A stretch of 39,537 bases of DNA from Clostridia bacterium. Lineage in GTDB: Bacteria > Bacillota > Clostridia > Oscillospirales > Acutalibacteraceae. Below are positions 1-39,537 of this stretch, in pieces; position 1 is the first letter of the stretch; every line of letters starts with the position of its first letter. Where the stretch lies: contig JAFYKZ010000006.1 in the NCBI GenBank assembly GCA_017537365.1, positions 1 through 39,537 of the forward strand. The letters are read 5' to 3'. Below the pieces are notes generated by a model, which was given only the letters and a program-made list of their open reading frames with translations, did no database searches and was not told the origin of the DNA. The position numbers and the translations under genes were made by a program.

Positions 1-15
1 TATAATTGGAAATAT

Positions 16-42
16 AACACAAGGGGACGGTTCTATTGTGTT
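16..42. repeat. REP-like inverted repeat upstream of RAYT
   Basis: AACACAA (16-22) and TTGTGTT (36-42) form a perfect 7-bp inverted repeat around a GGGGACGG-type loop. G-rich imperfect palindromes of this kind commonly flank RAYT transposases and are thought to be their substrates. A degenerate relative lies at 1182-1195. Confidence 0.55.
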
Positions 43-69
43 GACATAGCACGGTGTTTGGTTTATAAT
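41..69 (+). promoter_or_regulatory. Consensus sigma-A promoter for the RAYT gene
   Basis: TTGACA (41-46), 17-bp spacer, TATAAT (64-69). Both hexamers match the consensus exactly. The -35 box touches the right arm of the REP-like inverted repeat, so transposase binding to the repeat could repress its own gene (inference). Confidence 0.75.
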
Positions 70-86
70 AATTTTGGGTGATTATT

Positions 87-830
87 ATGCCAAGACAAGC
101 GAGAAGAAAGAGCGAAAGCGGTATATACCATATAATGCTTCGCGGAATCAATAGACAAGTGATTTTTGAAGACGATGAAGACAGTTTAAAGTTTTTAGAA
201 ACACTGAAAAATTATAAGGCAATAAGCGGGTATAAAATATTCGCTTATTGCCTTATGTCTAACCATATTCATTTGCTTTTAAAGGTTGAAAAAGAGGATA
301 TAGATTTAATAGTTAAGCGTATAGCAAGTAGCTATGTTTATTGGTATAATTGGAAATATAAACGAAATGGACATTTATTCCAAGACCGCTTTAAGAGTGA
401 GCCTGTTGAAGATGAGATTTATTTTTTAACAGTTTTGCGATATATACATCAAAATCCGATTAAAGCGGGACTTTCAAAGGCAATTGACGGATATAAATTT
501 AGTAGCTATAATGAATATGTTAAGACCACTGTAATGGTAGATACGGATTTTTGTTTTGGTATTATCAATAAGGAACAATTTATTGATTTTCATTTAGAAA
601 ACAACGATGATGTTTGCTTGGAAATCGAAGATGATAATTTTAGATTGACTGATGATGAAGCTAAGGAAATTATTCGTAAAATTTCTAAATGTAGAACTAT
701 CACCAATTTTCAAAATTTATCCATCGATAAAAGAGATAAGTACTTAAAAGTTTTACGTAATCAGGGGTTGTCTATAAGACAGATTTCCAGACTAACAGGG
801 GTAAGTTTTAATGTTGTTAGGAAATTTTAG
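87..830 (+). CDS. REP-associated tyrosine transposase (RAYT, Y1/IS200-like)
   Basis: A single-strand DNA transposase of the HUH superfamily that acts on REP-type hairpins. The N-terminus reads SGIYHIMLRGINRQ, typical of RAYTs. The metal-binding HUH motif is in SNHIHLLLK, followed by the conserved stretch HLFQDRFKSE and the segment RYIHQNPIKAGL. The C-terminus ends in a helix-turn-helix-like piece (LSIRQISRLTGVSF). ATG at 87 is preferred to GTG at 78 because GGGTG lies at proper distance and MPRQAR is the usual family start. Its length (247 aa) is normal, so it looks intact. It stands alone and is followed by its own terminator. Confidence 0.88.
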   Translation: MPRQARRKSESGIYHIMLRGINRQVIFEDDEDSLKFLETLKNYKAISGYKIFAYCLMSNHIHLLLKVEKEDIDLIVKRIASSYVYWYNWKYKRNGHLFQDRFKSEPVEDEIYFLTVLRYIHQNPIKAGLSKAIDGYKFSSYNEYVKTTVMVDTDFCFGIINKEQFIDFHLENNDDVCLEIEDDNFRLTDDEAKEIIRKISKCRTITNFQNLSIDKRDKYLKVLRNQGLSIRQISRLTGVSFNVVRKF

Positions 831-869
831 ATTATAAAAAATTTTGTTTCATTTTAAAAAATATTTAAA

Positions 870-897
870 GTCGTTACATTTTGTAACGGCTTTTTTT
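870..897 (+). terminator. Rho-independent terminator after RAYT
   Basis: Nine-base-pair stem GTCGTTACA / TGTAACGGC (one G-T wobble) with a 3-nt loop, followed by seven T residues. Confidence 0.85.
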
Positions 898-907
898 ATA
901 AATAACA

Positions 908-940
908 TGTCTCCTGTTTTTTTGTTGGGATTGTTATATA
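908..940 (+). promoter_or_regulatory. Candidate ECF sigma promoter P1
   Basis: TGTCTCCTG (908-916) and ATTGTTATATA (930-940). The TGT-to-TTGTT start distance is 23 nt, identical in three sites of this window (P2 at 2128, P3 at 3999 on minus). Lies 46 nt upstream of the small gene at 986. It resembles neither sigma-A box. See the regulon finding. Confidence 0.6.
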
Positions 941-985
941 TTTAGAGAAAAATAGAAATCGTTAAAATGAAAAGGATGAGTGAAA

Positions 986-1174
986 ATGTATATAGCTTGG
1001 TATTATCATGATTTTAGTAGTGGATATTATTATTATACGGAATCGTATACTATGTCTGTTACGGAGTTTGCAGAAAAAGTATCAAAAATTTTAGGACGAA
1101 CTATAACGGCAGCTGATACATCTGCTGCAAGCAGAAAAGATGATTTAAAAAAACCTAATTTAATACATATATAG
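986..1174 (+). CDS. Unknown 62-aa protein, ECF-promoter-linked
   Basis: Small cytosolic protein; no membrane segment or signal peptide is visible. The N-terminal third is rich in Tyr/Ser (HDFSSGYYYYTES), the middle has a likely helix (VTEFAEKVSKILG), and the tail is basic. I do not recognise a family. ATG at 986 is chosen because AAGGATG lies about nine bases upstream; GTG at 980 would be too close to that site. The gene follows the candidate ECF promoter P1, so it is a likely member of the regulon of the sigma factor encoded at 3329-3937. No clear U-tailed terminator separates it from the FRG gene at 1270, so the two may be cotranscribed. Confidence 0.6.
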   Translation: MYIAWYYHDFSSGYYYYTESYTMSVTEFAEKVSKILGRTITAADTSAASRKDDLKKPNLIHI

Positions 1175-1180
1175 CAAAGT

Positions 1181-1237
1181 CAGGGGATGGTTTTATGTTT
1201 TAACTAATTTGGAGGCTTTTCTGCCAACCTCCCCCTG
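1181..1237. repeat. Degenerate REP-like palindrome
   Basis: AGGGGATGGTTTTA (1182-1195) matches the loop/arm of the RAYT-flanking repeat (22-35) at 12 of 14 positions; both differences are C-to-T. CAGGGG (1181-1186) can pair with CCCCTG (1232-1237), and GGAGG (1211-1215) with CCTCC (1228-1232). It may also act as a weak terminator or RNA structure between the 986 and 1270 genes. Confidence 0.4.
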
Positions 1238-1269
1238 TCCTTACAATAAAAAAACAGAAAGGTAATATT

Positions 1270-2019
1270 ATGAGAATAGAAACAATAAACACAATTGACG
1301 AATTATTGAATTTTATTACGGAGTTAAGCTTAAAGCATGGTCAAAGATTATGGTTTCGTGGTGTTGCCAATAAGGAATGGGATTTAATTCCATCTATTCA
1401 GAGGTCTTCCGATAGGATGGCTTCAGAAAGGTTTATTACAAATGATTTTTACATAAAAGCTAAACAAGTTATGAAGTATGCTCCAGACAAGAAAAATTAC
1501 TCTGCTTGGATGTCAATTATGCAACATTTTGGATTACCTACTAGATTATTAGATTGGAGTAGTTCTCCTTTAGTTGCAACTTTTTTTGCAGTAGAAGAAT
1601 ATAAGAAATATCCACAAGCCGATGCGTGTGTGTGGGTATTAGCTCCCGGTTTACTAAATAAAGCGGAGGGATTTGGTGACTGCATTTATCCTGTAGATGC
1701 AGTCACGGCTCAAAATATGCTTTTGCCAGCATTTAAAGAGCGTGGGCAAGTTATAGAATTAGAGGATAAAATTCTCGCTTGCCATTCAACAGAAAATAAC
1801 CTTAGAATGTATTCTCAGCAAGCCAATTTTACAATTCACAATTCTCAAAAAAGATTGACAAGTATATGTGATTCGGATACTTTATATAAAATCATTATAC
1901 CGTCTAAGGAAAGAGGTCGTTTATTATATAATTTAGAGATATTTGGAATAACAGAAAGTTTTATTTATCCTGATCTTGATCATATTTCTAATGATTTAAA
2001 ACGTGCATATCGTATTTGA
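1270..2019 (+). CDS. FRG-domain protein
   Basis: FRG domain over most of its length: LWFRGVANKEWDLIPSIQR (residues ~27-45) carries the name-giving F-R-G motif, followed by MQHFGLPTRLLDWSSSPLVA (~84-103) and FFAVEEY, the other family hallmark. The biochemical role of FRG proteins is not firmly established; they occur widely in mobile and defence-related regions. The sequence has no signal peptide or membrane segment. ATG at 1270 has AGAAAGG about eight bases upstream. It lies downstream of the ECF promoter P1 and the 986 gene and may belong to that transcript. A strong terminator follows. Confidence 0.85.
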   Translation: MRIETINTIDELLNFITELSLKHGQRLWFRGVANKEWDLIPSIQRSSDRMASERFITNDFYIKAKQVMKYAPDKKNYSAWMSIMQHFGLPTRLLDWSSSPLVATFFAVEEYKKYPQADACVWVLAPGLLNKAEGFGDCIYPVDAVTAQNMLLPAFKERGQVIELEDKILACHSTENNLRMYSQQANFTIHNSQKRLTSICDSDTLYKIIIPSKERGRLLYNLEIFGITESFIYPDLDHISNDLKRAYRI

Positions 2020-2074
2020 TATAACGAATTAATAAATATTAGGCTTTAAATACACTAACGGCGAATTTAAATTG

Positions 2075-2119
2075 TTTTAACCCTGATACGGATATCTGTA
2101 TCAGGGTTAAAATTTTTTT
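2075..2119 (+). terminator. Rho-independent terminator after FRG gene
   Basis: Long perfect stem TTTTAACCCTGATAC (2075-2089) / GTATCAGGGTTAAAA (2098-2112) followed by a T run. Confidence 0.9.
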
Positions 2120-2127
2120 AAAAAACT

Positions 2128-2160
2128 TGTCCTCTATTTATATATTATCGTTGTTATATA
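2128..2160 (+). promoter_or_regulatory. Candidate ECF sigma promoter P2
   Basis: TGTCCTCTA (2128-2136) and GTTGTTATATA (2150-2160), same 23-nt spacing as P1 and P3. The 17-mer TTGTTATATATTTAGAG (2151-2167) is identical to 931-947 in P1. It lies 59 nt upstream of the secreted-protein start. Confidence 0.65.
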
Positions 2161-2218
2161 TTTAGAGGAATTGTAGAAACCAATTCTTTCTAAGTATATA
2201 ATGAAAGGAGTTGAAAAA

Positions 2219-2662
2219 ATGAATAAGTTTATAAAAAGAATTCTATCTGTTGTTTTAGTTTTATGTATGGCAATGATTCCTGTATATTCTGCATCAGCAG
2301 CTACACCTGATGAGGTTATGCCTTGTTATAATAACACAGCTTCTACTACTACGACCATGAATATTAACAGTAGCGGTAAAATGACTATTACTTATAAATA
2401 TGCGGGATATTCTTCTATAACAACAAAAGCTGTTATAACAACATACATTGAAAAGAAAACCTTGGGTTTGTTCTGGAGCCGTGTAGATATAGGACAACCT
2501 GACGACCAATGGGTAGATACTGTGTATGATTACAGATATTCAGCTACAAGAACAGGTCAGTTGCCGTCTTCTGGTACATACCGAGTAACTGTTGTTTATA
2601 AAATATACGGTTCGGGCGGTTCAGCTGATGTAATTGAATATCAAGCACAAGATTCTTATTAA
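2219..2662 (+). CDS. Small secreted beta-rich protein
   Basis: 147 aa with a clear Sec signal peptide: basic start MNKFIKR, hydrophobic core ILSVVLVLCMAMIPV, and a likely cut after ASAA (residue ~28). The mature part is rich in Ser/Thr/Tyr and alternating hydrophobics, ending in SSGTYRVTVVYKIYGSGG, which suggests a compact beta-sandwich-like fold. It resembles small exported Firmicute proteins of unknown role. ATG at 2219 is chosen over 2201 because AAAGGAG sits directly upstream of it. It is transcribed from candidate ECF promoter P2, suggesting export under envelope stress (inference). A hairpin at 2668 separates it from the convergent anti-sigma gene. Confidence 0.75.
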   Translation: MNKFIKRILSVVLVLCMAMIPVYSASAATPDEVMPCYNNTASTTTTMNINSSGKMTITYKYAGYSSITTKAVITTYIEKKTLGLFWSRVDIGQPDDQWVDTVYDYRYSATRTGQLPSSGTYRVTVVYKIYGSGGSADVIEYQAQDSY

Positions 2663-2667
2663 TGAAA

Positions 2668-2695
2668 ATATGGGGTGTTTTTAAATGCCCCATAT
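2668..2695. terminator. Bidirectional hairpin between convergent genes
   Basis: ATATGGGG (2668-2675) / CCCCATAT (2688-2695), perfect 8-bp stem. T-tracts are weak on both sides, but its place between converging genes supports a terminator. Confidence 0.55.
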
Positions 2696-2700
2696 GGCCT

Positions 2701-3366
2701 TTATTCTATTGATTTAATTATTTCTTTAATAGTATCCATAGTGATATTTCCATAACAAGTAAGTTCAAAGCTATATTCGTCTTTTATCCACATAGCTTGT
2801 TTTGTATCATTTGCTTCATAAATATAAATTATATTGCCGTTTATTTCCTCAGTATGAACGGCGTCTCTTTCAATATCTAAGGTATGTTTAGTATTATTTG
2901 TAACCAATTGAGTGAAGTCTATAATGTTTTCGTGTTGGTCTTCATAAACGGTTATAATAGAACTCTCACTTATAATTTTACTTGTTTGCTCAAAGCCTTC
3001 AGGAAGTTTTTTAATTGAATATACTTTTAAAATTTCTTTTGAAACATCCCCATCAAAATAATAGCTTGCAAAGGTTTCATAAACCTCAGTTATAAACTTA
3101 ATAATTGGTTCCCGAATAGCTTTAACGCTAAAAGCAGTTGTAAACATAGCGAATATTACAACAAGCGCTATTGCGACTCGCTTGGAGGCTGTGTTTATAA
3201 AATTCCAATAGGCTTTTCTTTGCACTTTAATAAGCTTTTCCATTTTTTTATTAAAATTCTCTGAAAAAGTGTAAGCTATGCTTTTTTCGTCACAAGGTAT
3301 ATGAGAAAATTCCAAAGAAACCACTTCTCTAAAAGCTTTTTTTAATTCGGATTTGCTTATCGGCAT
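2701..3366 (-). CDS. Anti-sigma factor, single-pass membrane protein with DUF4367-like domain
   Basis: Likely partner that holds the ECF sigma factor at the membrane. The N-terminal ~60 residues are charged and cytosolic (MPISKSELKKAFREV), a membrane helix follows (RVAIALVVIFAMFTTAFSV), and the outer part looks like DUF4367: KLPEGFE, repeated beta-strand pattern, a late Trp (AMWIKDEYSFEL) and a final helix ITMDTIKEIIKSIE. The gene starts within the end of the sigma gene (about 38-nt overlap), so the pair is translationally coupled. GGAG lies nine bases before ATG 3366; ATG 3372 is an alternative. Cotranscription with the sigma gene from P3 would give negative feedback. Confidence 0.8.
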   Translation of the reverse strand: MPISKSELKKAFREVVSLEFSHIPCDEKSIAYTFSENFNKKMEKLIKVQRKAYWNFINTASKRVAIALVVIFAMFTTAFSVKAIREPIIKFITEVYETFASYYFDGDVSKEILKVYSIKKLPEGFEQTSKIISESSIITVYEDQHENIIDFTQLVTNNTKHTLDIERDAVHTEEINGNIIYIYEANDTKQAMWIKDEYSFELTCYGNITMDTIKEIIKSIE

Positions 3367-3937
3367 TTTCATTATCTCCATTTATTTCAAGGATTTTTAA
3401 AAGTGTTTTTTTGCCGCGAACCAATTGCTTTTTAGTTGTTGGTATAGATTGATTAAGCAATTTTGCTGTTTCAGAAACAGTTAGGTCAAGGACTAAGTGA
3501 TAGTATAAGACATCTCGATATTTGTCATTCAAAGATTTAATTGCTTCAACAATTTTATCATACTCAATTTTATTGCATAGTGTTTCAAGAAAACTATCGT
3601 CTGAAATATTTTCAATTCCTGAAATATCATATTCCACTATGGTATCGAGGGAGACATTATCTTTCTTTTTTGACTTTATCATATTTAAAGCGGTGTTTTT
3701 AGTTGCTTTAAGCAAATAGTTTCTTAAATCGGTATCAGATTTTATATTGCTCACAACATCCCAATTTTTTTGAGCAATACGAAGAAAAACTGTACTCACA
3801 GCATCTTCGGAATCGTTCATATTCTTTAAAATACTTTCGGCCATTAATAGCATTTGTTTTCTATAAGAATAATAAATATCTTCAAATAATTGTTTATCAT
3901 TTTCATCATCTAAATAGGCTAAATACAGAGCCAGCAT
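3329..3937 (-). CDS. ECF-type RNA polymerase sigma factor
   Basis: 202 aa, two-domain sigma-70 of the ECF type. Region 2: LFEDIYYSYRKQMLLMAES and the conserved DSEDAVSTVFLRIAQK, then LRNYLLKATKNTALNMIKS. Region 4: IKSLNDKYRDVLYYHLVLDL and helix-turn-helix LTVSETAKLLNQSIPTTKKQ, which would read the -35 box. ATG 3937 is chosen because AAGGGG lies upstream and because the ORF extension up to 4000 would overlap the candidate promoter P3. The same promoter pattern occurs at P1 and P2, so the factor probably controls itself, the 986 gene, possibly the FRG gene, and the secreted protein at 2219. Confidence 0.87.
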   Translation of the reverse strand: MLALYLAYLDDENDKQLFEDIYYSYRKQMLLMAESILKNMNDSEDAVSTVFLRIAQKNWDVVSNIKSDTDLRNYLLKATKNTALNMIKSKKKDNVSLDTIVEYDISGIENISDDSFLETLCNKIEYDKIVEAIKSLNDKYRDVLYYHLVLDLTVSETAKLLNQSIPTTKKQLVRGKKTLLKILEINGDNENADKQIRIKKSF

Positions 3938-3966
3938 TTTTAAATTCCCCTTAAAACCCCACCGTA

Positions 3967-3999
3967 TATACAACAACTGAAAAAGAAAAGTAGGGTACA
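3967..3999 (-). promoter_or_regulatory. Candidate autoregulatory ECF promoter P3
   Basis: On the minus strand TGTACCCTA (3999-3991) and GTTGTTGTATA (3977-3967). The TGT-to-TTGTT distance is again 23 nt. It lies ~30 nt upstream of the sigma start codon, giving a short leader. Confidence 0.62.
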
Positions 4000-4076
4000 A
4001 TTTTTATTACTTTTTAAATTATACCATAATTTAACATATTTACAAGTTATAATATTATTTGTTAGGAAGTGAAAAA

Positions 4077-4754
4077 ATGGAAGCGTTACAAGCAAAAAGA
4101 TCTTTACTAAATGCGGATGTTACTTATTTATATCATGCAAATACTGTGGTAACTGCTCTTTCGTTTATTAAAAAAGGCGGATTATTATCACGTCAAACTG
4201 CTGATTATTACGGTATGCCTCAAACTCCTCAAGGTTCTGACGAAATTGACAAGAAGTTCAATGTATACAACGATATATTTTTTGATTCGGTAGATATTCA
4301 TGCCAGAGCAAAACAACCAAACGATTACGGTCCAGTTATGTTTGTATATTCTATCGATGTTTTAGATTCTCTAACCCAATTTGATATTGGTATTACAAAA
4401 GATAATCCTATTTATTGGAGAGACGGTATAACCGATAACGAAAAGTATTTCGTAAATCATATTGAAATGCTTATTTTGTTTAATAAAGGTGATTTTAACA
4501 AACATATTACTATAAGAGATATTAGTGTTCCGTTACCGTTCGATTATTTAGAAGAAATCGTAATTGAAAATCCGGGTGAAGTGCATAGAGATTTACTCGA
4601 AAAAGCAAAATACGAAATTGAAAACGCTTTATATTCAACTGGATGGAATGTTCCTGTTAGGGTTAGAAGTTGCCCGTCAGAGTGTAAGTGTTTTAGTCAA
4701 TATACAGAATTTAATCGGCATTATGCTTATCACAGATTTAAAACCGAATTATAA
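4077..4754 (+). CDS. Possible DarT-like ADP-ribosyltransferase-fold protein
   Basis: 225 aa, not firmly recognised. The opening YLYHANTVVTALSFIKKGG resembles the 'YHxT..NL..IL..G' start of DarT-type DNA ADP-ribosyltransferases. The middle has PVMFVYSIDVL, and a later NHIEMLILFNK places a Glu where DarT has its catalytic Glu; LEEIVIENP then resembles the strand that follows. These are eye-level matches only. No signal peptide or membrane segment is seen. ATG 4077 is preferred to TTG 4059 because AGGAAG lies seven bases upstream. The gene at 4773 follows by 18 nt and could be its partner, but it is not a DarG-type macrodomain. Confidence 0.5.
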   Translation: MEALQAKRSLLNADVTYLYHANTVVTALSFIKKGGLLSRQTADYYGMPQTPQGSDEIDKKFNVYNDIFFDSVDIHARAKQPNDYGPVMFVYSIDVLDSLTQFDIGITKDNPIYWRDGITDNEKYFVNHIEMLILFNKGDFNKHITIRDISVPLPFDYLEEIVIENPGEVHRDLLEKAKYEIENALYSTGWNVPVRVRSCPSECKCFSQYTEFNRHYAYHRFKTEL

Positions 4755-4772
4755 AAATAAAGGAGTGTTTTC

Positions 4773-5150
4773 ATGAAATTTGCCTATGAATTAGAAAAAT
4801 TATGTAAAGTGTGTATGAATCACTTTGAAGAATTATGCGAAAAGGGAAAAGATAAAATCTATGTGTTTTCAATTGAACTAGATTCTCAAAGTATTTGGGG
4901 TGGTAATGGAGATAGAGATACAGATAAATTTTTTTATATAACTCCAAATGGGTGGAGAGAAGAGACAATTACAAAAGAATATGGTATGTATCAAAAAGGA
5001 AATGGAATTATTGCCCAAGATTTTTGTTGCACGACAAGTAAATCTATTGAAAATGATATTAATGGTGATAAGTCTAAAAGGTTTAACATTGAGCAGTTAT
5101 TTAAATTTTATGATAAAATACAAAAAAGATTTCCTGATGAATTTATATAG
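4773..5150 (+). CDS. Unknown 125-aa protein paired with the 4077 gene
   Basis: Small soluble protein with an N-terminal helix rich in Cys/Glu (LEKLCKVCMNHFEELCEKG), a strand-rich middle (KIYVFSIELDSQSIWGG; FFYITPNGW) and a C-terminal helix rich in aromatic/basic residues (IEQLFKFYDKIQKRFPDEF). I do not recognise the family. AAGGAG lies well placed before ATG 4773, and the gap to the preceding gene is only 18 nt, so the two are almost surely one transcript. An antitoxin or immunity role for the preceding gene is possible from layout only. Confidence 0.6.
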   Translation: MKFAYELEKLCKVCMNHFEELCEKGKDKIYVFSIELDSQSIWGGNGDRDTDKFFYITPNGWREETITKEYGMYQKGNGIIAQDFCCTTSKSIENDINGDKSKRFNIEQLFKFYDKIQKRFPDEFI

Positions 5151-5188
5151 ATTACATTCATTATGGATTTGGTTTTTGAAAATTAAGC

Positions 5189-5228
5189 AGCAAAAAGACC
5201 TATTTATTAATAAATAGGTCTTTTTGCT
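5189..5228. terminator. Perfect 40-bp palindrome, bidirectional terminator
   Basis: Twenty-base arm AGCAAAAAGACCTATTTATT followed at once by its exact complement, giving A-rich and T-rich edges on both strands. It ends both the plus-strand 4773 gene and the minus-strand recombinase gene. The last recombinase codons (A-K-R-P-I-Y-stop) lie inside it. Confidence 0.88.
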
Positions 5229-6703
5229 GGTGCACCGAGTGCACTGATATCCGAACCTAAAATGCCTGCTTCGTGGAGCTCAGCAAAGGTCATTTCCCGT
5301 GAGCAATCTTTGTAATTACAGCCAAAATAAATTCTTCCGTCATCCCAAAGAACGATTTTATTTATAAAGGTATCAATTAATCTTCTGCGGTGTTCAACCT
5401 TTTTGAAATTCAACTTGCGGAGTCTGTTAAAATAGGCTTCAATATCCTCGGCAGAAATTATCGGTTTTGTCATTTCCTCTTTTATTATTTGGATAGACAG
5501 TTCCGTTTTCTGTCGTTCTAAGTCTTTCATGCGCTGTTTTGTGGACGGAGTCAGAATTCCTTGTTGAATAGCATTAAGAAGATTCTCTATGCTTTTGAGA
5601 GTATCACCGTATTGCTTTTTCAGTAACGGCAATGTGGTGTTTGCTTGGTTTTGCACCTTGGTTGCTGTCTCACAGAGCATAGTCACCAAATCATCATCAA
5701 ATACGATTTTGCGAATGAATGCGATAGTTGCATCTTCAATCCATTCTTTTCTGACGGTTTTCTTATCGCAGCCTTTATGATTTTTAACGCTTACGCATTT
5801 ATAATAGCGGTGCACCTTTTTCTTCATGTGGCTTGTACCGCTTTCGCCAACCATAAGACATTGACACTTTCCGCAGAAAAGTTTAGTGGTAAGCAAATAT
5901 TCGTCTTCGGCTTTATGTTTAGCCGGAGCTTTTTTATTTACAACCATACGCTCTTGAACTCGGTCAAACAAGTCTTGTGGAACAATGGCGGGAATACCGC
6001 CCGGCTGAACAATATCGCGGTATTTGTATTCACCGATATATTTGCGGTTGTGTAACATACGTGTTACGCTGTTTATGCTGATTTTACCGCCACGCTTGGT
6101 ACGAATACCTTTGATATTTAGTTGGTCGGTTACTTCCTGCATACTTGCACCTTCGGCATAGGACTTAAAGGCTTGCAATACTGCAGGTGCAGTCAGCGGG
6201 TCAACTTGAAAGAACTGCTCAGAGTCAATAGTATAACCAATAGGAAGCGTACCACCGTTATATTTACATTTGAGTGCGTTTTCGGTAAGACCTCTAATAA
6301 CCTTCTCTGCAAGGTCGGCGGAGTAATATTCAGCCATGCCTTCGAGTAATGATTCAAGCAAGATACCTTCGGCTGTATTGGAAATAACTTCGGTTGCCGA
6401 TATTACCTTAACTCCGTTTTTACGCAGCATTGCTTTATAGTGTGCCGAGTCATAACGGTTACGAGCAAAGCGGTCAAGTTTCCATACAATGACAGTATCG
6501 AACAGACCGTTTGCACTATCCTTAATCATACGCTGAAAGTCGGGGCGATTATCGGTCTTTGCAGATAATGCACGGTCAATATAAGAACCAACAATTTGAA
6601 TGTCATTTTTCTGTGCAAATTCCTTACATTCACGCAACTGTCCTTCAATAGACTCTTCACGCTGATTTTCACTTGAATATCGCGCATAAATTACACCTGT
6701 CAT
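5207..6703 (-). CDS. Large serine recombinase (site-specific integrase)
   Basis: 498 aa. The catalytic resolvase domain opens with MTGVIYARYSSENQREES, with the nucleophilic Ser near residue 10, and carries VWKLDRFARNRYDSA. A recombinase domain follows (GYTIDSEQFFQVDP...MLHNRKYIGEYKY), then a zinc-ribbon (CGKCQC ... YYKCVSVKNHKGC) and a C-terminal coiled coil. This class integrates and excises elements such as Tn4451/TndX-type units. The start ATG overlaps the stop of the upstream 533-aa gene (ATGA), so it is the last gene of an excisionase-unknown-recombinase operon. It probably moved this element or part of it; att sites could not be fixed by eye. Confidence 0.93.
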   Translation of the reverse strand: MTGVIYARYSSENQREESIEGQLRECKEFAQKNDIQIVGSYIDRALSAKTDNRPDFQRMIKDSANGLFDTVIVWKLDRFARNRYDSAHYKAMLRKNGVKVISATEVISNTAEGILLESLLEGMAEYYSADLAEKVIRGLTENALKCKYNGGTLPIGYTIDSEQFFQVDPLTAPAVLQAFKSYAEGASMQEVTDQLNIKGIRTKRGGKISINSVTRMLHNRKYIGEYKYRDIVQPGGIPAIVPQDLFDRVQERMVVNKKAPAKHKAEDEYLLTTKLFCGKCQCLMVGESGTSHMKKKVHRYYKCVSVKNHKGCDKKTVRKEWIEDATIAFIRKIVFDDDLVTMLCETATKVQNQANTTLPLLKKQYGDTLKSIENLLNAIQQGILTPSTKQRMKDLERQKTELSIQIIKEEMTKPIISAEDIEAYFNRLRKLNFKKVEHRRRLIDTFINKIVLWDDGRIYFGCNYKDCSREMTFAELHEAGILGSDISALGAPAKRPIY

Positions 6704-8301
6704 TGTATCACCACCTCTTTTTCATTATATCTATCAATAATTAAATCCAAAAATTCATCAACGGCCATAAATAAATTATGATGAGCAGAAACCCACTCTT
6801 TTTGTCTTATTGGTTTCTTCATACCACAAGTTTTTTGATATGCATCTGCGATTAATTTCTTTTTATTGCGTATATCCTTTTCCTTTCCGTGCTCATAGTC
6901 GTGTCTAAAATCAGTTCGCAAATGCTTAATGTTCCATAAGGTTTCGCATTCTTCATCTTTTAAAATTTTAAGAATTCGGCTCGCGGAACCACTACCTTCA
7001 TAGATTAGCATATACAAACTGTCAACCACATTTGCGAATGTATCTTTATTAACAGAAAACGCTGTTGAAATACAGGAAATTGCCGTAAATGATGCATTAG
7101 TCGGTTTGAATACATTTCCTTCTGAGTTTATTTCATTAATATATTTAATTTTTTCGGTAATAGATTTGCCTAACACCAAAATTTTACCTATAATCGATTT
7201 ATCAAATTCTTCTTCTAAATTATATTCAGAGTCACCTTTTAATGCGTAACCTAGATACACAGGGATATATTGTATAGATGTTTTAGAATTTGATACTTGT
7301 AAAGAATGAGGTTCTGCTTCTGATTCTTCATTCCAATTATCAACATAGGAACATGCACTTGCAATTTGAGATTCAACAACATTAGTTGCAATATCTACTA
7401 CCTTCAAAGGTTTTTCATAATCGCAAATGTTTTTCTGTAATTTCTCATATTGCTTTTGCATCAAGGAGGAATAATCTCCTAGAATTTGTGTTGCAGACAA
7501 GGCAGTATCTATTTTAGGCAATAACTCTGAATTAACAGTAGTCAAAGAATTTAATGTGTTTGTTAAATTAAGAGAGGATAAAGGCATAGAAATATCTAAA
7601 CCCGAATTCTTTAAAAGGGAAGCCGTTTCATATTCTAATGCATTTATTTTAGGCAAATTAATTGTTTGCGTTAAGTTTGGTATAGAAGCTGATAATGCCG
7701 AGGTAATATCAGTTAATGTTTTTTGCCATTCTGGGATTTGTACTGTTGGTTGAAAAGCCACGGTATCTAGAACATACTTATATGTAGACAATCCGGCTGT
7801 ACAAGCATCTAAAACACTTGTGTTAATAGAACAATTAGCTTGTAGGGATGAAAAAGTATCTGCTAGTTTAAATGCTGGTTCTGTAACATTTATAATTTCT
7901 GAAACACTATTTAATGATTGAAACCAAGTTGTTGCTTCAGGCAATTTAATCGCCCCGCTTAATTTATCACTCCAAGTGGTGAACTTAGGCAATTCAAATG
8001 ATTTATACAATGAATCTTGCCATGACGATGTATTTATTGCTTTTAATGCTTTGCTAAATTCAGTTTCAACAGACATAATAGCAGATAGTTTTAAACCTTC
8101 ACCTATTCTATAATTCCAAGAGGTATTATCAGGGATAGAAGGTGAATTATCCAATAGTTTTTCAACATTAAGCGAATCTTTTAATAACGACCCATGTACG
8201 ATTAAATCTTTTGTATCATCGCAAATTTGAGTTTTTGCATTTTTTACCTCGTTTGTTTCATTATCGCTATTTTTTGGAGTATTATTGTCTTTTTCTTTCA
8301 A
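6700..8301 (-). CDS. Unknown 533-aa protein with HEPN-like C-terminal motif
   Basis: Unrecognised. The first ~60 residues are polar. Residues ~60-300 show repeated Trp/Phe-anchored helices (TSWQDSLYKSFELPKFTTWS; ATTWFQSLNS), suggesting tandem helical units. A C-terminal domain holds NIKHLRTDFRHDYEHG, whose R-H-D-Y-E-H spells the R-x4-H spacing of HEPN ribonuclease-type domains, followed by a helix with HHNLFMAVDEFLDLI. No transmembrane segment. TTG start at 8301 follows GGAGG and sits three bases after the excisionase stop; its own stop overlaps the recombinase start. The tight coupling suggests a role in recombination control, or a defence cargo carried with the integrase. Confidence 0.65.
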   Translation of the reverse strand: MKEKDNNTPKNSDNETNEVKNAKTQICDDTKDLIVHGSLLKDSLNVEKLLDNSPSIPDNTSWNYRIGEGLKLSAIMSVETEFSKALKAINTSSWQDSLYKSFELPKFTTWSDKLSGAIKLPEATTWFQSLNSVSEIINVTEPAFKLADTFSSLQANCSINTSVLDACTAGLSTYKYVLDTVAFQPTVQIPEWQKTLTDITSALSASIPNLTQTINLPKINALEYETASLLKNSGLDISMPLSSLNLTNTLNSLTTVNSELLPKIDTALSATQILGDYSSLMQKQYEKLQKNICDYEKPLKVVDIATNVVESQIASACSYVDNWNEESEAEPHSLQVSNSKTSIQYIPVYLGYALKGDSEYNLEEEFDKSIIGKILVLGKSITEKIKYINEINSEGNVFKPTNASFTAISCISTAFSVNKDTFANVVDSLYMLIYEGSGSASRILKILKDEECETLWNIKHLRTDFRHDYEHGKEKDIRNKKKLIADAYQKTCGMKKPIRQKEWVSAHHNLFMAVDEFLDLIIDRYNEKEVVIQ

Positions 8302-8303
8302 TT

Positions 8304-8492
8304 TTAGTTTTCCTCCGCTTGTCCGTTGCTAACCCAAGCATCTATTTCTGCTAATTTAAACTTCCACTTTTTACCGACTTTATATGCAGGCATACCTTTA
8401 TTCGCAATCCATTTTAATGCTGAGTCACGGCTGATGCCAAGATATTTGCATATCTCAGGCATAGAGTAGTATCTATCATCAAAATCATTCAT
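8304..8492 (-). CDS. Excisionase-like MerR/Xis helix-turn-helix protein
   Basis: 62 aa. Classic 'excisionase family' pattern: YYSMPEICKYLGISRDSALK (winged HTH), WIANKGMPAYKVGKKWKF (wing) and FKLAEIDAWV. Such small proteins bind DNA at attachment sites and steer integrases toward excision, or act as local regulators. ATG 8492 is preferred over GTG 8501 because GAGG lies just upstream. It is the first gene of the three-gene recombination operon, under the promoter at 8519-8547. Confidence 0.85.
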   Translation of the reverse strand: MNDFDDRYYSMPEICKYLGISRDSALKWIANKGMPAYKVGKKWKFKLAEIDAWVSNGQAEEN

Positions 8493-8518
8493 TTTAAACA
8501 CCTCGTAAGTTTTTCTTT

Positions 8519-8547
8519 ATTATACCATAAAACTGCGGATTAGTAAA
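8519..8547 (-). promoter_or_regulatory. Sigma-A promoter of the recombination operon
   Basis: On the minus strand TTTACT (8547-8542), 17-bp spacer, TATAAT (8524-8519), about 27 nt before the excisionase start codon. Confidence 0.65.
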
Positions 8548-8574
8548 GTTAATTGTCGGTTATTGTATGAAGTT

Positions 8575-8613
8575 ACTAAAAAGAACCGCAGCCTTTTTAT
8601 AGGCAGCAGTTCT
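8575..8613 (-). terminator. Terminator ending the 15.65-8.6 kb minus-strand cluster
   Basis: Thirteen-bp near-perfect stem AGAACTGCTGCCT / AGGCTGCGGTTCT (minus strand) with a short loop, followed by TTTTT. It insulates the cluster from the recombination operon. Confidence 0.85.
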
Positions 8614-8627
8614 TCTTACACTTGATA

Positions 8628-9326
8628 TTAAATATAAAATTCTTTAAAATCATCTAATCTTAAACATCCGAGTTTTCCTCCAAAAGCGGCTCCACAGTCT
8701 ATATTGATAAAATTGTTTTTACGATAAATTTCAGGTTTACCTGTAATAGCTAGTGTTGGAGTATGACCGCAAATAATAAAAACATTGGGTTCGTCAGTAA
8801 ACACTTGTTTATCATAATCTGCACGTAGAAAAGCTAACTCCTCTATACTATGTTCTGAAAGAGTTTTATCAGGGTTGATGTTTCCAGTATGCGAAAGCAC
8901 AAATGTTTTATCGCCAACATCTACAACATCGTACAATTCAAATTCTTTCAAAAAATCCAATAGCTCAAATCTTTCCTCATACGGCAGATTCTTAAACTGT
9001 GCTAAGGTTATATCTCCATCGTTGCTTTGGTAGTCAATAAGTTTGTTGATAATTGAAGTGTCAATATGAGTTTCGCAATTTTCTTCTTTTATTTCGACCA
9101 ACAAATCTGTCAACACATCAATTGCCATTAGTTCGTGATTCCCTAACAAACAAAACGTATTACTTCTAAAAGATAAATCTTTTAGTATTTTTATTGGTTC
9201 TGGTCCTCTATCCAATATATCACCAAGCAGATAAAGAGTATCGTCGTCAGTGAAATTAATGAGTCCAAGCATAGCCATAAATTTATTATACTCGCCGTGA
9301 ATATCAGACATTACATACGTTGCCAT
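8628..9326 (-). CDS. PPP-family metallophosphatase (Ser/Thr phosphatase-like)
   Basis: 232 aa with the full set of PPP motifs: MSDIHGEYNKF (GDxHG-like, near residue 6), LLGDILDRGPEP (GDxxDRG), LLGNHELM (GNHE), VLSHTG and ICGHTP. These bind a two-metal centre and hydrolyse phosphate esters; relatives include lambda phosphatase and diadenosine tetraphosphatase-like enzymes, so the substrate may be a phosphoprotein or a nucleotide. ATG 9326 overlaps the stop of the upstream gene (TGATG), with AAGGAG before it. It is the last gene of the cluster, before the terminator at 8575-8613. Confidence 0.9.
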   Translation of the reverse strand: MATYVMSDIHGEYNKFMAMLGLINFTDDDTLYLLGDILDRGPEPIKILKDLSFRSNTFCLLGNHELMAIDVLTDLLVEIKEENCETHIDTSIINKLIDYQSNDGDITLAQFKNLPYEERFELLDFLKEFELYDVVDVGDKTFVLSHTGNINPDKTLSEHSIEELAFLRADYDKQVFTDEPNVFIICGHTPTLAITGKPEIYRKNNFINIDCGAAFGGKLGCLRLDDFKEFYI

Positions 9327-9928
9327 CAAAGTCTCCTTTTTGAATTACTTGCCATTTTTAATCCTTGCTCTAACAAATAACTTATTAATTCAATCACATC
9401 AGAAGAAGGATACCAAATTGCAACGTTAGAAATTATAGTTCTTGAGGTGTGTTCGTCCAAAAGTTTGAACACTCCATTAATCCTGTCGATTGCAATCCGA
9501 CTGAGAACAAGAGCTTCTACAAACCAATTTGCATAATCAATTTGTTGAAGATTTTTGCTCTCTAAAAAAGCCTTTAGTTGGTCAATAAATTCAGGCTCCA
9601 CAAAATACATTTCTGTTTTTAGATAACCTTGTTCTATAACAAAATCATCAACAAATTCATTTAACTTGTCTTTTGTTGCTTGAATTTGCGAAAACGGAAT
9701 TTGTAGCAGTTTATGTATTATCAAATCGTCTGGAGTTTCATCTTTTACACAGTTACAATATGTCTGTAGTGTTTTAAAGCAATCATCTGATGGGATAGCG
9801 CACAATTTAATTTCAGGTAATAATCCACGTTCACACATATGATATTTTACTAGAAAAGAAGTTGCAATATTTACAGGAATCTGGTATTCTGCAAATTTTT
9901 CTTTTAATATTTCGATAATTTTGCTCAT
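9326..9928 (-). CDS. Unknown 200-aa protein
   Basis: Mostly helical, soluble; no motif that I recognise. Notable stretches are YHMCERGLLPEIKLCAIPSD and CNCVKDETPDDLIIHKLL, with several Cys in the first third. The C-terminal half reads as packed helices (WFVEALVLSRIAIDRINGVF; IELISYLLEQGLKM). ATG 9928 is preferred over the longer form from 9994 because AAGGTG lies just upstream. It is coupled to the phosphatase gene by overlapping stop and start codons, suggesting the two products act together. Confidence 0.7.
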   Translation of the reverse strand: MSKIIEILKEKFAEYQIPVNIATSFLVKYHMCERGLLPEIKLCAIPSDDCFKTLQTYCNCVKDETPDDLIIHKLLQIPFSQIQATKDKLNEFVDDFVIEQGYLKTEMYFVEPEFIDQLKAFLESKNLQQIDYANWFVEALVLSRIAIDRINGVFKLLDEHTSRTIISNVAIWYPSSDVIELISYLLEQGLKMASNSKRRL

Positions 9929-9971
9929 GTGTTTCACCTTTTTTATATTATACAAAACTTTATAGCAAACT

Positions 9972-10586
9972 TCAAGATGGCTGTTCATTTTCATCCGAAT
10001 GGTTTAAGATATCCAAAAACTTTGGATGAAGGCGAATTTCAACATTGTCGCTTTTTTCAGGAAAAACATCATCAAAATCCAAAGCGGACTCCGAAGTTTG
10101 ACATTTGTGGATGAATCTCTGAATTCGGCCGACAGAACTTTTAAAACTTTCAACACCAACTTTCAATAATTCGGCCATGCTTTTTGTATCAAGGTTTTTA
10201 GGTATGTTTATCACGAATTGAACCGTTACTTTCCCCTTTAAGTCGAGCGCATCTTCTAGAGAACCGCCTTCTAAATAGCAACACCAAACGCCCATTTTAC
10301 GATTTTCAGTTGAAAGACTTAAATTCAGATCGTTCATTAACATCTCGAACCATAAATAATTTTTTGCGGTCTTCTTGTCTATGTTTAAAACGTTATCCGG
10401 ATGCCCAACCAACGATAGCGTGTTTTCATCGCTATCGTCAATTAGCATCTCTATCGGTAACGTAAAGTATCGACTACCAGTATAGCCGATTGTGACGAAC
10501 GTATAATCAGGGCTTTCATCATAGTCATAAATTACGGGTTCTGATTCATTTAATAGGATTTCTAAGGCCTCTTTTATATTGCTCAT
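9972..10586 (-). CDS. Unknown 204-aa protein
   Basis: Soluble mixed alpha/beta protein. An acidic N-terminal helix (EALEILLNESEPVIYDYDES) leads into strands, a middle part with KTAKNYLWFEMLMNDLNLSL, then strands again (KVTVQFVINIPKNL) and a helix with basic residues (GVESFKSSVGRIQRFIHKC). This alternation loosely recalls YbjN or type III chaperone-like folds, but I cannot assign it. AAAAGGAG precedes the ATG, which overlaps the stop of the preceding gene (ATGA). Member of the close-packed cluster. Confidence 0.65.
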   Translation of the reverse strand: MSNIKEALEILLNESEPVIYDYDESPDYTFVTIGYTGSRYFTLPIEMLIDDSDENTLSLVGHPDNVLNIDKKTAKNYLWFEMLMNDLNLSLSTENRKMGVWCCYLEGGSLEDALDLKGKVTVQFVINIPKNLDTKSMAELLKVGVESFKSSVGRIQRFIHKCQTSESALDFDDVFPEKSDNVEIRLHPKFLDILNHSDENEQPS

Positions 10587-11245
10587 TTTGTCGTTTCTCC
10601 TTTTAGTGAGTCTTTTGCCATTTGAGTAAGCCCACCATCCACTGGATTGGTTTGAGATAGTTTACGAATAGGATTCTTGGATTCATCCTCAAAGATGATA
10701 TCTCCGATTACGAGTCCTATCATAAAAGCTTCGGTACTAACTCGTTCTAACGTTTCTTCGTTATTGATAGTCTCTATAGAGAATTCTCTCAAGATATGCC
10801 CAATGAATCTGTCGGTAGATAGGTAAAAGAATGCTTTTTGCTCTGGCACAAAACCAAAATTAATTTCGAGTTCTTTTGCGTTTTTATACTGATTTTCGAA
10901 AAAAACCATATTGCCTTGAAATTCGCTATTTTCAAGCCAATCATTAAACACCTCAACAGCGATCTCGTATACACGATTTTGTTCTTTTATGGATTCTATC
11001 TGACTATAGTACACGTCAATATATTCCTTTGTCATATCGGAAGCTATATCTAGCACCACTTTTGCGAGTGCTTCAGCTTGCTTAACTGTTTCACAATCCT
11101 CTTCTTTATGTACAAACTCGGCTACGATATTTGTTATAGCAGCGGCTATAGAAAGAGTACGTTCTTCAAAATCTGATTTCTCGGTTGTTGTATATTCAAT
11201 CATTGCGCGACATTCTTTTTTAGTGTTTATTACTTTTATTTCCAT
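10583..11245 (-). CDS. Unknown 220-aa helical protein
   Basis: Almost entirely predicted helical and acidic, with long amphipathic runs (ALAKVVLDIASDMTKEYIDV; KEQNRVYEIAVEVFNDWLEN). No membrane segment or signal peptide and no family I recognise. ATG 11245 is preferred to the longer ORF start at 11305, since GGAG lies seven bases before it. The stop overlaps the start of the 9972-10586 gene. It lies 19 nt after the three-TM membrane protein gene and is probably cotranscribed. Confidence 0.65.
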   Translation of the reverse strand: MEIKVINTKKECRAMIEYTTTEKSDFEERTLSIAAAITNIVAEFVHKEEDCETVKQAEALAKVVLDIASDMTKEYIDVYYSQIESIKEQNRVYEIAVEVFNDWLENSEFQGNMVFFENQYKNAKELEINFGFVPEQKAFFYLSTDRFIGHILREFSIETINNEETLERVSTEAFMIGLVIGDIIFEDESKNPIRKLSQTNPVDGGLTQMAKDSLKGETTK

Positions 11246-11264
11246 AAAATACTCCAGTTTAATG

Positions 11265-12068
11265 TTATTTATGTTTTGACAACTTTTCAAAATTTTTGAT
11301 AACAAGTATTATATCTTCTGCCATTGTATCTAAATCAGAATCATTTTCATTACCAAATTCTTTTGTATACTGTGCGGTTCTTGAATTACCATTACAAATC
11401 CACCCTTTAGGTAAATCAAACGTTATGGCCTCTTCTATAATTGTTTCTAATCTGAATTCCTCAAAAGCAAAGTCTACGGTAAATGTTCTGTTATTCGCTT
11501 GTATTATTAATTTTTCATTATCAACCGAGCAAGTAAAACAAGAGTTTTTGTTAATAAAGTTTGTTATTGCTGTTAAACCTTTTGTACCCATTTCCACAAT
11601 TTCAGGTCTGTAGGTTTCATAGTCGTTCAAGAACCAATAATCTAAAGAATCTATGCTTGACAACCTTACGTCTGCTGGGCTAATTAAAGTGCGCGGATAC
11701 TGAATATACGCATAAACAATTTTTTTGCTGATTTTATTGTAAAGAAAGTATATTTCACCTATTGGGAATAGCAACATTAAAATATATAGACTGACTTTAT
11801 TCCAGCCTGATGCTTTCGGGAATACAACCTGCAATAGCAAATTTTGATTTCTAAATAAAGAATATGTACATATAAAAAGTATTATAGTAAAAGAAAAAGC
11901 TACTGCTGCAATTATGTTGGGGTTGGCATCTTCCAAGGGACATTTTAGAAAATAGTATATATATGGCAAAGCAACCATACCGATCAATAGAATTCTTTCA
12001 ACCAGAGAGAAAATTGCCGTATACTTTGTTGCTATTGTTGTGCGCGGGGATATGGTAGTCAATTTCAT
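11265..12068 (-). CDS. Membrane protein with three N-terminal helices and LPxGW domain
   Basis: 267 aa. Hydrophobic helices at residues ~20-41 (LVERILLIGMVALPYIYYFL), ~53-70 (IIAAVAFSFTIILFICTY) and ~92-110 (VSLYILMLLFPIGEIYFLYN) place the rest on one side of the membrane. The soluble C-terminal part ends with LPKGWICNGNSRTAQYTKEF and a final helix. A similar arrangement (LPNGWVLETNGTEYALVYKK, then a helix) ends the adjacent 117-aa protein, so the two may share a domain by duplication. AAGGAGG precedes the ATG, which overlaps the stop of that upstream gene. Confidence 0.72.
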   Translation of the reverse strand: MKLTTISPRTTIATKYTAIFSLVERILLIGMVALPYIYYFLKCPLEDANPNIIAAVAFSFTIILFICTYSLFRNQNLLLQVVFPKASGWNKVSLYILMLLFPIGEIYFLYNKISKKIVYAYIQYPRTLISPADVRLSSIDSLDYWFLNDYETYRPEIVEMGTKGLTAITNFINKNSCFTCSVDNEKLIIQANNRTFTVDFAFEEFRLETIIEEAITFDLPKGWICNGNSRTAQYTKEFGNENDSDLDTMAEDIILVIKNFEKLSKHK

Positions 12069-12418
12069 TGTTTTTTGCCTCCTTTTTTTATTGTATCTAT
12101 AGCTTCAACTATGTCCGTTTGAAATTTCGCTACGATAGGTCGCTTGTCATATTTTTTCTTATAAACCAACGCATACTCTGTGCCGTTTGTTTCAAGAACC
12201 CACCCATTAGGTAGCAAATGCCTCCTGAGCTTTTTATATTCACGCTTTTCTAATAATCGAAACATATATAATTCTTTGCCATCGTTGTCCATCAAAACCA
12301 TATAGTCGCCTTCGTTGCTGGCGACCATAAGGCCGCCCTCAACTGAAGCAGAGAAATATTTGCCATTTTTTATTGCATTAACAACCGATTTCTTGTATGC
12401 ATCTCGTTTTGAAATCAT
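12065..12418 (-). CDS. Unknown 117-aa protein with LPxGW domain
   Basis: Soluble, basic. A helical start (RDAYKKSVVNAIKNGKYF) is followed by strands (GGLMVASNEGDYMVLMDNDG) and the segment HLLPNGWVLETNGTEYALVY with a C-terminal helix (FQTDIVEAIDTIKKG). The last ~45 residues match in pattern the C-terminus of the adjacent membrane protein (267 aa). A strong AGGAGG precedes ATG 12418. Its stop overlaps the start of that membrane protein gene (ATGA), which implies balanced expression. Confidence 0.68.
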   Translation of the reverse strand: MISKRDAYKKSVVNAIKNGKYFSASVEGGLMVASNEGDYMVLMDNDGKELYMFRLLEKREYKKLRRHLLPNGWVLETNGTEYALVYKKKYDKRPIVAKFQTDIVEAIDTIKKGGKKQ

Positions 12419-12438
12419 ATAGCTTTAATCCCTCCTAA

Positions 12439-13353
12439 TTATGCACTAAATAAAGATGCAAAAAAGTTTGGCTTAATACTAAAAATACAATTTTTAGGAT
12501 CAGCGTATATCAGCGTATCAGCAGAATAAGCTATTTTTATGGGAAAACAAATATATTGCGCCTCTACAAATCGCATAAGCTTCTTCATATGCTCGGTATT
12601 TTCGGCTATTAACAGCAAAGATGTATTGTGCTTACAAAAGCTTATATTGTGCTCTTTTGCCATTGATACCGTCGCTATTCTCTCAAGCTTGTCGAGTAGC
12701 TCTTTTTTCCAGCCGGAATTTTGCTTTACCGACTCGATAAAAATTGTTTCTGCACCATTTATATTTACAAGTCCTTGAGGACGGAAAATTTTTGTTGCTT
12801 TGGCATCTTGCTTCTTTGACGGAACAAATACAGGCTCACACATAGAAAATTCATTGATATCAAAACCGCTTCTTATAAGAAACTGCGATGCCGATAAAAT
12901 CTTCTTAACCTGAGTAGCATCGATTGTTTTCAGATAATTGCCAAGCCTTACCTTCTTGCCATACGACTTAAGTAACCCTGCTCCTCGCCAGCCCAGGATA
13001 TACACTTTGTTTGATGACCTTGTGCCAGCCTTATTGTTTTCTTCAAACCTATACGCATCTATAAACTCACAAGCGCTTAATATTTTAAGCCTCTTTTGAA
13101 CGTCTTTTTGCGTTATCTCATCAATACCGCAGTTATGTAGAACCGTTTCCAAAATAAAGGAGGTAGTACACTTTAGCTGACTAACAGCAAAAATCAAGAG
13201 CTTGTCTATTTCATTGTTAGTTGAAGTAATTGCGGTATCAGACGTAGTGTGTATTTTAACAAGCTGTTCTTGATCATAAACCGCAAAGGGTGATTTTGCT
13301 TCATTGTAAAGGGTTGGACAATCGTTAATCGTAGATAAAACATTAGTTTTCAT
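12439..13353 (-). CDS. Winged-helix protein resembling the replication-relaxation family
   Basis: 304 aa. After a ~45-residue polar start, residues ~48-125 look like a winged helix (IDKLLIFAVSQLKCTTSFIL; DVQKRLKILSACEFIDAYRF; NKVYILGWRGAGLLKSYGK). The second half alternates strands and helices and contains FRPQGLVNINGAETIFIESV, which resembles the RPD...FLEvD core of plasmid replication-relaxation proteins, themselves related to PD-(D/E)xK nuclease folds. The usual catalytic set is not obvious. AGGAGG lies before ATG 13353. A DNA-binding role is likely; nuclease activity is unproven. Confidence 0.55.
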   Translation of the reverse strand: MKTNVLSTINDCPTLYNEAKSPFAVYDQEQLVKIHTTSDTAITSTNNEIDKLLIFAVSQLKCTTSFILETVLHNCGIDEITQKDVQKRLKILSACEFIDAYRFEENNKAGTRSSNKVYILGWRGAGLLKSYGKKVRLGNYLKTIDATQVKKILSASQFLIRSGFDINEFSMCEPVFVPSKKQDAKATKIFRPQGLVNINGAETIFIESVKQNSGWKKELLDKLERIATVSMAKEHNISFCKHNTSLLLIAENTEHMKKLMRFVEAQYICFPIKIAYSADTLIYADPKNCIFSIKPNFFASLFSA

Positions 13354-13374
13354 ATTATAAATTCCTCCTGATAA

Positions 13375-13926
13375 TTAAAGGCCAAAGCGCTTTAATACAT
13401 GTGATAAGTTGCTGTATTTGGGTTTGTTAGCAACATTCCTTGATAAATCGAAATTTTCTAAAACTCCGAACTCATTTATCCTATTCACATTGTTGGCCGG
13501 TGCCCACGTGGAGTTCATGCTATTTGTTTTTAATATGTCTTGTGCAAGCTGATAGTCTTGAGTGATAATTAATAATTTCTCACCTTGACTTCTAGCGTTA
13601 ATCACTCTGCCAACAATAAAAGCGTCCGCTTTTTCCGTTGAGCGAGGATTTCCCTCAAACCTTATAAAACCGGCGCGATGTAACGCATTAATATTTTCAA
13701 CAGTGCGTTTCGCAGCGAAACCTCTCGGTGTGTTTTCTGTGCAGAATTTATGTATTTCGTGCATAACGGTTTGTGGAATGGTGATTTTTATACCGCTATC
13801 TCTAAGACTAGGGATAAATGACTCCATAAAGTTTTCGAACTGTCTTTTTAGCAAAGATGAAGTATCTATAATAATGTTCGTATAGTTTTTATTGTTATAA
13901 AATAAAGTGTTTTTATTGTTTCTCAT
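13375..13926 (-). CDS. PIN-domain ribonuclease
   Basis: 183 aa. Acidic residues fit a PIN active site: D21 in TNIIIDTSSLL, E57 in VMHEIHKF, D101 in EKADAFIVGRV and D124 in LLIITQDYQLA. PIN domains use such a cluster to bind metal and cut RNA; many are toxins (VapC type) but some process RNA or mediate interference. No typical VapB-like antitoxin lies next to it, although the upstream and downstream genes are uncharacterised. AAAGGAAG precedes the ATG. It is the clearest effector-type enzyme in the minus-strand cluster. Confidence 0.82.
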   Translation of the reverse strand: MRNNKNTLFYNNKNYTNIIIDTSSLLKRQFENFMESFIPSLRDSGIKITIPQTVMHEIHKFCTENTPRGFAAKRTVENINALHRAGFIRFEGNPRSTEKADAFIVGRVINARSQGEKLLIITQDYQLAQDILKTNSMNSTWAPANNVNRINEFGVLENFDLSRNVANKPKYSNLSHVLKRFGL

Positions 13927-13947
13927 AAAGCATTAGCTTCCTTTCAT

Positions 13948-14364
13948 TTAATTTTTTCTGCTACGAGAAGTTTCTGTTCCAAAAATATCGTGGTGCGTTA
14001 TTGTTCCGTCACTATGTTTCTCTGAATATCCCTTATACACGCCGAAATCTGAGTAATGTTCAATTCGGTTTCCATTTTCTGTGCTATACCCATTATAATC
14101 GCCGTACCAGGTCTTATGTTGAATCCTATCGCCATTCTTTTCTGAATATCCAGTCGGCACACCCCAAAAATCAGTGTGTTCAATTCTGTTGTTATTCACG
14201 TGCGATCTTCCTCCTTCCACAACCCAATAATCCTCATGTTGATACGAAGCATGGCTGTCTGAAGACGACGAGGAATAAGTCGAGTCGTCATAATCCGAAC
14301 AATCACCGGTAAGCAAACCATAAATCACACAAAGTGCTATAAAACCTAAAATTATATATAACAT
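13948..14364 (-). CDS. Membrane-anchored protein with five 20-residue tandem repeats
   Basis: 138 aa. A single N-terminal hydrophobic helix (YIILGFIALCVIYGLL) is followed by an Asp/Ser-rich spacer. From residue ~41 the chain is an exact 20-residue periodic repeat, for example IEHTDFWGVPTGYSEKNGDR, IQHKTWYGDYNGYSTENGNR and IEHYSDFGVYKGYSEKHSDG, with weaker first and last units. Conserved points are H3, G8, G12-Y13-S14, N17 and R20. Such short beta-hairpin repeats resemble WG- or MORN-like repeat proteins, which bind ligands or cell-envelope parts; exact family unknown. AAGGAG lies before the ATG. Confidence 0.8.
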   Translation of the reverse strand: MLYIILGFIALCVIYGLLTGDCSDYDDSTYSSSSSDSHASYQHEDYWVVEGGRSHVNNNRIEHTDFWGVPTGYSEKNGDRIQHKTWYGDYNGYSTENGNRIEHYSDFGVYKGYSEKHSDGTITHHDIFGTETSRSRKN

Positions 14365-14469
14365 TTAAATTTCTCCTTCTTACTAATTAGTACAAGTTAT
14401 TAATGTATTGCCATAAATCGTGGCAATCAGTATCCATAGAAACGCATTTTAATCATATGTTTTTGCTCC

Positions 14470-14652
14470 TTAATTCTCTCTAAAATTCGAACAACAACCG
14501 CCAGCATTACCAAGCCATTTCTCGTGGTAATGGCAATAGTAATCGGGTGAACCGGTAGCGGAACTGTAATCGCCGTCTTTGCCTAAGTGTTTATCCCAAC
14601 TGGGACTATATTCACAGTAGATGCACTCGCCGCAACATTTTCCCCATGCCAT
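14470..14652 (-). CDS. Cys-rich 60-aa protein, likely zinc-binding
   Basis: Eight or nine Cys plus His in 60 residues, arranged as two clusters: GKCCGECIYCEY near the start and YYCHYHEKW ... GGCCSNF near the end. The pattern C-x2-C-x2-C plus C-x-x-H suggests a small metal-binding fold. No signal peptide, so it is probably cytosolic. A very strong AAAGGAGG site precedes the ATG. Gaps of ~65 and ~105 nt flank it, but all neighbours run in the same direction. Confidence 0.75.
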   Translation of the reverse strand: MAWGKCCGECIYCEYSPSWDKHLGKDGDYSSATGSPDYYCHYHEKWLGNAGGCCSNFREN

Positions 14653-14717
14653 ACTCTTTCCTCCTTTATAAAGTTTTTGAATTTTTATATGTATCCGCCA
14701 TATTTCGTGTTAAAATG

Positions 14718-15251
14718 TTATTTCACTCGTATATTTGAAACACTGCAGTTAGATGCCTTTGAAATGTACCAAAAACCGTTTGTGTAAATATCACGCCCAT
14801 TAAAACCTCTGTACGTAGTACTTCCGCCAAGGTTATGGATATTTACATATGCCATATCTAAACACGAACATTTATTGGTTTTATTTACATAGTAACTCAC
14901 CTTTATTGTATAAGTCTTATTTTTTTGTAACTTAAGTGTAGAGGCTATGTTTTTGCCTGTGCCAGAAATTAAGAAAAAGTTCTTGCCGTTAATCGCAGGA
15001 GAAACTGATATTGCCATAAGTGGTGCCTTGTTACAGCGATGCCCCAAGGTTTTCGGTGCTGCATCACTCACAAATTTTATTGACGGAGTTCCTTTAGTAT
15101 TAGTTTTTACGGTAAAAGTGACTGTTTTATCGCAGTCAAATTTTTGTTTAGCTGTAGCTGCCGAGGCACTTATGGAGAGAATGCTGGTCATTGTTAGCAT
15201 TATGGTTGCGATGCAGAGAAACGATATGCCACGTTTAAAAATTAATTTCAT
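14718..15251 (-). CDS. Secreted protein of unknown function
   Basis: 177 aa with a Sec signal peptide (MKLIFKRGISFLCIATIMLT, likely cut after ASAA near residue 32). The mature part is Lys/Thr-rich and mainly beta (KTVTFTVKTNTKGTPSIKF; KTYTIKVSYYVNK), with several Cys (CDK, HRCNK, KCSCLD, NCS) that could form disulphides outside the cell. No enzyme motif is visible. ATG 15251 is chosen because AAAAGGAG sits nine bases before it; the longer ORF to 15308 lacks such a site. Two mini-ORFs lie directly upstream and overlap its start. Confidence 0.72.
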   Translation of the reverse strand: MKLIFKRGISFLCIATIMLTMTSILSISASAATAKQKFDCDKTVTFTVKTNTKGTPSIKFVSDAAPKTLGHRCNKAPLMAISVSPAINGKNFFLISGTGKNIASTLKLQKNKTYTIKVSYYVNKTNKCSCLDMAYVNIHNLGGSTTYRGFNGRDIYTNGFWYISKASNCSVSNIRVK

Positions 15252-15345
15252 AATAAATTGGCTCCTTTTAATAGTTTTATTGTTTTTATTTGTGGTTGCG
15301 ATTCGCATATATTCATGGTGGTCGTGGTAAAATAACGTTTTCCAT
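15248..15345 (-). other. Two overlapping leader mini-ORFs
   Basis: After a strong AAGGAGG (15362-15356), ATG 15345 encodes MENVILPRPP and stops at 15313. Its ATGA stop overlaps ATG 15316 of a second mini-ORF of 22 codons, ending at 15248 in another ATGA overlap with the secreted-protein start at 15251. This chain could couple translation of the secreted protein to ribosomes entering from 15345. Function is inferred from layout only. Confidence 0.35.
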
Positions 15346-15359
15346 TCGATTTTACCTCC

Positions 15360-15650
15360 TTATGCTGCATAAGCGACATTTTTATTTTTGGCAGTATTAT
15401 CTGAGTAGGAAATGACAGAATCAACAGAGACTCTTGGATATCTGCCGTCATCGAAAAGCTTATTTATACTAACTAATAACATATCTCCTTTGTTGAAACT
15501 TCCAAAAGCAAATGCGGGTGCTGTAGTTCCACCCTCTAATTGTAAAGAAAGAATGCATCCAGTTAATGTTTCCTTTTCCACATAAGCAAAGAAAGAATCA
15601 AATCTTTCTATTGCTCTTGTAGAACTTGACTTTTCATGATATAATATCAT
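15360..15650 (-). CDS. Unknown 96-aa protein, first gene of the cluster
   Basis: Small soluble protein beginning MILYHEKSSSTRAIERFDSF, then alternating strands and Gly-rich turns (LSLQLEGGTTAPAFAFGSF) and a Ser/Asp-rich tail. No recognised family. ATG 15650 is chosen over 15665 because GGAGG lies eight bases upstream. It is the first gene transcribed leftward from the divergent region that holds the palindrome at 15674-15701, and is therefore the most direct target for any regulator binding there. Confidence 0.62.
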   Translation of the reverse strand: MILYHEKSSSTRAIERFDSFFAYVEKETLTGCILSLQLEGGTTAPAFAFGSFNKGDMLLVSINKLFDDGRYPRVSVDSVISYSDNTAKNKNVAYAA

Positions 15651-15673
15651 TAAAGACACCTCCAAATATTATC

Positions 15674-15701
15674 AGACATCGAACCGTCTGTTCGATTGTC
15701 T
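15674..15701. promoter_or_regulatory. Operator-like palindrome in divergent intergenic region
   Basis: AGACATCGAAC (15674-15684) / GTTCGATTGTCT (15690-15701), an 11-bp inverted repeat with one bulge around CGTCT. It lies 24 nt upstream of the leftward gene start and 83 nt upstream of the STAND gene. A binding site for the winged helix of the STAND protein is a natural guess. It is not a canonical LexA box (spacing five, not four). Confidence 0.55.
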
Positions 15702-15783
15702 AATTATGTTATACCAATGTTTTTTCGTCTTTTTTTCGTTAAAAGTTCTTTTTTTATTCGAATTTTAAAGAGGTATTAGTTTT

Positions 15784-18771
15784 ATGCAAAAAATTAGAAA
15801 AATTTATATTGACGAGCATTCTTTTATTGATATGGTTAATCAACAGATTTGTATAAAAGATAATTTGGATGATTTTAAAGGAATTAATTTTGAATTATTC
15901 AAATATTTTGTTATTAACAAAAATATACTTATAAAATACTCTCAATTACAAGAATGCTGGGACAATTCCGAAAACAATCAAGACCACGAGTGTGAAATTC
16001 TTCGTTCCTCGATATCTAAACAGGTGAATACATTAAGTAAATTAGTTTCTGATTTTTGTCAATTCAATAATGTCAGAGGTACTGGATATCGAATGACTTT
16101 TCTTGAAAACACAAAATTCGAATATGAGAGCAATCAAGAAGATATAAAAAAATCCAATACTGATAATTCCTTCAGTATTGGTTCGCAATCTTTAATTAAT
16201 GGTATAAAAAAGTTCTTTAAAGAACAATCGGATAATTACATAAATACCTCAACCTATTCACAAGAAATAGTTCCGTATGTAAAAGATATTAACGATTGGT
16301 TAGGCGGTATTTATGAAAAAAATCTCATCGAGACTGTAGTTTTGTTATGGGAACAAGAGATTCGCGATGGTTTGTTCATAGGTAAATCAGGTGGTGGAAA
16401 AAGTGCGGCTTTTTTCGCTTGTGTCAATTATTTGCTCAAGAACCATCCTTCCACTACACCTATATACATTAATTTAGAAGAGTGTTTCTATGGAAGCGGA
16501 GAGGACAGAATTTTGGGGTATATTCAATCTCATTATGCCACCGATACTTCTATCGCAGATTTAAAAAATATTATACTTAACAGTAACGAAACTGCTGAAA
16601 ACAAACCCAAATTCGTTTTGTTACTTGACGGATTGTCAAATTGTATAAACTCAACCGAAACTGCCAACGATATTGCAATATTGCAAAAAGAATTCTCACT
16701 ATATAACAAACCGCACATCCAACTAATTTTTTCTGCTGTAAATGAGCAGTTCCCGTTCACACTTGGCAAAATTTCAAAACAGGCTTTTGAAATTCAGGGA
16801 TTGTCGGAATCACAAGTTATAAACTATTTGGATTCTATGAGTATAAATCATGGCTGCAACACTCCTTATCATATTTTGTCAAATCCTTTTATGCTTTCCA
16901 TTTATGCTAAAACGGCAGATTTTATAGCTTCTCAAAATAGTCAATTCAAAAACAAATTCAGGGAGAATATCACTACAGAGGCAGATATTTTATATAACTT
17001 TTTTGAGGCTATCGCTGTAAAATTTGCAGAAAAAGTTGCGCCTTATAATCAAAATAAATTATTTTTCGCTTTTGATTTCATATTACCCATAATCGCATAT
17101 TATATGGCAATAAACGTTCGACAACACATTTCTAAAGCAGAAATAGATGATTGTGTACGAGATGCAATAAATTTATTAGGAAATAGAGAGTTTGTCACTC
17201 GTTTCGAAGATCATTATGGAGAAGAGTATTGCTTTAAAATCAATGAACTTATAGTATGGTTTGTCCAACAAACAGGAATACTAAATATTAGCGAAAAGGG
17301 TTACACATTTAACAACAGTATTTTTCGTAATTATTTGTGTGCAAAACATATATACAATATAATTTTAATGCAAAACGAAAGCATCGAATTAAGTGATATT
17401 TGTAAACAAACTCTAGAATCGGGTTCATTAGCTTATGAATCCAGAAGATATTTAGGAGAACTTTGTGAAGAATTTAAAAACAAACCTTATCAAGAACAAA
17501 ACGGCAGTTGGGTATTCCCAAATAAAAACCGGTTGCTTCTTAATATAATAGATCTTTATAGAGAAAGCGCATCTGACAATGCTAAGATAGCAATATCAAA
17601 TATAGTTTCAGCAATAGCAATCTGCAGAGAAAAGGATTTGTCTGGACTTAATTTATCTTTTTTAGACTTACGACGTTTGACCTTTTCTAATATTATTTGT
17701 TCAAGACCATCTAAAAATGGTTATGTTGCTGCAAATTTTTCAGGCTGTGATATAGATCAATGGTTTTTTAAAACAGTACAATTTTGTAAAGATCGTTCTT
17801 CTGTCAAAATTTTAAAAAACAGCAATAAGATAGTATCTACAACAGGTGTGGGTAGTTTTAGAATTTACAATTATGATGGTGAGCACATAGAAGTATCAAT
17901 TAATGAGAATGATTTTATTCAGTCGCTTGATGTTTCTCCAGATGAAACTAAGATTTTAGTTTCATGTCTTGATTCTGGAATTTACGAATATGATATTTCA
18001 GAAAATAAGCTAGTTAAAATTATCGATAGCTATGGCGTAATGTTTGGAATAGCAAAATATCTAACACAACATGAATTCGCTTATTTTACAAGAGATAAAA
18101 AAATTACAATATACGATATTTCAAATGACTCTAAAATAACCGTTATCGACTACTCTTCTAATAATTTCTGCTATGATATTGAAAGAAACTCAATAATGAT
18201 AGCAAGTCGTTCAAGAGATATTGTAAGATACAATTTAAACCGATATTCTTTTGATCGTAGGTTTTCAATTACGGATGTTTCTGATTCGTACATTATGCAA
18301 GTAGCTGTCGATAGTATAAAAAATACTGTTATATATTGCACCAAAGATGGTATAGTTGCTGAATGGGATATTATTAGAAACCAACTTGTTTCATCCTGTT
18401 CTCTCGTTGGTGAAATAAATGATTTCGTTTTATCTGATGATAATACAACAATTTACTGTATTACCGAAAATAACGGAATATATATAATTAATAGGCTAAC
18501 ACAAGAAATCACTAATAAGAAAATTAGTGAAAAAGGAAGATGGAGTTCGATTGATATTAATAATGATATTTTAGTAATAGGTTCCATTGAGGGCGGTTTA
18601 ATATTACATAATCTAAACAATATAGAATATAAAATACTATCTACCATGAATCCTTTATATCGTGCAAACGAATTACATATAAAAGGTTGTTCTTTTAAAA
18701 ATGCGAAATTCTCAAATAATGTCACGGAACAATTTTGGATGATGTTAGAAAATGAAGGTGCTGTTCTATAG
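15784..18771 (+). CDS. STAND NTPase with OmpR-type winged helix and WD40-like propeller
   Basis: 995 aa. Residues ~30-106 match an OmpR/PhoB-type winged helix (FELFKYFVINKNILIKYSQL ... NNVRGTGYRMTF). A P-loop NTPase follows: Walker A GLFIGKSGGGKSAAF near 196-210 and Walker B KFVLLLDGLSN near 276-286, then the helical STAND/NACHT-like arm. Residues ~615-665 carry pentapeptide-like repeats (KDLSGLNLSFLDLRRLTFSN), then a WD40-like propeller (LDVSPDETKILVSC; IVAEWDIIRNQLVSSC), and a last pentapeptide-like piece KGCSFKNAKFSN. STAND proteins are sensor switches that oligomerise on ligand binding. Here the usual effector is replaced by a DNA-binding domain, as in SARP/AfsR-type regulators, so it may switch transcription of the divergent cluster. 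Confidence 0.83.
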   Translation: MQKIRKIYIDEHSFIDMVNQQICIKDNLDDFKGINFELFKYFVINKNILIKYSQLQECWDNSENNQDHECEILRSSISKQVNTLSKLVSDFCQFNNVRGTGYRMTFLENTKFEYESNQEDIKKSNTDNSFSIGSQSLINGIKKFFKEQSDNYINTSTYSQEIVPYVKDINDWLGGIYEKNLIETVVLLWEQEIRDGLFIGKSGGGKSAAFFACVNYLLKNHPSTTPIYINLEECFYGSGEDRILGYIQSHYATDTSIADLKNIILNSNETAENKPKFVLLLDGLSNCINSTETANDIAILQKEFSLYNKPHIQLIFSAVNEQFPFTLGKISKQAFEIQGLSESQVINYLDSMSINHGCNTPYHILSNPFMLSIYAKTADFIASQNSQFKNKFRENITTEADILYNFFEAIAVKFAEKVAPYNQNKLFFAFDFILPIIAYYMAINVRQHISKAEIDDCVRDAINLLGNREFVTRFEDHYGEEYCFKINELIVWFVQQTGILNISEKGYTFNNSIFRNYLCAKHIYNIILMQNESIELSDICKQTLESGSLAYESRRYLGELCEEFKNKPYQEQNGSWVFPNKNRLLLNIIDLYRESASDNAKIAISNIVSAIAICREKDLSGLNLSFLDLRRLTFSNIICSRPSKNGYVAANFSGCDIDQWFFKTVQFCKDRSSVKILKNSNKIVSTTGVGSFRIYNYDGEHIEVSINENDFIQSLDVSPDETKILVSCLDSGIYEYDISENKLVKIIDSYGVMFGIAKYLTQHEFAYFTRDKKITIYDISNDSKITVIDYSSNNFCYDIERNSIMIASRSRDIVRYNLNRYSFDRRFSITDVSDSYIMQVAVDSIKNTVIYCTKDGIVAEWDIIRNQLVSSCSLVGEINDFVLSDDNTTIYCITENNGIYIINRLTQEITNKKISEKGRWSSIDINNDILVIGSIEGGLILHNLNNIEYKILSTMNPLYRANELHIKGCSFKNAKFSNNVTEQFWMMLENEGAVL

Positions 18772-18794
18772 TTTCCAAAAAAGGAGACTAGATT

Positions 18795-18932
18795 ATGATT
18801 AACAATAATTTGCTAACCACCCTTGAGAAAAAATTAAACTATTAAAAAGAACCTTTTCATGAATTTGCTTCAAAATTTGGAGAAATTTTGGCACTTTTTG
18901 AGATTAAACATTGTTTGGAATCAAAAAAATAA
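18795..18932 (+). pseudogene. Small ORF interrupted by one in-frame stop
   Basis: AAAGGAG precedes ATG 18795, which encodes MINNNLLTTLEKKLNY and then TAA (18843-18845). The same frame continues with a protein-like stretch KEPFHEFASKFGEILALFEI to TAA at 18930. Either a 45-codon gene broken by one point mutation, a 16-aa peptide, or stop read-through. It follows the STAND gene by 23 nt and precedes its terminator, so it belongs to that transcript. Confidence 0.4.
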
Positions 18933-18933
18933 A

Positions 18934-18979
18934 AAATTGCTAACCGCGTTTATTGTTAATTCGGTTAGCAATTTCTTTT
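18934..18979 (+). terminator. Terminator of the STAND transcript
   Basis: Thirteen-bp perfect stem AAATTGCTAACCG (18934-18946) / CGGTTAGCAATTT (18962-18974) followed by a T-rich tail. Confidence 0.85.
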
Positions 18980-19040
18980 GTCTGGACTTTTGGGAAGTTG
19001 TGTAGTATATGTTTGTGTTGCAAAAGGAGGTGCAAAGCAC

Positions 19041-19325
19041 ATGACAACACTTGAAGATTTATACTACGGCAACATCAGTCCGCACGAAAGGTATATCAAG
19101 CGAGGAACGAGAGTGGATAAGCTCGTAAAGTTGATATGCAAAAACGAGGAAAAATTAAACTCTTCCCTTACAGAGAAACAGAAAGAAACCTTTGAAAAGT
19201 TCAAGGACTGCACAAGTGAACTGTCCTGCATCACCGAACGCGAGGCGTTCAGTTCGGGATTTATCTTAGCCACTCGCATAATGGTGGAAGTAATGCAAGG
19301 CTTGGAGGAGGTTGAGGATATATGA
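19041..19325 (+). CDS. DUF6809-like protein of mobile elements
   Basis: 94 aa. The text matches a small family common in Tn1549-like and related clostridial elements: TTLEDLYYGNISPHERYIKR at the start, EEKLNSSLTEKQKETFEKF in the middle, and ITEREAFSSGFILATRIMVE at the end. Predicted all-helical; function unknown. AAAAGGAGG lies before ATG 19041. Its stop overlaps the start of the next gene (ATGA). Codon use here is less AT-rich than in the 8.6-18.8 kb cluster, which agrees with a separate origin. Confidence 0.82.
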   Translation: MTTLEDLYYGNISPHERYIKRGTRVDKLVKLICKNEEKLNSSLTEKQKETFEKFKDCTSELSCITEREAFSSGFILATRIMVEVMQGLEEVEDI

Positions 19326-20176
19326 AGAAAATAATTATCCTTCTTCTCTGGTGTGGGGTGCTCGCAAGTATGGTAGGATGCGGTGGCAACACCGCACCGC
19401 CGCCTACCGAGAGTCCAACAACAACCGTATCGGAAACGATAATAACAGAAACACCTATCGAAACAACACCGCCTGTAAAGGCGGTAGATCCAACAGAGGA
19501 AGAAAAAGAACCTACCACGACCGAGAGTAAGGAACAGGCAACCGCGCCAACTGTGACCACCACAGAGCATACGGTAACGACAAAGCCGAAGGAAGAACCC
19601 AAGTCTACAGCAACCACAAAACCGACAGAGTCATCGGCGGCGGAAAATACCGAACCCAAAGAAGAAACACCGTCTAAAACCGAAGCACCACAAGAAGAAA
19701 TATATGTAGGCATACAATGGCCGGAGGTTGATCCTACGGATATCGAAAGACTCGTAATTGAGAAAGTAAATGCTTACCGCATAGCACAGGGTGATACAGC
19801 AGCTACGTTGCTCCCCGGACTAACTGAGGTGGCACGCTACAGAGCCAATGAGCTTACGACTAACTTCTCCCACACAAGTCCCTGTGATGCGTGCAACGAA
19901 TTAAAATACGGCGAATTTGTGGATATGACACTCTATGGTCTCACCGCCGAGGATAGTTATTACCAAGGCTTCAACCGAGAAGCAATTGGCATGGGCGATT
20001 GGTTCGGCACGGCGGAAAGTATGTCCGACCGTATCGCCGATGGCTTCCATCATAGCAAAGGCCACTGGTCGTATGTGGGCAGCTCCAAGTATCCATATAT
20101 AGCTGTAGGCGTAACCAAAGCAAACGGAAAATGGTACGTCTGCGTATGTATGAGTGAGAAAAATTACGGCGGATAA
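19322..20176 (+). CDS. CAP/SCP-domain lipoprotein
   Basis: 284 aa. A lipoprotein signal peptide (MKKIIILLLWCGVLASMVGC, lipid on Cys20) is followed by a Thr/Pro/Glu-rich linker to residue ~130, typical of a cell-wall spacer. The C-terminal CAP domain reads RLVIEKVNAYRIAQGDTAAT, then ARYRANELTTNFSHTSPCD, and ends with YIAVGVTKANGKWYVCVCMS. CAP proteins are extracellular and of varied, mostly unclear role in bacteria. It is coupled to the DUF6809-like gene and is probably cargo of the mobilisable element, acting at the cell surface. Confidence 0.87.
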   Translation: MKKIIILLLWCGVLASMVGCGGNTAPPPTESPTTTVSETIITETPIETTPPVKAVDPTEEEKEPTTTESKEQATAPTVTTTEHTVTTKPKEEPKSTATTKPTESSAAENTEPKEETPSKTEAPQEEIYVGIQWPEVDPTDIERLVIEKVNAYRIAQGDTAATLLPGLTEVARYRANELTTNFSHTSPCDACNELKYGEFVDMTLYGLTAEDSYYQGFNREAIGMGDWFGTAESMSDRIADGFHHSKGHWSYVGSSKYPYIAVGVTKANGKWYVCVCMSEKNYGG

Positions 20177-20293
20177 AATTGATATCAAAGCAAAGCATCG
20201 CTTAGGCGGCACCGTTTTGTTAGTAGATTAACTCACAAAAGTATGTTACAATAAACTTATCAACTAATAACAATAGCTTGAAAGGATAAAAAC

Positions 20294-20917
20294 ATGGAAT
20301 TGCGTGATAAATATAAAGAACTAAAGGATAAAAACTTTAAAACCTATAATGATTTAAAAAAATATTTTCTTTTAGAAGTGGATTTTTCGAAAGAAGATGC
20401 TCCTAATAAAATCAAAACACAAATCAATTCAGTAAATGACAATTTAAGTAGAGTTTGGCTTTTGTTTGCCAGTAACGATAAATCCAATTGGGATTGCTTG
20501 CAAGTTGCGCACAGTAAAAATCGTGTTCGAGATGAGATTAAGTCTGCGATAGAATATTTATTATCTGAGTATGATAAGGACTCTAATGAAGTTGCATATA
20601 CAAACAGTGCTTTCTATAAAAATGTATGTCCAGATGCGAAAGGAGAAGAATACCGTAAATGTCTTTATGGTAAAATAGGTTATGAATATAAGTATTTTCG
20701 TTTATGCTTTCTTAATGTAAATAAATATCTTGGGATAGATAAAAACCAAGATTTCAATACCGATATAGAAAGAATCGCATTTATTTGCAAAAATCAGTAT
20801 GCGGAAGCAAAAATAGCATATCAAACACTTGCGGTATATTGGAGATTATATTCAAGTGGTATTGATGGACAAACAATTACATATATTGTAGAAAATCCAA
20901 CAGAATTTGAAGAATAA
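20294..20917 (+). CDS. Unknown 207-aa helical protein
   Basis: Soluble, Lys/Glu/Asn-rich and largely helical (LRDKYKELKDKNFKTYNDLK; SRVWLLFASNDKSNWDCLQ; RDEIKSAIEYLLSEYDKD). There are a few Cys (NVCPDAKGEEYRKCLYG) but no clear metal site. No family recognised. GAAAGGA lies eight bases before the ATG, and a terminator follows, so it is a single-gene unit. Its AT-rich codon use resembles the 8.6-18.8 kb cluster rather than the flanking mobilisation genes, which suggests a separate insertion. Confidence 0.65.
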   Translation: MELRDKYKELKDKNFKTYNDLKKYFLLEVDFSKEDAPNKIKTQINSVNDNLSRVWLLFASNDKSNWDCLQVAHSKNRVRDEIKSAIEYLLSEYDKDSNEVAYTNSAFYKNVCPDAKGEEYRKCLYGKIGYEYKYFRLCFLNVNKYLGIDKNQDFNTDIERIAFICKNQYAEAKIAYQTLAVYWRLYSSGIDGQTITYIVENPTEFEE

Positions 20918-20932
20918 CTTACCCAGTAACAA

Positions 20933-20975
20933 AACCCCTAGGGATATTTAAATATATCTGTAGGGGTTAATTTTG
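20933..20975 (+). terminator. Terminator after the 20294 gene
   Basis: AACCCCTA (20933-20940) / TAGGGGTT (20961-20968) with an AT-rich inner helix, then AATTTTGT. The intergenic stretch from here to 21143 shows nothing else I can name. Confidence 0.8.
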
Positions 20976-21143
20976 TGCATTATTATAGTTTTCAAAAAAC
21001 AAAAGTGAAATTTTATTCTTAAGAGCAATTAATTTTCGCAATAATTTATGACACTCAAAAGAATATTTAGTGCTAAAAACGATTAAAAAATACCAGAAAA
21101 AATTATTGTAAAACTGCCCTAAATTTTATAAAAATTTAAGGCC

Positions 21144-21172
21144 TTGACAAAACTTTTGAAGTCCGGTAAAAT
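21144..21172 (+). promoter_or_regulatory. Sigma-A promoter of the mobilisation region
   Basis: TTGACA (21144-21149), 17-bp spacer, TAAAAT (21167-21172). Near-consensus, and the only good promoter seen upstream of oriT/mobC. Confidence 0.75.
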
Positions 21173-21185
21173 AAGCATCCAAACT

Positions 21186-21256
21186 AAATAAGGCGATACA
21201 GTCTTCGTGTTGTAAATAGCCAAAATCGGCTTGAAATCACAAGGCTTATTTTTATC
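21186..21256 (+). ncRNA. Structured leader or small RNA with terminator-like 3' end
   Basis: Starts just after the promoter at 21144. AAATAAG (21186-21192) pairs with CTTATTT (21245-21251), enclosing AGCC/GGCT and TTCG-type inner hairpins, then TTTTTAT. It could be a short RNA or the first of two attenuators before the mob genes. No known Rfam class recognised by eye. Confidence 0.45.
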
Positions 21257-21296
21257 TCTGTCGGTATGTTCTTTGACAAAAGCATAAACGCAAAAT

Positions 21297-21357
21297 AAAT
21301 CCCTGCGCGGATACTGTCAAGGAATAACCATACAGTTTTAGCGCAGGGATTTTTATA
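21297..21357 (+). terminator. Strong hairpin terminator or attenuator before oriT
   Basis: AAATCCCTGCGC (21297-21308) / GCGCAGGGATTT (21341-21352), 12-bp perfect stem with an inner ACTGT/ACAGT helix, followed by a T-rich tail. It lies inside the leader between the promoter and the mob genes. Confidence 0.75.
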
Positions 21358-21385
21358 TTACATAGAAAGGAGTGATTATCAAAAT

Positions 21386-21532
21386 ATGACTGCGGTAGAA
21401 CTCTATCCCGAAGGGATAGGCAAGCATATTGTTTGTATATACAGCAGCCTTACGGCCGCCGCATTACAAACAGCTTGTCGGGGTGAACCCCAAACCCCCA
21501 ATAATACGACATCGGGGAATAAACAGCGGTAG
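21386..21532 (+). CDS. Small 48-codon ORF overlapping the candidate oriT
   Basis: AAAGGAG lies about fifteen bases before ATG 21386. The product starts MTAVELYPEGIGKHIVCIYS and ends NTTSGNKQR; no domain recognised. The DNA also carries inverted repeats (CTATCCC/GGGATAG at 21403-21420; GGGGT/ACCCC near 21479-21491), as expected of an origin of transfer before a relaxase operon, so the open frame could be incidental. It may serve to bring ribosomes toward mobC, which lacks a clear site of its own. Confidence 0.35.
   Translation: MTAVELYPEGIGKHIVCIYSSLTAAALQTACRGEPQTPNNTTSGNKQR
21400..21530. other. Candidate origin of transfer (oriT)
   Basis: Inverted repeats CTATCCC/GGGATAG and GGGGTGAACCCC, then CCCCCAATAATACGAC, located directly upstream of mobC and relaxase genes, the usual oriT position in MOBP systems. 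The nick site is not identified. Confidence 0.5.
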
Positions 21533-21582
21533 TTCTGCTGCCGCAGAAAGAGAGGAAAACTAAAACCAACAACAAGACAAAA

Positions 21583-21876
21583 ATGATTGCTATGCGTTTT
21601 CGTGAGAACGATTATGCGGCAATCAAGAAAAAAGCAGAAAAAGTGAATATGAACTTCACCGAGTTTGTAACGGCAGCGGCAATGAACAAATCCATAACTG
21701 TTATAAACGGTCTCTCGGATGTGCTGAAAGAACAAAAAGCCATCGGTAGAAACATCAATCAGTTAACAACTCTTTGTAATATGGGCAAGATTGTATGTCC
21801 CGATTTAAAAGAGTTGAAACAGCAATATGCCGAGGTGCTTACCACACTTAACAAGATAGTCGGGAGGTATGGCTGA
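21583..21876 (+). CDS. mobC: MobC-like relaxosome accessory protein
   Basis: 97 aa. Ribbon-helix-helix-type start (MRFRENDYAAIKKKAEKVNM, then FTEFVTAAAMNKS) followed by the MobC hallmark IGRNINQLTTLCNMG and a final helix. MobC proteins bind oriT and help the relaxase open the strands. No good ribosome site lies before ATG 21583, and the codons upstream (Q-K-E-R-K-T-K-T-N-N-K) look coding and basic, so the true start is uncertain. Its stop overlaps the relaxase start (TGATG). Confidence 0.83.
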   Translation: MIAMRFRENDYAAIKKKAEKVNMNFTEFVTAAAMNKSITVINGLSDVLKEQKAIGRNINQLTTLCNMGKIVCPDLKELKQQYAEVLTTLNKIVGRYG

Positions 21877-23222
21877 TGGCAACCTTTACGGCAATTCCCG
21901 AAAAGACACAGACAGCTACGGCGATGAAACGAGTGCTTGATTATGTTATGCAAGACAAGAAAACCATCATAGACGGAATTAAGCTTGTAAGCGGTCAGCA
22001 CTGCGTTCCCGAATCGGCGTATCAGGAGTTTATGGCTACCAAGCATCAATACGGCAAAGCAAAGGGTGTGTTCTTCAAACAGTATGTGCAATCCTTTAAA
22101 CCCGATTGCAATGCTACACCCGAACAAATACACCGCATAGGTTTGGAAATAGCAAAACTGTTTGATGGCTTTGAGGTGGTAGTGGCAACGCACATTGACC
22201 GTGACCACTGGCATAATCATTTCGTTGTCAACTCGGTAAACTGTGAAACTGGATATAAAATTCAAATCAATGAAAAAGATTTGGAAGATCTGCGGCATAA
22301 GTCAGATGCAATCTGTCAGAAGTTTGGGTTAGAGGTATTAACACCATACCAAAAACCTAAACAAAAATCTATCAATCAGCGAGAATTCCGCACCGCCTTA
22401 CGTGGTGACAGTAAAAAGCTGAAACTAACAAATGCAATAGATTATGCGGTAGCAACAAGCCGAAGCAAAAAGCAGTTTATCGAGCAGATGGACAAACTCG
22501 GATACGGTGTGAAATGGATAGATCATTACAAGTATATAACCTATACCACACCAGACGGTCAGCGGTTTCGGGATAACCGATTACTTGATGACAAATATTT
22601 AAAAACTAATATGGAGGAATTATTTGCTTATGGATATGAACAATTTAAAACAGATAAATCAGATACAGCAATTGACACAGGATACGGTAGAAGCATTGAC
22701 AGAACCGATACAGCCGATGTACTTGATGCTAAAACCGGAACAGTACAATCTTCTGGCGAAGCACATTTCACAGACTGGGAACGCCATTGTAAGAAACACG
22801 GATTTGATATCCAAATTACCGACACAGGAATCTTTGGGCGAAATGATGATGTGCACAGTCAAAGACAATCTGTTTCAGGCACGGAGAATAATGGACGAGA
22901 ATATGAAGTCGATCCGATATTCAGCAGAGGTAGAGTCATCGAATCAGACACAGCGTTTGAAAGAGATGATGCAGAAAGAACTGAAGAATATGATGAACGA
23001 GTTGAAAGCCAAGGATTTAACACCGTGGAAGTTCAAGTTGAAATGGGCAGCGGTTGGGGCGATATTGCCATCAATGCTTTGTATCTTGCAGCTGATATTA
23101 CGATGATAGGAGAAACGGACAATAATGATAAACACAAACCGAAATTTGTCCGTGAACGCAAACGCGGACAAAAGAAACAACAAAATAATAACGACAGCAA
23201 TGAAATGCAGTTAAAAATGTAA
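21876..23222 (+). CDS. mobA: MOBP-type relaxase (mobilisation protein)
   Basis: 448 aa. The nicking domain covers the first ~250 residues; the metal-binding histidine motif is THIDRDHWHNHFVVNSVN near residues 104-121, with the catalytic Tyr expected in the N-terminal third. The part from ~250 on is acidic and probably disordered (TDTADVLDAKTGTVQSSGEA) and ends with a basic tail RERKRGQKKQQ. GGGAGG precedes ATG 21876, coupled to MobC. It would nick oriT and lead the DNA through a helper's secretion system, since none is encoded here. A second gene lies in another frame within its 3' half. Confidence 0.9.
   Translation: MATFTAIPEKTQTATAMKRVLDYVMQDKKTIIDGIKLVSGQHCVPESAYQEFMATKHQYGKAKGVFFKQYVQSFKPDCNATPEQIHRIGLEIAKLFDGFEVVVATHIDRDHWHNHFVVNSVNCETGYKIQINEKDLEDLRHKSDAICQKFGLEVLTPYQKPKQKSINQREFRTALRGDSKKLKLTNAIDYAVATSRSKKQFIEQMDKLGYGVKWIDHYKYITYTTPDGQRFRDNRLLDDKYLKTNMEELFAYGYEQFKTDKSDTAIDTGYGRSIDRTDTADVLDAKTGTVQSSGEAHFTDWERHCKKHGFDIQITDTGIFGRNDDVHSQRQSVSGTENNGREYEVDPIFSRGRVIESDTAFERDDAERTEEYDERVESQGFNTVEVQVEMGSGWGDIAINALYLAADITMIGETDNNDKHKPKFVRERKRGQKKQQNNNDSNEMQLKM
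22624..23106 (+). CDS. Overlapping gene inside relaxase: coiled-coil protein with C-terminal TM (MobB-like)
   Basis: 160 aa read in the alternate frame inside the relaxase gene. GGAGG (22613-22617) is six bases before TTG 22624 (ATG 22630 is an alternative), so initiation inside the relaxase message is plausible. The product looks like a real protein: helical start NLKQINQIQQLTQDTVEALT, a coiled-coil middle (SSNQTQRLKEMMQKELKNMM) and a C-terminal membrane anchor (KLKWAAVGAILPSMLCILQL). In ColE1-type plasmids mobB likewise overlaps mobA and encodes a membrane-anchored partner. The relaxase frame here is low-complexity, as expected where the other frame carries the selected protein. Confidence 0.75.
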   Translation: MLMDMNNLKQINQIQQLTQDTVEALTEPIQPMYLMLKPEQYNLLAKHISQTGNAIVRNTDLISKLPTQESLGEMMMCTVKDNLFQARRIMDENMKSIRYSAEVESSNQTQRLKEMMQKELKNMMNELKAKDLTPWKFKLKWAAVGAILPSMLCILQLILR

Positions 23223-23264
23223 AGGAGTGATACTGTCATAATCCCATAAGTTCCGTGATGCCTT

Positions 23265-23435
23265 ATGAAAAAAGGTGGATGGGATATTCCGGATTATGAA
23301 TTAGAAGCAATAATAAAATGTTTCTTGTCCGATATTCAAGAGTTCTTTGCCACAGACGAAGGCAAAGAATACCGAGAAGGGTACAAGTCAGGGAAGAAAC
23401 AAAAAATGCCACCGCAAGCCGATAAAACGGCTTAA
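23265..23435 (+). CDS. Small protein at end of mob cassette
   Basis: 56 aa: MKKGGWDIPDYELEAIIKCF, then LSDIQEFFATDEGKEYREGY and a Lys-rich tail. It resembles small proteins found after relaxase genes in Tn1549-like elements. In-frame stops lie just upstream, so ATG 23265 is the only start; the ribosome site is weak. It follows the relaxase by 42 nt and precedes a hairpin terminator. Function unknown. Confidence 0.7.
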   Translation: MKKGGWDIPDYELEAIIKCFLSDIQEFFATDEGKEYREGYKSGKKQKMPPQADKTA

Positions 23436-23443
23436 AACGCAAG

Positions 23444-23474
23444 CAAAGGCAGAGAGTGAAGTTCTCTGCCTTTG
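23444..23474 (+). terminator. Hairpin terminator of the mob operon
   Basis: CAAAGGCAGAGA (23444-23455) / TCTCTGCCTTTG (23463-23474), perfect 12-bp stem. The T-tail is short. Confidence 0.75.
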
Positions 23475-23488
23475 TTCACATCAACAAC

Positions 23489-23677
23489 TTATTTTGTTGC
23501 AGTTTTTTTTGAATGCGCATCAAATATGCAGCATTCTAACGCACGTGTGCGATTTTCAATTTTTCTGTATTGAGGCAAAAGGATATATGGAGTAGATGAC
23601 CGTTTATGGCTCTGCACCGTTATTTGAGTTTTATAAGCAACTGATCCACTTATTTTTCTTTGTATAATTTTAGCCAT
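23489..23677 (-). CDS. Coupled 62-aa ORF, possibly a truncated gene
   Basis: ATG 23677 lies within the last codons of the 296-aa membrane-protein gene, with GAGGT nine bases upstream, so it could be translated by coupling. The product starts MAKIIQRKISGSVAYKTQIT, which faintly recalls the N-terminal arm of some integrases, but after ~35 residues it turns into unremarkable text. The 3' part may derive from joining with the element border. No family assigned; could be a remnant. Confidence 0.35.
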   Translation of the reverse strand: MAKIIQRKISGSVAYKTQITVQSHKRSSTPYILLPQYRKIENRTRALECCIFDAHSKKTATK

Positions 23678-24560
23678 TAGTCACTACCTCTTCCGCATTT
23701 TCTGTTATACTTTCCTTTATACAATCATAATATTCATTCCCCTGCGATATGAACACATATAAAAAGTGAGCAGTTGCTTGTATCAAATTCACACACATTT
23801 TTGCATGTCCGTTAGAAAACAAATGCTTGTGTTTTGAATCGACACAAAGAAATCCTATATTATCATAGTATTTTTTATCATAATCATCTACAATTTCTTC
23901 TTTGAGGGCTCTTATGGGAACCACAACTGCCGATGAATACTTAAATTCTTTGTTTGTATTATGATATTTCTTTTCTTTATAGTCCTTTTTTAAATCTGAG
24001 CCTACAAAGTAATCCTTGTTACCATTTAGAATATCTGAAAAATCCGAGTTTTTGTTTACGTCTATTCTTTGATTGTGCTCTTTCTTTATACTTTGGTCGA
24101 TTGTAAAAGAATCTCTGCAATAAGTAAACAATAATTCGTCCGAATCACTACGAAACATCTTAATGCAGACTCTGACTTTTTTACCTAATGCATTATTGAT
24201 TATATCCTTAAGATCAGAAACTAAGTAATGACAACCTGTAAGTATTTCTTTCTTAAACTCTTCTGGATTATTGGAATCATAGAAACATTCTTTTATTCGT
24301 AATGATTCTGATTTAAATTTTTCGGCAACAGTAATATATCCTTCTGAAAGTTCCTCAACCTTATCCGAAAGCGGTTTATAAGCTTTTTCAACAATAAGGG
24401 CTATTGAGCCGCAAAGCCCTAAAACAGAAATAATTATTACTATTACCCAAATTGTTTTACCAGTTAATGCTGTGGCTGTTGAATAGACTGAAACGGCACC
24501 AACAATTAGGTTAAAAACCACTAGAAAATAAGCACACAAGTTTTTAATTCGTTCGCGCAT
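23670..24560 (-). CDS. Two-TM membrane protein with GAF-like sensor domain
   Basis: 296 aa. Two adjacent N-terminal membrane helices (LCAYFLVVFNLIVGAVSVYS and IWVIVIIISVLGLCGSIALI) are followed by a coiled stretch (LSDKVEELSEGYITVAEKF) and a cytosolic domain with the pattern of a GAF fold: VRVCIKMFRS, SDFSDILNGNKDYFVGSDL, YSSAVVVPIRAL and NIGFLCVDSKHKHLF. GAF domains bind small ligands; no enzymatic output domain follows. ATG 24560 is preferred over 24602 since GGGAGG lies nine bases before it. A perfect 0A-box (24635-24643) lies upstream, so Spo0A control is possible. Confidence 0.7.
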   Translation of the reverse strand: MRERIKNLCAYFLVVFNLIVGAVSVYSTATALTGKTIWVIVIIISVLGLCGSIALIVEKAYKPLSDKVEELSEGYITVAEKFKSESLRIKECFYDSNNPEEFKKEILTGCHYLVSDLKDIINNALGKKVRVCIKMFRSDSDELLFTYCRDSFTIDQSIKKEHNQRIDVNKNSDFSDILNGNKDYFVGSDLKKDYKEKKYHNTNKEFKYSSAVVVPIRALKEEIVDDYDKKYYDNIGFLCVDSKHKHLFSNGHAKMCVNLIQATAHFLYVFISQGNEYYDCIKESITENAEEVVTNG

Positions 24561-24602
24561 TAACCTAAACCTCCCAACCCCATTTGTAAATGCTATTTCC
24601 AT

Positions 24603-24643
24603 ATTATAGCATAAGATTAGGAAAAAGTATACATTTTGTCGAA
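24603..24643 (-). promoter_or_regulatory. TATAAT box with Spo0A-box-like site upstream
   Basis: On the minus strand TATAAT (24608-24603) without a good -35 box. TTTGTCGAA (24635-24643, plus strand), the exact 0A-box consensus, lies ~26 nt upstream of the -10, as in Spo0A-activated promoters. A chance match cannot be excluded. Confidence 0.4.
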
Positions 24644-24707
24644 AAAACTTATTTTACTAACTGTTTTTTTGTTTTACTGTTAAAATTAGGATACTCTTCA
24701 AAAACAA

Positions 24708-24750
24708 TAAATCCGAACCCATCTCCAACTATGAGAAGGTTCGGATTTAT
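24708..24750 (-). terminator. Terminator after tRNA-Leu
   Basis: TAAATCCGAACC / GGTTCGGATTTA, 12-bp perfect stem; on the minus strand it is followed by TTGTTTTT, closing the tRNA transcript. Confidence 0.82.
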
Positions 24751-24757
24751 ACTGTTT

Positions 24758-24843
24758 GGTGCGGGTAACAGGAATCGAACCTGCACTTTTGTTAAAAAAT
24801 ATAGACCTGAACCATACGCGTCTGCCAGTTCCGCCATACCCGC
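24758..24843 (-). tRNA. tRNA-Leu (anticodon CAG)
   Basis: Full cloverleaf on the minus strand: acceptor GCGGGTA / TACCCGC, D-arm GCGGAACTGGCAGACGC, anticodon loop TTCAGGT (CAG), a long variable arm as expected for Leu, T-arm GCAGGTTCGATTCCTGT and encoded CCA. Lies in one transcription unit with two broken tRNA-Leu copies upstream. Confidence 0.93.
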
Positions 24844-24908
24844 ATATTAAGTTTTTTTAACCTCTGATTTTTACACGGCGAGGTCGTATGAGGTGGAGTT
24901 TACTTTCA

Positions 24909-24939
24909 GATTTCATCGCACCTTTGGTGCGATGAAATC
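24909..24939. repeat. Perfect 14-bp hairpin in tRNA-associated insert
   Basis: GATTTCATCGCACC / GGTGCGATGAAATC with a TTT loop, flanked by CGGCGAGG and CGCGCCG. Together with CGTATGAGGTGG upstream it resembles the hairpin units near tRNA-Arg (TATGAGGCGG at 26589-26598). Confidence 0.65.
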
Positions 24940-24983
24940 GCGCCGAAAAATACGATTTTTAAACTATTCAACAAGGTGGCGTT

Positions 24984-25022
24984 ACCTGAACCATACGCGT
25001 CTGCCAGTTCCGCCACAGGTGC
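24984..25022 (-). pseudogene. Truncated tRNA-Leu, 5' half
   Basis: Minus strand GCACCTGTGGCGGAACTGGC onward, through D-arm and anticodon loop TTCAGGT, then unrelated sequence. 32 bp (24984-25015) are identical to the intact tRNA-Leu (24805-24836), but the acceptor 5' strand (GCACCTG) differs, so it derives from a different Leu tRNA gene. No 3' half follows. Confidence 0.75.
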
Positions 25023-25037
25023 AAATGGAGATAATAA
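25001..25037. repeat. 37-bp direct repeat, copy 1
   Basis: Identical to 25204-25240. It contains the 5' end of a tRNA-Leu plus its leader (GCAAATGGAGATAATAA). Period 203 bp, enclosing a 166-bp hairpin-rich insert. Confidence 0.85.
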
Positions 25038-25203
25038 TTAATATTAAAGGGTGAAGTAGTATTTAAAAATATAAAAGGCAGCCGCGCAACGCGAGACTCT
25101 TGCGGTGCCCGAAATTTAATAAGGCTCAAATCGCCTATAAATTTCGACCGCTACGCCTTTTGTTTATCGCTACATCTGCCACCGGCAGCGCTCAAAACAA
25201 AAG

Positions 25204-25240
25204 CTGCCAGTTCCGCCACAGGTGCAAATGGAGATAATAA
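25204..25240. repeat. 37-bp direct repeat, copy 2, with 22-nt tRNA-Leu stub
   Basis: Second copy of 25001-25037. The tRNA part (25225 down to 25204 on minus) is cut after the D-stem; sequence then passes into CTTTTGTTTTGAGCGCTGCC and other hairpins (CTGCC/GGCAG; an inverted repeat with AAATTTA/TAAATTT around 25112-25144). Confidence 0.82.
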
Positions 25241-25272
25241 GTAATAGTAAAAAGTAGAGAAGTACAGAGAAT

Positions 25273-25300
25273 ATTATAACATAAGAGGGTTAAAAGTCAA
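25273..25300 (-). promoter_or_regulatory. Sigma-A promoter of the tRNA-Leu unit
   Basis: Minus strand TTGACT (25300-25295), 16-bp spacer, TATAAT (25278-25273). It would transcribe both broken tRNA-Leu copies and then the intact tRNA. Confidence 0.75.
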
Positions 25301-25329
25301 GATTTAATTGCTTTTTTCGGGAAATATAG

Positions 25330-25371
25330 TTTGTAGAAAAACACAAAAATTTTGGTTTTTTATATGTCGAA
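25330..25371 (+). promoter_or_regulatory. Two Spo0A-box-like sites upstream of spo0A
   Basis: TTTGTAGAA (25330-25338; one mismatch to TTTGTCRAA) and ATGTCGAAA with core TGTCGAA (25365-25371). They fit autoregulation of spo0A, known in Bacillus and clostridia. Confidence 0.45.
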
Positions 25372-25435
25372 AAACAAAATAAATTGTAAAAAACCAATAA
25401 AATACCAATAAAATACACTTTTTTTGGTAAAATGC

Positions 25436-25464
25436 TTGCAATTATATGTAATTTATGGTAATAT
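25436..25464 (+). promoter_or_regulatory. Sigma-A promoter of spo0A
   Basis: TTGCAA (25436-25441), 17-bp spacer, TAATAT (25459-25464), 30 nt before the start codon. Confidence 0.7.
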
Positions 25465-25494
25465 ATGTAAAACAAAAACATAGGAGGTAGTTTT

Positions 25495-26271
25495 ATGGAA
25501 AAAAAGCTAAAAATTATAATTGCAGACAACTCAACCGAGCTCGGACAAAGCTGTGCAAAGGCTTTTAAGGCTTATGGTATGCAGGTTTCTCTCTGCGAAA
25601 AAGACGGAAAAGCGTTAATTGAAAGTATAAAAAACGAGAAACCGGATGTAGTTTTAGCAGATGTGTTTATGCCAAATATTGACATTTTAGGAGTGTTGGC
25701 TAATTTAAAAAGTATTAATGTTAAAGACAGGCCGATGGTTATGGCAATGTCTAGCTTTGATAATAGCCGTCTTGAAAAGGAAACCTTAGAGGCGGGCGCG
25801 GATTATTACTTTTTAAAGCCATTTGATATTAACACTATTGCTCAAAGAATCATTCAGCTTTCGGGTTGGAAAAATGAGAAAGCACCTTTGGTTTTAAAGA
25901 ATAATGTTGTTACAGACCCTCAGTTAGAGCTTATGGTTACCGAGATTATTCATCAAATTGGTGTGCCTGCACATATTAAAGGTTACCATTATTTGAGAGA
26001 GGCGATTATCCTTTCAGTGAAAAACAGCGAAATTGTGAATTCTGTTACCAAGCTTTTGTATCCAACGGTTGCAAAAACTCATTCGACTACTGCATCAAGG
26101 GTTGAACGAGCCATTCGACATGCTATTGAGGTTGCTTGGGATAGAGGAGACATTGATGTTTTGAATTCCTACTTCGGATACACAATCCAAAACGATAGAG
26201 GCAAGCCCACTAATAGCGAATTTATTGCAATGATAAGCGATAAATTGAGATTAAAGCTAAAAACAGGCTAA
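25495..26271 (+). CDS. spo0A: Sporulation master regulator Spo0A
   Basis: 258 aa response regulator. Receiver domain 1-125 with acidic pocket D11 (IIIADNS), phospho-accepting D56 (VVLADVFMP), switch Ser/Thr in VMAMSSFD, and Lys in YYFLKPFDI. The C-terminal Spo0A DNA-binding domain is clear: [20 protein letters not shown] and [20 protein letters not shown], with [19 protein letters not shown] at the end. It binds 0A-boxes to start sporulation. Strong AGGAGG before ATG 25495. Usually it lies next to spoIVB; here that gene is not adjacent, and tRNA-Arg follows. Marks this part as core chromosome of a spore-forming lineage. Confidence 0.95.
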
Positions 26272-26327
26272 AAAACGGGTGATTTTAAACTTTTTTATAC
26301 ATAATTGAAAATTTTTGAAAATTTTAC

Positions 26328-26356
26328 TTGATTTTGTATTAAAGATGTGATATTAT
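26328..26356 (+). promoter_or_regulatory. Sigma-A promoter of tRNA-Arg
   Basis: TTGATT (26328-26333), 17-bp spacer, TATTAT (26351-26356), 29 nt before the tRNA. Confidence 0.65.
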
Positions 26357-26384
26357 ACTATGGCGGTTTGAATAAATCGTCTTT

Positions 26385-26461
26385 GCGCTGATAGCTCAGC
26401 TGGATAGAGCGTCTGGCTACGGACCAGAAGGTCGGGAGTTCGAATCTTCTTCAGCGCGCCA
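26385..26461 (+). tRNA. tRNA-Arg (anticodon ACG)
   Basis: Acceptor GCGCTGA / TCAGCGC, D-arm GCTCAGCTGGATAGAGC, anticodon stem TCTGG/CCAGA with loop CTACGGA (ACG), T-arm GGGAG-TTCGAAT-CTTCT, encoded CCA. Intact and followed by its own terminator. Confidence 0.95.
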
Positions 26462-26466
26462 AAAAT
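26444..26466 (+). repeat. 23-bp direct repeat, copy 1 (tRNA-Arg 3' end)
   Basis: Begins ATCTTCTTCAGCGCGCC and covers the last 18 nt of tRNA-Arg plus AAAAT. Identical to 26651-26673; period 207 bp. Confidence 0.88.
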
Positions 26467-26502
26467 AAGACTTTACCTTTTGAGGTGGAGTCTTATTTTT
26501 TT
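26464..26502 (+). terminator. Terminator A after tRNA-Arg
   Basis: AATAAGACT (26464-26472) / AGTCTTATT (26489-26497) followed by a T run. Confidence 0.85.
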
Positions 26503-26513
26503 ATTTTAATCTT

Positions 26514-26660
26514 TGAAGAAGATTCGAACTCTGAGAGGGCGAGGAGCGTGAAGAAAACAGTACAGTGTACTGTTTTTAGCGACGAAATATGAGGCGGGTA
26601 CTGTTCGTTTAACGAACGGTCGCCGAGTATGGCACACACGAAGTGGGTGCATCTTCTTCA
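26514..26660. repeat. tRNA-associated repeat unit with terminal inverted repeats
   Basis: Bounded by TGAAGAAGAT (26514-26523) and ATCTTCTTCA (26651-26660), both copies of the tRNA-Arg T-arm/acceptor in opposite orientation. Inside lie hairpins AAAACAGTAC/GTACTGTTTT (26554-26576) and GTTCGTTT/AACGAAC (near 26603-26617). It resembles inserts near tRNA-Leu. Confidence 0.7.
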
Positions 26661-26706
26661 GCGCGCCAAAAATCGACAAGGTTCGACAGAACTTTGTCGA
26701 TTTTTA
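26651..26706 (+). repeat. Duplicate tRNA-Arg 3' end plus terminator B
   Basis: Second copy of the 23-bp repeat (26651-26673). It runs into AAAAATCGACAA (26668-26679) / TTGTCGATTTTT (26694-26705), a 12-bp terminator stem unlike terminator A. So a tRNA end is again followed by a terminator, although no tRNA body precedes it. Confidence 0.8.
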
Positions 26707-26825
26707 CTTCTTACCTCTTACTTCTTCACTCTTCACTAAAAAACTTGTCGATTTTGAGGGAATAAGTAAGAAGTAATAGTGAAGAGGTTAAGGTGTCGGC
26801 TCTGCCGACGAAAAATAAAAAATAT

Positions 26826-26927
26826 GTAGGAGTTCAATCTTATACAGTGATTTTTCAAACGGCATCTGTTTGATTGTTCCCTTCCAAGTAGAGACTTGAT
26901 AGAAATATCAGGTCTCTATTTTTTTAT
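26826..26927 (+). repeat. Degenerate tRNA-Arg 3' end plus terminator C
   Basis: GGAGTTCAATCTTATACAGTG (starts ~26829) is a decayed form of the tRNA-Arg T-arm/acceptor end. About 45 nt on, AGAGACTTGAT (26890-26900) / ATCAGGTCTCT (26907-26917) plus a T run forms a third terminator. Same module as above, older. Confidence 0.55.
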
Positions 26928-26945
26928 AATCTTCTGAGATGTATA

Positions 26946-27003
26946 GAAGATTCGAACTCTGAGAGGGCGAGGAGCATTTTTTGTGAAAATGTTCACAAAA
27001 AAT
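26946..27003. repeat. Second copy of 30-bp repeat with swapped hairpin
   Basis: Thirty bases starting GAAGATTCGAACTCTGAGAG (26946-26975) are identical to 26518-26547. Each is followed by a hairpin, but a different one: here ATTTTTTGTGAA / TTCACAAAAAAT (26976-27003), a perfect 12-bp stem with an AATG loop. Confidence 0.85.
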
Positions 27004-27005
27004 AC

Positions 27006-27034
27006 TTGCATACGGTTTAGAGCTTGTGTATAAT
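27006..27034 (+). promoter_or_regulatory. Sigma-A promoter of the MBL lipoprotein gene
   Basis: TTGCAT (27006-27011), 17-bp spacer, TATAAT (27029-27034). It lies directly after the repeat hairpin ending at 27003. Confidence 0.72.
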
Positions 27035-27135
27035 TTAAAAGTAATTAATATATTTATTTTCATAAAATTGAACTGAGGTTTTATAAGTATTTACATTATA
27101 AATTTGGATTTTAAATTAAAAGGAGTGCTTGGTGA

Positions 27136-28689
27136 ATGAAAAAAGCGATAGCTTTGATTTTAGCTGTAATCTTGATGGTTAGTGTATTTTCTGCTTGCGA
27201 AGAAGTTGAACTTCAAACCGGAAGCGGAGATGGTCAATATGCAGGTGTTAATGTTTCTAACGGTGGCAAAAATGAGGATGATTCTGATATAAACGAAAAT
27301 TCTGATTCAAATTCCACAGGTACAAACAGTAACTCCAAGCCTGCTAAAAATGACGAGGATACAAACGTTTCTGATGATAACAATTATGATTCTAATATCG
27401 ATGTTCAGGCTCCTATTGAAGATTACGAGCTTCCAAATTACAATCTTAATTTAGAATATGTTAGAAGTTTTGAGCAAGATGGGCGATATATTAAAATGGT
27501 TCAATATGCAAGTTTAAAGGATTATAACGATTATCTAAGCAATTTGCTTAAAGCAGGATATACAAAATACGACCAAAATCAAATAGGAACAAATTATTTT
27601 ACTACTTTAACAAATAAAACTACCTTTGTTTCGCTTTCGTTTACTTCGGGAAATAAGGCATTAAAGGTTGTTTCTGAGCCGCTTGGCGACCTTTATCCCA
27701 GAAAGCAGGATAATAAATATACCGATAAGAAAATGCAGAGCTTATTTACCGGAATGAAAAATGAAAATCGGCCTATTTATTCAGGTATGGGCTTTATAAT
27801 AAGACTCTCAGACGGTAGCTTTATTATAATTGATGGTGGCGGAGGAGACTATGAATCTAAGGATTCTAACAAGCTTCTTAAAATTCTTCGCGACCAGTCT
27901 CTAAAAGGAACAGAAAAACCTGTTATTTCGGCTTGGATATTTACCCATTGCCATGATGACCACATAGGTGTTTTTAATGCTTTTTCAAAGGATTTTCATG
28001 ATAAGGTTATTATAAAAAGCTTTTATTATAATTTCCCGCCGGATGAGGCAATACTTTTAAAGGCGAAGTTTATGTATGATAAGGATTATTATTCATATCC
28101 TACATTTAAGAGATGCATTAGTGATTATTATTCCGACGCGGCCGTTATAAGACCTCATTCGGGTGAAAAATATTATATTAAAAATGCTGTTATTGAAATG
28201 CTTTTCTCTTATGAGGACCTTTATCCAAGCTCGTTAGAAAAAGGAAGCGTTTCTGATTTTAATGATACTTCTTTAATTTTTAAAATCAATATCGGCGGTC
28301 AAAGTATGCTTATAACGGGCGATGCATATACAAAGGGAGCTAATTTTGTATCGAAAAATTTTGGTAGCTATGTAAAGAGTGATATTCTCCAATTATCTCA
28401 TCACGGACAAAATGATTTACTTGAATTATATAAGTTGGTAAATCCAACCTATGCGCTTCTTCCAATTTCGCATGTTGATGAGAAAAGAATGAGTTCTAAT
28501 GCGGCCAATAGATGGATTGCAGGGATTAAAAATAAAGAAACTGATAGCATAAGCGAAAATGTGCGCCAGGTTATAGCTTTTTGGAATCAGAATGTTACTA
28601 TTCCTTTGCCCTATAATCCCAAGGCTTCTGAAATTTCAAGCAAATTGCCTGATAAAAATACAACATATCCCACTTATCCTTTGAACTAA
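27136..28689 (+). CDS. Metallo-beta-lactamase-fold lipoprotein (ComEC-like hydrolase domain)
   Basis: 517 aa. Lipoprotein signal peptide with lipobox ending at Cys21 (LMVSVFSAC), then a ~70-residue Asp/Asn/Ser-rich linker. The MBL-fold domain covers ~200-470: FIIIDGGGGDY, metal motif IFTHCHDDHIGVFNAF (HxHxDH), MLITGDAYTKG and LQLSHHGQNDLLELYKLVNP. This resembles the extracellular MBL domain of ComEC and related surface hydrolases, but no competence membrane part follows, so the substrate is unknown. It sits at the cell surface. AAAGGAG lies before ATG 27136. Ends at a bidirectional terminator shared with the AraC gene. Confidence 0.85.
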   Translation: MKKAIALILAVILMVSVFSACEEVELQTGSGDGQYAGVNVSNGGKNEDDSDINENSDSNSTGTNSNSKPAKNDEDTNVSDDNNYDSNIDVQAPIEDYELPNYNLNLEYVRSFEQDGRYIKMVQYASLKDYNDYLSNLLKAGYTKYDQNQIGTNYFTTLTNKTTFVSLSFTSGNKALKVVSEPLGDLYPRKQDNKYTDKKMQSLFTGMKNENRPIYSGMGFIIRLSDGSFIIIDGGGGDYESKDSNKLLKILRDQSLKGTEKPVISAWIFTHCHDDHIGVFNAFSKDFHDKVIIKSFYYNFPPDEAILLKAKFMYDKDYYSYPTFKRCISDYYSDAAVIRPHSGEKYYIKNAVIEMLFSYEDLYPSSLEKGSVSDFNDTSLIFKINIGGQSMLITGDAYTKGANFVSKNFGSYVKSDILQLSHHGQNDLLELYKLVNPTYALLPISHVDEKRMSSNAANRWIAGIKNKETDSISENVRQVIAFWNQNVTIPLPYNPKASEISSKLPDKNTTYPTYPLN

Positions 28690-28691
28690 TC

Positions 28692-28733
28692 AAAAAGACT
28701 GTTTTGCTTTTAATGCGAAACAGTCTTTTTTTG
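28692..28733. terminator. Bidirectional terminator between convergent genes
   Basis: AAAAAGACTGTTT (28692-28704) / AAACAGTCTTTTT (28718-28730) with T runs on both strands. Confidence 0.88.
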
Positions 28734-29543
28734 TTAAGAAGAATGATTTGTTCGATAGTTTTTAGGGGAAAGACCCGTATGCCTTTTAAAAACTCGGCTG
28801 AAATAAAGTTGGTCCTCATATCCCACTAGTTTTGAAATTTTAGATATATTTATATTGGAACTAACCAAGTAATCTTTGGCGATTTTTATGCGCGTTTTTT
28901 CTTGAAATTGTTTAGGGGTCATACCGGTTTGATTTTTAAATGAAATAATCATTTTATGAAGACTTTGACCGCACTCTTTGGCGATACTTTCAAAATCAAT
29001 TAGCTTATCGTGGTTTGCAGTAATATAGTTTATTAAATTATTAATATTTGAAATATCATAATCGGATTTTTTCTCTGAAACTAAATATAAAATATCCAAT
29101 AGCAAAGAGATTGAATACACTGAAAAACGCGGTAAAGATTTATTGCTGGAAATAATCAAATTATCAAATTTTTCGTATAAATGAAAAAATTGGTCGTTTT
29201 TATGAAAACCCTCTTTCAAATCTAATGAATTTATAATTTTTTCTGCCGAGCTGCCGTCAAAATGAATAAAATAACTTTCAGAATGGGAGGAGGGGAAGAT
29301 ATACTTTTGCTTTGTATTTGGAAAATAAAAAACAAATTCACCCGCTCTGAGCTTCCTGATTTCTGAATTAAAATGAACGGTGCAGTAACCGCTTTTGACA
29401 TAAAGTAAATGAAAATCTTTTGAGCCGTTTTCTCTGATTACGGTTAAAGAATCATCGAAAGATTGTAATCCGCAGGTGTTTATATGCAGAATAGGGGAAT
29501 TGTTTTTGCTTGGCAAAAAGTAATCATTTTTTGCGGTTCTCAT
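28734..29543 (-). CDS. AraC-family transcriptional regulator
   Basis: 269 aa. N-terminal cupin-like sensor (LLYVKSGYCTVHFNSEIRKL; GEFVFYFPNTKQKYIFP) and C-terminal double HTH (IDFESIAKECGQSLHKMIIS; ISKLVGYEDQLYFSRVFKRH then TGLSPKNYR). Such regulators bind a sugar through the cupin and activate catabolic operons. It is divergent to the galactosidase operon that starts at 29782, and most likely controls it. AAGGAAG precedes the ATG. Confidence 0.9.
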   Translation of the reverse strand: MRTAKNDYFLPSKNNSPILHINTCGLQSFDDSLTVIRENGSKDFHLLYVKSGYCTVHFNSEIRKLRAGEFVFYFPNTKQKYIFPSSHSESYFIHFDGSSAEKIINSLDLKEGFHKNDQFFHLYEKFDNLIISSNKSLPRFSVYSISLLLDILYLVSEKKSDYDISNINNLINYITANHDKLIDFESIAKECGQSLHKMIISFKNQTGMTPKQFQEKTRIKIAKDYLVSSNINISKISKLVGYEDQLYFSRVFKRHTGLSPKNYRTNHSS

Positions 29544-29629
29544 ATAATCTTCCTTTTTTACAATGATTTTATAATATTATGATACTATTTTCCGTTCAAA
29601 AAATCCATATATAGATTTGCAAAAATACA

Positions 29630-29658
29630 TTTACAGTTTAAAGTTTTTGTTGTATAAT
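29630..29658 (+). promoter_or_regulatory. Sigma-A promoter of the galactosidase operon
   Basis: TTTACA (29630-29635), 17-bp spacer, TATAAT (29653-29658). About 115 nt of AT-rich leader follow before the start codon, with room for activator or operator sites. Repeats TTGCTGTTTTATTGCTTGA (29682-29700) might be one. Confidence 0.65.
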
Positions 29659-29781
29659 ATAAACAAAGTATATTCTTAAATTGCTGTTTTATTGCTTGAA
29701 ATATAACAACTTTATATTATTTTTATAAAAAACAAGCAGTTTTTGTATTGATTTTAAAAAGTGAACTATGAGGAAAAAATT

Positions 29782-31689
29782 ATGAATATTTGCAAATCTT
29801 ATATTATTTCAAAAAATGGCGAAGAATTTTCCACTTCAAAGTATTGCCGTATTGAAGAGGTAGATGGTGTAAATGCTGTATACTTTGAGGGCGAAATTGA
29901 TGAGGATATTGATAGAGAACTCGGTGCAGTTATCGAAATTGATGATTTGAATATATCAAAATGGATGGCTGATTGGCGAAAAATAGAATTTTGGTGTGTT
30001 CCTGCTTTTGGAACAGAGGTTTCTGATATTCCAAATCAAACGCAATGTCTTTTATATCAAAACAAAAGTGAAAAATATGGTGTTATACTACCTGTTGTAT
30101 CTGAAAATTATAAATGCGTTTTAGAAGGAAATCCTAAGGGCAAACTTGAATCTCGTTTATATACTTGGATGGATGGTTTTAAAGAGGTTAAAGCGTTAGC
30201 TTTTGTTTTTGCTGAGGGCGATAATCCTTACGCACTTATTGAGAATTGTGTTTCGGTTGCGGTAAAGCTTTTGGGTAATAACTGCAAAATTCGAAAAGAC
30301 AGAGAATATCCCGAAATTTTTAAATATCTCGGCTGGTGCAGTTGGGATGCATTTCAGATTCGGGTTAGTGAAGAGGATTTAATTTCCAAATGCGAGGAAT
30401 TTAAGAAAAAAGAAATTCCTGTTAAATGGGCTATTCTTGACGATATGTGGGCTGAGGTTAGAGATTTCTATGATGCCCCTTATGAAACCCGCGAGGAAAT
30501 GTTTAAATTGATGCATTCATCAAAGCTTTATTCTTTCAAGGCGGACCCTCGTCGTTTTCCAAACGGTTTAAAGACCTGTATACATAAAATGAATGAATAC
30601 GGAATTTCGGTTGGTATGTGGCATCCAACAACAGGATGTTGGTCTGGTATTGATGAAAACGGTGATATTTTCAAAGAATATAAAGACCTTCTTATTAAAA
30701 CCGAGAACGGAATGTATATTCCGTCTTATGAGGAAGAGAAAGCCTATAAATATTATGTTGCTTTCCATGATTATTTAAAGGATTGCGGTACCGAGTTTGT
30801 TAAAATAGATAACCAGAGTATGACTAGAAGATTTTATCAAAAGTTAGACTCGGTTGGCTCTGTTTCAAGGCAGTTCCATAACGCTATGGAAAAATCGGTT
30901 AAAGAGCATTTTGAAAGCAGAATGATTAACTGTATGGGTATGGCGAGCGAGGATATGTGGAATAGGTCGCTAAGCCCGATTTCAAGATGCAGTGATGATT
31001 TCAAACCTGAAAACCGCGAATGGTTTGTAAAGCATATAGCTCAGTGTGCTTATAACACCTTAGTTCAAGGTCAGTTTTATTATCCTGATTGGGATATGTG
31101 GTGGACCGATGATTCTCAGGCTATGAAAAACAGTCTTTTAAGAGCAATAAGCGGCGGTCCTATTTATGTTAGCGACACAAGCGATAGAAGCCGCAAGGAA
31201 ATTTTAGAACCCCTTACTTTTGAGGACGGTAAAATCCTTATGTGCGACAGTATCGGCGTACCAACAAGAGACTGCTTGCTTGAAGAGCCAACCTGCAACC
31301 GAAAAATATTTAAACTTCAAAATATGGCAAACGGTTGCGGAATATTAGAAGCATTTAATTTGAATAAAGATAACCTTTCGGTTTCGGGAACGGTTTCGCC
31401 GAGCGATATTGAGGGACTTGATGGCGAAGAATTTGCAGTTTATGATTATTTCTCAAAAACCATTCAAATTTTGAAACTTGAGGATAAAATCGAAATAACC
31501 TTAAATGATTATGACGATTGCAAATTATATATAATTGTTCCGCTTAAAAACGGAAATGCTGTTATAGGCAAAACTGATAAGTTTATTTCGCCAAAAACTT
31601 ATGAGTTTTTGGATGGTGAATTTAAACCATTAGAAAAAGGCGAGTATGCATTTGTTGAAAATAATAAACTTATTTTTAGAGAATATTGA
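29782..31689 (+). CDS. Raffinose-synthase/Sip1-like GH36 family protein
   Basis: 635 aa. The (beta/alpha)8 barrel starts around YLGWCSWDAFQIRVSEEDL. Catalytic candidates are Asp343 in EFVKIDNQSM (nucleophile) and Asp405/406 in SRCSDDFKPE (acid/base), as in GH36 raffinose synthase and alkaline alpha-galactosidase relatives. GFKEVKALAFVFAEGDNPYA just before the barrel also fits that subgroup. It would hydrolyse or transfer alpha-galactosyl groups. No signal peptide, so it is cytosolic and acts on imported sugars. ATG 29782 is preferred over GTG 29761 as AGGAAAA lies upstream. First gene of the operon; the next gene starts 11 nt after its stop. Confidence 0.85.
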   Translation: MNICKSYIISKNGEEFSTSKYCRIEEVDGVNAVYFEGEIDEDIDRELGAVIEIDDLNISKWMADWRKIEFWCVPAFGTEVSDIPNQTQCLLYQNKSEKYGVILPVVSENYKCVLEGNPKGKLESRLYTWMDGFKEVKALAFVFAEGDNPYALIENCVSVAVKLLGNNCKIRKDREYPEIFKYLGWCSWDAFQIRVSEEDLISKCEEFKKKEIPVKWAILDDMWAEVRDFYDAPYETREEMFKLMHSSKLYSFKADPRRFPNGLKTCIHKMNEYGISVGMWHPTTGCWSGIDENGDIFKEYKDLLIKTENGMYIPSYEEEKAYKYYVAFHDYLKDCGTEFVKIDNQSMTRRFYQKLDSVGSVSRQFHNAMEKSVKEHFESRMINCMGMASEDMWNRSLSPISRCSDDFKPENREWFVKHIAQCAYNTLVQGQFYYPDWDMWWTDDSQAMKNSLLRAISGGPIYVSDTSDRSRKEILEPLTFEDGKILMCDSIGVPTRDCLLEEPTCNRKIFKLQNMANGCGILEAFNLNKDNLSVSGTVSPSDIEGLDGEEFAVYDYFSKTIQILKLEDKIEITLNDYDDCKLYIIVPLKNGNAVIGKTDKFISPKTYEFLDGEFKPLEKGEYAFVENNKLIFREY

Positions 31690-31700
31690 GGAGACTTTTT

Positions 31701-33878
31701 ATGATTACTTTTGGTAACAATCTTTTTCATTTAAAAACGAAAGATACAAGTTATGTTATCGGCATATTTGAGGGTAAATTATTAAATCTTTATTGGGGCA
31801 AGGCTATAAAGTGCGTTCCTGATTTGGAGGATATGCTCGCAGTTGATTATACAAGAACTTTTTCTTCTACCGACATTATGTGGAATGGCAAGAAAATGTC
31901 AACCAATGATTTAACAATGGAGTATTCCGAATATGGCAGAGGTGATTTCAGAACTCCTGCTTTTTACGGTGTTGACGGTGAGTTTACCACCGCATCAGAC
32001 CTTAAATTCGATTCTTATGAGATAATAGACGGAAAGTATAAGGTAGAGGGTATGCCCTCTGTTTATGCTGAGGAGGGAGACAAGGTAAGCACCCTTAAAA
32101 TCCATCTTTTAGACGTTTATTCAGGATTGAAAGTTACCTTGCTTTACGGCGTTTATGAGGATTTTAATGTTATTACAAGAGCGGTTATTTTTGAGAATAC
32201 CGCCGATAAACCTTACCGTTTGAACAAGGCTCTTAGTATGACGGTTGATTTCGATAGCAAAGAATTTGATTTTATTCATTTATCGGGTGTTTGGGCAAGA
32301 GAGCGCAAGCCACAGAGAACCTATGTTAAAAGCGGAACAATGCAGGTTGAAAGTATAAGGGGAACAAGCTCGCATATTCATAACCCCTTTATTGCATTGG
32401 TTTCTCCCGAAACAAACGAGGAATACGGAGAGGCTTACGGCTTTAACCTTGTGTATTCAGGAAATTTTGTTGCGGGTGTTCAAAAAGAGGATTACGATAT
32501 AACCCGCGCGTTTATGGGTATTAATCCCATCGGTTTTTCTTGGATTTTAGAAAAAGGCGAAACCTTCTCAACTCCTGAGGCGGTATTGGTTTATAGTAAT
32601 AACGGTTTGGGCGAAATGTCCAGAAAGTTCCATAAGCTTTACAGAACAAGGCTTTGCATAGGTGTATACCGTGATATTAAGCGTCCTGTTTTGATAAATA
32701 ACTGGGAAGCAACATATTTTGATTTTAATGAGGAAAAAATTCTCGATATAACTAAGAGCGCTGCCGAGCTTGGTGTTGAGCTTATGGTTTTGGATGACGG
32801 TTGGTTTGGCAAGCGCGACCAAGAGGATTGTTCCTTGGGCGACTGGACTCCTGATACCAGAAAACTTCCAAACGGAGTTAAGGGACTTGCAGAAAAGGTG
32901 AATAATGAGGGACTTAAATTCGGTCTTTGGTTTGAGCCTGAAATGGTTTCTCCCGATAGCAATCTTTATAGAGAACATCCCGATTGGTGCTTGCATCAGG
33001 GCGGCAGAGACAGAACTCTCGGAAGAAGCCAGCTAGTGCTGGACTTATCAAGACCTGAGGTTTGCGACTATGTTAAGGGCTTTATGAGCGAAATTCTTTC
33101 AACCGTTAATATTTCATATATAAAATGGGATATGAACAGATATATAACCGAGTTTGGCTCGCCTGCATTCAGCGGTGAAAAACAGGGTGAAATAGCTCAC
33201 AGATATATGCTCGGTCTTTATGACATAATGGAATATTTAACTGCTAATTTCCCTCATGTTTTATTTGAGGGATGTTCGGGCGGCGGCGGTCGTTTCGACC
33301 CCGGTATTTTATACTATATGCCTCAGATTTGGACCAGTGATGACTCGGATGGATTAGAAAGAATAGATATACAGTACGGAACAAGCCTTTGCTATCCTTA
33401 TTCGGCTATGGGAGCTCATGTTTCGGCTGTTCCCAATCATCAAGTTTTCAGAACAACTCCAATTAAATTCAGAGGGGATGTTGCAATTTGCGGTCAGTTA
33501 GGCTATGAGCTTAATTTGGGTATTTTATCTGATAAGGAAAAGGAAGCGGTTAAGGAGCAGATTAAGACCTATCATAAATTGGCAGATGTTTTCCATAATG
33601 GTGATTTATACCGCATTATAACACCCGAAAACAGCGATGTTGCGGTTAATCAGTTTATATCTGAGGATGAAAACACCGTTATCGTTTGTGTTTATGTTAT
33701 GCGTGGCAGACCGAATAATGCTTATAAATATGCTAAGCTTAAAAATTTGGATTTATCTGCTGTTTATGTGGATGAAAACGGCAAAGAATATTCGGGTGAA
33801 TTTTTAAGCCGATTTGGTATTAAAATTCATCCCGACAGAGATTATGCCAGCAAAATTATTGTTTTAAAGAAAAAATAG
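31701..33878 (+). CDS. Alpha-galactosidase, GH36
   Basis: 725 aa, usual bacterial GH36 length. N-terminal beta-supersandwich, then the barrel with LMVLDDGWFGKRDQEDCSLG, WTPDTRKLPNGVKGL, FGLWFEPEMVSPDSNLYREH and the nucleophile Asp477 in IKWDMNRYITEFGS. Acid/base Asp547/548 lies in WTSDDSDGLERI; these positions agree with characterised Geobacillus enzymes. It removes terminal alpha-galactose from melibiose, raffinose or galacto-oligosaccharides. Cytosolic. GAGGAGA precedes ATG 31701. Second gene of the operon, 11 nt from each neighbour, so it is probably cotranscribed with them. Confidence 0.94.
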   Translation: MITFGNNLFHLKTKDTSYVIGIFEGKLLNLYWGKAIKCVPDLEDMLAVDYTRTFSSTDIMWNGKKMSTNDLTMEYSEYGRGDFRTPAFYGVDGEFTTASDLKFDSYEIIDGKYKVEGMPSVYAEEGDKVSTLKIHLLDVYSGLKVTLLYGVYEDFNVITRAVIFENTADKPYRLNKALSMTVDFDSKEFDFIHLSGVWARERKPQRTYVKSGTMQVESIRGTSSHIHNPFIALVSPETNEEYGEAYGFNLVYSGNFVAGVQKEDYDITRAFMGINPIGFSWILEKGETFSTPEAVLVYSNNGLGEMSRKFHKLYRTRLCIGVYRDIKRPVLINNWEATYFDFNEEKILDITKSAAELGVELMVLDDGWFGKRDQEDCSLGDWTPDTRKLPNGVKGLAEKVNNEGLKFGLWFEPEMVSPDSNLYREHPDWCLHQGGRDRTLGRSQLVLDLSRPEVCDYVKGFMSEILSTVNISYIKWDMNRYITEFGSPAFSGEKQGEIAHRYMLGLYDIMEYLTANFPHVLFEGCSGGGGRFDPGILYYMPQIWTSDDSDGLERIDIQYGTSLCYPYSAMGAHVSAVPNHQVFRTTPIKFRGDVAICGQLGYELNLGILSDKEKEAVKEQIKTYHKLADVFHNGDLYRIITPENSDVAVNQFISEDENTVIVCVYVMRGRPNNAYKYAKLKNLDLSAVYVDENGKEYSGEFLSRFGIKIHPDRDYASKIIVLKKK

Positions 33879-33889
33879 CGGTGATAAAA

Positions 33890-35122
33890 ATGAATGAAAA
33901 AATCAAAAAATTTGTAACTGAAAATATCGATAAAACAGTAAGATATTCTCCAAAGGACGAGGGGACTCTTATAGGGCTTCCTTATGAGTATACCGTGCCT
34001 TGCGTTGGCGACCATTTTCAAGAGATTTATTATTGGGATACATATTTTTCAAATATCGGTATGATTATGGTTGGCAAGGTTTCCTATGCTAAAAGTAATA
34101 TCGATAATATGCTTTATATGGTTGAGAAATTCGGTCATATGCCAAACGGAAACAGAACCTATTATCTTAATCGCTCGCAACCTCCGTTTTTATCAAGAAT
34201 GGTGCGCGATGTTTTTGAGGTTATAAAAGACAAAGAATGGCTTTTATCCGCATATAAAACCCTTGTTAAAGAATATAAATTCTGGCAGACCGATAAGTTG
34301 GCACCTAACGGATTAAACGGATATTTAGGCTTTGAGGTTAAAGAGAACGACCCTGAAAATACCTTGCCAAGATTTTGCGTTCGTTGTAAGCTTGATATTG
34401 ATGATATTGTTACTGATGAGCAGAAAATAGAAAATTGCCTTGCCGCATTTTCAATTTATGAATGCGGTTGGGATTGCTCGTCCCGTTTTGTAAATCGCGG
34501 TCATCATTTTAATGCGATAGACTTAAATGCGCTTCTTTATGATTTTGAGGAAAATATGAGAGTGTTTTCAGAGATTTTAGGTCTTGGCGAGGAAGAAATT
34601 TGGCGTGAGCGCCGCGATTTAAGGGCTAAAAAGGTTAAAGAAATTTTATGGAACAAAAATGAAGGTCTTTTTATGGACTTTGATTTTGATAATAACGAGT
34701 TTTCTAAATATAAAAGTGTTGCAAGCTTTTTCCCGATGTTTGTTAATATGGCAAGCAAAGAAGAGGCTGAAAGCACAGTTAAACTCCTTAAAGATTTAGA
34801 ACAGGAATACGGTGTGGCTTGCGGTGTTAAGGAAAACTGTTTAAGCTTCCAGTGGGATTATCCTAATGTTTGGGCGCCTTTGCAGTATGTAATGTATAAG
34901 GCTCTTAAAAATTACGGTTATGACGAGGAAGCTCTAAGAGTTGCAACTAAGTATGTTAAGCTTGTTGAGAATAACTATGAGGAAACCGATTGCTTCTGGG
35001 AAAAGTATGACGGGGTAACAGGTAAGGTTGCAAACCCTGAGTATAAAACACAGGCAAAGGTTGAGATGATGGGTTGGACGGCAGGTGTTTATATAGCTCT
35101 TTCAAACGAGCTTGAAAAATAA
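33890..35122 (+). CDS. Trehalase-like glycosidase, GH37 family
   Basis: 410 aa. Both GH37 signatures are visible: VPCVGDHFQEIYYWDTYF (compare PGGRFxExYxWDxYF) near residue 36 and FQWDYPNVWAP near 323. ECGWDCSSRF near 203 fits the catalytic-Asp region. The fold is an (alpha/alpha)6 barrel; the reaction inverts at the anomeric carbon. Trehalose is the usual substrate, but in an alpha-galactoside operon a related alpha-linked sugar is possible. No signal peptide, so it is cytosolic. It lies 11 nt after the alpha-galactosidase. ATG 33890 is preferred to GTG 33881 by the GGTGA site. Confidence 0.88.
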   Translation: MNEKIKKFVTENIDKTVRYSPKDEGTLIGLPYEYTVPCVGDHFQEIYYWDTYFSNIGMIMVGKVSYAKSNIDNMLYMVEKFGHMPNGNRTYYLNRSQPPFLSRMVRDVFEVIKDKEWLLSAYKTLVKEYKFWQTDKLAPNGLNGYLGFEVKENDPENTLPRFCVRCKLDIDDIVTDEQKIENCLAAFSIYECGWDCSSRFVNRGHHFNAIDLNALLYDFEENMRVFSEILGLGEEEIWRERRDLRAKKVKEILWNKNEGLFMDFDFDNNEFSKYKSVASFFPMFVNMASKEEAESTVKLLKDLEQEYGVACGVKENCLSFQWDYPNVWAPLQYVMYKALKNYGYDEEALRVATKYVKLVENNYEETDCFWEKYDGVTGKVANPEYKTQAKVEMMGWTAGVYIALSNELEK

Positions 35123-35164
35123 GAATATAACAAAAAGAGTATGACGTTTATAGCCTTTTTTGTA

Positions 35165-35193
35165 TTGACAAAAAATTGACAATAAATTATAAT
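35165..35193 (+). promoter_or_regulatory. Near-perfect sigma-A promoter inside the sugar island
   Basis: TTGACA (35165-35170), exactly 17 bp, TATAAT (35188-35193). A second TTGACA-like copy lies at 35176. It separates the metallophosphoesterase, transporter and glycyl-radical-enzyme genes from the three glycosidase genes. Confidence 0.78.
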
Positions 35194-35256
35194 ATGTTTA
35201 TTTAATATAGTTATTTGATTATAAGATTATATAACTATAAGAAGAGGTGTTATTTT

Positions 35257-36336
35257 ATGCTTAAAACTTCTCCTGCGGTTTTTGCGGTGGGCAATAATTA
35301 TCAGATAATGGTTCCTGTAACAAAACCGTCTTTGTTTTGGGTTGAGGTAGACGGAAAGCGTTATTGCGACGAACAAAACGGAATAATGCGCTCTATTTGC
35401 ACTATTCATAGAGTTACAGTGCCTCAGCAGGTTTTGGATAAAGCGGGGAAATACACTGTTTGCGAGCGGGAAATTATCGATAGAAAGCCATATTTTCCTG
35501 AAACCGAGGGGACGGTTGAAACCGAATTTAATTTCTATCCCGTACCTTGCGATAATCCAAGAGTTTATCATATTGCAGATACTCATAATATGGTAAATGA
35601 GCCTGTTAAAGCGGCTGAAACTTTTGGAAATATAGATTTGCTTATTTTGAATGGTGATATTCCTGACCATAGCGGTGCTATTGAGAATTATGATGTTATT
35701 TATGAGATAATTGCAAAAATAACAAGGGGTGAGAAACCAACTGTTTTTTCTCGCGGAAACCATGATTTAAGAGGCTATTTTGCGGAAACTATGGCAGAGT
35801 ATACTCCAAATGATAAGGGAAACACCTATTATTCGTTTAGAGCAGGTCCTATTTGGGGTATTGTGCTTGACTGCGGCGAGGATAAGGATGACAGTCATCC
35901 CGAGTATGGTTTCACGGTTAGCTGTCATGATTTCAGAGAGCGTCAGATAGAGTTTATAAAAGAAGTTATTGCTTCAAAAGAATTTGAGGCTGAGGGGATA
36001 ACCTGCAAAATGGTTATAAGCCATAATCCGTTTACACTTTTGCAAGAATCTCCCTTTGATATTGAAAAGGAAATTTACTCTGAATGGACTAGCCTTTTAA
36101 AAGAGAAAGTTAAGCCCGATATTATGCTTGCAGGGCATTTGCATAAGTTTTTTATATCCGAAATCGGAAGTGAGCACGACCATTTAGGTCAGCCGTGCAC
36201 CTTAATAGTTGGCTCTGATAAGAAAAAAGATTTCCATTTAGGTTGCGGAATTATTATCGGTAAGGATTCATTAGAATCGGTATTCTGCGATAGCAATGGT
36301 AATATTTCTGAAAAATCTGTTATTAAATTTAATTAA
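35257..36336 (+). CDS. Metallophosphoesterase
   Basis: 359 aa. A ~100-residue N-terminal beta domain (immunoglobulin-like pattern) precedes the calcineurin-type phosphoesterase: VYHIADTHNMV (DxH), ILNGDIPDHSG (GDxxD), VFSRGNHDLRGY (GNHD), KMVISHNPFTLL and DIMLAGHLHKFF (GHxH). These hold a two-metal centre and cut phosphate mono- or diesters. No signal peptide, so it is probably cytosolic; the substrate may be a sugar phosphate. ATG 35257 is preferred over the ORF start at 35215 because AGAGGTG lies upstream. First gene after the promoter at 35165. Confidence 0.87.
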   Translation: MLKTSPAVFAVGNNYQIMVPVTKPSLFWVEVDGKRYCDEQNGIMRSICTIHRVTVPQQVLDKAGKYTVCEREIIDRKPYFPETEGTVETEFNFYPVPCDNPRVYHIADTHNMVNEPVKAAETFGNIDLLILNGDIPDHSGAIENYDVIYEIIAKITRGEKPTVFSRGNHDLRGYFAETMAEYTPNDKGNTYYSFRAGPIWGIVLDCGEDKDDSHPEYGFTVSCHDFRERQIEFIKEVIASKEFEAEGITCKMVISHNPFTLLQESPFDIEKEIYSEWTSLLKEKVKPDIMLAGHLHKFFISEIGSEHDHLGQPCTLIVGSDKKKDFHLGCGIIIGKDSLESVFCDSNGNISEKSVIKFN

Positions 36337-36363
36337 TAAAGTTAGGTATCAGAAAGGCAAAAA

Positions 36364-37569
36364 ATGGCTTTAACTAAAATGAATAAAGAGATTAAAAGCT
36401 CGGCTGAAATAGGCTCAATTTGTATTTTTACATATTTGGTAAGCTATTTATCAAGAAATATAACAAGCGTTGTAACTCCAACTCTTATTGAAGAAAAAAT
36501 TTATATAAAGGCAGAGTTAGGACTTTTTACAACCGTATATTTTGCGGTATATGCCATAGGTCAGCTTTTAAACGGAGTTTTGGGCGATAGAATACGCTCG
36601 AAAAATATGATTTTAGCGGGATGTCTTATTTCAGGTGGCGGAATGTTGATGTTCCCTATTTGGAATAATCCAATTTTAAATATTGCCTCTTTTGCTATGC
36701 TAGGCTTTGGTCTTTCAATGCTAAGAGGTCCTTTGATGAAGATTATTGCAGAAAATATGAAACCTACTGTTGCGGAAACAGTTTGCGTTTTATTTTCGGT
36801 AGCTTCATTTGCAGGCCCTTTGCTTGCGAGCTTACTGGTTATTGTGTTTAAGTGGCAATGGGTGTTTTATGTAACAGCTATATTTGCGCTGGTTATGGGC
36901 ATAGGCTCTTTTTTCTATTTTTCTGTGCTTGAAAGGAAAGGAATTATAACTTTTAAGAGTAAAAAAGAAAATATTTTCAAAGGTCTTAAAAATTTATTTT
37001 CTATTCCAAATTTTGTTTTTTTTCTGCTTGTTGCCGCCATTGTTGAGATAGCAACATCTTCAATTACATTCTGGATACCTACATATATGAGCGAATATTT
37101 AAAACTTTCGCAAAAGATGAGTGCAGGAGTTTTTTCTATAATTTCGCTTCTTAATTTAGTGGCTCCGTTTGTTTGCATTTTTATATATCATAGATTTTTA
37201 AAGGACTATATAAAGCTTGAAGCTTTAATGTTTGCTCTTTCGGCTTTATTTTTCCTTTTGCTTATTTTCACAAAAGGGATACCGGTGCTTAATATTTTGC
37301 TTTTTGCTTTGGCTAAGATTACCACAGGCTGCGCTTCAACGGTGCTTTGGAGTATTTATATACCAAGTCTCGCAAAATATGGCAGTGTTTCAACCGGAAA
37401 CGGTGTATATGATTTTTCGGGTTATGCCGCCGCGGCTATGCTTAATGCATTTTTTGCCTCCTTCTCAAATTGGAATGGAGTTATTATTTCTTGGGTTTTG
37501 ATTATGCTGGTCGGACTCATTGGTTCGGTTATAAGCATTTTTATAAATAAACGAATAAAAGAAGCTTAA
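36364..37569 (+). CDS. MFS transporter, OPA-like (sugar-phosphate permease type)
   Basis: 401 aa with about twelve membrane helices, a central cytosolic loop (SKKENIFKGLKNLFS), and the MFS motif in VLGDRIRSKNMILAG between helices 2 and 3. The start (YLVSYLSRNITSVVTPTLIE) and AELGLFTTVYFAVYAIGQLL match the OPA subgroup (GlpT, UhpT, UhpC). Such proteins exchange phosphorylated sugars for phosphate. It lies between a metallophosphoesterase and a glycyl radical enzyme, fitting import and breakdown of a phosphorylated or polyol-type compound (inference). Start with AAAGGC upstream; ATG 36382 is an alternative. Confidence 0.87.
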   Translation: MALTKMNKEIKSSAEIGSICIFTYLVSYLSRNITSVVTPTLIEEKIYIKAELGLFTTVYFAVYAIGQLLNGVLGDRIRSKNMILAGCLISGGGMLMFPIWNNPILNIASFAMLGFGLSMLRGPLMKIIAENMKPTVAETVCVLFSVASFAGPLLASLLVIVFKWQWVFYVTAIFALVMGIGSFFYFSVLERKGIITFKSKKENIFKGLKNLFSIPNFVFFLLVAAIVEIATSSITFWIPTYMSEYLKLSQKMSAGVFSIISLLNLVAPFVCIFIYHRFLKDYIKLEALMFALSALFFLLLIFTKGIPVLNILLFALAKITTGCASTVLWSIYIPSLAKYGSVSTGNGVYDFSGYAAAAMLNAFFASFSNWNGVIISWVLIMLVGLIGSVISIFINKRIKEA

Positions 37570-37597
37570 ATTATGAATTTAAGGAGATTATAAAGAT

Positions 37598-39537
37598 ATG
37601 AGTGGTTTGTTAAATTTTATTATTTCGAAAGAACATCATAAATACCGTCATACAGTTGATTGGGATTTGGCAAATGAGTATGCTGCTAAAAAATTGAGCC
37701 CGATAGAGCGTATGGCAGACCGCTTCGAGCGTTTATGCAAGGAAGAAAAAGCGGTTATTTTGGAGAATGAAAAAATATGCTTTTTGCGTACTGTTTCTAA
37801 TCTTCCTGCAATTTTCACCGATAGCGAGTGGGAAGAAATAAATAAAAAGCATTATATTCATGAGTTGGGTTTTATGTCTAACCTTTCTCCTAACTATTAT
37901 GATGCTATTGCTAATGGTCTTTTAGTAAAAAGAGAAACTGCTGATGAATACGGCAAACGAGCAATAGATAATATTATCGCTCTTTCTGATAAGTATTTAG
38001 AAGAGGCTAAAAATCAAGGCAGAGCAGATTTGGTTGAGATTTTAACTCAGGTGCCTAGATATAAGGCGAGAAACTTCCGCGAGGCTTTGCAGTTCTTCCG
38101 CATTATTCATTATTCATTATGGCTGGAAGGAAATTATCATAATACTGTAGGCCGTTTTGACAGATATATGTATCCATATCTTAAAGCCGATATGGATAAC
38201 GGTGTTTTAACCTATGATACTGCATTAGAGCTTTTAGAGGACTTTTTCCTTTCCTTTAATAAGGATAGTGATTTATATGTTGGTGTTCAGCAGGGTGATA
38301 ACGGTCAAAGTATGATGCTTGGCGGTATAGACGAAAACGGAAATGAAGTATTTAACACATTATCAGAGCTATGCCTTAAAGCCAGTGAAAACAATTTGCT
38401 TATCGACCCCAAAATTAATTTAAGGGTTAATAAAAACACAACTAAGGAAATATATACTAAGGCAAGTTATTTAACCAAGGCAGGCTTGGGCTTCCCGCAG
38501 TATTCAAATGATGATATTGTTATTCCTGCTCTTGAAAAATTGGGTTATTCTCACGAGGATGCAACCAATTATACCGTTGCGGCCTGTTGGGAATTTATAG
38601 TTCCTTTTGTTGGCGCGGATGTTGCTAATATAGGCGCATTATCCTATGCTAAGACTATTGATGAGGCTTTCCATAAGGATTTGAAAGATGCAGAAACTTA
38701 TGAGGATTTCTATAAAGCGGTTGAATTAAGAATTAAAAACCAATGCGACGAAATCTGTAAGGGACTCGAAAATCTTTGGTTTATTCCGTCGCCTTTTATG
38801 AATGTTGTTATGGATTGCGATATTTATAACGGCGGTAAATACAATAACTTTGGTATTCACGGAACAGGTATTGCAACTGCCGCTGATAGCCTTGCCGCTA
38901 TTAAGAAATATGTTTTCGAGGAAAAATTAATTTCCAAAGAGGATTATATCAAAGCGGTTGACTGCGATTTTGAAAACGATAGTGTTTTCTTGCATAAGCT
39001 TCGTTTTGAAAGTCCTAAGGTTGGAAATAACGACGATTATGTTGATAGCATTGCAGTTGATTTGCTTGATTCTTTTGCAAATGCCTTAGAGGGTAAAAAG
39101 AACGAGCGCGGCGGAATTTTCAGAGCAGGAACAGGAAGCGCTATGTATTATTTATGGCATGCCGATGAGCTTGGAGCTTCGCCTGACGGCAGAAGAAAAG
39201 GCGAGCCGCTCGGAACTAACTTCTCGGTTAGTCTTTTTGCTAATGTTAAAGGTCCGGTTTCGGTTATAGGTTCTATGACCAAGCCTCATTTTGAAAGAGC
39301 CATAAATGGAGGTCCTTTAACTCTTGAATTCCATCAGTCCTTGTTTACTGATGATGAAAGCGTTGAAAAGGTTGGTATGCTTGTTAAAGCTTTTATTGAT
39401 AAAGGCGGTCATCAGTTGCAACTTAATGCTGTTAATGTTGAAAAGCTGATAGATGCTCAAATCCATCCTGAGAATTACAGGCAATTAGTTGTTCGTATTT
39501 GGGGTTGGAGCGCGTATTTTGTTGAGCTTGATAAAGA
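37598..39537 (+). CDS. Glycyl radical enzyme, PFL/dehydratase type, cut by window end
   Basis: Partial at the right edge; 646 codons seen with no stop. The active-site Cys is about residue 330 in NYTVAACWEFIVPF, and the glycyl-radical Gly is about residue 636 in LVVRIWGWSAYF (RVxGW-like). C-x-E at the active site is the pattern of dehydratase or lyase members (glycerol dehydratase, CutC, HypD); true pyruvate formate-lyase has C-C. The protein would end soon after the window, giving ~650-660 aa, shorter than the usual ~780-850, mainly at the N-terminus. AAGGAG lies upstream of ATG 37598. An activating radical-SAM enzyme is expected downstream. It follows the transporter by 28 nt. Confidence 0.88.
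   Translation, partial: MSGLLNFIISKEHHKYRHTVDWDLANEYAAKKLSPIERMADRFERLCKEEKAVILENEKICFLRTVSNLPAIFTDSEWEEINKKHYIHELGFMSNLSPNYYDAIANGLLVKRETADEYGKRAIDNIIALSDKYLEEAKNQGRADLVEILTQVPRYKARNFREALQFFRIIHYSLWLEGNYHNTVGRFDRYMYPYLKADMDNGVLTYDTALELLEDFFLSFNKDSDLYVGVQQGDNGQSMMLGGIDENGNEVFNTLSELCLKASENNLLIDPKINLRVNKNTTKEIYTKASYLTKAGLGFPQYSNDDIVIPALEKLGYSHEDATNYTVAACWEFIVPFVGADVANIGALSYAKTIDEAFHKDLKDAETYEDFYKAVELRIKNQCDEICKGLENLWFIPSPFMNVVMDCDIYNGGKYNNFGIHGTGIATAADSLAAIKKYVFEEKLISKEDYIKAVDCDFENDSVFLHKLRFESPKVGNNDDYVDSIAVDLLDSFANALEGKKNERGGIFRAGTGSAMYYLWHADELGASPDGRRKGEPLGTNFSVSLFANVKGPVSVIGSMTKPHFERAINGGPLTLEFHQSLFTDDESVEKVGMLVKAFIDKGGHQLQLNAVNVEKLIDAQIHPENYRQLVVRIWGWSAYFVELDK

Follow-up and report, generated by a model that had tools for sequence, protein, structure and literature searches.

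A cluster of twelve minus-strand genes (named g12 to g1 in the direction of transcription) that faces a divergent STAND gene is operon-like cargo in a putative mobilizable element, and in the samples that we searched the twelve genes are not conserved as one system. Among these samples, the only sub-module that recurs, in one other genome, consists of two adjacent genes, one encoding a PIN RNase and the other a wHTH-type protein. Our leading explanation, which is tentative and somewhat less likely than not, is that a STAND-type switch controls the cluster, which would be a mobile conflict or stress module that acts by cleaving RNA. The DNA analyzed (39.5 kb, hereafter “the window”) is contig 5 of 31 of a genome of 1.72 Mb, and its host is probably a gut bacterium. 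The features discussed below are listed in Table 1.

Table 1. Features of the cargo block and of the element backbone in the window
Feature	Positions	Strand	Basis
Backbone: large serine recombinase	5207..6703	-	Pfam, alignment
Backbone: HTH_17 protein	8304..8501	-	Pfam, alignment
Intrinsic terminator of the operon	8577..8618	-	Fold and sequence
Cargo block that the G747 sister element lacks; approximate borders, the left one touching the terminator	8578..21110	.	DNA alignment
g1, PPP-type metallophosphatase, ApaH/PrpE/NinI-like; likely start 9326	8628..9329	-	Pfam, motifs
g2, orphan; likely start 9928	9326..9994	-	
g3, orphan	9972..10586	-	Low-confidence alpha/beta model
g4, orphan; likely start 11245	10583..11305	-	
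g5, membrane protein, about three hydrophobic segments	11265..12068	-	
g6, small protein, LPxGW stretch, weak likeness to g5	12065..12418	-	
g7, wHTH-type, 304 aa, remote Replic_Relax kin, KSPFAVY motif, directly after the PIN gene	12439..13353	-	
g8, stand-alone PIN RNase (PF13638), C-terminal VLKRFG	13375..13926	-	Pfam, alignment
g9, single hydrophobic segment at the N-terminus followed by degenerate GYSEKNGDRIQH-like repeats (by eye)	13948..14364	-	
g10, 60 aa, 7 Cys, no family	14470..14652	-	Sequence, Pfam
g11, probably secreted (hydrophobic N-terminus); likely start 15251	14718..15308	-	Sequence
g12, ~96 aa from ATG 15650, no family	15360..15665	-	ORF, start analysis, Pfam
Imperfect palindrome AGACAtCGAAC-N5-GTTCGatTGTCT, in the g12/STAND intergenic region	15674..15701	.	
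STAND/NACHT-type protein, 995 aa	15784..18771	+	Pfam, motifs
Rest of block: DUF6809 protein, CAP-like lipoprotein (below Pfam cut-off), orphan 207-aa protein	18978..20917	+	
Backbone: MobC and MobA-type relaxase	21583..23222	+	Pfam, alignment

Cargo of a putative mobilizable element

An earlier note on this DNA, made from the sequence alone, had placed the cluster in mobile DNA. This setting is supported by the presence of a serine recombinase (PF00239, PF07508, and PF13408 above the Pfam cut-offs), MobC, and a relaxase (PF03432, PF05713, and PF21983 above cut-off for the relaxase and its accessory protein), and by the alignment to a sister element that bounds the block. The sister element (locus L068 of genome G747) aligns at the DNA level to window positions 5228 to 6712, 8310 to 8567, 21131 to 23433, and 24674 to 24855, which correspond to the recombinase, the HTH_17 gene, the mob region, and a tRNA-Leu gene with its 3′ flank. 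Because the distance from the HTH_17 gene to the mob region is ~40 bp in L068 versus 12.5 kb in the window, the intervening DNA constitutes one block relative to G747, which has its own, different genes between the recombinase and HTH_17. The putative integrative mobilizable element (IME) carries about sixteen cargo genes as one block, of which the twelve genes and the STAND gene make up the larger part.

The right side of the element adjoins tRNA-Leu in both genomes, with the anticodon CAG in the window and TAG in L068. Pieces of tRNA-Leu are repeated beside the tRNA gene in the window (24805 to 25264, with pieces at 24984 to 25026, 25001 to 25061, and 25204 to 25264), as if elements have repeatedly used this tRNA. 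An empty site sought by way of spo0A, which is matched in 19 of 21 genomes of the genus, was not found; the flanks in G812, G820, and G806 share only spo0A with the ORFs of the window. The excerpts available of two reports on IMEs (PMC5704250; IME_Rho_tet, PMC12904643) describe the same combination of serine recombinase, MobC, relaxase, and variable cargo. As far as the excerpt on IME_Rho_tet goes (PMC12904643), the cargo of the window bears no relation to the tetracycline-resistance genes of that element, many copies of which lie in small MAFF2-type ORFs, whereas in the window and in G747 the right flank lies by tRNA-Leu.

Relatives of the relaxase were found in 41 of 150 genomes of the family, our own included, and six of their neighborhoods were opened (G747, G796, G145, G772, G765, and G693). 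The window order of recombinase, other genes, and relaxase is seen in G747, G796 (where the recombinase is in pieces), G145, and G765; G772 and G693 carry recombinase-like pieces in a different arrangement. At an E value of 1e-4 or 1e-3, neither the STAND protein of the window nor any of the twelve proteins was matched in these six neighborhoods. The matches obtained were to backbone genes, to the DUF6809 gene of the block (in G693), and to the window gene at 27136 to 28689, whose counterpart lies in a G747 stretch away from the element. A scan of ten proteins that covered four of the six neighborhoods identified an ABC transporter and a GHKL kinase (G747, L068), AAC(3)-like, APH-like, and ResIII proteins (G796, L070), a dockerin/Big_2 surface protein (G145, L071), and a C5 DNA methylase (G693, L076).

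Layout of the gene cluster

The ORF listing of the window contains the twelve minus-strand ORFs (8628 to 15665), and the STAND gene is indeed divergent from this row, although the right end set for the region (18932) was slightly too far given that this gene ends at 18771. A Shine-Dalgarno-like match of at least 4 nt precedes the start codon of all twelve ORFs (only 4 nt for g4 and g2), and in five of them the likely start differs from that of the longest ORF. When these likely starts are used, the hand-calculated gaps from g12 to g1 are 108, 65, 105, 21, 21, 20, -4, 19, -4, 43, and -1 nt. Gaps of at most 43 nt or overlaps, together with a single terminator, suggest that the nine genes from g9 to g1 (14364 to 8628) form one operon-like unit. 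The genes g12, g11, and g10 are spaced more loosely and may have their own promoters. The twelve ORFs and the terminator of the earlier note, as well as its divergent STAND gene, are confirmed.

The terminator has a long stem followed by T residues, and a 70-nt piece that includes it folds with a predicted energy of -25.1 kcal/mol; it is absent from the output of a simple consensus scan. A promoter scan was uninformative because the 73 sites found are close to the 70.0 expected. Two tiny reading frames (~10 and ~22 codons, by eye) lie at 15250 to 15350 before the gene for the probably secreted protein g11, the first with an upstream GGAGG, and these are possible leader peptides.

Proteins encoded by the operon

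Several of the protein classes named in the earlier note are indeed present. The PPP phosphatase is g1, which scores 54.3 bits against PF00149 (Pfam cut-off 21.5) and carries the sequences DIHG, GDILDRG, GNHE, SHTG, and GHTP, which we take to be the metal-binding motifs of PPP enzymes. The PHROG that matches it best is a NinI-like phosphatase, and among proteins of solved structure its best matches are of the ApaH type. The Cys-rich protein is g10, and the membrane and secreted proteins are probably represented by g5 (three hydrophobic segments), g9 (one), and g11 (a hydrophobic N-terminus). No Pfam model reaches its cut-off for g2 to g6, g9, or g10 to g12. A structure prediction for g3 (mean pLDDT of 55) was too poor for use. 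Outside the block, a small protein encoded at 4773 to 5150 weakly resembles g6 (E 0.006 to 0.009 in an all-against-all comparison of 19 proteins).

The hydrophobic segments of g5, g9, and g11 and the CAP-like lipoprotein within the same block would suit a surface or stress-signaling operon without a conflict role, in which the membrane, secreted, and Cys-rich proteins and the phosphatase are switched by the STAND protein. We regard this explanation as very unlikely, given that the sole recurring members of the cluster are the PIN RNase and the wHTH-type protein and that no surface family was recognized by Pfam among the twelve proteins.

Conservation of the cluster

Cross-genome searches were made with the STAND protein, g3, g4, g5, g7, and g8. 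Residues 1 to 639 of the STAND protein (E 1e-10) were matched in 1 of 245 genomes of the order, g5 (P0005) in 1 of 160 genomes of the family, and g4 (P0004) in 1 of 207 genomes of the order, in each case our own. The protein g3 (P0003) was matched in 2 of 197 genomes of the order, our own and G127; the latter match was rejected as chance (27% over residues 89 to 167, E 9e-4, antisense inside a 1,194-aa ORF). These results do not support a conserved twelve-gene set: the lack of co-conservation that the earlier note had named as a refutation was seen in these samples for each of these four members, and only the PIN and wHTH genes are found side by side in a further genome (G087). That the set is not conserved in the samples also counts against a conflict module.

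Viral contigs gave no relative when probed with short exact peptide patterns, which reach mainly close kin. Among plasmids, g7, g5, g3, and g4 had no match, the STAND protein (P0013) had one distant NACHT record at 20.8% identity, and g8 (P0008) had one match, a Fusobacterium vincentii locus that is described below; among phages, neither g7 nor g8 was matched. As the earlier note had anticipated, no named defense system fits: PADLOC 2.0.0 returned two Cas2-type matches, to g6 (P0006; E 0.0089) and to the STAND protein (P0013; E 0.0026), both judged to be chance, and no match for g10 to g12. We count this, too, against a conflict module.

An explanation nearly as likely as a conflict module is that the cargo is a patchwork, in which several unrelated modules, each with only one or a few genes, share an insertion slot and a direction without a joint function. 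The modules would be the PIN-wHTH pair, a phosphatase group, the secreted and Cys-rich genes, and the STAND gene. Three observations favor this view: the four other members searched are not co-conserved, cargo turns over among the related elements (L068, L070, L071, and L076), and gaps of 65 to 108 nt surround g12, g11, and g10. What argues against it is the run of nine genes with gaps of at most 43 nt or overlaps and one terminator, which suggests a single g9 to g1 unit. A patchwork would be a caution against inferring conservation of a system solely from how closely its genes are spaced. The comparison with the sister element defines a specific cargo slot where further modules of this kind can be looked for.

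The PIN-wHTH gene pair

The cluster does encode a PIN RNase, as claimed previously, since g8 scores 24.5 bits against PF13638 (Pfam cut-off 21.9) and has the acids D21, E57, D101, and D124. The label “wHTH/nuclease-like” fares less well for g7 itself, which scores 13.3 bits against Replic_Relax (PF13814), below the cut-off of 25.3; judging by its sequence, its fold is probably of the wHTH type, with a remote kinship to Replic_Relax. Relatives of g7 (P0007) were found in 2 of 295 genomes of the order, our own and G087, whereas the PIN profile matched 3 of 290 (our own, G087, and G213) and, in the family of G087, 1 of 22 genomes, G087 itself. The wHTH gene lies directly 3′ of a PIN gene in both our own genome and G087. 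In the latter, a group of genes on a single strand (L004, 7306 to 13945) comprises, 5′ to 3′ on the minus strand, PIN, PIN, wHTH, MORN-repeat, Sel1-repeat, and second wHTH genes (MORN and Sel1 by Pfam). Identities between the window and G087 are 27 to 28% for the wHTH proteins and 32 to 35% for the PIN proteins. A three-row wHTH profile run against genome contigs matched one locus, SVTV01000020.1, which is the G087 contig and was deposited as Oscillospiraceae bacterium, of the same order as the window; g7 alone had no match in genome contigs. Two points here count against a conflict module: the pair in G087 has no adjoining STAND gene, and the pair is known from two genomes only. Among the matches listed in a search of open-license literature, there was no paper on a pair of Replic_Relax and PIN domains.

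In an alignment of six PIN domains, D21 and E57 are kept in all six and D124 in five. The D101 column is in register in all three stand-alone PIN proteins, has its D one place earlier in the two kinase-fused proteins, and lacks it in an HTH-PIN protein. The absence of the third acid from this last protein, of F. vincentii, and of the fourth from one G087 PIN protein also weighs against a conflict module. The sequence VLKRFG occurs at or near the C-terminus of all three stand-alone PIN proteins and of none of the three PIN proteins from TerY-P-like loci.

Across the class, the three-wHTH profile matched 16 of 391 genomes, our own included. Apart from the window, the matches (L023 to L036) represent a chromosomal wHTH family with an SPFA motif and a remote likeness to Replic_Relax; each of 15 genomes, from three families of the class, has a single match. 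The two members tested against Replic_Relax scored 27.2 (L030) and 24.6 bits (L024). Fourteen of the 15 other genomes were opened (all except G495), and 13 neighborhoods were readable (G455 was masked; G475 is on an 11.6-kb contig). In these 13, the g7 relatives sit among apparent housekeeping genes (read by eye) and none has a PIN gene beside it, which makes g7 look like a mobile offshoot of the chromosomal family. The PIN profile matched 0 of these 15 genomes in a run that had no positive control, although the same profile found G087 elsewhere; g7-type proteins therefore need no PIN protein, which we also count against a conflict module. The PIN pairing is seen only in the two known mobile or island settings.

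The side-by-side PIN and wHTH genes could instead resemble a toxin-antitoxin system and ensure that the host retains the element, with the remaining genes regulating transfer. DNA-binding antitoxins accompany many PIN toxins, and in VapBC-like type II toxin-antitoxin systems, as in the window, a PIN nuclease adjoins a predicted DNA-binding partner, as far as is stated in the portion of the source available (PMC2701414). Unlike the small antitoxins of that portion (PMC2701414), the partner in the window is a 304-aa wHTH protein with remote Replic_Relax kinship. It matches no antitoxin family, and no small antitoxin of a known family was found next to the PIN gene. Given also that the g7 relatives in the 13 readable neighborhoods have no adjoining PIN gene, and that the pair is absent from the six related neighborhoods opened, an addiction or maintenance module seems unlikely.

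Kinship with PIN domains of phospho-signaling loci

Outside G087, the nearest relatives of the PIN protein are the heads of kinase-like proteins in G213 and F. vincentii, whose genes adjoin vWA-like and PP2C-like genes; the labels kinase, vWA, and PP2C are our reading of the sequences. PADLOC reports PD-T4-6 matches for both of these fused proteins. In F. vincentii, an HTH-PIN protein (HTH_3 at 19.7 bits, cut-off 23) is also encoded next to the kinase-, vWA-, and PP2C-like genes. This locus (L046, 8970 to 14028), with HTH-PIN, PIN-kinase-like, vWA-like, and PP2C-like genes, lies in a 2.1-Mb record labeled as a plasmid. The excerpt available on TerY-P triads describes them as consisting of vWA, kinase, and PP2C proteins (PMC11090510). 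The window PIN protein is related to the PIN heads of the kinase-like proteins in the two TerY-P-like loci, but the window cluster has no kinase or vWA protein and its phosphatase is of the PPP type rather than PP2C. Pfam recognizes no kinase, vWA, or PP2C domain in the twelve proteins or the STAND protein, a further point against a conflict module.

The STAND protein and the intergenic palindrome

The STAND protein has a wHTH-like head (residues ~1 to 106), a Walker A motif at 200, a Walker-B-like LLLDG stretch at 277 to 283, beta-propeller matches (~665 to 973), and two short pentapeptide-like stretches. The Walker motifs and the propeller agree with the earlier view of a STAND ATPase. The DNA-binding head attributed to it is less secure, because the head scores only 14.2 bits against Trans_reg_C (cut-off 26.2; profile positions 10 to 77 of 77), which counts against a conflict module; RecU scores slightly higher (15.3 bits) and is likewise below its cut-off. 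AfsR-like proteins are STAND/NACHT regulators with OmpR-type heads, and Avs proteins are STAND defense proteins. The window protein shares with both an NTPase core and a C-terminal repeat domain. It differs from STAND defense proteins in that its head is wHTH-like and not a nuclease, and its PADLOC match is at chance level.

The palindrome between g12 and the STAND gene may be an operator or a 5′ hairpin; in transcribed form, it would fold into a hairpin immediately 5′ of the ribosome site of g12. The exact core TCGAAC-N5-GTTCGA occurs at one site in the window (15679 to 15695). When up to three mismatches are allowed, the pattern has 11 sites versus 11.46 expected, and this lack of excess is another point against a conflict module. 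Boxes for LexA in Gram-positive bacteria have a center of 4 nt. A LexA-type box was set aside because the center here is 5 nt.

A tentative model

The case for a conflict module is built on the cargo status of the block, the g9 to g1 spacing with its terminator, the single exact palindrome core, and the Walker motifs and propeller of the STAND protein. A conflict or defense role is plausible because the PIN protein keeps most of its acids, is akin to the PIN domains of TerY-P-like loci, and is found with its partner in the other gene group of G087. In such a module, the STAND protein would sense a trigger through its beta-propeller and oligomerize with NTP, and its wHTH-like head would act at the palindrome between both units and so switch transcription of the divergent operon. 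RNA cleavage by the PIN protein might then stop growth or block an invader, with the g7 wHTH protein as a partner that holds or targets the PIN protein. Adjusting or reporting the state of the system could fall to the membrane and secreted proteins together with the PPP phosphatase. The stable core would be the PIN-wHTH pair alone.

A stronger form of this proposal, which we consider rather unlikely, is a new mobile immune arrangement: an NLR-like STAND transcription switch and a PIN effector that is held or aimed by a Replic_Relax-type wHTH protein and tuned by the PPP phosphatase. Should the PIN-wHTH pair work as a module, PIN RNases would gain a further kind of partner, a wHTH protein akin to Replic_Relax, and the pair would be tied to the PIN domains of phospho-signaling conflict loci.

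Other genes of the window

The motif R-x4-H is characteristic of HEPN proteins and was noticed by eye both in a 533-aa element protein (6700 to 8301) and in the Sel1-repeat protein of G087. The former has the sequence RTDFRH and could be HEPN-like, and no profile matched it. A shared HEPN theme was dropped, given no HEPN profile match and a mutual BLASTP E value of 9.9. Near the left end of the contig, the window also encodes an FRG-domain protein (PF08867) at 1270 to 2019.
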